Shown here piece after piece: positions 1 through 64,000 of a stretch of DNA of 64,000 nucleotides. A model generated the notes under the pieces. That model was given only the letters and a program-made list of their open reading frames with translations, had not been told where the DNA came from and made no database searches. The stretch comes from Coffea arabica. Taxonomy: Eukaryota; Streptophyta; Magnoliopsida; Gentianales; Rubiaceae. The stretch spans positions 7,938,501 to 8,002,500 of the forward strand of contig NC_092317.1 in assembly GCF_036785885.1 (NCBI RefSeq), written 5' to 3'. A program made the translations under genes and the position numbers. Each line of letters opens with the position of its first letter. The first letter of the stretch is position 1.

Positions 1-208
1 AGCTTAATTTGCACGAGCTCGAGCTCGAGCTCGTGAAGCTCGACTCGTTTGTGATAAACGAGTCGAGCTCGAGCCACATGTACATTTAACGAGCCGAGTT
101 CGAGCACATTTTAAAGCTCGTTTTCCTAACGAGCTCGAGTCAAGCTCGGCTCGAATTAAACTCGAGTCGAGCTCGGCAGCCAAATACTCGGCTCGATTAA
201 CAGCTCTA
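1..208. mobile_element. hAT-like MITE fragment rich in CTCGAG/GAGCTC (cut by window edge)
   Basis: The stretch consists of repeated gagctcgag/aacgagtcgagc words. The same vocabulary fills the complete element at 27,776-28,125, so this is probably a relative. Its right end (…cggctcgattaacagctcta) resembles the terminal inverted repeat of that element. The left end lies outside the window, so target duplications cannot be tested. The open reading frame through it on the minus strand is a product of the repeat. Confidence 0.45.
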
Positions 209-651
209 GTTGCAATGCAAAGAAAATAAGCCAAGTAAGATGGTTGGATGTTCGAAGATCAACAGATTGTTATAGTCCAACAACCAAAAAAAAAAAAGGA
301 TGTGACCAAGAACCGTAATTATCCACTTCAACGTTTGTAGTAAGGACTACAAGGCTTTGACGTCTTGAAAAAAGCTCATAAATTAGTGGTTTTCAAGCAA
401 AACCAATTCCTATTCATTCTTATTCAAACAACTTTCTAAGCTGCAGTTTTCACTTCTATATCTGGTTATAAGCATGTATCTAATTTAACTACCCAAACCC
501 TAATCACATGAAAATATTAAAATTTTGAGAGAAATTTTCCAAAACAAAAAAAAAAAGAGAAGAAACGTTTGCAGCAGAGTCAAGTATATATGCTTATCTT
601 AGTACTCCAGCTGATGAGGAGCTGCTTCAGCTGCATTTGGTTATTTGTGCA

Positions 652-864
652 TGGAAGAGAAGGGTCTAGCATGATTGATAAGAGCCAGTCAGGATAGCCG
701 CAGGATGACGCCTAGAAACCAAGTTGAGGTTCCATATGATAATTACTACAAGATAGATATGTGGCAATGTTTGGCCTTTTCAAGAACCCTTGAATGGTTG
801 TAGGCAAGTCATCCTTGGCTACCAAACAAGACTCTTTATCTCCATACAAGACCTCTCTTCCTCT
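652..864 (-). ncRNA. MIR169: MIR169 precursor, locus 1 (type A)
   Basis: The minus strand folds into a long hairpin. The mature miRNA is in the 5' arm (801-821, core AGCCAAGGAUGACUUGCC, beginning UA, ending UA). The star is in the 3' arm near 695-714. Pairing continues below the duplex to the base of the stem, ggaagagaggtctt against agacccttctcttcc. The family is known to guide cleavage of NF-YA (CBF-B/HAP2) transcripts, with roles in drought, nitrogen and flowering responses. The loop is short (about 85 nt) and its sequence differs from loci 4 and 7, although arms and mature sequence agree with them. Confidence 0.9.
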
Positions 865-921
865 CGTGTTGAAAAATGCACTTTCTTGACTGGAATGGTG
901 AAATTTCTATGATGAAAAGAG

Positions 922-1060
922 CTTTAAATAGACAACATTAGATTCCAACTATCACATGATGGAGTTTCTTTTTGCCCCCCTCCCCATAAGATTTAGCAGT
1001 CTTTTTAGAATTTTCTGTACATTAATTTTTGAAAAATTTTAGGGGCTGGGAATATATTCC
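922..1060 (-). promoter_or_regulatory. Promoter of MIR169 locus 1: TATA box and palindromic box
   Basis: On the minus strand TATTTAAAG (922-930) lies 101 bp upstream of the mature miRNA, fitting transcription start near the base of the hairpin. A perfect 12-bp palindrome GGAATATATTCC lies at 1049-1060, 228 bp upstream of the miRNA. The same pair of elements recurs at all other loci. Confidence 0.6.
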
Positions 1061-3239
1061 AGTTATTACCAGGGGCCTACCATATCCGTTAAGATTTATC
1101 CCATTTATTGTAGATTCACAATCGGATATTGACTTCACACTCATACAACACTAGCAGCAATTGGCCGGGAAACTTTGCAAGTGCTATATATCAATCCGGA
1201 CACAAATTTTGCAAGTGCTATCAAGCTGAACACAAATTTAATCAACATCAACAAGACAGCTTATATGTGTTATACTTTAAAGTGGTGTGTAAGATAAAAT
1301 TAAATCTTCAGTTAAGATTTTGTGCAATCTTATAATCTGCCATTATTTATGTCTTTGTTGGATTGATAAATATACACCTAATAACGTTGTAATGACATGT
1401 TATGTGCTAGACATAATGCACAAACAAGCGAGACTTGAGCCGAGTTCTTTACTTTTCATAGCATCAACCTAATTATTCACTTTTGCTATAGTAAGAAAGT
1501 CTCGTTTGAAAAAACAAATTAGCAGGGGAAAGGTGGGATTTTTGGAGCGGAGGAGGGGAAGGAGAAGAGAGATTTGAACCCAAAATCTTTAATTTTTGGG
1601 ATCTCAACCTTTAAAAGTTTCATTCATTTTCTTTACAATAATTTATTCTGAAGATATTTAGCATAATGATGCGAGAAAAAGAATTTTTCGATCTACAAGT
1701 GGAGGGATGGGTGGTTTTTTGATACTTAGACCACACTGTCTAGTGTCTTTCATATGAGCCTTAAGCATATCTATTTCCATTTGTGTCACATCTCACAATA
1801 CCATACCCTTGAGAATTTTGGCCTTTGTTTGGGAAAGAATCAGATAGAGAACAAATTTGAGAATATAAACTAAGAAGCACGTTTGAGGAATAGAAGTACA
1901 CAAGTGAGAAAATTTGGGCCAAGTGAAACAGGTTGACTCCCTCTCCATCACAATTCTCTTTAGGAACTCTCAATCAATATATTCCAGTATTACGGCAATA
2001 TATGCCACATGTGTAAGTAGCTTCACTTTGAAACGATGTCAATGCTCTCAATTATGTACATTCCTTTTTTTTTCCCGTTCCTTTTTTCTCCTATTTGACT
2101 TTTAGAATTCAATTCTTTGGTGCGAAGATAGGAGAAAAGCATCTTTGCGACTCAACACGATATCTAGATTGTCAACCCTTCACTTGGCTCATTAAAAGGA
2201 AAAGTACAATTGAATTCTTTTTTTTTTTTTTTGATAATTAATGCTCTTCTGAATATAAAAGGTTCAAGTGTATATAATGGCATGCATATGGGGTCTATTG
2301 GGCTTTGAAGTACTTGCAATATTATCCATTTTTTAGGTAGAGGAAAAGGCTTTTTTTACAGGTGCCCAATGAACACTGAATAGTACACTTAGATCACATC
2401 TAATTTATGATATGAATTCACATACTAACAGTTATTATATTATCTTATATTTATATACTTTTTTTCTAATTAACATTACTATTCTAAACTATGAACACCT
2501 GAAGTCCATCTATTGGGTATTCGTTAGATAGACCCAGAGGAAAATGCCAGCTACATTATGAATAGTCTTCATTCACAATTTTTTTTTTTGTCTCTTTCTA
2601 TCTTCAAACACAAATGACAAAATTTGTGAAAAATGCGAACTTGGAATTTGATCTTCCATTTCTTGGAAAATAGTTCTAATATTTAATATGAGAAAAAACT
2701 TTAATCACCATGCTCTGTGTCGTGTAATGCGTGAATTTGGGGGTTCTTTTGCAAGGTTTCGGCCCCAATATTTTTGACATTTGGACTACTTTTTGGACCA
2801 AATTGAGAACCAATGCAAAATAAGAAATTAAATTAGAGGTGTACCCATCCACTAGGACATGCTTCTAGAATATCGCAGCTGACATGAAATCAAGTTTACA
2901 ATCGAAGAAAATTCTCTCAATATATTCCAAGAAATTTTGGGTTTAACCTACACAGTGAAGTTTAAAAACGTACAAGGTACAAATAATTCCTTGTTAATTG
3001 AGCATTTACTTACAATTTAACTCCAAATTTTTTTTCTCTTTTAGTGATTCAGTCAATTTATCAGCTTTTTTCTTTCTGGCACGAGATTTGTGTACAAACT
3101 CCGAAATGTTCAGAAAATGTGTCTAACGTTCAATTCTATGATGTTTCTAATTTTTTTAAAACATTTCCAAAATCAATTCACTACTGAAAATTTGTCTACG
3201 CAAACATTCTACTATTGCCTCACGACATTATCTTTGCTT

Positions 3240-3262
3240 TCCTTTTTTTTTTTTTTTTTTTG
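3240..3262. repeat. Poly-T tract
   Basis: A homopolymer run of T inside block 1, just left of a TA-rich and GA/GT/TA microsatellite cluster. Confidence 0.7.
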
Positions 3263-3409
3263 TAGTGTCTGTGAGTTATTTCTTTGTAAATATATATATC
3301 TTTGCTTTCCTATATATATCTTTTACAATATAATATATATATCTTTGCTTTCCTATATATATATTGTATTCATTGTAAACAGATTTCTTGCTTGAAATTC
3401 TGCTTGGTT

Positions 3410-3545
3410 AGGGGGAGAGAGAGAGAGAGTGTGTGTGTGTGTGTACAAATATGTGTGTATACAATATATATATACATATATATATATATATGCATATGCA
3501 TATATGTATATGCATATATGTATATGTATGTGTATGTGTGCTTTA
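3410..3545. repeat. Compound microsatellite (GA)n-(GT)n-(TA)n
   Basis: Runs of gagaga, then gtgtgt, then tatata/tgcata follow each other directly. The short reading frames here are products of the repeat. The sister region in block 2 (about 14,130-14,300) lacks it, so it expanded after the duplication. Confidence 0.9.
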
Positions 3546-4241
3546 AAGTTTATATGTTTGTTATGTTAAGGCAAACATAACAAACGTTAACAGTGGACAA
3601 TACCATGCATCTAAAAATAATTAAAATTTTGAATAATGTAAATAACGTTAAAAAGAAAAACTTTGTGTACACCATAGTGAAGTAAATTTCTAAATTTTTT
3701 GATAGCTACTATAATAATGTGTTCATTCTTCTCATTGTATTTTCAAAAGCTACATATTAACCGTTAGCGTTATTTTATAAGTTCTACTTTTGTCTCATAA
3801 ATAAAAAAGTCTCATAAGAGTTTAGTGTTCAAGCTTGCTACATTAATCTTCAAACTAACTTGGAATTTCAGTTTAAGCATTAATTGGCTTAAAAGCTATT
3901 ATCAAAACCGAACGGAATTTCTTGAAACATACAAATAGTGGCAGACTCAAAACCTTATGGGAGATAGAGGCAATTGTAATTTCCATAACTTCATTGCGGT
4001 TTATGCGATTTATGTATCCCATATGTTTATATTCTCATAAATAGAAGAATTCATATATACACGTAACCATGAAATTATACATAGTACTATACAATTAGAT
4101 AAAAAAAAAAAAAAAAAAGAAGAAAGAATAAAAAGAATTCTGCATTCAGCATCGGGCTAGTTCATGATAAAGATTAATGACATCCAGAAAACCTTCTTCC
4201 GCATCGTTCCGACCGACTTCGACCGCCGTTCGAATTAAAGT

Positions 4242-4459
4242 TGGAAGAGAAGGTCTAGGATGATTGACAAGAGTCAGTCAGGTCAACCAAGGATGCTGCC
4301 GAAGAACCACTTTTTTTTTTTTTTTTAAAGGTAATTGTTAGCCACCACGATCGAAATGCAAGAAATATTGTAACACATTCTGAGCCGAGTGGACTTAGGC
4401 AGGTCATCCTTGGCTAACCCACGAGATTCTTTATCTTCATACAAGACCTCCCTTCCTCT
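4242..4459 (-). ncRNA. MIR169: MIR169 precursor, locus 2 (type B)
   Basis: The mature miRNA is at 4396-4416 in the 5' arm on the minus strand, core AGCCAAGGAUGACCUGCC: U15 of locus 1 is C here. The star region is near 4284-4300 and reads ggcagcatccttggtt on the minus strand, pairing with nearly the whole miRNA. The stem base is gaggaagggaggtctt against agaccttctcttcc. A poly-T tract (4311-4326) sits in the loop. It is the sister of locus 5. Confidence 0.88.
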
Positions 4460-4521
4460 AGTTCTAAATCCTGCTATTGATCGATGCTTAGAAGATAGAA
4501 ATAATGCTAAGATAAATGTGG

Positions 4522-4644
4522 CTATTTATAGGCAATAAGGAGGCAAAAAGATTAGATCCGCGTAAGGAGCTTTCTTGACACTGTGAACCCCAAAATTCTA
4601 TCTTGTGATTTTTTATCCCCATTTGCTTGAGATGAATATATTCC
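4522..4644 (-). promoter_or_regulatory. Promoter of MIR169 locus 2
   Basis: TATAAATAG (4522-4530, minus) lies 106 bp upstream of the miRNA. The palindromic box (4633-4644) is one base off, TGAATATATTCC when read on the plus strand. Beyond it, an agattgg…/…tgaatcc block is shared with loci 3, 5 and 6. Confidence 0.6.
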
Positions 4645-7626
4645 CCATTGTTTAAGGGGAGAACCATATCCAAATTGTGAAATGAGATTGGGAAGACGAG
4701 GTGGAAAAGCAGCATGTTTATCCCAACTTGTACTGAATCCCATTTTTGCGCATTTATGCCCCATTTTTTTTGTCACTGTTAATTGGGAAATTAATCACTC
4801 AAAATTTCTAAATTTCATTGAACGTTCGGATATGGCTACTCCCTTTTGAATATAACTGGTTGACTGATCCCAGTCTGAACTCTCATTAGGATAAGTTGCA
4901 GTACCACATTACCTTAATGTTAGTCTCACACAGTCTTAAGTTGCAATGCACTGTATATGTATATTGATGCAGTCGCACGATTTGTGGATTGTAGTATTCC
5001 AACAATTGGAGGAAGAAAAATGACTGTATGCGAGTTCAAATCTTCGTTTAATATAGTTATACGTTAGTATTTTTGACATTATTAGCGGAATAGTTTGTCA
5101 TATCATTGTGTTGTAAGTATCCATAGTCATTTCATTAAATATTGTGTCATAACAATCTTATAAAAAAAAACAGAAACAAAATAACAAACTGTTGGGGGTT
5201 TTTTTTTTCCTTTTGATTGTTCAATCTTATATTCTTATCCATAAAGCCACCATCATCCCAGTTAGAGCCCATGCATGTACGGATGGTTGACTTTCTGATC
5301 TGTGTACTTCTTGCTACACTTCTGCTCTGACAGTCGAAATTTGATTCTCATGCTGATTAATATTCCCCAAGCAATCGAATTCCATCACAAATGACCACTT
5401 GAATAAAAATGTTAATGCTCCAAGTACCAAGCAAACTTTGCTTAGCATTATTTTGCTTCATTTTCAAGCATCTAACTCTTGGCTTTGCACTTTGTCATTA
5501 GCTGTTTTTGCCAACAAAGATGTTCTCGTGGGCTCGAATGGACATGGAAGCTGATGCAGAACATTCAAGAACTAAAATCTAGCACTAATCTGCTCTGAAA
5601 ATTATCGGCTAAAGAGATAAAAATCAAGTGCAAATGAATAAGGATGGATACCATGTGATGCAAAATTTTAGTGACTCTCTCTGACATTTATTAATACAAA
5701 TATAGAACGACCTCTCCTCAAGTTTTACATAGCGTCGTTATGTTATCCCATTTTCAATTGTTATCAAAATGTTTATTTTCTCTAAAATATTAATATGCCA
5801 TTCGGAGGGTAGTGTTGGAAGTTCAGTCTAAACTTGGAAACAAAATAAAGTGCATGCACTTGTGAAAACCCAAAATCAGTGTTACATCATCCGCCAAAAA
5901 TGAGTTATTACATAAGTGATTTTAACATTCTTGCAATACCTGGAAAAGGGACAAAAAAAATGTCTAACTTTTAATATGTGAAACCACAGAAACATGTTAA
6001 TTCTGATATGTATGATCATCCTCATATTAATACCTTAGGCGGGTACATTTAGACGTACGTACTAATGCAAAAATCGAAGCTGTTTTGTGTGTGTTTATAT
6101 GTGTGTGTGTCTACATCTAGTAGCCACAAATTTGCACCCTAGATAATGCAGTTTTGATCAATGCTTGGGCTGATAATTCAGTAGTTGGATGTCTGGTTCT
6201 TGAGGTAGAATTTCACAACCTCAATTCCTAATGTTCTATCTTCCCAAAAAAGTTGGAAAAAATAATGCCTGTGACTATTAGATATGTGAATGGTTGAGCT
6301 GATAGCCAAAAGCATAGCCATATATTTTTTGCATGGCTGCGATTCTGTTAAGTTTAATTACTTCTCTATAAAAGCAGCAAGAACACATCTAAAGAGCTGT
6401 GGAGTTTCCATCTTGATGAAGTGAGTTGGTGGTATATTTTCAACGTATTTAGGACAGCTTTTAATTTCGAGAAATTATAGAACCATGAGCTTCAAAGTTA
6501 ATTTTGTTATGTGCACTTAACAATTGCTTCTTTTTCTTTTTTACCCAAAAAAAAAAAAATTGTAAGATTCTACCATAACAGTTGAAATGAAAATACTAAT
6601 ATCAAATGAACTCGCAGGTTGGTTAAGAATAAGAAGGGCAATAATTGATGACAGAAACGTAATGATGTTCAAATGATTTCTTTGTTTTTTCCCCGTCAAG
6701 CTAGCTAGTGTGATCGATGGCTCCCTAACCAACTAATATTACAATATTCGTTTAATAAGGATTTGTTTACATATATCCATATCTCCTATCTTTCAGTTAA
6801 GAGTCGAAGAAAGTGAAAGATGAAGGCACAGAACTTCAAGCAGTGTTGTTGATGTCGGACAAATTTGGCCAATTCTGCAGTAACTAGGTCCCAGATGTGG
6901 CCTAAAAGTAGTGATTTCAACCAAGATCGTCGATGAACTAGTCAAGAACCGGATGAGCAATCTAAACCAGCGTTGGACTGGATATACACTCTTTTTTTTT
7001 TTGGTTTTTTTCTTTTTTTTCCCCAAAAAAAAAAAGGGATTTTGAGCTTTTGGAACCTAATGAAGCCACTGGTTCAAGGAGTCACTTGGCTGGCTCCTTT
7101 CTTCTTCAAAGAACATTTGCTTGAAGCTCTTCACAACTGCACATTCTCTATCAATCCCACCTTTCAATTAAGTTCGATCAGATGTTTGGTAGTTAAAAAA
7201 AGAGTTGAACCTCTATTATACAACATTTTGCTGGCAAATGTTAGGAAAAATTGCAACTTTTTACCGTGTAAAATTGCTAACTTGAAATTTTATTACGAAA
7301 AATTCTTAATTACAAGCATTTTGCTCAATGAAGAATTTTTGCAGCAAAAATTGCGCATCAAATGAATAATATTAGACATCACTAATGCTCCAAATATAAC
7401 ATAAATTGTTATATTACTCAAAAAAAAAAACATAAGTTGTTGTATTTATATGTTCTCTCTCTCAACACACACAGGCGCAAAAACACATAAACGTTTGTGT
7501 ACCTTCATAAGCATTTTTGTGAAAACAGCAACTTCAACATCCAAAATTTGTTTCTTAAACAAACAGAAAAACAAGACCTCTGTACAACTCCAAGCCTTCT
7601 GTTTCACCAAGATTGTCTTCCCAAAC

Positions 7627-7989
7627 ATGGAAGAGAAAGTCTAGCATGATTGATAAGAGCCAATCTGAAGCCTTGGATGACCTGCCTAAAAATAACCTTA
7701 GGACTCCTAACCAATCGTTTTTGTTACATTTGGCTTAAGTCAATTATGTTACATTCGGCTTGTAAGACTGCTAAAGTACTAAAACATGTTTTATACACAA
7801 TTTTGTACTAAAATGCAACCTTATCACATATCCAAATGTTTGTGAAGATATAGACTAAAATTTACCCCAAAAAAAAAGAAAAGAAAAGAAAAATCATTTG
7901 AAGAAGGCAAACCCTCGAGTGGATTTAGGCAGGTCATCCTTGGCTATCAAACAAGACTCTTTATCTCCATACAAGACCTCTCTCCCTCT
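7627..7989 (-). ncRNA. MIR169: MIR169 precursor, locus 3 (type C)
   Basis: The mature miRNA is at 7926-7946, minus strand, core AGCCAAGGAUGACCUGCC, identical to locus 2. The star is near 7668-7688 and has a one-base change that opens a small internal mismatch beside the ccaagg core. The loop is long, about 235 nt, which is tolerated in plant precursors. The stem base is gagggagagaggtctt against agactttctcttccat. It is the sister of locus 6. Confidence 0.87.
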
Positions 7990-8038
7990 CATTTCAAGCA
8001 CTGCACTTATGCTTAAAGTAGCAGCACAATACAACTGG

Positions 8039-8210
8039 CTATATATAGGGGAGAGGAGGAAAAGAGATTAGATCCGAAATGCCGCACGCATATGGAGTTA
8101 ACTTGGCCCCATAATTATTGACACATTTTCAGCATATTCTTTGCTTTCAGACCTCGTACCACAGTTGACATTAATGCTATCAGCCAATTATGCATGAGGG
8201 AATAGATTCC
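8039..8210 (-). promoter_or_regulatory. Promoter of MIR169 locus 3
   Basis: CTATATATAG (8039-8048) is a symmetrical TATA box 93 bp upstream of the miRNA. The palindromic box at 8199-8210 has one change (GGAATAGATTCC). Between them lies a cggatctaat element (about 8,073-8,082) also found upstream of loci 2, 5 (one base changed) and 6. Confidence 0.6.
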
Positions 8211-8513
8211 ACTAAGCGGTAGGGACCAATCATACCCAGTCCATATCTGGATTTGAGATTGGAAAAATAGGGTCTAAAAGCCACAAGATCAATCCAACTT
8301 GTGCTGAATCTTAAGTCCATGCAAGAGCTAAGCCTGGTGTTCTTTAGTAGTAAATCTTTCATGGTAATTAAATTGGTTAAAATGTCGTGCAGAGGTGGGA
8401 AAAAGTTACCCGTGGACTGATATCCAGCAAATTACTGGTCATACATACCAAATTATTATTAATAAGTCTCTTTGGCTTGCAAATTTTGGTCTCATCCAAA
8501 AAAGAACTCACCT

Positions 8514-8758
8514 GTGCCACTATATTGTGGGATAAGAGGTCAATGGTTTAAATCTTACCTTACCTCCTATCAATGTGCAACTATATACGTGACTTCTTCT
8601 AAATCTATACGGGTGCGTGGTGCACCCGTATGATCTGATAGTGGTTCAGTTCTCATTGATTTTCTCGATTTAGTTGGGCCACCCCCTAGAGTAAGTTAGA
8701 GTGAGAGTAGGAGTAGATTAGACTAGATGTGCCGTTATCGAAAAAAAAAAAAAAAAAA
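8514..8758 (+). mobile_element. Probable SINE-like retroelement with poly-A tail
   Basis: The element ends in an 18-base A run (8740-8757) after the characteristic stretch …ctagatgtgccgttatcg. A possible RNA polymerase III B-box (ggtttaaatctta) lies near 8,550. Imperfect direct repeats aactcacctg/cactcgcctg flank it. A 10-bp perfect hairpin (atacgggtgc … gcacccgtat, 8607-8631) lies in its body. The corresponding place in block 2 lacks it. Assignment as SINE rather than a truncated LINE tail is inference. Confidence 0.45.
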
Positions 8759-9718
8759 CACTCGCCTGAACAAAATTATCCGAAATGAGTTGGGCATGGT
8801 TGAGGTACTTGATGCTCTCTTTAGGTCATATAGAGCTTGCCTTTCGGTTGGATTGCTGAACAGGTCTCATGGAGATGGGCTATGGTTGGACCAGAACAAG
8901 GTGATTTCCCTCATCAACGAGACAGGAAGATTACGTAGGCATAATTGGTGAACAAGAAATAATTAACATAGTACAGGGGGTTATGTTCTTGTTTTTTGTT
9001 CGTAGGTAGGTACGAGATGCCATACCACTACCTTTTGCAAGGAAAGGAAAAGATAAATTAACAGAAAAGCTATTGATTGAAGGAATTTAGAGAATGGTTA
9101 TTGAATTTTGTATTCGAGAATTTTTTTCCATAATTAGGAAATTTGACTTGGACAGGAACTGAGTTACGTACTGATAGCCATGTTTAGGCGAGTGCATCTT
9201 TAATAAATTAGTCAAGCACATTTCCAACGCGATCAATTAGCGAAAAATGGATAATTATACTTGTCAAACTCCTTGGATTATGTTAAATTTCGTTTTAAGA
9301 GCTGGTGTAATTAACATCTTCAAAAATAATAAATCAGTTATTACCCCTAAGACGTTGTTCGATAGTTACAGTAATCAAATGACTGTGAAATCTCTTACTC
9401 GACTCTAACACCCTCTCATTTCCCTTTCCATATAAGGTTTAACCTCTCTATTAAAAAAAGATTAATAACTGAATTTGACTTCAATACAATTTTCAAGCTC
9501 GACGGCTAAAGGTTAAAAATACTTTGGATCGTGAAAGTTCAAAACCAATAAGTGATAGTAGATAAGAATAAGGCATTTTTTCCGCTTAAAGATAAATGGA
9601 AATATATAGACTTGAAACGTCTCTGGACTAGTTGAACTTTGCTTCTTCCGAGAACTTTGTTGAAGGTAGTCCTTCTTTTGTTTCTATCCGAGAGAATTAC
9701 AAGCTCAATTATAGTTTA

Positions 9719-10020
9719 AGGACCTGTTGGATAATCCAATTCAGTACTTAAATTTACTGGATTCAGAACTTAACATATTCAGACCGTTTGATAACAAAAT
9801 ATTGAACATCTGAATTAATTAAGTGACATTGAATTTTCTAGGCAAAACATGCTCTCAAAATTAAGTGATAACCTATTCACTTATCACTGAATGTGGTATG
9901 CGTTCAAATGTATTAAATTTGATATTTAACAATTCAATAACTTAATCGATTCACACTTTAGATTTCATATTTCAGTTTTCAAACTTCAATTTTATCAGGT
10001 TATTCAAGAATCAAATACCT
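9719..10020. mobile_element. MITE-like element, related copy at 31,039-31,340
   Basis: The sequence from ggacctgttggataatcc to …caggttattcaag resembles, in inverted orientation, the sequence at 31,039-31,340. Shared blocks are gaattttctaggca, aagtgataa…cacttat and ttaacaattcaataactta. Block 2 lacks the inserted stretch at its sister position (about 21,115). Target duplications are not clear. Confidence 0.5.
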
Positions 10021-11295
10021 TGTTATCACGGGTAAATCTTATTCAGGAAATAACAGTATAGCCTTAATAATTAAAAAAAATTTCTCGAAATGCTTATGAA
10101 TGGAAATTCATGTATGGAAGCCCATGCAGAATTATTCTACTTTGGTCATATTCCGCCATTCCAATGCTATCCTTTCTAGGGCCCAGTCAAGGAGCTTTTG
10201 GTCCGACAAGTCCGTATTGGCTTGGAATCTTTATTAAAAAAAAAAAAAAATCAACCATAAAAAGAGTATGGAAGTCTCAACTAGGGATAGTTTGCATAAA
10301 ATCCAGTAGATGGAAATTAAACTAAAAAGACTGTCATATAAAGTTGAGGGAAAAAACAAGAAATTCACCATGGTAGAAAGTTGAAGCTAAGATCGAGTTA
10401 AATAAGCAAAGACAGGGGTGATCAATATGTAAAATAACATCAAAATGCTTTGGGCAAATTTCCCTTTATAAGCAAATTAAGTGCATTAATCGCATTACAT
10501 ATTTGAAATTAACAAAAGAAAATTAATGAATGTTAGTTCCTTTTTTTTCTTCTTTTTTTTTTTTTTTTGAATTCCCACCTCTCCCCACACCCTTCCCAAC
10601 CCGAACTGGAATGATAGCTCACCCTTGTATACAACCCAGTTTAGCTAAAGAATGCAATCTAGAGCAATGAAAAGCGATTGCTTACTTTTACAAAAACAAG
10701 ACAAGAGGAATGGAAAAAAAGCAAATTGTTTATGTATTCAGGTACTAGAAAACTAAATATGTACCAACTAATATACATGGGTGATAATAGTATTCTTCAA
10801 AAAAACAATTTCTTTATGCCAAACTTGTTTACTGAGTTAATTATGTGGCTCAACCCTACTAATCATGGCTTATTAATGCAGATATATACCTATTAATCAT
10901 GGATAATTAAGAAACCACTATATCATGCATGCATTGTCCATATTCTACTTTACGTGAGGGACGATTGCTTAATGCAGATATAACGGTTGCCCAGGAAAAT
11001 GACCAAAAAAAAAAAAAAAAAATGGTAGGCAGCCCCCAATTATCTCTTCTACTGGGCGACTGAAAAAGTTCTGGTATCTATACTCGTGGAGTTGTACCAA
11101 TTTAGCACACTTTGATTCTAGTGATACATGATATTGTGAAATTAATGGTGAAATGTTGACATTCATAACGCTTCAATTTCTCTACAGATTGAAAGACATT
11201 AGGTAAAACAATAAAATGAAAAGTGAGAAGTTGATTAATGAAAACCGAATTCACATAAGATGGTGCAGGTTGATGATACTTAAATTGTGCCAATT

Positions 11296-11550
11296 TGGAA
11301 GAGAAAGTCGAGCATGATCAATAAGAGCCAGTCAGGATAGCCAAAGGATGACGCCTAGAAACAAGCTTAGGGCTCCTAATTCAATCATTGGATCCTACAC
11401 TTGGATTCAGAGGGGCACAGCTAAAACAGTGAGATTGAGAAGTATATACTAACAAGAAAAAAAGGGCATTGAACCCTTGAGTGGATTTAGGCAAGTCATC
11501 CTTGGCTACCTAACAAGACTCTTGATGACCATTCAAGACATCTCTTCCAC
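11296..11550 (-). ncRNA. MIR169: MIR169 precursor, locus 4 (type A)
   Basis: The mature miRNA is at 11488-11508, minus strand, identical to loci 1 and 7. The star is near 11338-11357. The 5' arm is shortened at the base (tggaagagatgtctt) and pairs with cgactttctcttcca. The hairpin and its loop are almost identical to locus 7 over about 240 bp, with only a few differences. The surrounding spacer is clearly diverged, so these two copies look recently homogenised. Confidence 0.9.
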
Positions 11551-11599
11551 CCCATTTGAGCAATGCATTTCTGCTTACCAATGCTGAAGTATCAGATGG

Positions 11600-11787
11600 C
11601 TATTTATAGGCAATAAGGAGTTAAAAATATCATTACCAAAAGTAGCATGCATGGTGGTTCTCCATTAGTCGTCCTATAGGAATTGAAACATGTTCAGCAA
11701 TTGTATCTCTTTCTTATTTCTCTATTCGGCTGACCTACGTACACATTTTATCCACTTGTTACCATATGACATGGTGGAATATATTCC
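11600..11787 (-). promoter_or_regulatory. Promoter of MIR169 locus 4
   Basis: TATAAATAG (11600-11608) lies 92 bp upstream of the miRNA. The perfect palindrome GGAATATATTCC lies at 11776-11787, in the context catggtggaatatattcc shared with locus 7. Confidence 0.62.
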
Positions 11788-14700
11788 CATTTGTAGAGGG
11801 ACCAATCATATTTCTGGGGAATTAGGAATACAGAAAGGGCAAGGCAATAATAAGTTGGCAAAATCGGGCTGCAAAGCTCTTGGCCTGGGAATTTAACTTT
11901 GTTTTGAATCTGAAGTCGGTGAAAGATTTCGAGACTCAATCTTAAACAAAATTATTGGCTTAGGATTTAGGATAGTCTAGTAATTTGTTACTGTAAACTT
12001 GCCTGAAGATATAATCTTGATTTTGGACAGTGTCTCCGAATTCCATTTCTTCTCTTTTTCTGGCACAATAAAGATGTGACATACAGACTTAAGTCTGAAA
12101 TGATTTACCTTTGGATATCTAGGTGAATTTTAGATTGTGCTACTGACAATTAAGCAGAGATTAAGCTGATATAACCCTTTAACAAACATATGTTGATTGG
12201 GCCAGATGGTATTTTCTCATATACTATACAATTCAAATCAAAATTCATTATAAAGGTGACTCATTATCTACGTACATTAATTATTGTATATACGTGTTGT
12301 GTATTATTTGGGACTAAATCTCAATCCAATAATCGATTCACAAATTGATGCTGCAAGCCTGCAACTTGAGCCATCTAGAATTCCATTTATCCTAGTTTTC
12401 GGTCCTTCACTAAGAACCGTTCAGCAATACTTTTTTTACACAATCTATAGTGAAATAGTATGACTTTGTGGATATGACAAAACTTATGGATCCAAGCTGT
12501 CACTTCCAGCATGGTCAATCCAATTCCCCTTTGACATGCCTCGAAAAGTTTGACCCTACTTTGAAGGAGAACCCGGAAAGAAGAATAAATTGAGGGCTTG
12601 AAATGCTGATTATTAGGCAGGTTCATCATTCTAAAGAGACAAATTGATGCACCCTTGTACTGCAATATTCCTCCTGATTTTGTAAGTTCAGTATTCCCAC
12701 TTTCATCGAAGGAAATCTATGCCATATGTCCATTGTCCAATCAACAAGTAACAATGCCAATACGCTTTAAATCTCAATAATGACCAAAAGCTTCATCTAG
12801 CTTTGTTCTGTTTGACTTTTAATTATTCAATCCGTTGGGATTGAATACGTGATTCCAAGCTTCTCCATCAAAAAAGTGATGGAAGAGATGAATTTCCATC
12901 CCCTAATTTCTTGAATAAAAGTTGTATACTTTGGTTCTGTCATGGGTTCGCCAGGGACACAAGAATTCTCCATGGAGTTGCAACGTACCTTTGAGTTTAC
13001 CCTTGATTTGTAGTCCCACTGCATTATTGATGCGACTTGTTCATTAAGAATAGGTTTCCTCCTCTTCAGAAAGTTTTTGTTGGAAATTTTTATTTTTTTT
13101 TTTGCAGCGTCTGATAGGAATTGATTGAAAGAGACATAATATCCGGGACAACATGATTGAAACTCCAAACCTTTTTAGAAAAGTTTAGGTTGTTGGAGTA
13201 TCATATTATCCCAATGAGATGGTTCCAATAGCTTGTCTTGAATTAAAAAGGGATAATTTTAGAAACCTCTCCTAAAATTTCTAGCAATTTCACGAAGCTC
13301 CTTCAAGATTTTAAAACTATGCTCACCTCCTCTAATTTGACACTTTTAGTGACCAAACGTTAAAATAGGTCAAAAATTTAATGAATACCCTAAAATGCTC
13401 TCATCTAATAAAGTCTAATTTATTATTCTAAACAATTAATTGTAATTTAGCACAATTACAAAGAAATGAGTTTCAAGTATTTTGTGCCCGATATTTATTA
13501 TTTGATAATAAAATACAAAGATAAATTTCATTAGGATAAGCTTCTTTTAATAGTGCATTATTAAAGATAGAGATTCTTTTTAAGATGGAGAAAAAAGTGT
13601 CACCATAATTTTTTTTAAAGTTTGTGGATTGGTCAAGTGGTAGAACTATTATAGTTTATTAGTGATTTTGGCCCATTTATTTTTTATTTATTATTGAGTT
13701 TGATATCAAAAAAATAAATAAACAAATAAGAGCTGAAAAAGAATAAGAAGATATTTAAAGTTATCAAAAAAAAAATTACTATTTTGACATTTGATCATGA
13801 TGGAGGCTAGGGACTAATAATACTGGTGATTTTGCTGACAGAATATAAGAATAATGAAGAAGAAGAGAAATGGGAAAAAAATGTATAAAGCCCACCCTTT
13901 TTAATTACGCATACCAACTTCTTATGAAATTGGTACCAAGACATTACACATGCCCAATTTCTTTGTCTAATATATGTGTTTATTGGACAAATATATTCTC
14001 TAAATTGTAGATAGATCTAACATGCAATTCTATTATGTTCTTATATTGCTTAAGACATTTCCAAAATCACTTTTTTCCTTAAAATTTTTTCTCTGTTTTA
14101 GCAAAGATTCTGCTATTGCCCTTTGGCATTTAGTTATTTTTACCTTTCAAGTTTCCAGAAGTTCTTTATTTCTAGTTTCAGAAAGAAAATGTTATATCAT
14201 GAGTTTAAATGCAAACACATGTACCTCTTTAAAGTCTTGATTAAAGTTTTCTTAATACTAAAAAATTATTTTCGTTAAGAGCCCATCAAGGTGAAAATAT
14301 TATAATTACTTTCTCTATATTAATTATGAACAGATTTATACAATTATCCTTTTATCAATTATTCTAGAGTAACATTTTCTTTTCCATCAATTAGGACACA
14401 TATAACGAATATTAACCCTTTATTTGTTCAGTTTAAAAATTGGATAAATCTTATACACTGAGGAATCTAAATGCACGTCACATATGCAAAGAGATACGGG
14501 CATAGCATATGCAAAGTTTGATATTCAAATTCAAATTAAGATAACATGGCATATGTATAAACCTATCAACATATATTAATAACGTAGGAAAGATTAATTC
14601 TTAAAAATTACCTATGAATATCATTTCAATGGAATAGTGTAAATAACGTTTAGAAAACACTTTTTGGTACACCATCATGAACTATCTACAGTGAAAAAAA

Positions 14701-15115
14701 ATCGAATGATTAAATCTTTTATAAGTAACCGCAGGAATATGTACAATCTTCTCATTTTATTCATAAAAGTTACAGGTGTGAACGTTATTCCCCATGTTCT
14801 ACTTTTTACTCCTCATAGATTAGAGGCTTGTAGAAAAGTCTCTTAGGAGGCAAATATCTTACTGTTTAATCTAGCTTTTCTATTTAAACTAAGTTGAAAT
14901 TTCAGTTAAGCGTTGGCTTTAAAATTATGGGAGCCAAGTTCATCATTTGAAGGTTAAAAATTATACCCACGTACATATAAAATTGTAGAGTAAGAAGGTT
15001 AAGACAATTCTATATGCATCACACGGCTAAATTCTAATAAAATTGATGTCTTAAATTCCTGACATAACATCCATAAAGCCTTCTTCCGAAGCACCCCTGA
15101 TTTCTGACCAACCAT

Positions 15116-15322
15116 GGGAAGAGAAGGTCTAGGATGATTGACAAGAGTCTATCAGGTTAAGCCAAGGCAAGGATGACACCTAAGATCCAATTTTATAAGG
15201 TAATTAGACACTTCGAAATGCAAGAAATGAAGCAGGTACATTTTTAGCCGAGTGGGTTTAGGCCAGTCATCCTTGGCTTACCAGCATGATTCTTTATCTT
15301 CATACAAGACCTTCCTTCCTCT
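15116..15322 (-). ncRNA. MIR169: MIR169 precursor, locus 5 (type B, variant mature sequence)
   Basis: The mature region is at 15259-15279, minus strand, core AGCCAAGGAUGACUGGCC, starting AA rather than UA, so the 5' end and register are uncertain by one base. The star arm (15158-15183) contains ccaaggcaagg, a small duplication that bulges the duplex. The stem base, gaggaaggaaggtctt against agaccttctcttcc, is intact. It is the sister of locus 2 and may be a weakly processed or decaying copy. Confidence 0.8.
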
Positions 15323-15371
15323 ATTTCCAAATGATGCTTAGAAGTTAGAAATAATGCTAAGATAGAAGTGG

Positions 15372-15522
15372 AAATTTATAGGCAATAAGAAGTGAAAGAG
15401 ATGAGATCCGAGAATCCACACAAGGAGCCCTCTTGGCTCCATAACCAGAAAATTTTTATCTCTTATGGTTTTCAAAATTTTCTTGTATAATTATCCCCAT
15501 ATGCATGGGATGAATATGTGCC
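15372..15522 (-). promoter_or_regulatory. Promoter of MIR169 locus 5
   Basis: TATAAATTT (15372-15380) lies 93 bp upstream of the miRNA. The palindromic box at 15511-15522 is degenerate (tgaatatgtgcc on the plus strand), the poorest match of the seven. Confidence 0.5.
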
Positions 15523-16656
15523 CGCTCTTGAAAGGAAGAACCATGTCCAGTTGCGGTTCCAGATTGGAAAAACTTGGTGGGAAAGCAACATATATATACT
15601 ACTTTATTTGTTCCAACTTGGTTGAATCCCATTCTTGCGCATTATAAAAAGACTATCCAAGAAAAATACTTTATAACAAAAGGGAAAAAAAGAAGCCAAG
15701 TTTGATTAGTTATAGAAGTTGAGAAATAAAATAACAAATTGTGGGATGTTGTTTTTGCTCAATTTATCTATCTATAAATCCATCAATGTAACAGTTAGAG
15801 CCTATAGATAATAGATGGTTGACATTCTGATCTGTCGACTTCTATCTGGTTTTCTGCTTTGACATTCGAAATTTTATTCTCATATATGTTGATCAATATT
15901 CCCCAAGCAATCAAAATCCATCACAAATGTCCACTTGACTTAAAATGTCAATGCTCCAAGTAGTAAGCAAACATTGGTTAGTATTATTTTGCTTCACTTT
16001 CAAGCCTTCAACTCTTGGCTTTGAACTAATTCGGTACCGGTTTTGCCAATACATATGTCCACATCGATCGGCATGGACGCTGATGTAGAACATCCAAGAA
16101 CTAAATTTTAGCACTAATCTGTTCCTGTAATTATCAGCTAAATACCCACCACCAAAAAAAAAATTGCAAATGAATATGGATACCATATTACCTTGTGATG
16201 GAAGCTTCTTAGGACTCTCTTGACGTTCATTACAAGGAACTCTTGGGCTTTTGAAGATATAGTATTCCCTTCTCAAGTTTTACATCAGATCTTTTGTCAT
16301 TTGCTATCAAAATGTTTGTTTTCTGTAAAGCATTAACATGGAATTTGGAGAGGTAATGGATCCAGGGAAACCAGGAGGGGCCCTCCCCTTTTCCAGTTTT
16401 TATTCCTTTTAAAATTAGAAATTTTTAGAGCATTCTTTATATATTTAAAGTTTCACCCCCACAAAAACTTAAAAATATTTTTTGTTATGCATAAAAAGTT
16501 TAGGTATACTCTCTCGAGATGAATTTTGCGGCTCTGTCTATAATTCGGAGTGCAGTGCACTAGAAGTTCAATCCAATATTTTGAAATAAATTAAAAGCCG
16601 ATGGTGTTATGACAACCCAAAATGAGTGTTATATCATCAACCAAAAGTGACTTACA

Positions 16657-16846
16657 TCCCGTTTGGCATTGTAGTATCTTATAAAAAAGCACTTCTAATA
16701 CAAGTTTTTTGTAACAAAATTACTTTTAAGATAACATAAACTGGACTCCTTAAATTACGAGAAATTAGTTATCAAACACCCTAAAAGTGCTTTTAGTATT
16801 TAAAAGCATTTTTATTTTTATAAATGCACCGCAGCCCCAAACGGAA
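16657..16846. mobile_element. MITE private to block 2
   Basis: The ends are inverted: cccgtttggcattgtagt at the left and …gcagccccaaacgg at the right (ccgtttgggg in reverse complement). Block 1 around 5,905-5,930 reads straight through the homologous flanks (gagttattacataagtgattttaacattc), so the site is empty there. This shows insertion after the block duplication. Superfamily is not certain; no clean target duplication was found. Confidence 0.6.
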
Positions 16847-18179
16847 TTTTAGTAGTCAGGATTAAATAACTACTTTTAACTTTCTTGCAGTACTTGGGAA
16901 AGGGACAAAAAATGTTTGACTTTAAAAATTGTGTTATGATTGATGTCATATAAATACTTTGGACGGATGCATTGGGGCGTGCTAATGCAGAATTGGGGTG
17001 CCTGTGCATGTCTAGTACGAGCATGGTTTTGTTTTGTACATGTTCTAGGTAGAAATTTACTCAACACGAAATGTTTTCTTTTCCATGCTGGCTCTTCTGT
17101 GTTAGGGATACTTCTCTATAAACTGTCCAATTAAGCAAGAACACCTGTAAAAAGCCGTGATGTATAAACCAAATTTTTAGATATTCGGGCCTCAATCTTG
17201 ATCAATAAACCAAATTTCATTTGCTTGTGTTATATGCACTATAAGCACTAACAATTGTTTAAAAAAAGAAAAAAAGAAATTTTCTGATTCTATCATAAGA
17301 GTGGAGATGAATATAATATCAAATGTAGTATGGTTAAAAATAATAGTAATGATTCATAACAGATATGTTGTGATGTTCAAATCTTTTCGTTCTATTCTTT
17401 TTTCCATCAGGTATGATGGGTCCCTAACCACCTAAGACTACATATTTATCTAATTAGGATTTATGTACATACTTTCATTTCACTTTCCTTTTTGTTAAAA
17501 GTCGAAGAAAATGAAATATGATTATGCACAGGAATTCAAGCAGACAAAATTGGCTGATCCTGCGGTAAACAGGCATCAGATGTGGTAGTAATTTCAACTA
17601 ATTAAGATCGTCAATGAACCAGACAAGAATCGGATAAGCAAATCAAAACCAGTTTTGGACTGGATGTACAATTTTTCTCAAGGGATTTTGAGCATTTTGA
17701 CCTGAATGGAACCGCCGGTTCAACCTGTGATTTGGCTGTTTCCTTTCTTCTACATGTTCATAAACATTTTCCTGAAGCTCTTCACATTCTTTATTCATCC
17801 CACCTTTTAATTAATTAAGTTCGATCAAATGTTTGGTGGTTAAGAAGGAGTCGAACTTCTGCTGTTAAAGATTTTTACTTGCATGATGTGTTAAAAAGAG
17901 AAACCAACTTTCTTGATTCACCAAAGAGAAGCAAGAAAGGTGTATCAAATGAATAATATTAGGAATCAGAAATGCCCCATTTATAACATAAGTTGTATCT
18001 ACATGTCATCTCTCTCGATACATGCAGGAGCCAAACACATCTATGTATTTGTGTGTACAATTTGTGAGACAACAGCAAGTTACATATCTAAGATATGCTT
18101 CTGAAATAAATGGCGAAGTAAGACCTGTCTGTACAATCAAGATATTGTCTTCCCAGTCAGGAATCCGCATGATCCATCC

Positions 18180-18620
18180 ATGGAAGAGAAAGCCTAGCAT
18201 GGTTGATAAGATCTGGTTTGAATAGCCAAGGATGACAGGCCCTAAAAGCCCCTTAGGACTCCTAACTTTTTTTTTTTTTTTTGGGGTAAGCCTTATGGCT
18301 CCTAATTGATTGCTAATATTACGTTTCGATTAAATTTATGTTCCGTTTCGGCTTTTTGTAGTTTTGTGGACAATTTAATACTCAGTTTGAGTACTAAAAG
18401 ACCATTAAACTCTGATTTATACGAAAATGATAACCTCCCTAGTCTCCTCGTCACACATCAAAAAATATATATATTTTTTTTTGAAGATATAACCAAAAGA
18501 AAAAAAAATTTTGAAAAAGGACACCTTGTCTTGCCAACCCAAACCCTTGAGTAAATTAGGCAAGTCATCCTTGGATATCAGACAAGGCTCTTTATCTCCA
18601 TACAAGACTTCTCTTCCTCT
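18180..18620 (-). ncRNA. MIR169: MIR169 precursor, locus 6 (type C, seed variant)
   Basis: The mature region is at 18557-18577, minus strand, core AUCCAAGGAUGACUUGCC: position 3 is U instead of G. That base lies in the 5' part that normally pairs with the NF-YA site. The star arm (18223-18244) still has the partner for G3 and so now mismatches. The loop is about 310 nt and holds a poly-T tract (18269-18284) and an A/T-rich insertion. The stem base is intact. It may be a degrading copy or one with altered target preference. Confidence 0.78.
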
Positions 18621-18669
18621 TTTTTCAAGCTCTGCACTCACCCTTGCAATAGTGGTATAATATAACTGA

Positions 18670-18819
18670 CTATATATATGGGCGAAAAGGCAAAGAAATT
18701 AGATCCGAAATGCCGCAAATTGAGCTCACTTGGCCCTGTCATTGTTTTATTTGGTTCAGTTTTCATAACACAGTTGACAATAATGCAATTATCCCATTGT
18801 GCATGGGGGAATATATTCC
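18670..18819 (-). promoter_or_regulatory. Promoter of MIR169 locus 6
   Basis: ATATATATAG (18670-18679) lies 93 bp upstream of the miRNA. The perfect palindrome GGAATATATTCC lies at 18808-18819, and the cggatctaat element lies between them, as at locus 3. Confidence 0.6.
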
Positions 18820-19979
18820 ACTCTGCAGCAGGTACAATCACATCCAGTCCACATCTGGATGTGAGATTGGAAAAATGGGGTCTAAAAGCCACATCGTCAA
18901 TCCAAACCCAACTCCTGCTGAATCGTCGAGTCTATTCAAGAAATAAGCCTGGTGATCTTTAGTTGTAAACCTTTCATGGTAAGTTGGTGAAAGTTTACTT
19001 ATCAAAAAAGAATAATGGTGAAGAATTTTTGCAGACATTGGAAAAACCCCTCAACTAATATCTTGCAAATAATCAGTGCCCAAAACTCTTATCTCAGACA
19101 ATTTACACCTTGGGAGGTATGAACCGTATTTGAATTACAAACATCAGTCAACTATTCCTTATTACTTAATGCCGCTAAACTATTTGCTTAATCCGTAAAC
19201 TAAACATCTTCTCATCCGATTTTCTAAATATCAGGCGATGGAGAGTAACAATTAAGAGTCATATGTGTCTTTCACTCTCAATACTATCAATGGTACGCCT
19301 TAATGCTACCCATGCATTCCAAATTGGTGAAAAATGCTAAAAATTCTGTTAATGTTTGGGTCGAAAATGTTGGTGTTGCCATCTTTAATGTGCACCAGTA
19401 ATTTTGTCCTGACCAAAAGTTGTGCACTGCCTAGGTAAAACGTACAATATATCTTGGGAGCAATAAAATAGATGTGAATTCTGTATGATGAAAAATATCA
19501 CTAGCTTTGGAGGCATTATGGAGTTATCTTGAAGTTGATTTTCTTGTGAATTACTTAAATCTATGATTGATTTTTTTTGCCCATCATTTGAATTACTGAA
19601 TAGGTCTCAAGGAGGCTATGGTTGGACCAGAGCAGTGTAATTCCCCTTACCAAAGAGAAAGGAAGATTACGTATGAATAATTGGAGAAACAAGAAGCAAC
19701 ATATATGGTATCAAGGGCGCTTATATACTTTTTTTGTACGTAGCTACGAGATGACACATCCCTACCTTTTACATGTAAAACATAAAGTGACAGCAGTTAT
19801 ATTGAAGGAATTGAGAGAGTGGTTGCAGAATTTGCTATAGTGAATCAGAATTCTACATGGGCAAAAACTTAGTTGGATTATTTTTTTTTTTCCTCAAATA
19901 TCAGTAGGTTGAGTGGAATTTACAGATAAAATTACGTTTATACAGTTTTTTAACTCGATTGATCCGCATGAAATTCAAA

Positions 19980-20477
19980 GGGCAAATTATACTTTACCGC
20001 CTGTAGTATAGCTAATTTTTACATTATCCTCCTATAGTTTTAAATAATCCCCGCTCATAGTTTGAATTAAAGTGTCAAGGTAACGAAAATAATCATTCGT
20101 AATGGAACCTATGAAAATATCAAAATTATCTTGTTTAAAAACTAAAATGGCTGAAATAATCAAAATATATAAACATAATATGCATGACACTCTAATCTCG
20201 TATGATTTTATATTTTACCATATAACTCCCTTATGATTTAGTACTTTACCATATAGCCCCTTATAATTTTCAATATATATACATAACCTCCCTGTGATTA
20301 ATAAATAATTTTCAAATTTACATAATGGTATTTTTGATATTTTAGTTGACTCTATTATAGATTGCAAATTCCGTTACTTTAATACAAACCATGAAAGGGT
20401 TATATATAACTTTTGAAACCATAAGAAGGTTATGTAAACAAACACTAAACCACAGGGGAGTAAAGTGTAATTTGCCC
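19980..20477. mobile_element. Terminal-inverted-repeat element private to block 2
   Basis: The left end gggcaaattatactttac and right end gtaaagtgtaatttgccc are inverted repeats with a short adjoining similarity (cctgtagt/cctgtggt). The interior is AT-rich without a transposase frame, so it is non-autonomous. Flanks share only AAA. Block 1 shows no counterpart near 9,200. Confidence 0.65.
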
Positions 20478-22559
20478 AAATCTAAAAGAATCAACAAAGT
20501 GCTGAAATATGAAGCGTAATACCATAGTGTAAGAACTCGTACAAAAACAAGTAGGTCTTACGCAATTCCATTTTAATAAATTAGTCATACCCGGTTTTAA
20601 TTTATGTAATATCTCCCAAAAAAAAAGGTAACTATACATGCGAAATAGCTTGGACAATGATATATTTCCATTACAAGCTGGGGTAAACTTGGCAAAAATA
20701 ATAAATAAGTTGACCTCAAATACAATTTTCGAACTCATTAAAGATGAGACATACTTTTTTTTTATATATAATCATCATAATTCCACTGTATCAAATGCAG
20801 ATTATTGGCAGAAATATATCAAACATGCAACAGACCAAAAGATCTTAAAAATTACCAGGTCTGAAAAATTAAAGATGACACATACTTGATCTGCATCAAC
20901 TTTGCTCATCCTACTCTTGGATGTTCAAAAGAGAACGAGTGATAGGAAAAAAAAAAGTCATTTTTCCCATTTAATGGCTGAATAAATGTAGCAAGATCAC
21001 TAAATCATTGCTTGGCAAATATGAATCTAGACTAGAAAAGTCAGGACTAGTTTAACTCTGCTAAGGCAGACTTTCTTATGTCTCTTTACAGGGAGAACAA
21101 AATTACAAGCCTAATTCAATTGAAGTCAGATTATTTGAGATTCGAACACAATAATAATAACCTTGTAGTGAAGGGTGGATCTTATTCAGAAAATAGAAGT
21201 GCTAGAAAAGTACAACCTCGAGATTTGATATATTTTTCTTGAAAAAAAAAAATTTTTTATTTTTTTTTGGTCAACCCCCACGATGCATGGAAATTCACGT
21301 ACCGAAGCTCATCCAGAATTATTCATAAACCATTTCGGATGGAATGCTTTCAGAACCCAGGAAATCAAATAGAATTCATAGAACCGTAAAACAGGATATG
21401 AAACTTCCATAATAGGATAGCTTGCATAAAACCTGTTGTTAATGGAAGTTAAACTCGAAAGAAACACACACACACACACACAGACAAAGAACTTGCAAGA
21501 CTATTCATATAAAGTTGGGAAACAGAGAGAGAGAGAGATTAACCATGTATGTAGAAAGTGTAGTATCCATTCTTTTCGTTTTAATTATGATCAAGTTAGA
21601 GCAGTAGTGATAGGAGTGATGAATATGTGAAATAAAATATATTTAAAAAAAAATTTCTGGACAAATATTCACTTGACAATAAACTAGAATTTTTATGAAC
21701 AATTTAGGAGTATTCAATGCATTACATGTTTCCATTTAAAAATGATATTAATTATCAAACTTTGAAATATTTGCAATCTAGAATAATATTATGTGATTCA
21801 TTTCATTAGGGATACACTTTTACGAAATAGATGATACAAAAATGCCAATTAAAATGCTCAATTTCTCGTTTGTTTGATGCAAGATGTTTGTAAGCAGGAG
21901 ATTCTGGATTCAAAACCTCCCACTTTATTCTTAAAAAAAAAAAATCTTCCTACCATACTTGTAAACAGATTTCTTTGTGTGGCTGAGCAAGTTATTCTTT
22001 TCAATAATATGACCAAAAAAATGGAAAACCCAAAACGAGCTCGCTGATATTCCCAGTTCCCTGACTTTGTCAACCCGTACAACCAGGCCCACTTTGGCAA
22101 TGGGTAATGATGCAGGCCCAAAGATAATCAAGAAGCCATTAGTCATCCATTTCTGGATTTTACTTTTTATTTATTTATTTATGCATGAAATATCGTTCAT
22201 GGCTTCATGCAAATATCCTGGTTGTCCAGGAAAATGTATGTTGAATTAAAAAATAAAACCTACTAAAAAATTTTTTTTAAAAAAAAAAAATAAAAATCAA
22301 CCCAATTAACTCTTTTTTTTTTTTTGGACGATCAAAAAAATTAAGGTATCTGTGCTCAGAGTTGGAGAAACTCTATGACAAACTTCAAATGGGACTTACC
22401 TCTGTTGTGAGCTGCAATTTATTAAACTGCAGAGCTTAACAGAAATTGAATGACATTAATTATGCGAAAAAGAAAAGAAAAGGATGGATTAAAACCTGAT
22501 TAATAAGAGCAGAATTTACATAAGAAGGTACTGGTTGCTCCAGAAGTTGCTTCCATCCA

Positions 22560-22815
22560 TGGAAGAGAAAGTCTAGCATGATCAATAAGAGCCAGTCAGG
22601 ATAGCCAAAGGATGACGCCTAGAAACAAGCTTAGGGCTCCTAATTCAATCATTGGATCCTACACTTGGATTCAGAGGGGCACAGCTAAAACAGTGAGATT
22701 GAGCAGTATATACTAACAAGAAAAAAAGGGCATTAAACCCTTGAGTTGGCTTTAGGCAAGTCATCCTTGGCTACCTAACAAGACTCTTGATGACCATACA
22801 AGACATCTCTTCCAC
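22560..22815 (-). ncRNA. MIR169: MIR169 precursor, locus 7 (type A)
   Basis: The mature miRNA is at 22753-22773, minus strand, identical to loci 1 and 4. The star is near 22602-22621. Arms and loop nearly duplicate locus 4, including the ggatcctacacttgg stretch in the loop. It is the only hairpin of truncated block 3 and the first of the array in the direction of transcription. Confidence 0.9.
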
Positions 22816-22853
22816 CCCATTTGAGCAATGCATTTCTGCTTACCAATGCTGAG

Positions 22854-23037
22854 GTATTTATAGGCAGAAATGAGCCAACAAGATCATTACCAAGCGCAGC
22901 ATGGTGGTTCGTTCCCCATTAGTCCAATTGACACTCGTTCAGCATTTGCATCTCCTTCTCATTTCTCAACATCTGTTGACCTAAAAACGTAATTTTCAAA
23001 ACCACTTGTCACCGTGCGACATGGTGGAATATATTCC
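22854..23037 (-). promoter_or_regulatory. Promoter of MIR169 locus 7
   Basis: TATAAATAC (22854-22862) lies 81 bp upstream of the miRNA. The perfect palindrome GGAATATATTCC lies at 23026-23037. Upstream sequence stays similar to that of locus 4 for more than 1 kb, apart from the retroelement at 23,376. Confidence 0.62.
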
Positions 23038-23375
23038 TCGTTTTAGAATAAGGACCAACTATGTTTCTGGGGCATACAGGAAAGGCTTGGCAAAATATTG
23101 GGTCAAACCTCTTGGCCTGGGAATCTGAAGTTCCTGTAAGATTCTGAGGTTCAAGCTTAAACAGAAATTTTGGCTTAGGAGGACTTTTCGTCACTATCTC
23201 TCAATTGTATCTCTACATTTCTTTTTCTTTTTTTTCTGACTCAGATAAAAAGTGGTATACAAACTTATAGTTCTTAGATGATTTACTTTTAGATATCTAT
23301 TTTAGTAATGATTTACCATTAGGTATCTATTTTAGTTTCAGATCGTGCAAGTGACAATTAAGCGGAGATTAAGCT

Positions 23376-23561
23376 TTTTTTTTTTTTGCGGCAAATCCTG
23401 TACACAGGGTGGGGATGCCAACCCCTAATTTTATTAACCAGTAGCATGAATACAAAGAGTTTAAGAAAGAAGTAGTATAAAGCCCAAGACGTAACTACCT
23501 AGCTAGATTACTCTTTGACAACTTACATGCGTACTGAACAAAACTCTCGTGCTAGATGGTA
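23376..23561 (-). mobile_element. 5'-truncated retroelement (LINE-like) with target duplication
   Basis: The insert starts with poly-T, that is, a poly-A tail on the minus strand preceded by tgtgtacaggatttgccgc. It is flanked by near-identical 17-bp direct repeats: taagcggagattaagct (23359-23375) and taagcggagattgagct (23562-23578). The sister sequence in block 2 near 12,150 has a single copy (taagcagagattaagct), the empty site. Length and tail suggest a severely truncated LINE end. The family is not identified. Confidence 0.7.
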
Positions 23562-24570
23562 TAAGCGGAGATTGAGCTGATACAAGCTTTTTGGAAACAT
23601 ATGGCCATCGTGCTACATGGTATTTTGTGATCATATACTATACGATTTTGATCAAAATTCATCAAAAACAAAAGAAAAAATGTCACATTGTATATTGTAT
23701 AATTGTATACAAGTGTTGTCTATTGGTTGGTACTGAATCTCAATCGGCTACTGGACTCAAATTGATGCAGCAACTTTAGCCCTCTACAATTCCATTTATA
23801 GCCAGTCTTTGTCCCTCCACTAAAGGACTTTGTGGTTACGAGACTTAAAATCTTATGGAATATGGATTGAAGCTGTCACGTCCAACATGGTTAATCCAAT
23901 TCCTTTTTGACATGCCTTGAAAATTTTGACCTTACTTTGAAGACAAAAGGCGAAAAGAAGAATAAATTAAGGGCTTAAAAAGCTGAAGATTAGGCAACTT
24001 CATCATTCTAAAGAGACAAATTGACACTAGAATTTTTCCTCGTGATTTTGTGAATTCATTATTATTCCCACATTATCTACAGACTATGCCATGTGTCCAC
24101 TCAACCATGTCAATGCTGTTAATAATGACCCAAAGCTTTAGCTTTGTTCTGTTTGACTTTCAAGCATTAAACAGTTGGGATTGAACGGACGTGATTCCAA
24201 GCTTCTTCATCAAAAAAGTGATAGTACAAGAAAATGAGGTTTGATCCCATTTCTTAGTGCAGCTGTAAACATTGGTTCCATCATTGGTTCATCAAGGACC
24301 CAAGAACTCTTCCTGGAGTTGTGACGTGCCTAGAGTTTACTTACCCTTCATAGAGTTTTTCAGTCCACCTGCATTATTGATGCCACTTGTTGATAATAGG
24401 TTTGCAACCCTTCATAAAGTTTTTGTGGGAAAGGGTTTTTTTTGCAGCGTCGAAGAGGAATTGATTCAAAGAGTATGCATAATATCCGGGACAATAATAT
24501 GTGATTCTAAGTTTTTGTTGGAGTATTGTTTAAAAAAAAAATGCAGATAGTTCCAATTGTTTATCTTCAA

Positions 24571-25210
24571 TTAAAAATGCAATTGTATTAAATATGAAAA
24601 GCAATCAGCTTTGTAAAGGGCTAACTTTATCTTTTCTTATAACGAAAAGGATTAATAGTGGCTCGCCACTTACTCCCTTTGTGACTCGATCTCGTATATC
24701 CCGTAAATTTCAAATAAAGCGTCTTACCAACTAGACTGCATTTCGTTGTAAATGGCTAAACTTTACAGATGTCAAATTCATTGCAAAAAGAAAATTAGTA
24801 CGTGAACCACATCCATAAGACTAGATTTAGTCGGCAACTTTTTTTTTTTTTTTTTGACAAAAAGTTGGAGAAAAAGAATAAACAATAAATGAGTAAAGCT
24901 AAATTTGGGTAGAGTTACAAAAACCAGTAATGAAATTGGACCGAGATGGATCAAGTTTTCCGGAAGGATTTCTATCTAGAACAGCGCACTGTGTTTTCCG
25001 AACAAGCCACATAGTTGGCCTACAATTGCTTCATGGAAAATGAATTTGCCCTACTAATGTAATCATATCTGGCTCTGCCTTGGCCCATTATCATTTGGTG
25101 TAACAAACTTACCTCAGCCCCTCAAATCATATGAACCCAAAACATGCTCAATCTTGGCCCACTGTAAAACATGCTCAATTTCGTGGTATTGTTAGTTTGT
25201 TACTTTAGAA
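24571..25210. other. Intergenic, no feature seen
   Basis: AT-rich unique-looking sequence after the end of the tandem array, with a poly-T tract near 24,839-24,855. I see no gene or clear element. Confidence 0.5.
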
Positions 25211-25513
25211 GTGGCTGAGGCAACTGCTGCTAGGGAAGCTATCTTTCATCTTCCACAATTTATTCTTGAAGGTGATGCGCTGAAAATCATTCATAATCTG
25301 CGCTCTACTGAGGATGCCTTTTCTGCAATCGGATCTTTGATTGATGATATTAGAATAGCTCTATCAGATCACATCTCTATGAATGTAAATTGGGTTCCTA
25401 GGGATGCAAACAAAGCAACTCATGAATTGGTTTTTCGTGCCAAATCATGTAACTATGCTAAATCGCTCTGGAATTCTCCCATAATTTTGCTCGACGATTT
25501 CCAGCAATTTTAG
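25211..25513 (+). pseudogene. LINE retrotransposon RNase H-like domain fragment
   Basis: A 100-codon frame encodes the C-terminal part of the RNase H domain (RVT_3 type) common in plant non-LTR retrotransposons. It has AEATAAREAI with a likely catalytic Glu, then EGDALKIIHNL, where the Asp follows Glu-Gly, and near the end NWVPRDANKATHEL, the typical His-containing closing motif. The N-terminal strand with the first catalytic Asp is missing, and no reverse transcriptase precedes it, so this is a dead fragment. The first codon shown is GTG and is not a real start. Confidence 0.75.
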
Positions 25514-25685
25514 TAATAAAATTTATTTTTCTTATCAGAGAAAAAATGAAACCATGTCTATCATTAAATTTATTGCGATTGCAACGTAATTCCAAATGCA
25601 CATTTTTTAAAGATTTGCATACATAGTTACATATCCAAATGTTTAAACCTAAAAAGTTTTATGAACCTGAGATCCCAATTCATGG

Positions 25686-25895
25686 TTACGAACAGCTCAC
25701 CAAATCATTCATTAGTTTGGACTTATCTACGTGTGGATCAACGGGCATGACCTGATCCAATCTATCCCACAGGTTGTGGGGCATATTGCAGAAAAAAATT
25801 GAATGTGGAATATTTTCTTCATCGTGTTTACATGGCCAGCCAGCACAAATTTTACAAGAGTGGCCATGATCGTTTTCGTAAAAATAGCAATTCAC
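25686..25895 (-). pseudogene. Possible LINE zinc-binding (zf-RVT) fragment
   Basis: The frame on the minus strand reads C-x2-C followed by DEENIPHSIFFCNMPHNLWDRL. This matches the C..C…E…H…C……W pattern of the zinc-binding reverse-transcriptase domain found between RT and RNase H in plant LINEs. It lies only 170 bp from the RNase H fragment but on the opposite strand. The two therefore come from different insertions or from a rearranged one. Recognition rests on the pattern alone. Confidence 0.5.
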
Positions 25896-27767
25896 TAAAA
25901 TTTAGCAAGTGTTGCATACATTAAAAAAAAAAAAAAAAAAAAGCACCTAACATAAATTTTTGGGAAAAAAAAAAAAAAGAAATCGTCAGAGGCAACTGTT
26001 GTATACATTACATCAATTGGTAATAACTAGCTTTTGCATTTCTTGATTTTGTTACGTAAGATTTAACTGCTCTTACCAACCTCACCAGCCTCAACATGAT
26101 GAATAAGCACCAATTTTCTCCAAATTTAAAAACACTTAACGTAATTGACCGTTCTATTAATAGAAGTTGAGCTAAAAAATTGGTTTAATAAACAAATAAT
26201 AGCACACTTAAGCAATCTAATAAACTAAGACGCTTTGGTATACTTGCTCTATATTAGTTAAATCTAATAATCTAATTGTAATCAATTCGTGTTGACGTTT
26301 GATAATAACTTCTACCAATCTATATTAAGTTTTAAAATATTGAAGTCAATGGGACTAGTATACATATAAATCAAATGAACTATGATTAGGTCATCATTGA
26401 GAATTCAATTTGTATATATTAATTAACCATCTTAATCAATTAATTGATATATGCTTTGCTTCACACCACCCAAAGTCCAAATAATCTATTGCATCATTAT
26501 TGTTATCGTCATGGATCTCTGATTTAATTAACTTAAGAAATAGTCAACAAAATGGGCCTGATCCTCAACGCGTCAATCAGGCAAATTATCAGTTATATGT
26601 TCTGGATTTGCTTTTTTTTTTTTTCCTAGAGATCTTAAATTGTAAACAGATCTTCTGTTTCGCTCTTTGTTTCACTTTCAGTCTCATTTTTTATTATATT
26701 GTTATTTCTTATTAATAAACATCATATTTTAATTCTTTTTTGTTTCCTTATGTTCCAATATCTATTAACTGAATAATACACAAATTTTAACAAGCTCAAA
26801 AAAAAAATCAAAGTACATAGAAAATGAGATTTTTTTATCAATTTTTTTGTCATATTTTGTAATTTTTATTATATATTGCTTTTTTTTTGAAACTGTTGTA
26901 TTTATTTTTTATTATATTAGTAGTTATTTAATAGTAAGAAGTACAAAAAATTAAAATATAGTTTATGAAGGAAAGGTAGTTATGTAATAAAAAATGAAAC
27001 AGATAGTAAAACAGGAAGTGAGGTTATCTTGCTGTGTTCAATGAATCATGAGCCTGCGGTCAGGTGTACACAGGAACATGGGAAGTAATTTCTTATTGAA
27101 TTGTTAATCTCACCAGTTGGAAATTAGTAGAAACGTTTAGTGCTAAAAACAAAGTAGCTACCTAATTATAACAAGTTTACCTAGAAGCGCGTGTAATTTA
27201 TTTAAGAAAACGAAGATTTCCATTTTCATTGTCTAATGAAACTTCACAATCTCTCCCTCGAATGGACTGTAAATCCTCACATGTGGCTAAAAAAGTTGTA
27301 GAAGCCTTGATTTTGTATTTAAGCTTTAGGATGGACTTTGACCAACTAATCTGCTTTTCTTTGTTTTTTTTGTTACTGATTCTTGATCGGTTGGGTACCT
27401 CAAGGCTCAAATTAATTTGTCAAGTTTATTCCAGAATTTGTTATTTTTATTATTTGACAACTTGAAAACAACAGCATTGCCTTCCTGACAAAATTGACAA
27501 TTAAAAAAGCTTCCCTTGTTTCTAAACTAATCTATAGAAGTCTTTTTATCCTCCAAGACAAAAGGTGCCAAAGGAAACAATTACTTTATTTACGTATGAA
27601 AATTTTGATCTATCTGAATTAGGATTATTTTATGACATGTTATAAAAAAGATTCGCACGTTTTACAATTTTACAAGATTGAAAACTACTTTTGTCTTTTT
27701 GGAGAAAATGTTGTATGTCAGACATGCCCATGATTGAGCTTGGACATTTTATTTCTTGTGAAGAGAG
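25896..27767. other. Intergenic AT-rich region
   Basis: It contains poly-A runs near 25,920-25,980 and AT-rich sequence with many short homopolymers. No gene, RNA or bounded element could be supported. Confidence 0.5.
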
Positions 27768-27775
27768 CTCTCAAC

Positions 27776-28125
27776 TAGGAGTGCAAACGAACGATCGGCT
27801 CGAGTCGAATTTGAGGTCAAAATATTAAGCTCGTTAACTAGCGAACCAGATATATATATATATTATTTTAATAGTATAATTACATATATATTTTTAATAT
27901 TTTATTATTTATTAAAAAATAATTATTTATTATTTTTATTAGATTAATTTTCAGAAACTCGAGCTAACGAGCTGCTCACGAGTCAAAAATTCGAGTTACA
28001 TTATGAGCTGACAATTCGAGTTGCTCGCGAGACTTGTCGACTTGAGCTCGAGCCTACCTATTATTGAGTTGAGCTCAGCTCGATAAATCTAAAACTCGAC
28101 TCAACTCGATTCATTTGCAGCCCTA
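27776..28125. mobile_element. hAT-type MITE with perfect 8-bp target duplication
   Basis: The ends are inverted: taggagtgcaaacgaacga at the left and, in reverse complement, tagggctgcaaatgaatcga at the right. The direct flanks are CTCTCAAC at 27768-27775 and again at 28126-28133, a perfect 8-bp target-site duplication, the hallmark of hAT transposons. The interior repeats ctcgag/gagctcg words around a 90-bp AT-rich core and encodes no transposase. Confidence 0.88.
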
Positions 28126-28133
28126 CTCTCAAC

Positions 28134-31100
28134 GCTACATAATCGGACCATGTTTTTTAATAGATAATTTTTTTTTTACAATTTTACCTATAATAATCAT
28201 CTAAAAATATCTCAAAGTTTTGAATATACACACTCTAATATACCCAAAAAACGCACAAATTTTTTCTTTATTTCCTTTTCTTCTTCTTTTTCTTCCTCCT
28301 CTTTCATCTCAACCCACCACCAGCATCGACACCTCCTCTCTCCTTTCTCTTTTTTGACTCCTCTCCTCCTCCTCTCCCCACCCCTCCCGTTGTATGGCTA
28401 GAGAAGGAAGGGGTGGGAGAAAGAGAGTGTGAGAAGAAAATAGAGAAGAAGATAGGAGAGAGAGAGAGAAGAAAAAAGAAAAGAAGGTGGTCGCGCTAGC
28501 CGGCGGTAAAAAGGGAGGAAGAAGACCAATGGCACTATGAGAAGGAAGGAAAAGAAAGAGAAAAAAAAAAAGAGACAAAGAAATTTTTTCTTCAAACTTT
28601 AAAATACATGTTTTTCTATAATTTCTATATAGTAAATTGCAATAAAATTTTATCTAAATACCCAAGAAAAAAACCTCACCAGTCAAACCAACCTTTTACT
28701 ATTTGACTTTTGACCAAAAAAAAAAAAAAAAAACCTACCTTTTAGGCTTTTACTATTTGAGGTTCACCGGTGCCTCCAGCCTTTGGAGCCCGACTTTCAT
28801 CAAGTCAACCTACGATCGAGTTGACCTGCGTCGAGATAGCTACGTGCCAGTTAAAAAAGTTACCAACAGTACCAGTAATCTTAACTGCCTCATCAAACCC
28901 TCTTTTTTCTCACTTTCAGCAAAAGTGGCTGGCAGCCAAATCCCTCCTTTCCTTTCTCTTCCTTCTGTATTTTAATATTAATTAACCCTTTTTTTTTCAC
29001 TGCCGCCGCTCAAAAGAATCAGCCCGTGAAACCAGTAAACTTTTAACCTTTAAGGGGCACTACGAGAAAAGAAAAATGCCGACAAACGTACGCTAAAATA
29101 ACTATTTAACTGACTGGAATAATACCAGTACGTACTACTTTGATAAGGTCTATAAGAAATTCATAATTACAACTGTAAAGTGTAAGAATCCCACAACAAA
29201 CAGATTCCTTCGCGTAAGGGGAATTTATATCACCCGCATGCCAATGCCCAGTTTTAGTAGTTATTATATTTTAATGCACGACCCAATCCTGTTATCAATA
29301 TGTAGTAATATTTATTTAATCGTTGAAGTAGTTTCTCTTTTATTTTCAGTTTGGATTTGCTTAAGGTTTAGGTTATAGGCTAGCTTGCCTTGTACTTATT
29401 CGTATTCTTAGATCAAGTATCTCAGTCCAACTACCCAGTGACCTTATTAATTATTATCAAATTATTGATTCTTTATCGGTGAGTTAGCCACCACTATGAT
29501 ATTTTTATGTTTCTTGATGCTTTTGTAAGTTTTTATTTTGCACCCCCATTGTTAACATTAACCCATGATTGTTACGAGGGAAAAAAAAGACAATCAGTGC
29601 TTAAGCTACATGTATGTACGTGTAACGTAATTTGAAGTTTATCTGAGGTTGAGGCTGTAAGCAAATTAAGTTACTTTCAAGTTATACTCTTGTAATTCTA
29701 TCAAAAACTCGACAATATTCAGCCTTTGATGAAAATTGAGTTGAGCTTGAGAGGCATTGGAGGTGAGACTCATATTTTAAAAACTTTAAAGATTAGTTTA
29801 ACTCACCGAAAAGTCGATTATCATAATTCATATGAAAAATCTATGATTTCCTTAAAGAAAAAAAAATCTCAATATCATTATTTTGTATTTTTTGAGCTTA
29901 ATTAAACCTAAATTAAGTTTGATAGAGCTCAACCACAAGTTAAATTGAATTTCAGTGATGATAGAATATATGCTCGTCAAGCTCGAGTTTGTTAGTAACT
30001 CAATAAATTCGACTGATTTTGAAACACAAGCAATCCAATTATTATTGAAGTTCAATTTGGGTAGAGCATCAATTCAAAATCAATTCAGCTTGTTAATATG
30101 CCATTTTATTGGTGCAAACGGAAAAAAAATGAGTAGAAATCAACAAATTGGAGTAATTCTCTAAATTGTATAGTCCATGCAATTTGGACGATAAATTTGA
30201 CAAAATCCGGAAACAAGAAGAGGTCAATTTCATTGGGAAAAATCAAAAAAGAAAAGGTCAAATTCAACCAACTCGGTTACCCACAACTGACAACTCATGC
30301 AATGGCTGTTACGTTAAATGTGTAACCGTCAGTAAGGCTAAAGGGCTGACGAGGATGAACCATGAAGAGAAGGCAGAAGGAACCTGGAAACTTTACATAG
30401 TCTATCTGTCTTGTGTCCTTGAGAAAAGCATCGCTATCATTATAGTATAATTTATTGCAACAGAGTAAGGATCCCAAACCCCACTTCTTAACTACACCCT
30501 CAAAGACTCTGACCTCCTTTGGGCTCGTCTCCCAATTCTGGCACCCATTTCCTTCTTACTTCCTAGTTTGAGCGCGTGCCTCCATGCCTTCATATTTTCT
30601 CTAGTTTTGTTTTTTACTTGTCACGATGGAGTTTAATTATATGTAAACACTCATCCTAACCGTCTTATTTGGATTGCTTTTTTTTTATTACTTTATGAAT
30701 ACATTTTGTAGTCACTTTTTTTTTTTAACTTATATCACATTTTAAAAAGTATTGCATTCATAGTTTCTCTAAAAATTCTTCAAAAATGTAATCCAAACAA
30801 TCTATTCTTTTCTCTAATATTGAAGTGTGTTTCATTGCTTTAGTGTGAATTTTATGGTCATTTATTCTTTTTATTGAAATTTGACCTTATTACTACTTAG
30901 GATTTTGCTTGAGAGGTCCTTTCATATTTAGTTTTCACATTAGAGTATTTCAACTGATAAAATAAAAAAGTCCAACATAATGATTTGGAAATTTCAATAT
31001 TATAAAAGTCAAATGATACGTTAAATGTGTGCTCAAATACTAAGGATGTATTTGATTAAACTGAAGTTTGAAAACTGAAATTTGAAATTTGAAATCTGAA

Positions 31101-31990
31101 GTACGAGTTAATTAAGTTATTGAATTGTTAAATATTAAAACTAATACATTTGAGTGCATATCACATTTAGTGATAAGTGAATAATTTATCACTTAATTTT
31201 GAGAGCAAATTTTGCCTAGAAAATTCAGTGTCACTTAATTAATTCAGATGTTTAAATTTTTGTTGTCAAACGGTCTAAATATATTAAGATCTGAATCCAT
31301 TAAATTTAAGTACTGAATTGAGTTATCAATCAGAGGCTAAATTAGACAACTCACTTTTTATGGAGTTGAAGTGTTATTTTCTTGCCATAATACTTATCTC
31401 ATTTTGTTTTTGCTCAACTTTTTACGTTGAAAAATATGCCATCTAGTTACAAAAAGCTTGCACTTATTTCAACAATTTCCAATTATCTCCAATAACAAAA
31501 TTTTCATCTTGTAAGCAGCTGGAAAGTTTCCTTAACATATGGAATCTCTTGATTTATCTTCAATAGAAAGATAAATGAAAATAAATGAATTTAAAATCCA
31601 TCTTTTCTTTTAAATCTCCATATCTAGTAGAACTAAAATTTTTGAAACTATTTGACTTATATCATTTTTTAATGTTGTCATTACATTCTTTACAAAAAAA
31701 AAAAGTGTTGCAAGATAAGAATATTATCCACACAATTACGTTTGAATAGCATTAAATCTTCCAAATGAAGATTTCCTAGATGAAAATATTATCCACACAA
31801 TTATGTTTGAATAACATTAGATTTTCTAAATAAATATTTCCTGCATAATTCACCCATGTGATGCACAAGATTTGAATTTGAAAATTGTTGTTGCTATCCT
31901 TATTTGGCTAATACAATGTAGTTTAAAAAAAAATTCTCAATTATCCCGAATCCAATTTCACCATCGATTTCACGCACTCTAGCTGCGTCT
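28134..31990. other. Intergenic region with low-complexity and degenerate repeats
   Basis: It holds a GA/CT-rich tract (28,270-28,580) whose long minus-strand frames are low-complexity products, and a poly-A run at 28,714-28,733. There is a degenerate stretch near 29,700-30,080 with aactcgac/gagctcgag-like words, a possible inverted pair near 30,660-30,805 (tatttggattgc … aatccaaacaat) and the MITE-like copy at 31,039-31,340. No protein gene is supported before 32,166. Confidence 0.5.
31039..31340. mobile_element. MITE-like element, inverted relative of 9,719-10,020
   Basis: The sequence aaggatgtatttgattaaac…tactgaattgagttatcaatc shares a series of blocks with the reverse complement of 9,719-10,020, among them cacttaattttgagagca and tgcctagaaaattcagtgt. 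Ends are not sharply defined. Confidence 0.5.
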
Positions 31991-32165
31991 GCCCTTGACA
32001 GTAGACACCTCCGCCTTCCATTATTTCTCCTATTTCGTATATTCATATGCTCGTCGTTTTCCTCTAACCATTTCCTCCTGCCACCCCTCACACATACACA
32101 TCCCTTCCCGCCTCCATTCTCTTCTCAACCCTAATATCCCCTCCAAAAACCTCCAGACATCAGCC

Positions 32166-33869
32166 ATGAAAGTACCTGAAAATGAAGTAAAAGCTCTAAC
32201 AAATTCCATAACTCAGCTCCTCAGTTCTCTCTCCAGCTCAGTCCCACAAGCCCAGTGCTTCAAAAGTAAATGGTCTATCATTTCTTCGAAACTCTCCACT
32301 CTGGAATCCCTTGTTTCCGACCTTTGTAACTCATGCTCGGCTACCACAACCAGCGCCACCGGTTCTCTAGCCGTAGACCTTCTTCAGAGTCTTGTCACTA
32401 CACTCACCGACGCGCTCTCGTTGTGCATGCTCTGCCACGCGCCGACCCCGCCTCACGGGAAGCTCAAGACTCAAAACGACGTCGACTCGATCACGGCTAA
32501 GCTCGACAACCACACCAGAGACCTCGACGTTCTCATCAAAAGCGGCGTTCTCCTCCACCCCCAGAACGCCGTCGTTGCAGCAGCGCCAGCAGCAACGACA
32601 CCGACTAGAGAATCCGTCCGGGCCGAGTTCCGCAACCTCATAACTCGTCTTCAGATTGGCTCCACCGAGTCGAAGAATTCGGTTCTTGACTCGGTGCTGA
32701 ATCTTCTACAAGAGGATGACAAGAACGTTCTCATCGCGGTGGCGCAGGGGATTGTTCCGGTGCTCGTCAGAACACTGGATTCCAACACCCATCATCTGGA
32801 AATGAAGGAGAAAATCGTGGCGGCGATCGCTAAAATCTCAACCGTTGATTCCATTAAGCATGTTCTGATCGCGGAAGGTCTCGGCTTGCTGAATAATCTC
32901 CTCCGGGTTCTGGAATCTGGCAGCGTTTTCGCCAAGGAAAAGTCCTGTATAGTCCTCCAAGTACTGAGCAATTCCAAGGAAAATACGAGGGCAATTGGGT
33001 CAAGAGGAGGGGTTTCGTCATTATTAGAGATTTGTAACGATGGTACCCCAAATTCACAAGCTATGGCTGCTGGAGTTTTACGTATTTTATCCGTTTATCC
33101 GGAAATTAAGGAGAATTTTATCGAGGAAAACGCTGTAATGATCTTACTGGGGCTGTCGAATTCAGGCACTATATTGGCACAGGAAAATGCTATAGGTTGT
33201 TTGAATAATTTGGTTGTTAAGGATGATAATCTTAAATTGTTGATTGCTCGAGAAGGCGTGATCGAGAGCATGAAAAACTATTGGGATTCTATTAATTCAG
33301 TTCAGAATCTCGAGGTTGCAATTGTTATGATTCAGATTTTAGCTTCTTGTCCGTTGATAGTGGAAAATCTTGTGGCTGATGGGTTCCTGAATCGAGTTGC
33401 TGGGGTCTTGAGCTGCGGAGTATTGGGGTGTCGTATTGCTGCAGCTAAAGCTGTTTACGAATTGAGTTACAACACGAAAACCCGGAAAGAACTGGGCGAA
33501 ATTGGATGCATTTCTGCGTTGGTGAGGATGATGGATGGAAAAGCAGTTGAGGAAAAGGAAGTAGCCGCAAAGGCATTGTCGAGTTTGATGGCATTCCCGG
33601 GGAACAGGAGGATTTTCAAGAAGGAAGAAAAGGGGATTGTTAGCGCAGTTCAACTTTTGGATCCCTTGGTCCAGAATTTGGATAAGAAGTACCCTGTTTT
33701 GATACTCATCTCCCTGGTTCATTCCAAGAAATGCCGTAAACAAATGGTTGGTTCTGGGGCTTGTTCGCATTTGCAGAAACTGGTGGAGATGGAGAATGTC
33801 GATGGCGCTAAGAAGCTGTTGGAAAGCTTAGGTCGTGGGAAGCTATGGGGAGTCTTTGGCATTCATTGA
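32166..33869 (+). CDS. ARM-repeat superfamily protein (single exon, 567 aa)
   Basis: An intronless gene. The start is the ATG at 32166 (MKVPENEVKAL); the frame is open further upstream but contains no ATG there. Residues 1-130 form a helical N-terminal domain of the kind preceding ARM repeats in plant proteins. Residues 131-150 are an Ala/Thr-rich linker. From about 154 to 560 there are armadillo repeats with recognisable helices such as VAQGIVPVLVRTLDS, GGVSSLLEICNDGTPNSQ, AIGCLNNLVV and GCISALVRMMDG. I see no U-box, so it is not an obvious E3 ligase. Length and layout fit a family like Arabidopsis At5g50900 (recalled, not searched). ARM repeats bind other proteins; the partner cannot be told. 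A possible poly-A signal AATAAA is at 34185-34190. Confidence 0.9.
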   Translation: MKVPENEVKALTNSITQLLSSLSSSVPQAQCFKSKWSIISSKLSTLESLVSDLCNSCSATTTSATGSLAVDLLQSLVTTLTDALSLCMLCHAPTPPHGKLKTQNDVDSITAKLDNHTRDLDVLIKSGVLLHPQNAVVAAAPAATTPTRESVRAEFRNLITRLQIGSTESKNSVLDSVLNLLQEDDKNVLIAVAQGIVPVLVRTLDSNTHHLEMKEKIVAAIAKISTVDSIKHVLIAEGLGLLNNLLRVLESGSVFAKEKSCIVLQVLSNSKENTRAIGSRGGVSSLLEICNDGTPNSQAMAAGVLRILSVYPEIKENFIEENAVMILLGLSNSGTILAQENAIGCLNNLVVKDDNLKLLIAREGVIESMKNYWDSINSVQNLEVAIVMIQILASCPLIVENLVADGFLNRVAGVLSCGVLGCRIAAAKAVYELSYNTKTRKELGEIGCISALVRMMDGKAVEEKEVAAKALSSLMAFPGNRRIFKKEEKGIVSAVQLLDPLVQNLDKKYPVLILISLVHSKKCRKQMVGSGACSHLQKLVEMENVDGAKKLLESLGRGKLWGVFGIH

Positions 33870-35068
33870 TTGATGATTCAGAAGTGAAAAAACTGATTCT
33901 GGTGGATGCTGCTTAATCTGTATGTAGTGCTATACTTTGTCATTGTTCTTGTTTCTTGTAATTTCATCTTTTTGTTTTTGTTTTTCAGTTTTTGTTTATA
34001 AAATTTGTGTTTAGGATTTGAAGTAGAGGAAGTAAATGTGGTTAGTCCTAGTGATGAAGATTTGAGTACAGGGATGAGTAAAGAGTAAAATCTTTGGTTG
34101 GGTGACCTAACTTGAATTAGGAGTTCATAGATTTGTGTTTTTCTACCAAAACCCAATAAGTTTATACTAGCAGTAGTACTATTGAATAAAGATGGTTATG
34201 CCTACTCAATGAAATATGTCTATGGTTTCAATTTGGGGTTCATCTGTTCCCCAATCTTTCTGCTTCAGTGTTTGAAGTTAAAAAAGTTGTTGTTTTTCAA
34301 GTCAGAGATCAGAGTACTTCTATTGTTAGTTATAGTTTGTTTCATGTTACTTGTGGATGGATGAGTTGTTTGCTAAACTAAGTAAAGATGCATTCTAAAG
34401 CTACTTTTTTTTAAAAAAATGTAAAAGTACTATTTGCTTTATTAAAATTAACTTTGAGGAGCTTTATTTAATACTACAAGTAACTTTAAAGGGTCAAAGA
34501 ACCTTTCTTTTTTTTTTTTTTTTGGTGGTTGATCAATGAAATGGAGATTGATATGAAACTAAAACAAATACCAAGATTTATCCTTGTTTGAGACATAAAT
34601 TTTCATATTAACATTTTTGTGCATCATGCGGGTTTGCAGCTCTTTATGCAAGGTCCATAATGACTTAAATCACTTCATATGCTACATTAACAATAGCCAC
34701 CCTGCATCAAAATAGTACATGTTATCTATACTGTTATCAATCAGGCTACCCCAATTGACGACCATTTCTCTTTTTTTTTTGGGGAGAAAATTATTCTTGA
34801 GTGGAAATTTGTATGTGTGAATGCTAGATGTGACCCTTTACAATAATTCTCCGTTTAAGTTTGACAATTGATGATCAACACGGAAACACAAATTTGTATC
34901 CCCCAATACCCCCCCCCCCCCTCCCCAACACCCCAACAAACACACACAGAGAAGTACTTGCTATGATGCTACTCCAAGGTCTTATTGCTTGTGTGATACA
35001 ATGTCGGCCCTTTTTGGGAATCAACACATCTAATAAATTGACAGATTCAATTGTTCTGTCTTTGATAG
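33870..35068. other. 3' flank of the ARM-repeat gene and intergenic sequence
   Basis: The 3' UTR probably runs to about 34,210. Beyond lie a poly-T run near 34,508-34,523 and a run of 12-13 C at 34,909-34,921 followed by ctccccaacacccc, which is G-rich on the minus strand. No gene seen. Confidence 0.5.
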
Positions 35069-35070
35069 TA

Positions 35071-35917
35071 CTCCTCCGTTCCACTCCACTTTGATAGTCC
35101 TGTTTTCCTTTTTCGTTTATCCCAAATTGTAGTTCACTTTTCAATTGAAAAATATAGTTATCTTTTAATTTCTCTAAAATACCCTTATTCAATGTAGGTT
35201 GTTATTAGTATAAACTACCTTATGTAATGTAGATTGTTAACCTACTCCATTTAATACATTTAGATTTTTCAAAACATATTGATATATGAAAAACCAGCTT
35301 TGTTATTATTTCAAGCCAAAATGTGAAATAACCTAAAATGAGGATTGATTCTTTCTTGATAATCAATTCAAGTTCTCATAAACCATCAATTCAAGTTTTC
35401 ATGAATAATTAATACTCCCTCTGTCCCATTTTGATAGTCCTAGTTTTTTTTTTTCACACCGTTTAAGAAAAAGTAGTTAACTTTGTTGAAAAACAAATTT
35501 AGATTGCTATTTTCTTAAAATACCCTTACATTAAATAAAGTTGGCTTTTCATATATCAATATGTTTTGAAAAATCTAAATGCATTAAATGTGGTAAGTTA
35601 TATTCAATACTAACAATCTATATTAAATAAGGTAGTTTATAGTAATAACAACTTACATTAAATAAGGATATTTTAGAGAAATTAAAAGACAACTATGTAC
35701 ATTCTTCAATTGGAAAGTGGACTACAATTTAGGACAGACGAAAAAGAAAAACAGTACTATCAAAGTGGGAGGAAGGGAGCATAAAGTTATACTCTATTTA
35801 ATGTAAGGGTATTTTAGAAAAGTAGCAATATAAATTTATTATTCCAACAAAATTAACTATTTTTTTTTAAATTGTATGAAAAAAAAAACTAGAACTGTCA
35901 AAATGAGACATAGGGAG
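35071..35917. mobile_element. Stowaway-like MITE (outer) interrupted by a second one
   Basis: The outer ends ctcctccgttccactccact and (reverse complement of the right end) ctccctatgtctcattttga are flanked by TA on both sides (35069-35070 and 35918-35919). This is the pattern of Stowaway/mariner MITEs. The related inner element at 35,415-35,779 splits it. Arms carry a long internal inverted repeat. Confidence 0.7.
35415..35779. mobile_element. Stowaway-like MITE (inner)
   Basis: It begins ctccctctgtcccattttga and ends with the inverted counterpart tactatcaaagtgggaggaagggag (given here in part). TA precedes it and CA follows, so the target duplication has probably decayed by one base. Its right half is the inverted copy of the outer element's left half (about 35,080-35,290 against 35,549-35,779). 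Confidence 0.65.
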
Positions 35918-36613
35918 TACTACTTTAATGTTAAGTTCCACTTGAGTTGAGAACGGATGATAAAAATTAAAACAAAAAAGGCCATCAGTCTAGTTCGACT
36001 CTTCTATCAGAATTCAGAAGCCAAGCCTTCAACTTCCGACTCCGACCAATCTAGTCTGTCCGGTCTGAATTGGCATAACAACATTTGTATAATAGAAAGA
36101 AATTCTTGGGAGGCAGATGTAACGGGCTGGTAGGTCTTCTCCCATGTGCATTTGTTCTGTTCGTTTGTCAACACCCTCACAGCTGCGCCATCCCCTGCTG
36201 GTTGTTACCTAAACAATCATACAACTTCGAGATTGTGTTGTAAATCGTCCTACTGATCTTATTTTAGACAAGCTTAAATCTTTACTTCCTACTCTGCGTT
36301 GAGCTCTCATGAAGGGAAGAAAAAGTATTAATAAAAATACTTAAAAATTCCATTCCACAATTCTTGTTTCAGTGGATAATGGATGTAACTGATGAACTCA
36401 GTAGCAGCTTTTTGAGAATCCATAACCAATCTTTATCGCAAAAGTATCCTCATTTCAATATTTTAGGCTTCACACGACTGTGGTCATCATTATGGCACGG
36501 AAGATAAAGTGTTGGGGCCTCGCTTATGTCCCTAAACAAAACACTTTGATTTCTGGATTAGACTTGTAATTCTGATGAGCACTGTGAGGTTAATGGCATT
36601 CCTACACGAAAGG

Positions 36614-36780
36614 GTGTGTTTAGATAGGAATTATTTGTCAAAAAATTACTTGCTTGCATCACGAATATATTTTTCAACACATTATATTTTTATCTTTTCA
36701 GTTTTTTTTTTATCTCACATACATCAAATCCCAAAAAGTTATATAATAATTATTTCAAATAATCTCCTATCCAAACACAC
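36614..36780. mobile_element. Small MITE with about 24-bp terminal inverted repeats
   Basis: The left end gtgtgtttagataggaat and the right end, in reverse complement gtgtgtttggataggag, pair over about 24 bp, with AT-rich sequence between. No clean target duplication was found. Confidence 0.6.
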
Positions 36781-36808
36781 ACATTTGTTCCCTCCGAAGT
36801 TTCTAAGG

Positions 36809-37312
36809 CACTGTTTGGATGAAGGAAAGGGAAGGAAAGGAAAAAAAAATGAGAGGACTCTAGTCAAAAAGAAAAGAATGGAGAATAGAGGAAATTTGAA
36901 TCCATCTATATTGTTTGAATTACAAAAGGAAAGGAATTACGTTTTTATCCATAATTTAAAATTTTAATATATAAACACATAATAACTTTTTAAGGAAAAT
37001 TTAAGATTTTCATTAATTTTAGTGTCCTTTCCCTTTGTTTCCGGCCATTTTTGGACGGAAAAAATTGGTGACAAAGAGATTAAAAAATGGTGGCAAAGAG
37101 ACTAAAAATGGTTTCTGTGCATTTAGTGTCCTTTCCCTCTATTTCCGCCATTAATTTTAGTGTCCTTTCCTCTGTTAACTAACCTTATCCTTCTCTTTCC
37201 CTCCCAATCCTTTTCTTTCCCTCCTCGAAAACCAATCCAAACATTAAAAAATTTATCCCTCCATTTCCTTTTCTTTCCTTCCCCTCCCATTCCCTCAAAA
37301 CAAACAGTAGTG
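36809..37312. mobile_element. MITE with GGAAAGG-rich ends and an internal tandem repeat
   Basis: The left end is cactgtttggatgaaggaa. The right end in reverse complement starts cactactgtttgttttgag and then becomes gggaatgggagggg. The interior contains a unit like tagtgtcctttccctctatttccg repeated three times between 37,019 and 37,175. No transposase. Confidence 0.55.
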
Positions 37313-37457
37313 TTTAAGATAAAAAATTACTGTTTGCATAGGGAAAAACAAAAAATTTAAGAGGTCGTTCTAAACATACTAGTTTTCTAAACAGTTGCAC
37401 GGCCGTGGTCTTCCCCATTTATGAGTTTTGACCTGTAATCCAGAATGAGCAAATTTG

Positions 37458-37513
37458 GGATCTCTTATTGTGAGGAGTTGACCATGGATCTCTTATTGTG
37501 AGGAGTTGACCAT
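37458..37513. repeat. Perfect 28-bp tandem duplication
   Basis: The unit beginning ggatctcttattgtgagg and ending gttgaccat occurs twice head to tail (37458-37485 and 37486-37513) without a mismatch. It is therefore recent. Confidence 0.95.
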
Positions 37514-38505
37514 GACTTTGATTGTCCTACCACCACATTCATTAATTACAAGAAGAAGGAACTAAACAGTTGAGATTCTTCTTTCTTGAACTTCAACCGA
37601 GCATGGCATCTTTTAGCCTATGTTCCATTTATGCTATGTTTGAATTGATGTTTATAGGGCCATTCTGCATCTCTTTTTTCTTGAAGCGTAGCAGTCTCTG
37701 AGTCTGCAACTTTTATCTTATTGTTGTGGGCTTTTTAGATCATTCTTGCCTCTTGCTTCTAAAATGCCAAACAAAACAATTATGAACTACCTACCATTGA
37801 GGCCATTAAAGCTGATCTTTTACTCTCATATCATTAAAACTAGTGCTCAATCGATTTCCGATTCTATTCCATTTTGTCAAGTATCTACTGTAATTGATTA
37901 AATTAGAACAAGTATACAAAATATTCAGACTCGGTGTTCAAAAAAAAAAAAAAAAAAAAATTACATACAACTTCGACTATATACAAGCCCAATTCGTAGA
38001 TGATTAGGATTAGTATTCGTTTGTTGTGTTTGTACATATTTTTTATGTGTGACCACAATATAATATATGCGGAAGTTTTTAGCCATGCATACTAATTTTC
38101 CTATGAAAACAACCATATCGTGTAATTATACATTAAATACTGTAATAAATACAATACGTGTATAAAATTGCACGAAATCACAACCAAAATTCTGTATGCA
38201 AAAATAAATTACTCTAATATATTCAGATATTAGAGAATTCTGTTGTGAGAACTATTTAAATAAGATAAAGCCCTTTAAAATTAATTTTAATTGCTTGAGG
38301 GGGAAAGGGAGGGGGGTTGATTGCATCCTACATAACAACTACTTCGAATCGGCCTTACTCAATTAGTGTTTCCAATTGGGCAAATTTTACCAGGCTGACT
38401 GAATTGAGTATCTTCGTCCATAGTTTTGGGAGGCCACAGGCCCAACATTAAAGCCTAACCCTATTTTGTTTAATAAGAAAATGTCAACATTTTTCGAGTT
38501 TCAAC
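37514..38505. other. Intergenic, no gene seen
   Basis: AT-rich sequence with a poly-A run at 37,940-37,960. No element with clear ends. Confidence 0.45.
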
Positions 38506-38538
38506 TTAATTGATAAGAACATTCATTAATCAAGCGAA

Positions 38539-38810
38539 TATCAACTGTTCGAAAAATTCTATTTTTCAAGTGAATTCTTGCATCTTCAAGTGCTCAAAAT
38601 CAAAAGGTAGTTTAATAATGATACATTACATGAAAATCCTTGCTTACATGTGTTTCTATTTGTCAATGAACATAAGAAAACTAGTATCTTTAGCTTGTTC
38701 AAAACACAAGAAATTTTATTTTTCAAGAGGGTTCATGCATCTGCCACCACCTCTAGAGAATGGAATTATCAATTAGGTGCTATAATAATAAAAAAAAAGT
38801 AGTTTAATCA

Positions 38811-38876
<66 letters not shown>

Positions 38877-38930
38877 CATCAAAATTCTTGCTTCTATGTG
38901 TGGCTCTTTGTCAATGCATGCAACGGTTTT
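38539..38930. repeat. Imperfect tandem duplication of about 170-210 bp containing an (AT)n microsatellite
   Basis: The block aaaattctatttttcaagtg…catct (about 38,545-38,585) returns as aaattttatttttcaagagg…catct (38,710-38,742). The block gtagtttaataatgatacattacat…cttgctt (38,606-38,645) returns as gtagtttaatcatgat-(AT)n-attacatc…cttgctt (38,799-38,893). The (AT)n run is at 38,812-38,874, exactly inside the second unit. Confidence 0.75.
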
Positions 38931-40069
38931 CAACACACAATTACATACATTTTGGTTGCCGTGCACGTTTCATTTCATGTCTACATGAAAAAATAGGCAA
39001 ACAAATGATATTTATTGCTTTCGTAAAACTATATTACTCCACTAAAAATTAGCCAAGGATTATCTCTTAAAAATTATTAAATGTTCTAAAAAATTTTGGA
39101 AGAAATATTAACAGCTAGGAATGGTATACGTGTATGTGCAAATTGGTCCAAAAATCACCAAGACTAAACGAATACAAGTCCTTGTCAAGCATCTATGTTA
39201 TATATAGCCTCCACCGTTTGCCAAATGCAGGTAATTACCTACCTATGTTAGGTGTATTTTTAAGCCTCCTTTGGTTGTTCTTTCATTGCCTTTGCTGTTG
39301 GATTTCCGTCTTCTATCCCCTTTCGGTCCAAAGGAGAATTCTTATACATAATTAACTGTTGGCTTTATCACATGTCATAGTAGGTATATGGCATGTCGTG
39401 TAGGTCATTCTACTCCTCTATTCCCTTTCACTGAAGTGATTAACGTTCCACACTCTATAAAATACTTCAAATCGCAATAAGAATTTGATGGAGACAAAGC
39501 GTTCTAACCCGACCAATTGACATCGCAATAAATTCATCCTCCATTTTTTTGGGGGTTTTTTAACGTGTGGGAATACTTGGTTAATGCATTTTCAAGAATG
39601 AATGGCTTCTCTAACTTGGAATTAATGCTTTTTTTTTTTTTTTGAAATTGTGGCATCAAACTAGCTTCACTTTGAACATTTTTTTGGCCTCGGATAGATT
39701 GTAGTAACAGCAATCAAAGTTGATGCGTAAATCTTTTGAATTTTTCTACGCTTAAAATAGGGAAACAAACTGAGGAAATGAAAACTAGCTGTTTAGAGAT
39801 TGTTTGTCAATTTCAGTAACAATTTCGAGGGTTAGTTACTAAGCAACAAAATCCTGTTTGAGATTACATATTGCCTTTGATAATATAGGCAATGTAGGAG
39901 GCAAATTGTACAACCCAAACTCTAAAAAGTAGTTTTAACATATCAAAAGCAGTAGTGTTACCCAATTCATATTGGACAAAGAGGCACGGAATTTCTTTTT
40001 GTCCCATAAAAGTCACCAAATACCTAATTTTCTGCCATATTAATTTCTTCCATGCTACGTACAAGTAGT

Positions 40070-41404
40070 TCAGTCTTGGACATTTCTTGATTTTTTTGCA
40101 GAGATGATGGTGAGGAGGAGATAGAGAATGACAGCAGCGTAGGAGCAAATCACAGAATAAGCCGCTCTGTTGCAGTAATTTTTGAAATGGTCACAAACTG
40201 CAGTCCAACCGATGTGATTATTCCCATATTTCCCTACCCATCCAATAGCAGTTGCTGCTGCACATCCGGCCATCAATAATGTGCTCATAATCTGTCCAAA
40301 TCCACCACATTTGCTAACTTTTTTTTGAAGTGTTTTAAGTAATTAATCTTGCAAAAACTATCAGAAGAATTAAAGAAATACTAACAATTGTTTCAATTGC
40401 CAAGAATCCAACCATCAAGACATCTTTAACATTAGAAAGGCCATTTGTTTCGATTTTGTAGTATGGCACCAAAAGAATAAACATGATTTTTCTATCTTGT
40501 TGTAAGGGAGGGTCAGGATAAGCAAACAATATATAGATAAAGAAGGTGTACTCGCTTGAGAAAACTCAAACATTTTCATTCAACCCTAAATTGAATTAAC
40601 TTTAGCCTACCAAACTCAAACTTTCGCACCAAATCCAACTCTTGAATAGAAGAGTCCAAAATCAACACCTAAACAATATTAGAGGATGGAAACTTGAATT
40701 TGATTTGAGCCATGGCTTTTCCTTGCTACGTATAAATATAGCAATGCATATACTTCACTAGTTTGGGTGGCCAAATTCCATGGCTAAAAGCATATCACGT
40801 AGTAACATAACACACCAAACTTATCTGTGCATATAATCCTAAACCATGAGTGTTCCTCATAGCATTATTGATGTACCTTCACATTTTACCAACAAGAGGT
40901 CAAAGATACAGAAAATACAACCGAGTATTATCAAGATTCGTCGCTAAAAAGCCTAAAAATTGGTCACTGAAGAACTAAACATAACTTACCAAATCATGCA
41001 GAAACATGACGAAGTATGTCCTTGGCTTCAAGAGTAGCACAGAAAACAAGGATAAAACCGAGAATCCACACGCAGCAATGTTTGCATATGCAAAAAACCT
41101 GCACATATTTTGCTACTTAATATTTCAATATAAAGGACTACAGATGATTATTTGCTTCAAATTTTAATGGGTCTTAGCTACTGTTTTTGCTTGTGTGTGT
41201 GTAGTGTGTGAATCTTACTTACTTGAAAGCTTGAGAATAGGTGTAACGAGCAACAAATTGCATTCCAAGAACCACAACGGTTTCCTTACTGGTGAGGATC
41301 AGCCATGATGCAGCAAGGGTGGCTCCGGTGGTTAAAAGTCTCAAGAAAATTTGGGCCCCAAAGAAACGATTACTAGTTATGTGAGGTGGGCTGTAATTTG
41401 CCAT
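40070..41404 (-). CDS. CASP-like protein, subfamily 1, copy 1 (170 aa, three exons)
   Basis: Exons on the minus strand are 41404-41223, 41098-40990 and 40291-40070, all with GT donors and AG acceptors; the joins keep the frame. The protein has the four-helix layout of CASP/CASPL membrane proteins. Helix 1 is around residues 17-38 (LRLLTTGATLAASWLIL), helix 2 around 62-82 (FFAYANIAACGFSVL), helix 3 around 97-115 (STLLMAGCAAATAIGW) and helix 4 around 143-163 (SYAAVILYLLLTIISA). The extracellular loop before helix 4 carries CDHFKNYC. Founding CASPs build membrane scaffolds for the Casparian strip; CASPLs sit in the plasma membrane with mostly unknown roles. Its tandem sister is 1.2 kb upstream. 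TATA is weak (aaatataatc, 41561-41570). Confidence 0.9.
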
Positions 41405-42579
41405 TGAAGAACTTTTGGGAACTTCCTCCTGAAGTTGAAGAAACTAACTTGTGAATTTTGAAGCTCTAGATACGGGAGAAGTGAGTAAGGAAGTTACAGT
41501 CAAGTGGAACTCATAAGCGAGAAAGAGGGGAAGTGGATTACCACAAATCAGGTTTGGGCTGATTATATTTCGGGGTACTAGTTATTTGGTCGATTAAGGT
41601 TGGATGGTTGAAATGTTTATTTTTTTTTGGTTTTTTTTTTTCAGCAGAGGAGGGGTAAATATTTAACTAGCCTTTGGTTAATTAGATTGAGGATTGGAAT
41701 CTGAGATGTGCACACTAAGTGTTTAAGTTCTTTTGTTTTTTTTTTTTTTTGCTTTAATATTTAAGTACATGTTGAATACTGAAAAAAAAAAAAATAGTAC
41801 ATGTTGAATTCTTATTCTTTGGTAATATTCTTTTTGTGAATACTGAAATTTAAGTGCTGAATTCTTATTTGTTCTTTTTATAAGATTACAACTAACCACA
41901 CCATGGGATAAAGACCTCCAAGCACTCTGAGTTTCAACCTTAAGGTCTCCTTGGCTTTGAATACTTTATTTGTTGAACTCAAGAAGTCATATTTTGGTCG
42001 ATAAGTTAAATTTTGAGTGCTGGATTAAAAGATTTTATTTTACATTTATTATTTAGTTTAATACTGATAATTTTTTTTTTACTTTTATATTAGACTAGTT
42101 TTTTAAATAGGAAAAATGACACAAAATTTACCTCGCCTTTTCCAATTAAAATTTTGCGTTCCTTAAATTTGATTACAAGAAACAGAACATTTTATTCTTG
42201 AATTCCTACAGCATATATATATATATATATGACGTTTACTTTCTTTTCTTTTCAGTTAAAACAAAACTATCTACTTATTTTTTCAAATTAATTATAAAAT
42301 TCTTCCACTCTTGTATATATATTCTTTGCTTTTTTTTTCTTTTCTGTTAAAACTTTCTCCAGAAGGTAAAAGGACAATAAATACGCTGTCAGCAATTCTC
42401 TGCACCACAAGACTTCACATTTTTGTTCCCATAAGTAGAAGAGAGACAAAAGATACAGAAGCATTTTGCTGGCAAACAAACTGAAATTACACAACTCCTA
42501 CAGCATTGATCCTGGACATCAGCAACATAAATCACACGAAACATATCATCTTCTTCAACTATTACAAGTACTAAGAACT

Positions 42580-43377
42580 TCAAACTTGAATCCACCTAGA
42601 ATTCACAGCTGATATGATTGTGAGGAGGAGATACACCATGACACCAAAGTAGGAGAGTGCCACAGAAATAGCAACTTTTCTACAGAATTTGCCAAAGTTG
42701 TCACAGATTGGCATCCAACCAGTATGGCTGTTCCCATGTTGTCCAACGTATCCAATTGCAGTTGCTGCTGCACATCCGGCCATCAGTAGGGTAACCACCA
42801 TCTGTCAAAAAAAAATCATCAAAATTCGAAAACCGACTCAGAAGTTCAACATGTTCAATTTCTTTCTTTCTTTTTTCTTGGAATTAAAACACTGTAGTAC
42901 TGTAACATGAATGATCACCAAAATTTTCTATCATGACATACCAAATCATGGAGGAAAAAGTAGAAAAACTTCATTCCAACCAGAGATTTGTAACTAATGA
43001 CGAGGAGAAGAAGCAAGGATAAAGCCGAGACTGCACACACGATGACATTGGCATACGCGAAGAATCTGCACATTCGCGAAATAATAATTTCAGGCATATA
43101 TACAAATTCATCTATGAAATCAAAATACAGCAATGCATATAGAAAATATGGTTAGAGATGGTACTAGTGTTTCTTACTTGAATGCCGGAGAGTAGCTATA
43201 ACGTGCATCAACAACCATCCCAAAAACCGCAACAGTTTGCTTGCTAGTGAGGATAATCCATGCTGCAGCAAGGGTGGCTACCGTGGCCAAAAGCCTCAAG
43301 CAAATTTGGGCCATAAAGGAAAGTTTATGGGTTTTAAGAGTTGAGTTATGGATGTGCTTGGCTTCAACGTTTTCCAT
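42580..43377 (-). CDS. CASP-like protein, subfamily 1, copy 2 (181 aa, three exons)
   Basis: Exons on the minus strand are 43377-43178, 43065-42942 and 42801-42580. Both introns interrupt the same codons as in copy 1 (after …AFK-first two bases, and after HDL), which shows tandem duplication. The four membrane helices are preserved: LRLLATVATLAAAWIIL, FFAYANVIVCAVSALSLLLLL, VTLLMAGCAAATAIGYVG and SYFGVMVYLLLTIISA. The loop has CDNFGKFC. Copy 2 has a longer N-terminus (MENVEAKHIHNSTLK) and compact introns (112 and 140 bp, against 124 and 698 bp in copy 1). A good TATA box, TATAAATA, lies at 43510-43517, 133 bp upstream of the ATG. Confidence 0.92.
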
Positions 43378-43509
43378 TTCAGAGTTTTCTTGAACTTAAG
43401 CAAGATGAACCAACAATTACTAATATGTTCTTTACCATCAGTTGCAGGATACAATTAATCTATAACTGTAGATCTAGGATATGAATTTGGGATGCCGAAT
43501 TTTGGGGGG

Positions 43510-43517
43510 TATTTATA
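43510..43517 (-). promoter_or_regulatory. TATA box of CASPL copy 2
   Basis: TATAAATA on the minus strand, 133 bp upstream of the start codon, in an otherwise GC-poor region. Spacing suits a 5' UTR of about 100 nt. Confidence 0.6.
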
Positions 43518-43687
43518 GGCGAACAAAGGTGTGGGATGTGGGGAACTGGATCAGTCTACCAAAACATGGGCACGAATTTAGTGCTACTAGTTCTTACGTG
43601 AAAAATGGCGTGTCATTATGATTTGAAGAAGAACTAAAAAAGTTTTGTTGGAGCTATTTCTAGAGGTGTTTGTCTGTCCCTATATAT

Positions 43688-44010
43688 ACTAGGTGTAAAT
43701 TAAAAGAACAAAATAATGAGCAGTTATTAAAAAAGTTTTATTAGGTAGTGTAATGTGATTTTTTTTTATTGTTAAACAAAAAAAGAAAAAGGGAGTTATT
43801 GGCAGTTATTGGAATCTACTAATTAGCTTTTTAGTGTGAGGGTACATAGAGCACAAATTAAAAGAAAAAAATAATGAGCAGTTAAAAGGTTTTATCAGGT
43901 TGTGTAATGTGATTTTTTTTTATTGTTAAACAAAAAAAAAAAAGAAAGAGAAGTTATTGGCAGTTATTAGAATCTACTTTTTAGCTTTTCAGTGGAAGGA
44001 TAAATAAATT
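43688..44010. repeat. Tandem duplication of about 165 bp
   Basis: Two copies, roughly 43,688-43,852 and 43,853-44,010, share aaattaaaagaa, aataatgagcagtta, tgtaatgtgatttttttt, attgttaaacaaaaaa and gttattggcagttatt in the same order. The second copy is slightly shorter. No coding capacity. Confidence 0.85.
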
Positions 44011-44183
44011 AAAAAAAAGTAACAAAAAAAATTTTACACCGTACCCCTTTCTTCTCCCTTTATATACAGTAAGATATAAGATAATATATTCATGGGCTTC
44101 ATTTAAAAGCGCTGAGCATGACCAAATCAATGCTAGACTTTTTTCTTTGTCATTTTCAAATGTTCAGACAAACAAAGATTGCA

Positions 44184-44492
44184 GGCTTCAAATCCTCTGT
44201 TCCCAAAGTAGCCTCTGTCCCTTATTTGTGGTAAAAAAGAGTTTTATTGATTTGGGGTAAAAAATAAAGAAGAGTTTTAGTTAATTTCTATGTTTATGAT
44301 CAACAAGACTCTTTTTTGTTAAAAAGAAAATAAAAAAAAAGTTTTGAGTTATCTGTTTTAATTGATTTTGAGTAAACTTGTAAATCGATTATTATCGATT
44401 TATTTGAGTTCGGGTTAACAAAAGACTAAAGACACGTGGCAATTGTACAAATAAGGGACATAGGCTACTTTGGGGACAGAGGATTCGAAGCC
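44184..44492. mobile_element. Mutator-like MITE with perfect 9-bp target duplication
   Basis: The terminal inverted repeats are about 45-50 bp, starting ggcttcaaatcctctgt at the left and, in reverse complement, ggcttcgaatcctctgt at the right; both continue to agtagcct…tgtcccttatttg. The 9-bp sequence AAGATTGCA stands directly outside each end (44175-44183 and 44493-44501). Long inverted repeats with a 9-bp duplication are typical of Mutator-like elements. The 309-bp body has no transposase. Confidence 0.88.
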
Positions 44493-45374
44493 AAGATTGC
44501 AAAAATAAAGAAGAGGGACTAACTTATCCACTTTGAAGCATTATATACAGTTTTGAAGATATTTTTGAGACATAGAGGCAACGAGTTAGCAACTTTGTTG
44601 GGATTCATAATGTCAGTTTTTGGGCCAATTGCAAGAATAATACCAAACTTACATATCTATACTATACTACACATAAAATCTGAAGACGGGGTTTGGAGTT
44701 AACAGAAAAGCTGCATCATGTAAGCCAATACATCTTTGTTTTTGGAAATATGAATGATATAAGAAACTGAAAGAAGATAGTGATAAGATGGAATGGTTAT
44801 TTTGTTTCATGTAACCCTTCTGTTTCTTTATCTCATAGTGTCATGAGATTCCTTTTTAGCCTTCAGGATCATTTAGACGTTAGAGAAGGGGTAACTCAGG
44901 ACAAAAGTAAAAGATGATGAAGATCCATTTTCAAGCTAATTCAAGTGTTGAGGGCTTAAACAAAATCCAATAGCACTGCAAAGATTTTAGTGTTTAATAA
45001 CTTTAATTAATTTAATTTTCTTTGGAACTGGAAAATCCCATTTCTTTTCAGCTATTAGGCCACAAAATCCAATAGCTTCCAAACTTCATTTGCATATGAA
45101 AAAGATAGAAATCAATTGATTTCTAGTTTCTACTCATAATCTAAGAGGGGAGCCTTTCATGTTATTGTTTATTAAGCCAACTGTCCCTTCAACTTCAAGA
45201 GATCTTTTACTTTTAACTAAAAATGCATTGGGAATAGATGACTGATACCAGCAAATCAATGCTTTTATAGCAATTTTGGTGCCTGCAAAAGATCTCTACT
45301 CCAACAGGTTGCATGCTTCAAAAATGGAGCTTACAAAAAGCCCATTGCCCTCCGGCATGTGCTCTCTTTTCCAT

Positions 45375-45605
45375 TCAATACAAGCATAGCAAGTTTGCAT
45401 GAAAAAAAAAAAAGGACCCATCTTTTATGACAACAGAACCATCTTCTTTTTTCATTTTTCCCAAGGGTGGTAAAATGAACTTTTGAACGTTTTCATTTCT
45501 TGCTATGATCAGTTGTGTTTGTCCATTCTTTTCGAACACTTCGACTCTATTCCCATGTTTGTACTTTTCTTTGCATGCATGGGTGACCTGCATCTTGATA
45601 TTCAA
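45375..45605 (-). other. Unassigned reading frame, 76 codons
   Basis: The frame translates to a charged, protein-like sequence (…EKYKHGNRVEVFEKNG…IIARNENVQKFILPPLGK…) that I do not recognise. No promoter, exon partner or splice pattern is clear. A pyrimidine-rich run ending in cag lies just upstream on the minus strand, so it could be a stray terminal exon or a gene remnant. It ends in a poly-T/poly-F tract. It could equally be chance. Confidence 0.25.
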
Positions 45606-45996
45606 GTGAAAGTTGCAGAAAAAGAAAAAGACTAACTTGCAGAGTTCTTATTTTCTGCCTCTCCATTTCAAGTACAAAGAGAAAACGTCATGTATTACAT
45701 TTACAAAGTAGAAAACGTCATGTATTATTCTGAATAATCTGCAAATTTATTTATTTATTTTTTGTTTAATTAACATTCTCGTATAAACGTAGGCCAAGTT
45801 TTCTAAGTAAAATTAAGAAGAATAAAAGAGAGTTCTACACCAGCTACTTGGGAGGAATGCACCATTAGCTCAATATCTAGTTTGGTTTGGATCTTTCAAC
45901 AAAAAATTTTCTCACCATGCTGATGGTTCCTGCAGTTCAGTGAGGGCACTACAATCTGACAAAAGTTTGTTTCCTTTTTTTTTTTAATTGGTAGAA

Positions 45997-46057
45997 GACA
46001 ATGGTCAAAAGAAAGAAACTATTGTCAAACTATTGTTTCTTTCTTTTGACCATTGTC
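45997..46057. repeat. Perfect 23-bp inverted repeat with 15-bp spacer
   Basis: The arms gacaatggtcaaaagaaag(aaac) at 45997-46019 and their exact reverse complement at 46035-46057 enclose a 15-base spacer. It lies 463 bp beyond the stop codon of the Atos-like gene on that gene's transcribed side. It could be a small fold-back element. Confidence 0.92.
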
Positions 46058-46519
46058 AAATAGGAGTATAGAATGGGCAATTGAAAGGAATATGAGTATG
46101 AATGTGCTTAAATTTAGTATACACAAACTTAGCCAGCAAATTTGGTAAAACGTACAAAATAAAAGGGCTTTGAATGCAATGTGCAAGGATTAAAGAATCT
46201 GTGTACAATGTTGGTATGGGTACAAATTTTTCCTACACAGTAAATTGAGCAATACACCTAAACATATCAGCCAGGAGGACTTTCACCATGATGAGAAGGT
46301 GATGAAGTGTCACTTTCTAGCTTTGATTTAGTCCTTTTTCAAAGGAGCATGAAAGCTTATCTACACTGTTTACAATTCTTTCACTAGACTGAATGATCTA
46401 TTTATTCTGATGGATTTACAGGTGACATGGGCTATGGCCATGTCTGTAAATGGCCAAGAAGATACATGTACTGATATTTACAAGAAAAGCTACATCAGTT
46501 GGTAACTTAACAGGACTTT

Positions 46520-49500
46520 CTAGTTGTCAAGGTCAAAGTACTTTGGATCAGATGGATAATGATATTCCACATGCAACTGCAATGCCAAACTGAAAACCAG
46601 TTAGAGAGTCTTAAATATTCTCAGATGTGAAAGACTCGCATTAACTAGCAACAAAGAGTACATTGACTAGTAGAGGTCCTGTAGGTCTGGCATTTCAATC
46701 AGTAAAAACTACTATCATACATGCTTAGTGTTCTTTAGAGCACTACAATTCATGTTGCAGCAGAGAAAATAAGTTTTTCGGAGTCAAAATGCATGCATCC
46801 TTCCAGATAATGCCCATTTCTATGAATTTGCTTGTAATTCTCTCATGCTCAACTGCTAAGTGCAAATTATAAAATTCAATTGTGCATGACAGAATCATAA
46901 ACAAATCCACAGAAATTATCTGGATGATTGCATAAATAAGGCTCACAGCCAATTGACAAAGGCCACTCCCAGTAACTACTACTAAGTCATAGATAGAAGG
47001 TATCATGCTCAAAACAGACTACGACAATATAGCTAGTCATGGCCCAGAAGATGGTAAACTTGATATTTGAATGAAAAATTGAACGAGTTAGCATGTGAAA
47101 AATCAAGAAAAAGAAAAACATGAATTAAGGGGGATTTAGAACACAAAGTAATAGATAATTGAGAACAAGAGTTCAACAACAACTTGTGTATGCTTTCAGT
47201 AACATTAGAATTAGTATAATTCAGGCTATCTAGCATATTATTCAGTTTTAACCTCACCAATTATCTTGTCCTCAGGCAAGTTACAGTTACAGTCCCAATT
47301 CCTAAATATAGTTATTTATCTGCAACAAACCAAATACTTTCAAAGCAGGTATACATCTTCAGCTTAGACATATAAAATTTGAAAAAGAAACAGTGAGATT
47401 ACTATTTTTGCTTTTCCCTACTGAATTCTTGATTCAGGTTGAAGGTCATGTTCTCTTATAGCAATTTACTTCAGTTGTGTCATCCTAATTATGGACAAAA
47501 CCACCAATCAAAAGCAGAACATCACACACTAGAGATAGACTTTTAGACATACCTTCCCCTCGTCAGAATCTGAATGACGCTGAGGGAACACCACCCTCAA
47601 ATCATTATACAGATAGAAGCGCCTCTCACCTTCAATGTCCATTCTGTTTCTCACAGGCAGAGCAGCAGTATCAGACTTGCACCTCTGAAATGTTCTGGAA
47701 TATTTCTTTGGGTGTGGACACAGAAATCTGACATGTAGAGCATAACGGAGAACACCAGGACATGCAGTACTGTCATTGACCTTTGAAGTGCCATTTGCGT
47801 ATTTGCTTTCAGTAACACTAGATGGTACAGTAGGTACATTCTCCAACTCTATACTGCCCCTATGTTCTTTAATATCTGATCTTTCTACCAGATGAACTCC
47901 ATCCGAACCAGAAAGCACTGTTTCATGCTGTAAAGAATCACCACTTTTTGCAGTTGTAGGTGACTTGCCCTCTTTTTTCAAGTCAGATCTCCTTCTGTCT
48001 AAAGCTAAAGTAGCCTTTTGGCGTAGAAATGTCTGCAAAGGTTTATTGATGAAATAGATAAATTTGGTAATTCTATGTTCTTTACTCATGACAACCACCT
48101 CCAAATATGCATGATAAAGAATCTGCTTAGTCAAAATACAGCAATTAACAAAAACCATGGAGGTAAGATCAATTCAAGATATAACTAGTCAAGAAACCTT
48201 GTCTTTTTGTTCTTTCCTTTTTCTGACAATAAATCATGTACATGTACTAATCAAGGATAATAGAAACTGTCAAAATGCTCAGTCAGCTAATTCACAATTA
48301 ACAGCAGCATGGAAGATAATCAGAAGAGCTATCTGCCAGTCTGTTCTTGACTGGAAGCAACCTACTTCTCTATTAAGAAATACAGCTTCCATCAACTGAG
48401 CATTTCGAGAACCAGTAAGTGAATTATGATGTCTACACTTCTCAATGACTAAAAGTGATATGCTCATCAGCAATAAAAGCTTCGTTTCAGAGGAGGGGAA
48501 AAAGGTAAACAAGCAGATTGATCTCAACTTAGTTTATTAAGCAAAACCTGAGTAGAAGACCAAGTAAATGACTAAACACAAATCCATCTCAACAACAAAA
48601 GCAAACAAGAACAAAGGTACTGATGTAAAAAACAGAGAAGAGCATGCTAATGTTAAGTTTTCGATTAGCTTATGAAAGCCACAAGTACCTTGGTGCCAGC
48701 AGGCATGTCACTTAAATCGTAATTACAAACAAATGTGTGAATGGGTGTTCTCTCTGGATTGCTCAAAACCTGCAAATGGAAATTCAATTATCAACTTAAA
48801 TAAAGAAACAGCCAAGAGCATCTACGCAAGAAGAAAACAACTAAATGTTTAGCAGCTAGCAGCACAGTCCACAAGAAACCTTTTAAGTTCCAAAGACAAT
48901 TCAAAATTGTGTTTTCTTATACTCAAGGATTTCATCTGAACAGAGTTCATTTCAACTCACATGGTAAGATATCAATACCTTGAAGCACGAAATTAGATCT
49001 AGATCTTAATCATGGAATGAGAAGTAACAGTAAATAGAAATGAGTGCTAAAAACTTTCTACAATGGTGAATAATGATAATCTTCATGTATTTGTATTGCT
49101 AAACCAATCAGGAATCACAACAGTAGCTAGATGACGAAACAGATGCAAAGTTAAAAAGGAAAAAGAAACAGAAAAAGTTAAGAAATGGTTCTATGCAACA
49201 ATATATGGAGGAAGTTGAGAGACTTTTACATTGCAACCTTCACAGCACATATGCAAGGTTTTTACTATTGTTCAAGTTCTTCCTTCTATTCACTTATATC
49301 CAGGTACAAATAGGTCTGAACTGAGTGAGACCACAGAGCACAAGAAAACTCCCAGTTTGATTTCCTAGGAGAGTGGATTTTTTTAAGCAGATTGACTTAT
49401 CAACTTGGAGAAATTCGCATAAGTTTATTCAATTATGTTTATGGTCAACTTCAGAATAATGTGCTAATGAATTTTTGCAAAGAATAAGGAACTAGGAAAT

Positions 49501-51741
49501 GCTCTCATGAAGTCCATCTTCCTTATTTAGGGGTAACATGTTAATAAACGAGTACATCTATTTGAAAAAAAAAATGACATTGAATACTTGGTCTCCACTT
49601 TCTCGTTTCTAGAATAATTTCACATTGCTCAGAATCCAAGTTGATTGCTAATTAACTAATAGATGTAAACAGATAGCCAGTACGAACATAAGTCATAATC
49701 AATTTAACTAGTTTATTCACTCCTGTTGAATAATCTATAAAACTAAACCAGCAGTTGCAAATTCAATTACAAGCAATAAGTATTGCAGTTATTCATTGAA
49801 ATTAGGCTTTAAAGAACTATCGGACAAATCATGTTAAGACTTTAAGGTCAGAAGTCCTAACTTCACAGCTAGGAAACAATAACCACAAACTCAAAATCAT
49901 GATAGACATGAGTGGTCAAACAACCTTCCAATTTTATCTGTAACTTGATCTTCATAATTTATCACTTGAACTTACTGTAGGAGCATATTTGCATGTTTTA
50001 ACAGTATATAATTGCTTTGCCATTGGGACGTCACCTGGTGCAGACGTACAACATATTCATCCACAAGATACAAAAACATTAAGGGACAAGAATCACCAGT
50101 TGTATACGCCCTTTCATAGGAACACGCAAGCGACTTCTTTCTGTTGGGGAGCCATTGCTGCTAAAGCTCCTCTTCATTGTTGGGGCTTTGTACTTATTAG
50201 GAGACGACTGCCCTCCTAAATCTATTGATGAATAATAAAGTAAGTAGTTATCACCATCCACACTTGTCGCAGAAAATGGAAGTTTCTGTGGGTGGGGTGA
50301 GAAGCTTCCTCCAGTAATATTAAGAACCGCAAGGAAACCATCAAATTTCTGCATAAAAAGTTCAGAGTGGGGTATAATGAGGTAGAGCATAAAAGCCTAA
50401 TTGAACAAAGAACTTGCCAACTGACATCGGGAGTATATGGAAAAGTACATGAGACACAACTGATGTATGAGTTTTAACATGAAAACTTACCTGGGACGGA
50501 ATCCCAGATGCTAAACGACCAGATAACAGTGATTCCTCAAATGAACCAACCAAGGATCTTTTAACAGACAATCCACTGAGATTCCTACCTAATTTGGCAC
50601 ATTGGTTTGTAAATGCTGAGTCACATCCCAAGTTACCTCTAGTAGCAGTTATACTTTCAGGAGTGAATTGCTCTAAGTTCATTTGAAAAACATCAATATC
50701 TTCAAATGTTTCACATGCCATTTTAGAATCCTTTTCTGTTTGAGAAGATGGTATGGCACAGATAGTTCCTTCAAGTGACTGTCGTATATCCTTCAAGGTT
50801 AAACAATTTTCATCAAGTTCCAACATTTCCTCATACTCTTCCAAAGTTCTCATTCTTCTAGAAGACTTGGGTCCAAGAGGTGACAGAGACAATGATGGTG
50901 ACACAACTTTTTCCTGCACTATGTCTATCGCCCCATTTTGAGACTTTAATTTAGGCAATTTTCCATAAGAACTTACTCCAGGGGAAGATGAATAAAATAT
51001 TTCAGGATGACCTTTCGCATCTTCAAACAGAGGGCCATCTGTAATGATGCTAGAGTTTGTCCCACTATGTTGATTGTGAGTATGAATGAATTCAAGAAAC
51101 TTAGATTTGGATGAAAACAAGGTATGGCCATGATTGGAGTTGCTTACATTACTTATTTTATGTTCTTGCAAGTTGATCCCATAATTTTCACCATACAACA
51201 GAGAATCCATCCTGTTAATGTCCCTTCCAGGGTCTATGCACCTATCATTAAATTCATCTGGTAAAAGCAAGCCATTCAAAGGAGAAAACAACTGTTTCCG
51301 AACCAGAGAACCAGTTGCCTCAGTGGTACCAATGACACTGGTTGAAAAAGGAACAGCAGATTTATGTCCTTCAAAAACACCAACATTAGGATGAGTAGTA
51401 TTTGGTCCAGTTGAATCGAATCCCACAATCCTTGAAGCAGGAGTCTGAGCAATCCTTCCACCATTAAATGGCAAAAATCTAGTTTCTACTGTACCAACTC
51501 TTAATCTATGCGTGTTGGCCATGCCATCTTTATGTGCACTGCCGACATCAGCATTGTTTGAAACCTCCCTTGACAAAGTGCAAGAGAGATCCCCGAGCAT
51601 ATGATTGCTTGGACGACCAATGTGCAATTCATTCGTATCATAGCTCGCACCCGTTAATCGAGGTGGAGTTTGTGCCAATGTGCGTAATGATACAGTCACC
51701 TCCTCAGCAATTTTGCTGGAAGACACTTGAGGCAATCCCAT
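46520..51741 (-). CDS. Atos/FAM214-family protein, plant homologue (706 aa, five coding exons)
   Basis: Coding exons on the minus strand are 51741-50491, 50348-50097, 48769-48689, 48032-47553 and 46576-46520, all GT-AG and all in phase 0. Residues 1-400 are low-complexity and poorly conserved, with acidic-hydrophobic stretches ([31 protein letters not shown]) that might act in transcription. The conserved Atos region starts at 401 ([10 protein letters not shown]) and continues through [44 protein letters not shown] (split here across residues 502-524) and TFLRQKATL. The C-terminal 'chromosome segregation' type domain (about 630-706) reads [31 protein letters not shown] and [13 protein letters not shown]. 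Animal members are nuclear regulators (Drosophila Atossa); the plant role is not established. ATG context and exon 1 acceptor (51745-51744) imply a 5' UTR intron. Confidence 0.92.
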
Positions 51742-52855
51742 TCCTGAAACAAGAAACCCTTTTCACCACGTTCCCTAAGGTCTTTTCCTGTTCACTCAAC
51801 CTACCCAATTGAACCTAATCTATCCCCAACAAATTACTATCTTATTCACGATAGACACAAGTAATTCCAACTTCACAATGCCAGCAACAACACACTTAAA
51901 AGAATCACCTCAGAATTCATAGAACACAAACCAGAGTTCATTTACATTTCAGCAAATAACACTACTGCACCAGAATACACATTCCCATTCTTACGGCAGC
52001 CCCCTCAAGCAATTGCACGGCTAAATTGATCACAAAGGTGGAAATAAATTAGAGTATGCAGCAGAATTCAAACTGCCAGCGAACCCGCATACCAAAATTA
52101 AGGAGGCATCCATGAATCCTTCCCCAATATCAAAGCCAGCTCTGCAATGTTTCAGAAGAAGGGAAAAGAAAAACAAGGTTAGCTCATTAGGCAAAATTTT
52201 ACACTCGGAAATAGATTGCAACAGACAGCATAAAGAAACAGTTTTTCTCCAAATTAGACATCGACATCCAAATAATTCTCATCATTAGGGAAGTCAACCC
52301 CCTTTTCCCCCTCTCCACACTAACATAGTATCCAAAAAAGAAAGATTGGATATCTTTAGATTAGATGAGCTAAAACTGAGCTGGTTGGTTCACTTAATCT
52401 TGGCACAATGCTAAAAGGCAAAGCAATCTTTAGATGACCAAATGCAACGTTTCCAAGCAAGATGTTAATCAGCTTATTTCTTTTTTAACTATTTATTTTA
52501 TCAAGCGTAAGTAATATCATCTCACCTTATTCAAACAATACTAAGAAAGTAGTAAAAACCAACAAAAGAACTTCACTTAAATTACAATACTGATGATCAT
52601 AGCAAGCATTGCCATGGATTCACCATCTCAACCCACCCCACAAAAAATTCTAAAAAGAAAAATGAAAAATGATTCTCTAGTACAGCAATAAATGAAATTA
52701 TGCACACCTATCAAAAAAAAAAAAAGAAGAGAAAAAGCAGGTAAAAAAAATACGATGATGAAATCTGAGCTGAAAACCAAAGCATAATAACAAAAAAAAA
52801 GGCAAAAGGCATAAACTTTCTATGTATTTGTACAAAGAGCAAAAAAGGGACGCAC

Positions 52856-53130
52856 CAGTGAAGCTTCTGAACTTGTATAGATTTTCTCTAATTCAGTCAG
52901 ATAAAGCTCAAGAATCATACAAATAATCTGGGCTAAAAATAAAAATTGATAATCAAGTTGGATTAATATATTTTTTTCTAATTTTATTCTGAGGTTTCAC
53001 GCATTTCTATCTGTTTCTCTCCTCTCATCTCTCTCTATCTCCCTCTTTTCTGCCTGCAGTTAAAAGAAAGAAGAATAGTTGTTGAAAAATGGAGGCTTGT
53101 TAAGTTGTAGCCTGTTGGCCTCTCAAGTCT
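52856..53130 (-). other. Likely 5' UTR exon of the Atos-like gene
   Basis: On the minus strand a GA-rich leader (gagggagatagagagagatg) ends in CACTG followed by GTGCGT, a plausible donor at 52855-52854. The first coding exon begins at an AG acceptor 2 bases before its ATG. A TATATA-like stretch lies near 53,165. Extent and transcription start are inferred only from composition and splice signals. Confidence 0.4.
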
Positions 53131-53281
53131 CAACCCATCTTGCACGCATATTTTTGTGTTAAGCTATATATTACAATAATCGACTCTCAGCGCAATGTTT
53201 TTGTTTTTTCCCGTTCATATAAAAGATTATGGATGGATATATGCAAGGATCTTTTTGTTGGATTTGTATACAATTCTTTTT

Positions 53282-53907
53282 TAGGGATGATAACGGATAG
53301 GATAAAATTTAATACCCGCGAATAGTTGATCTGGTAGAATCTGGACGTTGATGGATAATCTGTCAGGGTTTGATATTTATGAGAAGCTACTAACAGATAA
53401 TCCAATAAGATTTGATAGGAGAATCCTAATAATTCCATATCCGGTACCCAACATACAATATGTGTGTGAAAAGGAATTAATACCTTTGTTAAACTTGCAT
53501 ATTCTCTCTGGTTTGTATTCACTTTCTATACAAATCCTTGTTGAGAACTATGAGATAATTGTTTGAATCTTTTTTTGAAAAACTACTAAATTTATTCATC
53601 ATAAAATATTGAATTTCTCTATAATTCTATTAAAGCTTAAAATTCAACATAGTGTGCTGATTTAACATGATATGTATTGATTTTAGGTTAATAAAATAAA
53701 AGCTAATTCTCTTTTTTTTTTTTGGAAATTATTCAGATTAACGGGTAGAAGGTACCGATGAATGATCCGAACCTAAAATGAGAGGGTTTGGTAATAAGAA
53801 TTAAAATCGGTAGGATAATCCGATAGTATTTGGTAAAAGATTTAGATATATGAGTTAGGATTTGATAAGAAAGTTTTTTGAGGATATTCAACCCACTATC
53901 ATCCCTA
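53282..53907. mobile_element. hAT-like MITE, 626 bp
   Basis: The ends tagggatgataacgg (left) and, in reverse complement, tagggatgatagtggg (right) form a 16-bp imperfect terminal inverted repeat of hAT style. Flanks are T-rich on both sides (ttcttttt / aatttttt), so the 8-bp target duplication is not decisive. The interior repeats ggata/gataatcc words and has no transposase. Confidence 0.65.
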
Positions 53908-54865
53908 AATTTTTTTTCTTTTTTGATTTTTTAACATTAGAGGACTGTATTTTAACAAATGGAAGCTTCAAAAGAATTTTCTTAACTACCTTAACATGAC
54001 GGAAAGTTATATTTTGGTCACTACTATCATGTGATTTAATCAAACATTGAATCGAATTGAATGACATATTTGACAAGTTTCAATAAGCATTCCAAAAACC
54101 AGACTCATTTAGTGCCTACTTTCGAAGAAAAATAAATGACAAATTTTCGACCCAACATGGAAAGTTAAACTTTCTAAGTCTTTCTTCTAATTTAGTTGCT
54201 CATCAAAAGCCTAAGCTAGACGTCGTATGGCAACAATAAACCATTGAGTCTTGGTCCATTGGCCAAAAAGACCCCCTTAAAGCTCTTGCCTACGCAAAGA
54301 CAGAGGATCAAATCTCCCGACTTAGTGCATCAAGAAGTATAGTGCTTATTGTTCTTAAAAAATTCGGAGGATGCAATAGTGTTAAATAGTTACCATTGTT
54401 GTAAAAAAAAAATAATTTCATATCGCAACAATAATGTTATAAGCAACCTTATTTGTGTAAACACATTTATCAATCACTTTTTTATATCATATATATCAAA
54501 TCGCTAAAATACATTTTATTACAAAAACTCCTAAAAATAGCAGTACAAAGAATTCTAATTTTGTGAACACGAGCACATGATTTTGGTCTATATTTGGATG
54601 TAAAACTCTACCAATGTTTATTGTGTGGGACAATGAAATAGGCCGTGTAAGAGAAGTAGGATCTCTAACATTCTAACATTTTCATGTGCACTAGAAAAAT
54701 CTTTTAAATAACATTCATAATATGTGTATATTTGGAAGAGAAGTCTTAATCAAATTCGTGTTAGGTTAATGTTTAAGTTCAAGCTTCCTAAGCTCTCTTT
54801 CCATTTACATGACAAGTGTATCGATAAATTCTCCATCAATGTCATGTGGGACTTGTATAAGTTTA

Positions 54866-55012
54866 GGTTGTGTTTGGATTGCATTTTCCGTCATTTTTCA
54901 TGAAAAAATTACTGTAGCGATTTGATATATGTGAGGGAAAAAGGTGATAGAGAAATGTGATCACGGAAAACGACAATATTTTCCGACGGAAACAAGCAAT
55001 CCAAGTAAGGCC
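54866..55012. mobile_element. Tourist-like MITE with TTA target duplication
   Basis: The ends ggttgtgtttggattgc (left) and, in reverse complement, ggccttacttggattgc (right) are inverted repeats that continue into ttttccgtc/tttccgtcgg. TTA flanks both ends (54863-54865, 55013-55015), matching the 3-bp preference of PIF/Harbinger elements. Confidence 0.7.
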
Positions 55013-57741
55013 TTAGATTTTGAACTCTTTCCAACTTTTGTAGTTGTGATTGAATCATACAAATATTGACTTCCCTATATCATATTGCCACATAGCATCT
55101 TTCACAATACTTTAGAAGCTGTGCATTTTTGCTACATGTGACCTGTTTTGAAACTTTTGGTTGGGGAAGAAAATTTGGTAGAAGTTCCAGTCACCTGTGC
55201 AAGAAAATAGAAAAGTAAAATTAGGCAGAGGAAAAAAAACCGATGCATGGCTACCATGGAAGCAGAGGAGTCCATCATTATAGTCGCATGTGGTACAAGT
55301 CCGTGAGGAACGAGTGGCAAAACCGCCAAGGGCCGAGGTTTCCAACCAACCACGTTTTCTTCTCCTTGTCTATAAGTTTGCGGCTCTCCTTTTTCCTCCT
55401 ACATTTCTAGAGGATTGGGAATGTAGAACACTCTTTCCTTATTTTTTTTTCCTATGGGTTAGGCGGTTCAGAGAGAGGGAGAGGTTTCTGATTCGAGTTC
55501 TCCTACTTATATTTTTAAAAAATTTAATTAAAAAAATCACACTATATTTTCTAAAATGTTGAAGACGATTTAATTTAGTGATTAAAGTTAAAAATCTAAA
55601 AATTAAAAGTTTTAGAATCAAATGCTCTCACCTCCTACCTACTTAAATTTCACCCTTCACTCACTGAAAAATATTTTTCTTTTCCGACCAGAAAGAAAAA
55701 AGCTACACCTTAGAAAAGTAGGGTTTCTCTCCTTTTTTTTCTTTTTTTTTTTGCTTTTCTAATTCGACAGTGACTTCAAACCTTATAAAAGGAATAAAAA
55801 CAAAAAAAAATTGATAGTCTAACAAAAGCCCTAATGGTCACTTAGCTATTAGAAATTTGGAGGCCAATGAATTTTATATTATCTTCTGCAAAATTATTAA
55901 TATATTTTTTTAAAGAGAGTACGTAGTTTATTTTATAAAAAGTATATACATAGTGTAAAGAGCAAATAAAAAAATTAAAATTTTGTAGTGTTTGGTATTT
56001 TAGGCGGTGTCATAAGGGAACTGGATTTTGACATAAATTGCCACTCAGCCTAGAAGAAACAAACACTCCAAAAGAAGAGACAAAATTTGATCTGTTTATG
56101 CATTTGTGTATGACCTCGTCCTCAATTTCTATTTCTACTACGTTTCACAACTTTAAGATTCACCACCCAACAAAAATTTCTGCAATCCGCCATGTTTTTT
56201 TTTTCCCTCTTTCTTGGTCTCTCGTGTTTTGTTCTGCAATGAATGCATCTTGGCCAATACAAGAAAATTATTCTCCATTCAACCAATTTATTCAATCCTT
56301 GCCTACAAAAATAAATGAATCAATTTGGACTCGACGCAAATTAATCATCTTGATTATACTCTTAAAAAAGCCGCAACATTGGCACTTCACATCATGTGTG
56401 TTTTGATAGCAGATTATTTGGGACAATTTTGTGTGAAAAAAATAACGTTGCACTTTTTTGATATGATATATGTGAGATAAAAAGATAGTTGAAAAATGTA
56501 TTGATTTACCATTTACCGAGCGTTTAATGTTGTACGACTTACGGGATTTACTAAAATAAATTTTCAATCACAAGGGTATTCTGAAGTTCGGGACGACCAC
56601 AAATTTGCCGAAAGCCCAAATCGTTTTGGGACCATTTATTCTGGGCCAAGTTTAAGCTTGCTAAAACCCAGTTTATAAATGGACTTCAAATTGGAATGCA
56701 TTGTTGCATTGGTGTATTAAGATGTCCAAATTGGTTACTATTATTTACAAAGCCCAATATGGTAACTAGTAAATTTTATTGTGACAATTTTTGAAGTAAA
56801 GTAGGAACTGAAAATGAATTCTTTCTATATTCGTCCCTTGGCTTTTCTCCCTCTAGCTAAAAATAACTAAAGGATTGAATAAGACTTCATGAGAATTTGG
56901 GATTTACCAATGTGATTATCTCTAGATCTCTACTATGTATAAAGCTTCTACAAAAATTTTGGTGTAAAAGAAATGCGTCATTTTTTTTTTTTTGTATTTT
57001 TAGCACAAAAAGGAAAATGAAAAAAACAACCAAAAGAAAACTCCAATCCAAACCAGTTTTCCACGTTTGGGGTGTCATCTTTCTGTATTTTCATTCTTAA
57101 AAAAGAAAGAACTCCATCCAAACGAGTTTTCCCCCCTCCAGTACTTAAAAATGTGTCATCCTTTGTATTTTTTTCATTTTCGCATATTTGAATTGCGAGT
57201 TTTGCTTATCGGAATTTTTTTAGCACATTTCTCAATTATCTATTTACCTTATATAATCACGTAGTTACAATAAATTTTTGTACAGAAACTCCAATCTAAA
57301 TCGACAAATTTGTAACTTTACACATCTTTTCTCTTTCTGCCCATGCCATTCAGCACAAATTTTTTAGTTAAGCACACACGTGAATTATGTTAAAAACACA
57401 CTAATAATACATTAAAGAAAAATTCGTTTGGATTGGTCACTTTTTCAAATACAATTTTACAATAATATACAAATAAAAATAACTTAAAAAATATTTTATC
57501 CATACAATATATCAAATATTTTAAAAAAATTTTATAATAAAAATTTTTCATATACACTGGTATAGTCAAATTTTTAAAAAATACCTTTAAAAATAACTAA
57601 TTCAAACGGATCATCTGTATATGGGACGTAGCCAATTAATTATATGATTGTTCTATATTCTTGAAAGAAAAAAAATAGCATAACATAAATTAAGATATTA
57701 AAGGAGAACTCAAACTGAGCTAAGAAAGAGGATCCACCTCT
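55013..57741. other. Intergenic AT-rich region
   Basis: No supported gene. Short frames here have no recognisable content. Several poly-A/T runs occur (about 55,730-55,755, 56,978-56,993). Confidence 0.5.
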
Positions 57742-57975
57742 ATGGGCAAACAGCGCCATCCAAAATGGCCAACTCGCTTAGAAATGGGTTGGTTATACAA
57801 GAGTAGAATCGGAGTTCAAATTTGGCACAAGGAGAGGTCTCTTATCCCTCCAGACTGGTTCAAGCGTAAGCAAACGGTGCTTAGGAGTTCAAATAAACAA
57901 GTCAGTGATGCTTATCAGCTTTTTTGGACAGCAATTGAATATAATAAACCCGATAAAGGAGGGTGGGATCGTTAA
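57742..57975 (+). other. Unassigned small ORF upstream of the dehydrogenase gene (77 aa)
   Basis: It starts at an ATG and encodes a basic, Trp-rich sequence (KQRHPKWPTRLEMGWLY, SLIPPDWFKRK, AYQLFWTAIEYNKPD) with no low complexity, in an otherwise stop-rich AT-rich area. I do not recognise it. It ends about 75 bp before a probable 5' UTR of the neighbouring gene. It could be a small gene, an exon, an upstream frame or a remnant of transferred or transposon DNA. Confidence 0.3.
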
Positions 57976-57979
57976 ATTC

Positions 57980-58086
57980 TTAAACAACTCCAATTTGATA
58001 CAGATTGCAGGGAATAGACCGATAAAACCCAACAAAACAGAAAAAGATAGACACAGAACCTCGTTGCTGACTCAGCATTGAACTCT
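57980..58086 (+). other. Possible 5' UTR exon of the alcohol dehydrogenase-like gene
   Basis: An A-rich leader (aaaacccaacaaaacagaaa) is followed by a candidate donor ctctGTAAGC near 58,087. The first coding exon opens at a good acceptor (gttttatgtttcag, AG at 59048-59049), 23 bases before the ATG. The start of transcription is a guess. Confidence 0.35.
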
Positions 58087-59072
58087 GTAAGCTCTCCATA
58101 ACTTCCTAATTTTAGTAAGTTTTCCCTGAAATTGTTTTCTTGAATCGTTCAGCAACATCATCTCATCTATCAGTAATCTGGGATGGAAACTTTGAATTAG
58201 TTTTCTGAATTTTAATGTTTGACTTCTTTCGTTCAAATCCGTCAGAGGGTTGCTGAGACTGTAATTTGAGTTATAAAGTCTCAATGATCTGTCTTTTTGA
58301 CTTCTTTCAAGAATATGTTCTTGATTTAAATAACGTTACTCTCTAAGTAATTGTGGTGTATAAGGTTTTCTAGTTTCCTGCGTATGCTTTAGAAAATATT
58401 AATTGCAGCTACTGCACCATGTCAAACTATGCTGCAAGACTCGTCTTTTAAGTTTCAGATAGGGTGTCTGCAATGTGGCTTTGACTTCTTTCTAGTGATT
58501 GGCTTGCTGTACAGAAAAATAGGGTAGCCCGGATGACCGGACCTAAAGCAAAAAAGGCTGGAGCAGATGCACTTAATTTTTTGTTTTTCCACCACTGGAT
58601 TGGGATTTATTTTAAACTTTTTCTCTGATGGAAATCTAACAGACACAAAGCAAAGTGGAAGACAATCATTTATAGAGTTTCTTCTGATTTTAATTGTTCG
58701 CATCTTAGATAATTGTTTCTGGCATTTAACTCCATTTTTGCTGTTAATGAGATTCAAAATCAGACTATTTGCTATTTGCAGCATGTTTGATGATTTTGTC
58801 TATTCACTATTGCACTGCTGTTTTGGGCTACGATATTTGAATGTGTTGTATACCAAATAAATATTGATTAGTGAATTAGCATTCTTGGTTCTTTGCCGGC
58901 TTCATTGTTTATCTATGCAATATGTTTTTTCTTGGAACTCACATCGTATATGGTTTCTAATTTGTATTCACTTTTAGGTTGTGATAATATGAATTACTCC
59001 TTGAAATGCCAGTTTCTTATAGTGACTGTTTAAAACGTTTATGTTTCAGCTCCATCGTAGTGTCATCACCAT

Positions 59073-62000
59073 ATGGCGCTTTACCGCAGCTCTCACTCAA
59101 TCCGCAGAGCCGTTGCCAATAGTTGGAGACTCTCACTAAAGCCAATTTCAGCAGCCTACAATTCTTGTGATTGGAGTTACTTCAATGAGAATAATGACAA
59201 TAATTGGTGTCGTTTTAATTTTGTTAAGAGGCCATTTACATCTGGTTCTCCCCATGTGAAATTTTCGAACACTGATACTTCAACATCATCGTACTCAACA
59301 TTACACCCCCTCCATGAAGGGCCTTCTTATATGCGTGCTGCTGTTTTTTGGGAACCAAACAAACCCCTCACAATTGAAGACTTCCAAATGCCCCGGCCAA
59401 AAGCTAATGAAATCCTCATCAAAACCAAGGGTACATCTGTTCCTCCTATACCTCTATTCCTTTTATTATACATCAGCTGTCAACATCATGAAAATAGAAA
59501 ATCCAAGAATTTAGTTTCGTTTAGAAGATCACCAAACTGAAGGTGACTCTTTCCAAGAATATTTGACTATCTGGTTGCTATATATGACTTCAATCATGCA
59601 TGAATAGTCAAAACCCAATAGTAACCGTAGTTTAAGTAATCTAGGTGTATATGTGTAGACAGCCGGAATTATCTTGCATAAAAACTGTATAGTGAATTAG
59701 CTGGATGCAAGCAGGCATGACGCAGCCAAAAGGGAAGAAATAGGATGTGAGACTAGTAGATGATGCTTCTTGTCTTGCTCAATGAGCGTTTCCATCATTA
59801 CCTTAAAGTGTTAGTGCGCTTTATGAACACTTAATATCTTAAATGATATGTTTGCTTCAATCAACTGCGTGCAGCCTGTGGGGTGTGCCACTCGGATCTG
59901 CATGTAATAAAAGGTGAGCTTCCATTTGCAAGCCCTTGCGTCGTGGGCCATGAGATAACAGGTGAGGTCGTTGAACATGGCGCACTCACCGACTCTAAAA
60001 TCGTTGAAAGGTTTAACATTTAGTTTGTGTGTCCCTTTCGTGATATGCAGTGTAGTTGCAAACATGCTCACCTTTTACTGATTCTTTGCTTTGAATTTTA
60101 TTTCTTCAGATTTCCTGTAGGAGCTCAAGTTGTTGGAGCTTTCATAATGCCTTGTGGTAGTTGTTTCTTTTGCTCTAAGGTGGCTTGCATTGATACTTTA
60201 TTTTTCATCTTCTTGCCATATTTGTATGTCATTTGTCAAATCAAATTATGAGCTGATGATGAATTTGGGTTGGAAATAGGGTCAAGATGACTTGTGTGAG
60301 TCATTCTTTGCTTATAACCGAGCAAAAGGAACACTTTATGATGGTGAAACACGGCTATTTCTCCGTAGCAATGGTAATCAAGTCTTTACAGCTTTTTTGT
60401 TGGGTTTCAAACTGCTTTGCTCTACTTGTAGGTTGAGTGTATAATTTTTTGCATTTGATCACCTTAAGTTGCCACTTTGGTGTGGAATATTATAGATCAC
60501 AACTTTTTGAAATTTTTGTAGCATCAGGAATCTTTAAACTTTGATGTTAAATCCAAATATGGATGTGTCTCCTTATTCCAAAGAAAGGGTCTTTTCCCTT
60601 ATTTTTAACTGTATTACAATATTCGTAAGAAGTTGAATTTTCATTTGAGTTGTATTTGAAGATTCCCATGTTTTCTTCCATATTATGCTCCATTAAACCA
60701 TTGCACAAATAGTTGTTTTCCCTAATGTCTACCAAAATTTCCAGTATCTATTATGGATATTTTACCTCCATCAAGCTACAAGAATTAAAGCTTTGTGCAA
60801 AATATAGCTTTGCTTTTATGGTTAAAGGTTCAAATTTAGGTTTCCTGCATAAGCTCCTGATGGATCTTCATTTTGTGGGATTTGCCAAACAATTTTTTGC
60901 TTCTTTAAGTGAAAATGATTCTTTGTAGAACAGGCTTTAAGAAGTTTGTTTGATTTTGGATGCGCAGGAAAACCAGTGTATATGTACAGTATGGGAGGTC
61001 TTGCAGAGTACTGTGTAGTGCCAGCACATGGATTGACTGTTCTACCGAATTCCTTGCCTTACACTGAATCTGCTATACTGGGTTGTGCTGTTTTTACTGC
61101 CTACGGGGCTATGGCTCATGCTGCACAGGTTCGCCCTGGCGATGCCATTGCTGTGATTGGCATAGGTGGTGTGGGCTCAAGGTATAAAACTCAGATTCCT
61201 TGGGTAGTACTACCCATTCTGTTTACAGGTTTAAATATTTCATTTGGGTTTTATGACCAAATGAGAAATGCAGGTTTCTGTGAAACAGAGAAAGTTGTTT
61301 AATTATAATGATAGAAGCACAATGTATATCCAGATATGGTGTTTGGATTTCGTTTATGAAGATTGCTTTTATGTTATGGGAGTGAAAAGTTACTCAAGGT
61401 ATCAATGGAAGTACTTCTAGAATTTTTCTTCCTTTCATCTGTACTCTTCTCTTTTTATCAGTGATAAGGCCTGATGACTGACACTGTGAAGGCCTTGTTT
61501 GCGTGTTGAAAGGGCAAAAAAGACTAATTGAGATACTTCTTCTTGGAGAGATAGCCATCCATTCATACTCTCTTGATCATTGAAGTGCATGAGTATGCCT
61601 TCATATGCTTTGATTAAGCTTGGTGGATAATGCTCTAAATATAGTACAATTTTCTGGCGATTAAGATTTTTTGAGATATTCTTGGGTTTGGGCATCTCAA
61701 TAGTTGTTGTTGTTATCATGGCTTATAACTCATTTTTCATGGTCTTTTTCAAAATGCACCAGTTACCCATTCTGATTCTCAAGTACTGGAAAAGGATATG
61801 GGAACTTTTGCAGATGCTTGCTTGAAATTTATGTGCCACGATTATCTTCTGGACCAATCAATCTTCACTACATTTAACTTGTTGTGCATGACTTGCAATC
61901 GTCTCATGATTACTAATTGGTGGAAGAGCAACTCTCAAGGATCTGTGTTTAGGGAAATCACATATAACGCTGGAAATAGAAGTTAACAGTTATAACTACA

Positions 62001-63329
62001 AGAAAGTGTTGTTGCTTATGGATCTTCATGTTTTGGATGCTGGATGAAATCAATATATACCTACACATGAACTTTACCTTACTACATGAAAACGTAGACC
62101 ATGATGGTAGCAGCCATTGTCAAAATTGTCTTTTTTTTTTTTTCCTTTGCTTCTCTCTTTTTACTCTTTATTCTTGATATCTTCCTGCACAAAAATTAGA
62201 ACTTTTGGCAATTTAAGCTTTAATTTAGTGAAGTACAGAAGGTAAAAGTAAATACAAATCTCATTTTGTTTTTTTTTTCCCTTGCTCAGTTGCCTGCAGA
62301 TAGCACGGGCATTTGGGGCTTCTGAGATTATTGCTGTGGATGTCCAAGATGAGAAACTGCAGAAAGCAAAAACTCTTGGAGCTACTTATACCATAAATGC
62401 ACGAAATGAAGATGCTGCTAAAAAAATTAAGGTAGTTGATCCTTTTCTTGTGTATTTAATTTGGAGATATGAACAATTTCTTATTATAGGACTTCTGAAA
62501 CAATAATGTTTTACACTTTTTGTCATGTTAAACTGGTTTCTTGAAAAGATTGGCTTAGGCATGTAAAGTCCTGCCAACGAAGTAATTGAGCCTTCTTTGC
62601 AGGTGGGCATGTGGTTCACATTTTGCTTTTCTTGGGTGTATGTTCTTACTTTTTTGCTAATTTAGATTATACATACATGTGTTTCAATGTGTTTCATATC
62701 TGATATTTTAATTTTCATGCTGAGTTATTGTTCTATGGATTTGCATCCTGATGAAAACATACCTAAGCTTGAATCTTTCTGATGCAAAACCTGAACTATG
62801 GCATTCTTCATGCTGCTCTATTAGATAGTTTTGACTTCATACAATTTTAATTAGCTTTCACAAGTACCCACCTTATCGATCTAGATTGAAAAGTAGCTTT
62901 CCTAGATTAATTGCTGCTGCACACCCCTCTAGTCTTGTGCAAACAGATTCAACAGTTTCTCTCTCTCGGTATCTGCTTTTCCATTTCTCTCTCCTTTTGA
63001 CTTTCTATATGTGACTGCCCATAGATTTATGTCTCTGACAGAACATTATACTTGATTGGCAATCATTTGAAGCTAGAAGCTGCATACAAGTTCTTAATTA
63101 AAAATTCCTTGTAAAGAGAAGATTAAATGTTCCGCGGATAACAGGTTTATTTTAACAGGAAATAACAGGGGGAATGGGTGTAGATGTTGCTGTGGAAGCC
63201 TTGGGAAAACCACAAACCTTTAATCAGTGTGTTCAGAGTGTTCGAGATGGAGGAAAAGCAGTAATGATTGGCCTTACACTCTCTGGTGCCAAAGGCGAGG
63301 TTGACATAAATCATTTGGTTCGTAGACAG
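59073..63329 (+). CDS. Zinc-dependent alcohol dehydrogenase-like protein, probably organellar (3' end beyond window)
   Basis: Coding exons are 59073-59430, 59875-60010, 60110-60179, 60280-60373, 60968-61181, 62290-62431 and 63159-63329; all joins keep frame and use GT-AG. The 395 residues seen belong to the medium-chain dehydrogenase family. Residues 1-80 are rich in Ser/Arg and suggest a mitochondrial or plastid transit peptide. The catalytic zinc site is C124 (GVCHSD) with G144-H145-E146. The structural zinc ligands are C180, C183, C186 and C194. The nucleotide fold has GIGGVG at 284-289, and the Asp in IIAVDVQ favours NAD(H). The last exons, covering roughly the final 60-70 residues, lie past 64,000. 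Closest recalled relative: Arabidopsis At5g63620. Substrate unknown. Confidence 0.92.
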
Positions 63330-64000
63330 GTGTGTGAATTATTTCATAGAAATTAAAATTTCTGTTTTACATAATGAATTTTTATTCTAAAGTAGTAGTA
63401 GTATTTTTCTTTACTTGAAAGCACAACATGGACCCTTTTAAATAAACAATTTTGTTTAGAAATTTGAATCGTTCAGGGAAGGGGTAATTTAGTTGGCAGG
63501 CCCATGCTAATTGTGTTAAATGTAAATTTCTAGATTAGACATGGTGAAAACTAGAAGGTACCAACTAGTTACTGGAATTGAGGTCGTGCTTGTAACAAGT
63601 GACATCTGAGTTCGTCTAGCTTGGCGATAAAAAGCACCAGTATCAATCTCTATTTGCCAGTAAAAACTAAAACTGGAAATTACTGGCCTGTCTACATGGT
63701 AATTGAGGTTCCTTGTGAAGACCTTCTTTTGTTTGACCTGTCACGAGTTGCATCTTGTATTCATTCACCTTGCAATTCAGATTGTCAGTTGCCCTCCTAT
63801 TGCCAGTTACACAGTCAAAAGTTCTTGTGCTTCCCTTTTAGTAAGAGGACCGTAGGAATATGATTCTGTCATTCAGACAATTCATTGTCAATAGCTTTTT
63901 CCTTGCTCAAGTTCTCCGATAATGCACATTAGGCTTCTAGATTATCAGATTACCTTTTCCATTTCATGTTTGTTGTGCGTAATATACTTCTTTTGGCATT
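63330..64000 (+). other. Intron of the dehydrogenase gene, open at the window edge
   Basis: It follows the GTGTGT donor at 63330. I found no acceptor with a continuing dehydrogenase frame before 64,000, so the intron is at least 671 bp. Confidence 0.7.

Follow-up and report, generated by a model that had tools for sequence, protein, structure and literature searches.

A tandem array of seven MIR169 hairpins in Coffea arabica, apparently built in part by duplication of a three-gene block

Searching the 64-kb window (i.e., the whole stretch of DNA analysed here) with the miR169 core, and allowing up to three mismatches, returned eight matches, whereas 100 shuffled sequences gave 0.01 on average. 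Seven of these eight, each differing from the query core at one or two bases, map to the minus strand at the positions named in the original prediction, and all seven fold into hairpins with the mature sequence on the 5' arm (Table 1); the eighth match, at 18223-18241 of the plus strand, corresponds to the star arm of hairpin 6. Core search and folding agree on the predicted number, strand and location of the hairpins, the presence of both core and foldback in all seven copies bears out their assignment to MIR169, and the distances of 3.3-4.2 kb that had been reported between neighbours are those that we measured. Profiles for the 5' arm, the 3' arm and the promoter, all built from the seven copies, found no eighth MIR169 copy in the 64-kb window at E-values up to 1, and their plus-strand matches are antisense readings of the same seven hairpins. 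When a tandem homologous miRNA cluster is taken as a run of same-family genes less than 10 kb apart, as in the available part of PMC2812943, these seven consecutive genes on one strand form such a cluster.

Table 1. Coordinates in the window of the hairpins, TATA boxes, duplicated blocks and near-identical tracts (z, z-score of the minimum free energy, MFE).
Feature	Coordinates	Strand	Details
MIR169 hairpin 1	653-861	-	mature 801-821; star about 693-712; z -6.5
TATA-like box of 1	924-930	-	TATTTAA, not exact TATAWA, at 109 nt
MIR169 hairpin 2	4243-4456	-	mature 4396-4416, C at position 15; star about 4282-4300; z -3.9
TATA box of 2	4525-4530	-	exact TATAWA
MIR169 hairpin 3	7629-7986	-	mature 7926-7946, C at position 15; star about 7666-7686; z -6.0
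TATA box of 3	8042-8047	-	exact TATAWA
MIR169 hairpin 4	11297-11548	-	mature 11488-11508; star about 11336-11355; z -5.9
TATA box of 4	11603-11608	-	exact TATAWA
MIR169 hairpin 5	15117-15319	-	mature 15259-15279; star about 15157-15180; z -2.4
TATA box of 5	15375-15380	-	exact TATAWA
MIR169 hairpin 6	18182-18617	-	mature 18557-18577; star about 18221-18241; z -4.6
TATA box of 6	18673-18678	-	exact TATAWA
MIR169 hairpin 7	22561-22813	-	mature 22753-22773; star about 22600-22619; z -7.2
TATA box of 7	22857-22862	-	exact TATAWA
Duplicated block 1 (2, 3, 4)	3122-13249		limits are the outermost matching segments
Duplicated block 2 (5, 6, 7)	14016-24577		limits are the outermost matching segments
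Putatively homogenised tract, copy of 4	11296-11587	-	287/293 columns identical to 22560-22852
Putatively homogenised tract, copy of 7	22560-22852	-	287/293 columns identical to 11296-11587

Comparison with Rfam placed hairpins 4 and 7 above the gathering score on both strands and hairpins 1 and 2 above it on the plus strand only; matches to hairpins 3 (E 0.027 plus, 0.11 minus) and 5 were weak, and hairpin 6 had none at E 0.5. The plus-strand matches arise because the hairpins are near-symmetric. On the minus strand, hairpins 1, 2, 4 and 7 matched MIR169_2 at E-values from 9.2e-12 to 2.9e-9 (hairpins 1 and 2 below the gathering score), and although MIR169_5 gave hairpins 1 and 2 more bits on the plus strand than MIR169_2 did on the minus strand, their minus-strand E-values were better, as were those of hairpins 4, 5 and 7, but not 3. 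Genes on the plus strand are rejected in view of the canonical mature sequences and TATA boxes of the minus strand, together with its better E-values at all of these hairpins except 3. Rfam matches resembling animal miRNAs at 3429-3542 were discarded, since they fall on an AT/GT simple repeat.

The DNA carrying hairpins 2, 3 and 4 matches that carrying hairpins 5, 6 and 7 in 23 collinear segments, intergenic DNA included, at offsets of 10.55-11.41 kb (a filter retained only segments offset by 10.4-11.6 kb). The alignment covers roughly half of each block, and 4340 of the 5316 aligned bases are identical. In both trees, copies 2 and 5 and copies 4 and 7 are paired with support of 100/99 or better; copies 3 and 6 form a supported pair in neither, and their pairing is based on the flanks and long loops that the two have in common. 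Judged from this collinearity, the 2-3-4 block is duplicated as 5-6-7, with copy 1 outside the duplication, which explains why the spacing is near-regular. The original prediction had remarked on the spacing and overlooked this source of it. A single equal unit repeated seven times does not account for the array, since outside the genes themselves homology is essentially limited to the two blocks.

That no protein gene is interleaved, as had been claimed, holds for reading frames of at least 120 amino acids; small exons may be present. Two stop-to-stop frames of at least this length occur between 1 and 25 kb, and neither has a Pfam match at E 0.1. Alignment of these frames with the other block gave four pieces, of which three were less alike in amino acids (40, 66 and 47%) than in the corresponding DNA (68-72%), and two of these three contain a stop; the fourth piece comprises just 11 residues, at 91%. 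Among frames of this length, there is no sign of hidden coding genes between the hairpins.

Each member had also been credited with a TATA box. In six of the seven copies an exact TATAWA motif begins 89-114 nt upstream of the 5' end of the mature sequence; copy 1 has only a variant. The distance of 81-106 bp given originally is consistent with ours when measured from a point some eight bases inside the box. As controls, TATAWA was present at 75-130 nt in one of the seven plus-strand hairpin flanks, that of hairpin 1, and, within the first 25 kb, roughly 10% of positions on the minus strand have the motif at this distance. The near-fixed TATA distance, considered alongside rice MIR169 start sites located 85 and 131 nt upstream of the mature sequence (PMC2670843, in part), makes a separate predicted promoter for each copy likely, and independent transcription a better guess than a single polycistron.

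It is also conceivable, if quite unlikely, that one polycistronic pri-miRNA extends across several hairpins and that the TATA boxes are remnants left behind when the copies were duplicated. All seven hairpins lie on one strand with no coding-looking long reading frame between them, and there are precedents in the available portions of the literature: rice miR169n-o, whose members are 3707 bp apart, was treated as a unit sharing a single start site (PMC2670843) and as possibly polycistronic under one promoter (PMC2812943), and Arabidopsis i/j, k/l and m/n were each dealt with as a tandem unit (PMC3485258). Because a single promoter has been considered at such a distance in rice, wide spacing alone is not decisive. 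However, a TATA box at 89-114 nt has been kept in six of seven copies even though windows in the blocks average only 69.6 identical columns per 100, which argues for separate promoters. CCAAT boxes, considered as a feedback signal, were unconvincing: the 800-bp stretches upstream of the seven copies contained 21 of them, or 3.75 per kb, versus 2.7 per kb window-wide.

In stability, six of the seven hairpins surpass every one of 100 shuffles, hairpin 2 by a narrow margin, and hairpin 5 is itself surpassed by the most stable of its shuffles. Rules for annotating plant miRNAs call for few mismatches, no large asymmetric bulge and a foldback of up to 300 nt. Five hairpins lie within these limits, hairpin 3 (239-nt loop) being near the limit on length; hairpins 5 and 6 fall outside them, the former with five unpaired star bases and the latter with a 315-nt loop. 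The mature sequences of copies 1, 4 and 7 are identical, and copies 2 and 3 share a one-base variant, while copy 5 has a 5' A and a changed base 16 (G16) and copy 6 a changed base 3 (U3). Each copy has a star sequence of its own, except for 4 and 7, whose stars are the same. Hairpins 5 and 6 are probably degenerate and decaying, an appearance that the original prediction overlooked.

Fit to NF-YA was scored on three soybean sites (from the accessible part of PMC3481472) and gave penalties at these sites of 2, 3 and 4 points for copies 1, 4 and 7; 3, 4 and 5 for copies 2 and 3; and 4, 5 and 6 for copy 6. At 3-4 points, copy 5 equals copy 1 at two of the three soybean sites (3 and 4 points), and this similar fit speaks against calling it dead. 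The degenerate look of hairpins 5 and 6 might be extended to a view in which most copies are dead and only one or two are expressed. We consider this unlikely, because the mature sequence and outer stem are conserved in all seven (17/21, 20/30 and 22/32 columns invariant) and the adjoining sequence outside is not.

Hairpins 4 and 7 are nearly identical over a tract that spans stem, loop and 5' leader, ends just below the TATA box, and contains five substitutions and one single-base gap. Their loops are identical at 123 of 126 positions, versus 51 of 75 (68%) for copies 2 and 5 and 139 of 230 (60%) for copies 3 and 6. The other aligned segments have a mean of 69.6 identical columns in 100-column windows, and the highest value among 376 overlapping windows beyond the tract is 88. 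This near-identity amid diverged surroundings had also been overlooked. In a column-shuffle test the best segments of the 2/5 and 3/6 pairs likewise scored 0 of 2000, because stems are conserved; thus, only the size of the 4/7 tract and the identity of its loops point to conversion. From these two features, we infer that local gene conversion took place long after the block had been duplicated.

Purifying selection acting on the entire precursor could also produce a tract that covers hairpin and leader and stops near the base of the outer stem and below the TATA box. This explanation is unlikely: the loops of the other two pairs have diverged, so loops are not generally constrained. Very unlikely is an assembly artefact, to which a sequence from a single assembly is in principle open, since the two copies of the tract differ at the positions noted above. 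Gene conversion remains our preferred reading of the 4/7 pair.

A broader and more tentative possibility, to which we give less than even chances, is that the stem-loop is a unit of concerted evolution, such that tandem MIR169 genes swap whole hairpins by conversion, with tracts whose ends fall close to the start site and to the base of the stem; one mature sequence would thereby be kept in copies 4 and 7 while the unconverted copies 5 and 6 decay. The exchange may be provoked by the long inverted repeat itself, and conversion could likewise account for the near-identity of the rice miR169n/o stem-loops.

Taken as a whole, the locus is very probably a tandem MIR169 array in which a three-gene block was duplicated, separate TATA promoters are the most likely arrangement, copies 5 and 6 look to be decaying, and the hairpins of copies 4 and 7 were probably homogenised by conversion. 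Older single-gene duplications would have produced a run of at least four genes, after which, as collinearity indicates, the block of about 11 kb holding copies 2, 3 and 4 gave rise to copies 5, 6 and 7. From what is known of the family, each copy would use its own TATA promoter to make a short pri-miRNA with one long hairpin, from which DCL1 would release miR169 to cut NF-YA mRNAs. The copies would then have diverged, with 5 and 6 decaying and the hairpins of 4 and 7 later made nearly identical by local conversion. The layout of the array thus displays growth by block duplication, apparent decay and perhaps uniformity by conversion. If hairpin conversion proves general, the similarity of tandem miRNA precursors becomes unsafe for dating duplications, a use to which it was put for rice miR169n/o.

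The prediction rightly held that MIR169 clusters are known in plants, but this array is less special than proposed. Tandem MIR169 arrays are described in the available text on Arabidopsis (PMC2812943, PMC3485258), soybean (PMC3481472) and rice (PMC2670843). Arabidopsis MIR169i-n, a locus called syntenic between monocots and dicots (PMC2812943), is likewise a tandem array, a likeness of layout; its members are handled as the pairs i/j, k/l and m/n (PMC3485258), whereas here there are seven single genes, 3-4 kb apart, with a three-gene block duplication. Tandem copies on soybean chromosomes 9 and 15, for which birth and death of members was proposed, are paralogous loci on two chromosomes (PMC3481472), and those in Coffea occupy one. 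In rice, the two miR169n/o copies, 3707 bp apart, have stem-loops of more than 300 nt whose similarity exceeds that of the surrounding sequence, and were read as a recent tandem duplication (PMC2670843); here, in contrast, the near-identical pair is 11.3 kb apart within an older duplication. The array is one more example of a MIR169 tandem array of an already known kind.

Two blocks of the window, each holding three of the seven minus-strand MIR169 hairpins (numbered 1 to 7 from left to right), prove to be collinear when the window is compared with itself. The regions at 3.1–13.2 kb and 14.0–24.6 kb share 23 segments with offsets of 10.55–11.41 kb (retained by an offset filter of 10.4–11.6 kb), in which 4340 of 5316 aligned bases are identical, the tract common to hairpins 4 and 7 included; about half of each block is aligned. 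Because this homology extends to the intergenic DNA between the MIR169 genes, hairpins 2, 3 and 4 correspond to 5, 6 and 7. Duplication of a three-gene block accounts for the near-regular spacing of the hairpins. Pairs 2/5 and 4/7 are supported in both trees, and 3 and 6 are paired with support in neither. One of the two trees groups hairpin 1 with 4/7; in the self-comparison, its matches to the other copies are confined to the gene (650–886) and leave out the flanks.

The tract shared by hairpins 4 and 7, which begins at the outer end of the stem and stops shortly below the TATA box, is identical at 287 of 293 alignment columns, and the closest 50-base windows fully outside it are 70% (11215–11264) and 78% (11629–11687) identical. 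Among 376 overlapping 100-column windows outside the tract, all drawn from aligned segments of the two blocks, the best has 88 identical columns, against an average of 69.6. The tract's score was not reached in any of 10,000 column shuffles; since stems are conserved, however, the best segments of 2/5 and 3/6 likewise exceed all of 2000 shuffles, such that the shuffle test by itself is no proof of conversion. The main argument comes from the loops, which are identical at 123 of 126 positions in 4/7 versus 51 of 75 in 2/5 and 139 of 230 in 3/6. Selection on the loop might also yield this near-identity, which we consider unlikely, and an assembly error more unlikely still; local gene conversion of the hairpin unit explains the tract best.

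All seven miR169 cores of the original prediction were recovered by a core search of the 64-kb window. Given enough flank, the mature 21-mer lies on the 5' arm of a single hairpin in every case; with shorter flanks, hairpins 3 and 6 fail to fold as one because their loops are long. When each extended hairpin is set against 100 dinucleotide shuffles, six are more stable than every shuffled sequence, with z between −3.9 and −7.2 and hairpin 2 just barely so; hairpin 5 does not exceed them all (z −2.4). Two-arm and promoter profiles, which derive from these seven loci and hence test for extra copies only, recovered the same seven and no eighth minus-strand locus in the 64 kb; the array may have additional members beyond the left edge of the window. 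The unusual length of the loops in 3 and 6 may reflect an insertion predating the block duplication.

In all seven hairpins the stem reaches 40 nt below the mature sequence. Across the seven, 20 of 30 columns of one outer arm and 22 of 32 of the other are invariant, and mean identity over the two arms is 0.85 and 0.88. It falls to 0.51 and 0.39 right outside the stem, and to 0.59 in the star region, whose alignment is affected by gaps. Outer-stem pairs are mostly invariant or carry one-sided changes, with some disrupted in 4/7, 5 or 6, so covariation supports the stem little. Processing of miR169 is stepwise from the stem base, and 40 nt would leave room for about two dicing steps; the conserved stem could be the source of a second phased small RNA. 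PMC3602245 mentions several small RNAs from long MIR169 stems in Brassica.

The mature sequence is identical in hairpins 1, 4 and 7; variants are C15 (2 and 3), A1 and G16 (5), and U3 (6). Argonaute sorting is expected to shift with a 5' A. Five star bases are unpaired in hairpin 5. Antisense to the star arm of hairpin 6 lies a close match to miR169, and the antisense hairpin could be a further source of miR169-like RNA. Scored in penalty points against three soybean NF-YA sites printed in PMC3481472, target fit is best for 1, 4 and 7 (2, 3 and 4 points); hairpin 5 (3, 3, 4) is level with them at two of three sites, followed by 2 and 3 (3, 4, 5) and, poorest, 6 (4, 5, 6).

A TATA box had been claimed for every member, as an argument for independent transcription. 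This holds for six, with an exact TATAWA 89–114 nt upstream of where the mature sequence begins; hairpin 1 has TATTTAA instead, at 109 nt. TATAWA at 75–130 nt occurs in one of seven plus-strand controls and, over the first 25 kb, for about 10% of positions on the minus strand, although paralogues are not independent trials. Published transcription starts of rice MIR169g and MIR169n lie 85 and 131 nt upstream of the mature sequence (PMC2670843), so starts about 30 nt below the boxes are plausible; separate transcription of the seven genes is likely. Against this, a single promoter has been considered for rice miR169n-o, spaced 3.7 kb apart (PMC2812943 and PMC2670843). Hairpins 1, 2, 3, 5, 6 and 7 have an upstream CCAAT box, identically oriented, at 275–343 nt from the mature sequence, a range picked after inspecting the data.

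Positions of features in the window
Feature	Position	Strand	Remarks
Mature miR169 starts, hairpins 1–7	801, 4396, 7926, 11488, 15259, 18557, 22753	−	
Duplicated block 1	3122–13249		hairpins 2–4; limits set by the outermost matching segments
Duplicated block 2	14016–24577		hairpins 5–7; limits set as for block 1
Tract of hairpins 4 and 7	11296–11587; 22560–22852		
Conserved outer stems	653–22813		span of seven
Loop, hairpin 3	7687–7925		239 nt
Loop, hairpin 6	18242–18556		315 nt
miR169-like antisense match	18223–18241	+	
Element of ~280 bp	9724–9997; 31053–31333		inverted copies at 86% identity; likely a small transposable element
ARM-repeat gene with DUF7032	31983–33869		one long frame; nearest clear protein gene to array
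Pfam-matching frames	47529–51762	−	Chromosome_seg (PF13889); DUF4210 (PF13915) weak, below cut-off; perhaps exons of one gene
Other frames	59061–61302	+	presumably zinc-dependent alcohol dehydrogenase-like, by eye; no match in Pfam search

The ARM-repeat protein is 82% and 77% identical to those of Cinchona calisaya and Oldenlandia corymbosa (both Rubiaceae), and two further database entries stand at 98% and 94%.

One study reportedly treats MIR169 copies across flowering plants. Tandem arrangements of MIR169 genes are known for Arabidopsis MIR169 i-n (PMC2812943), soybean (PMC3481472) and the rice n/o pair (PMC2670843), and the present array is therefore of a known kind; the largest Arabidopsis cluster counted in the survey of PMC2812943 holds six miRNAs within 5,522 bp. 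As in hairpins 4 and 7, the rice n/o stem-loops are more similar than their surroundings, which PMC2670843 interprets as recent duplication. Tandem MIR169 arrays being already known, it is the detail of hairpins 4 and 7 that is the interesting part here.
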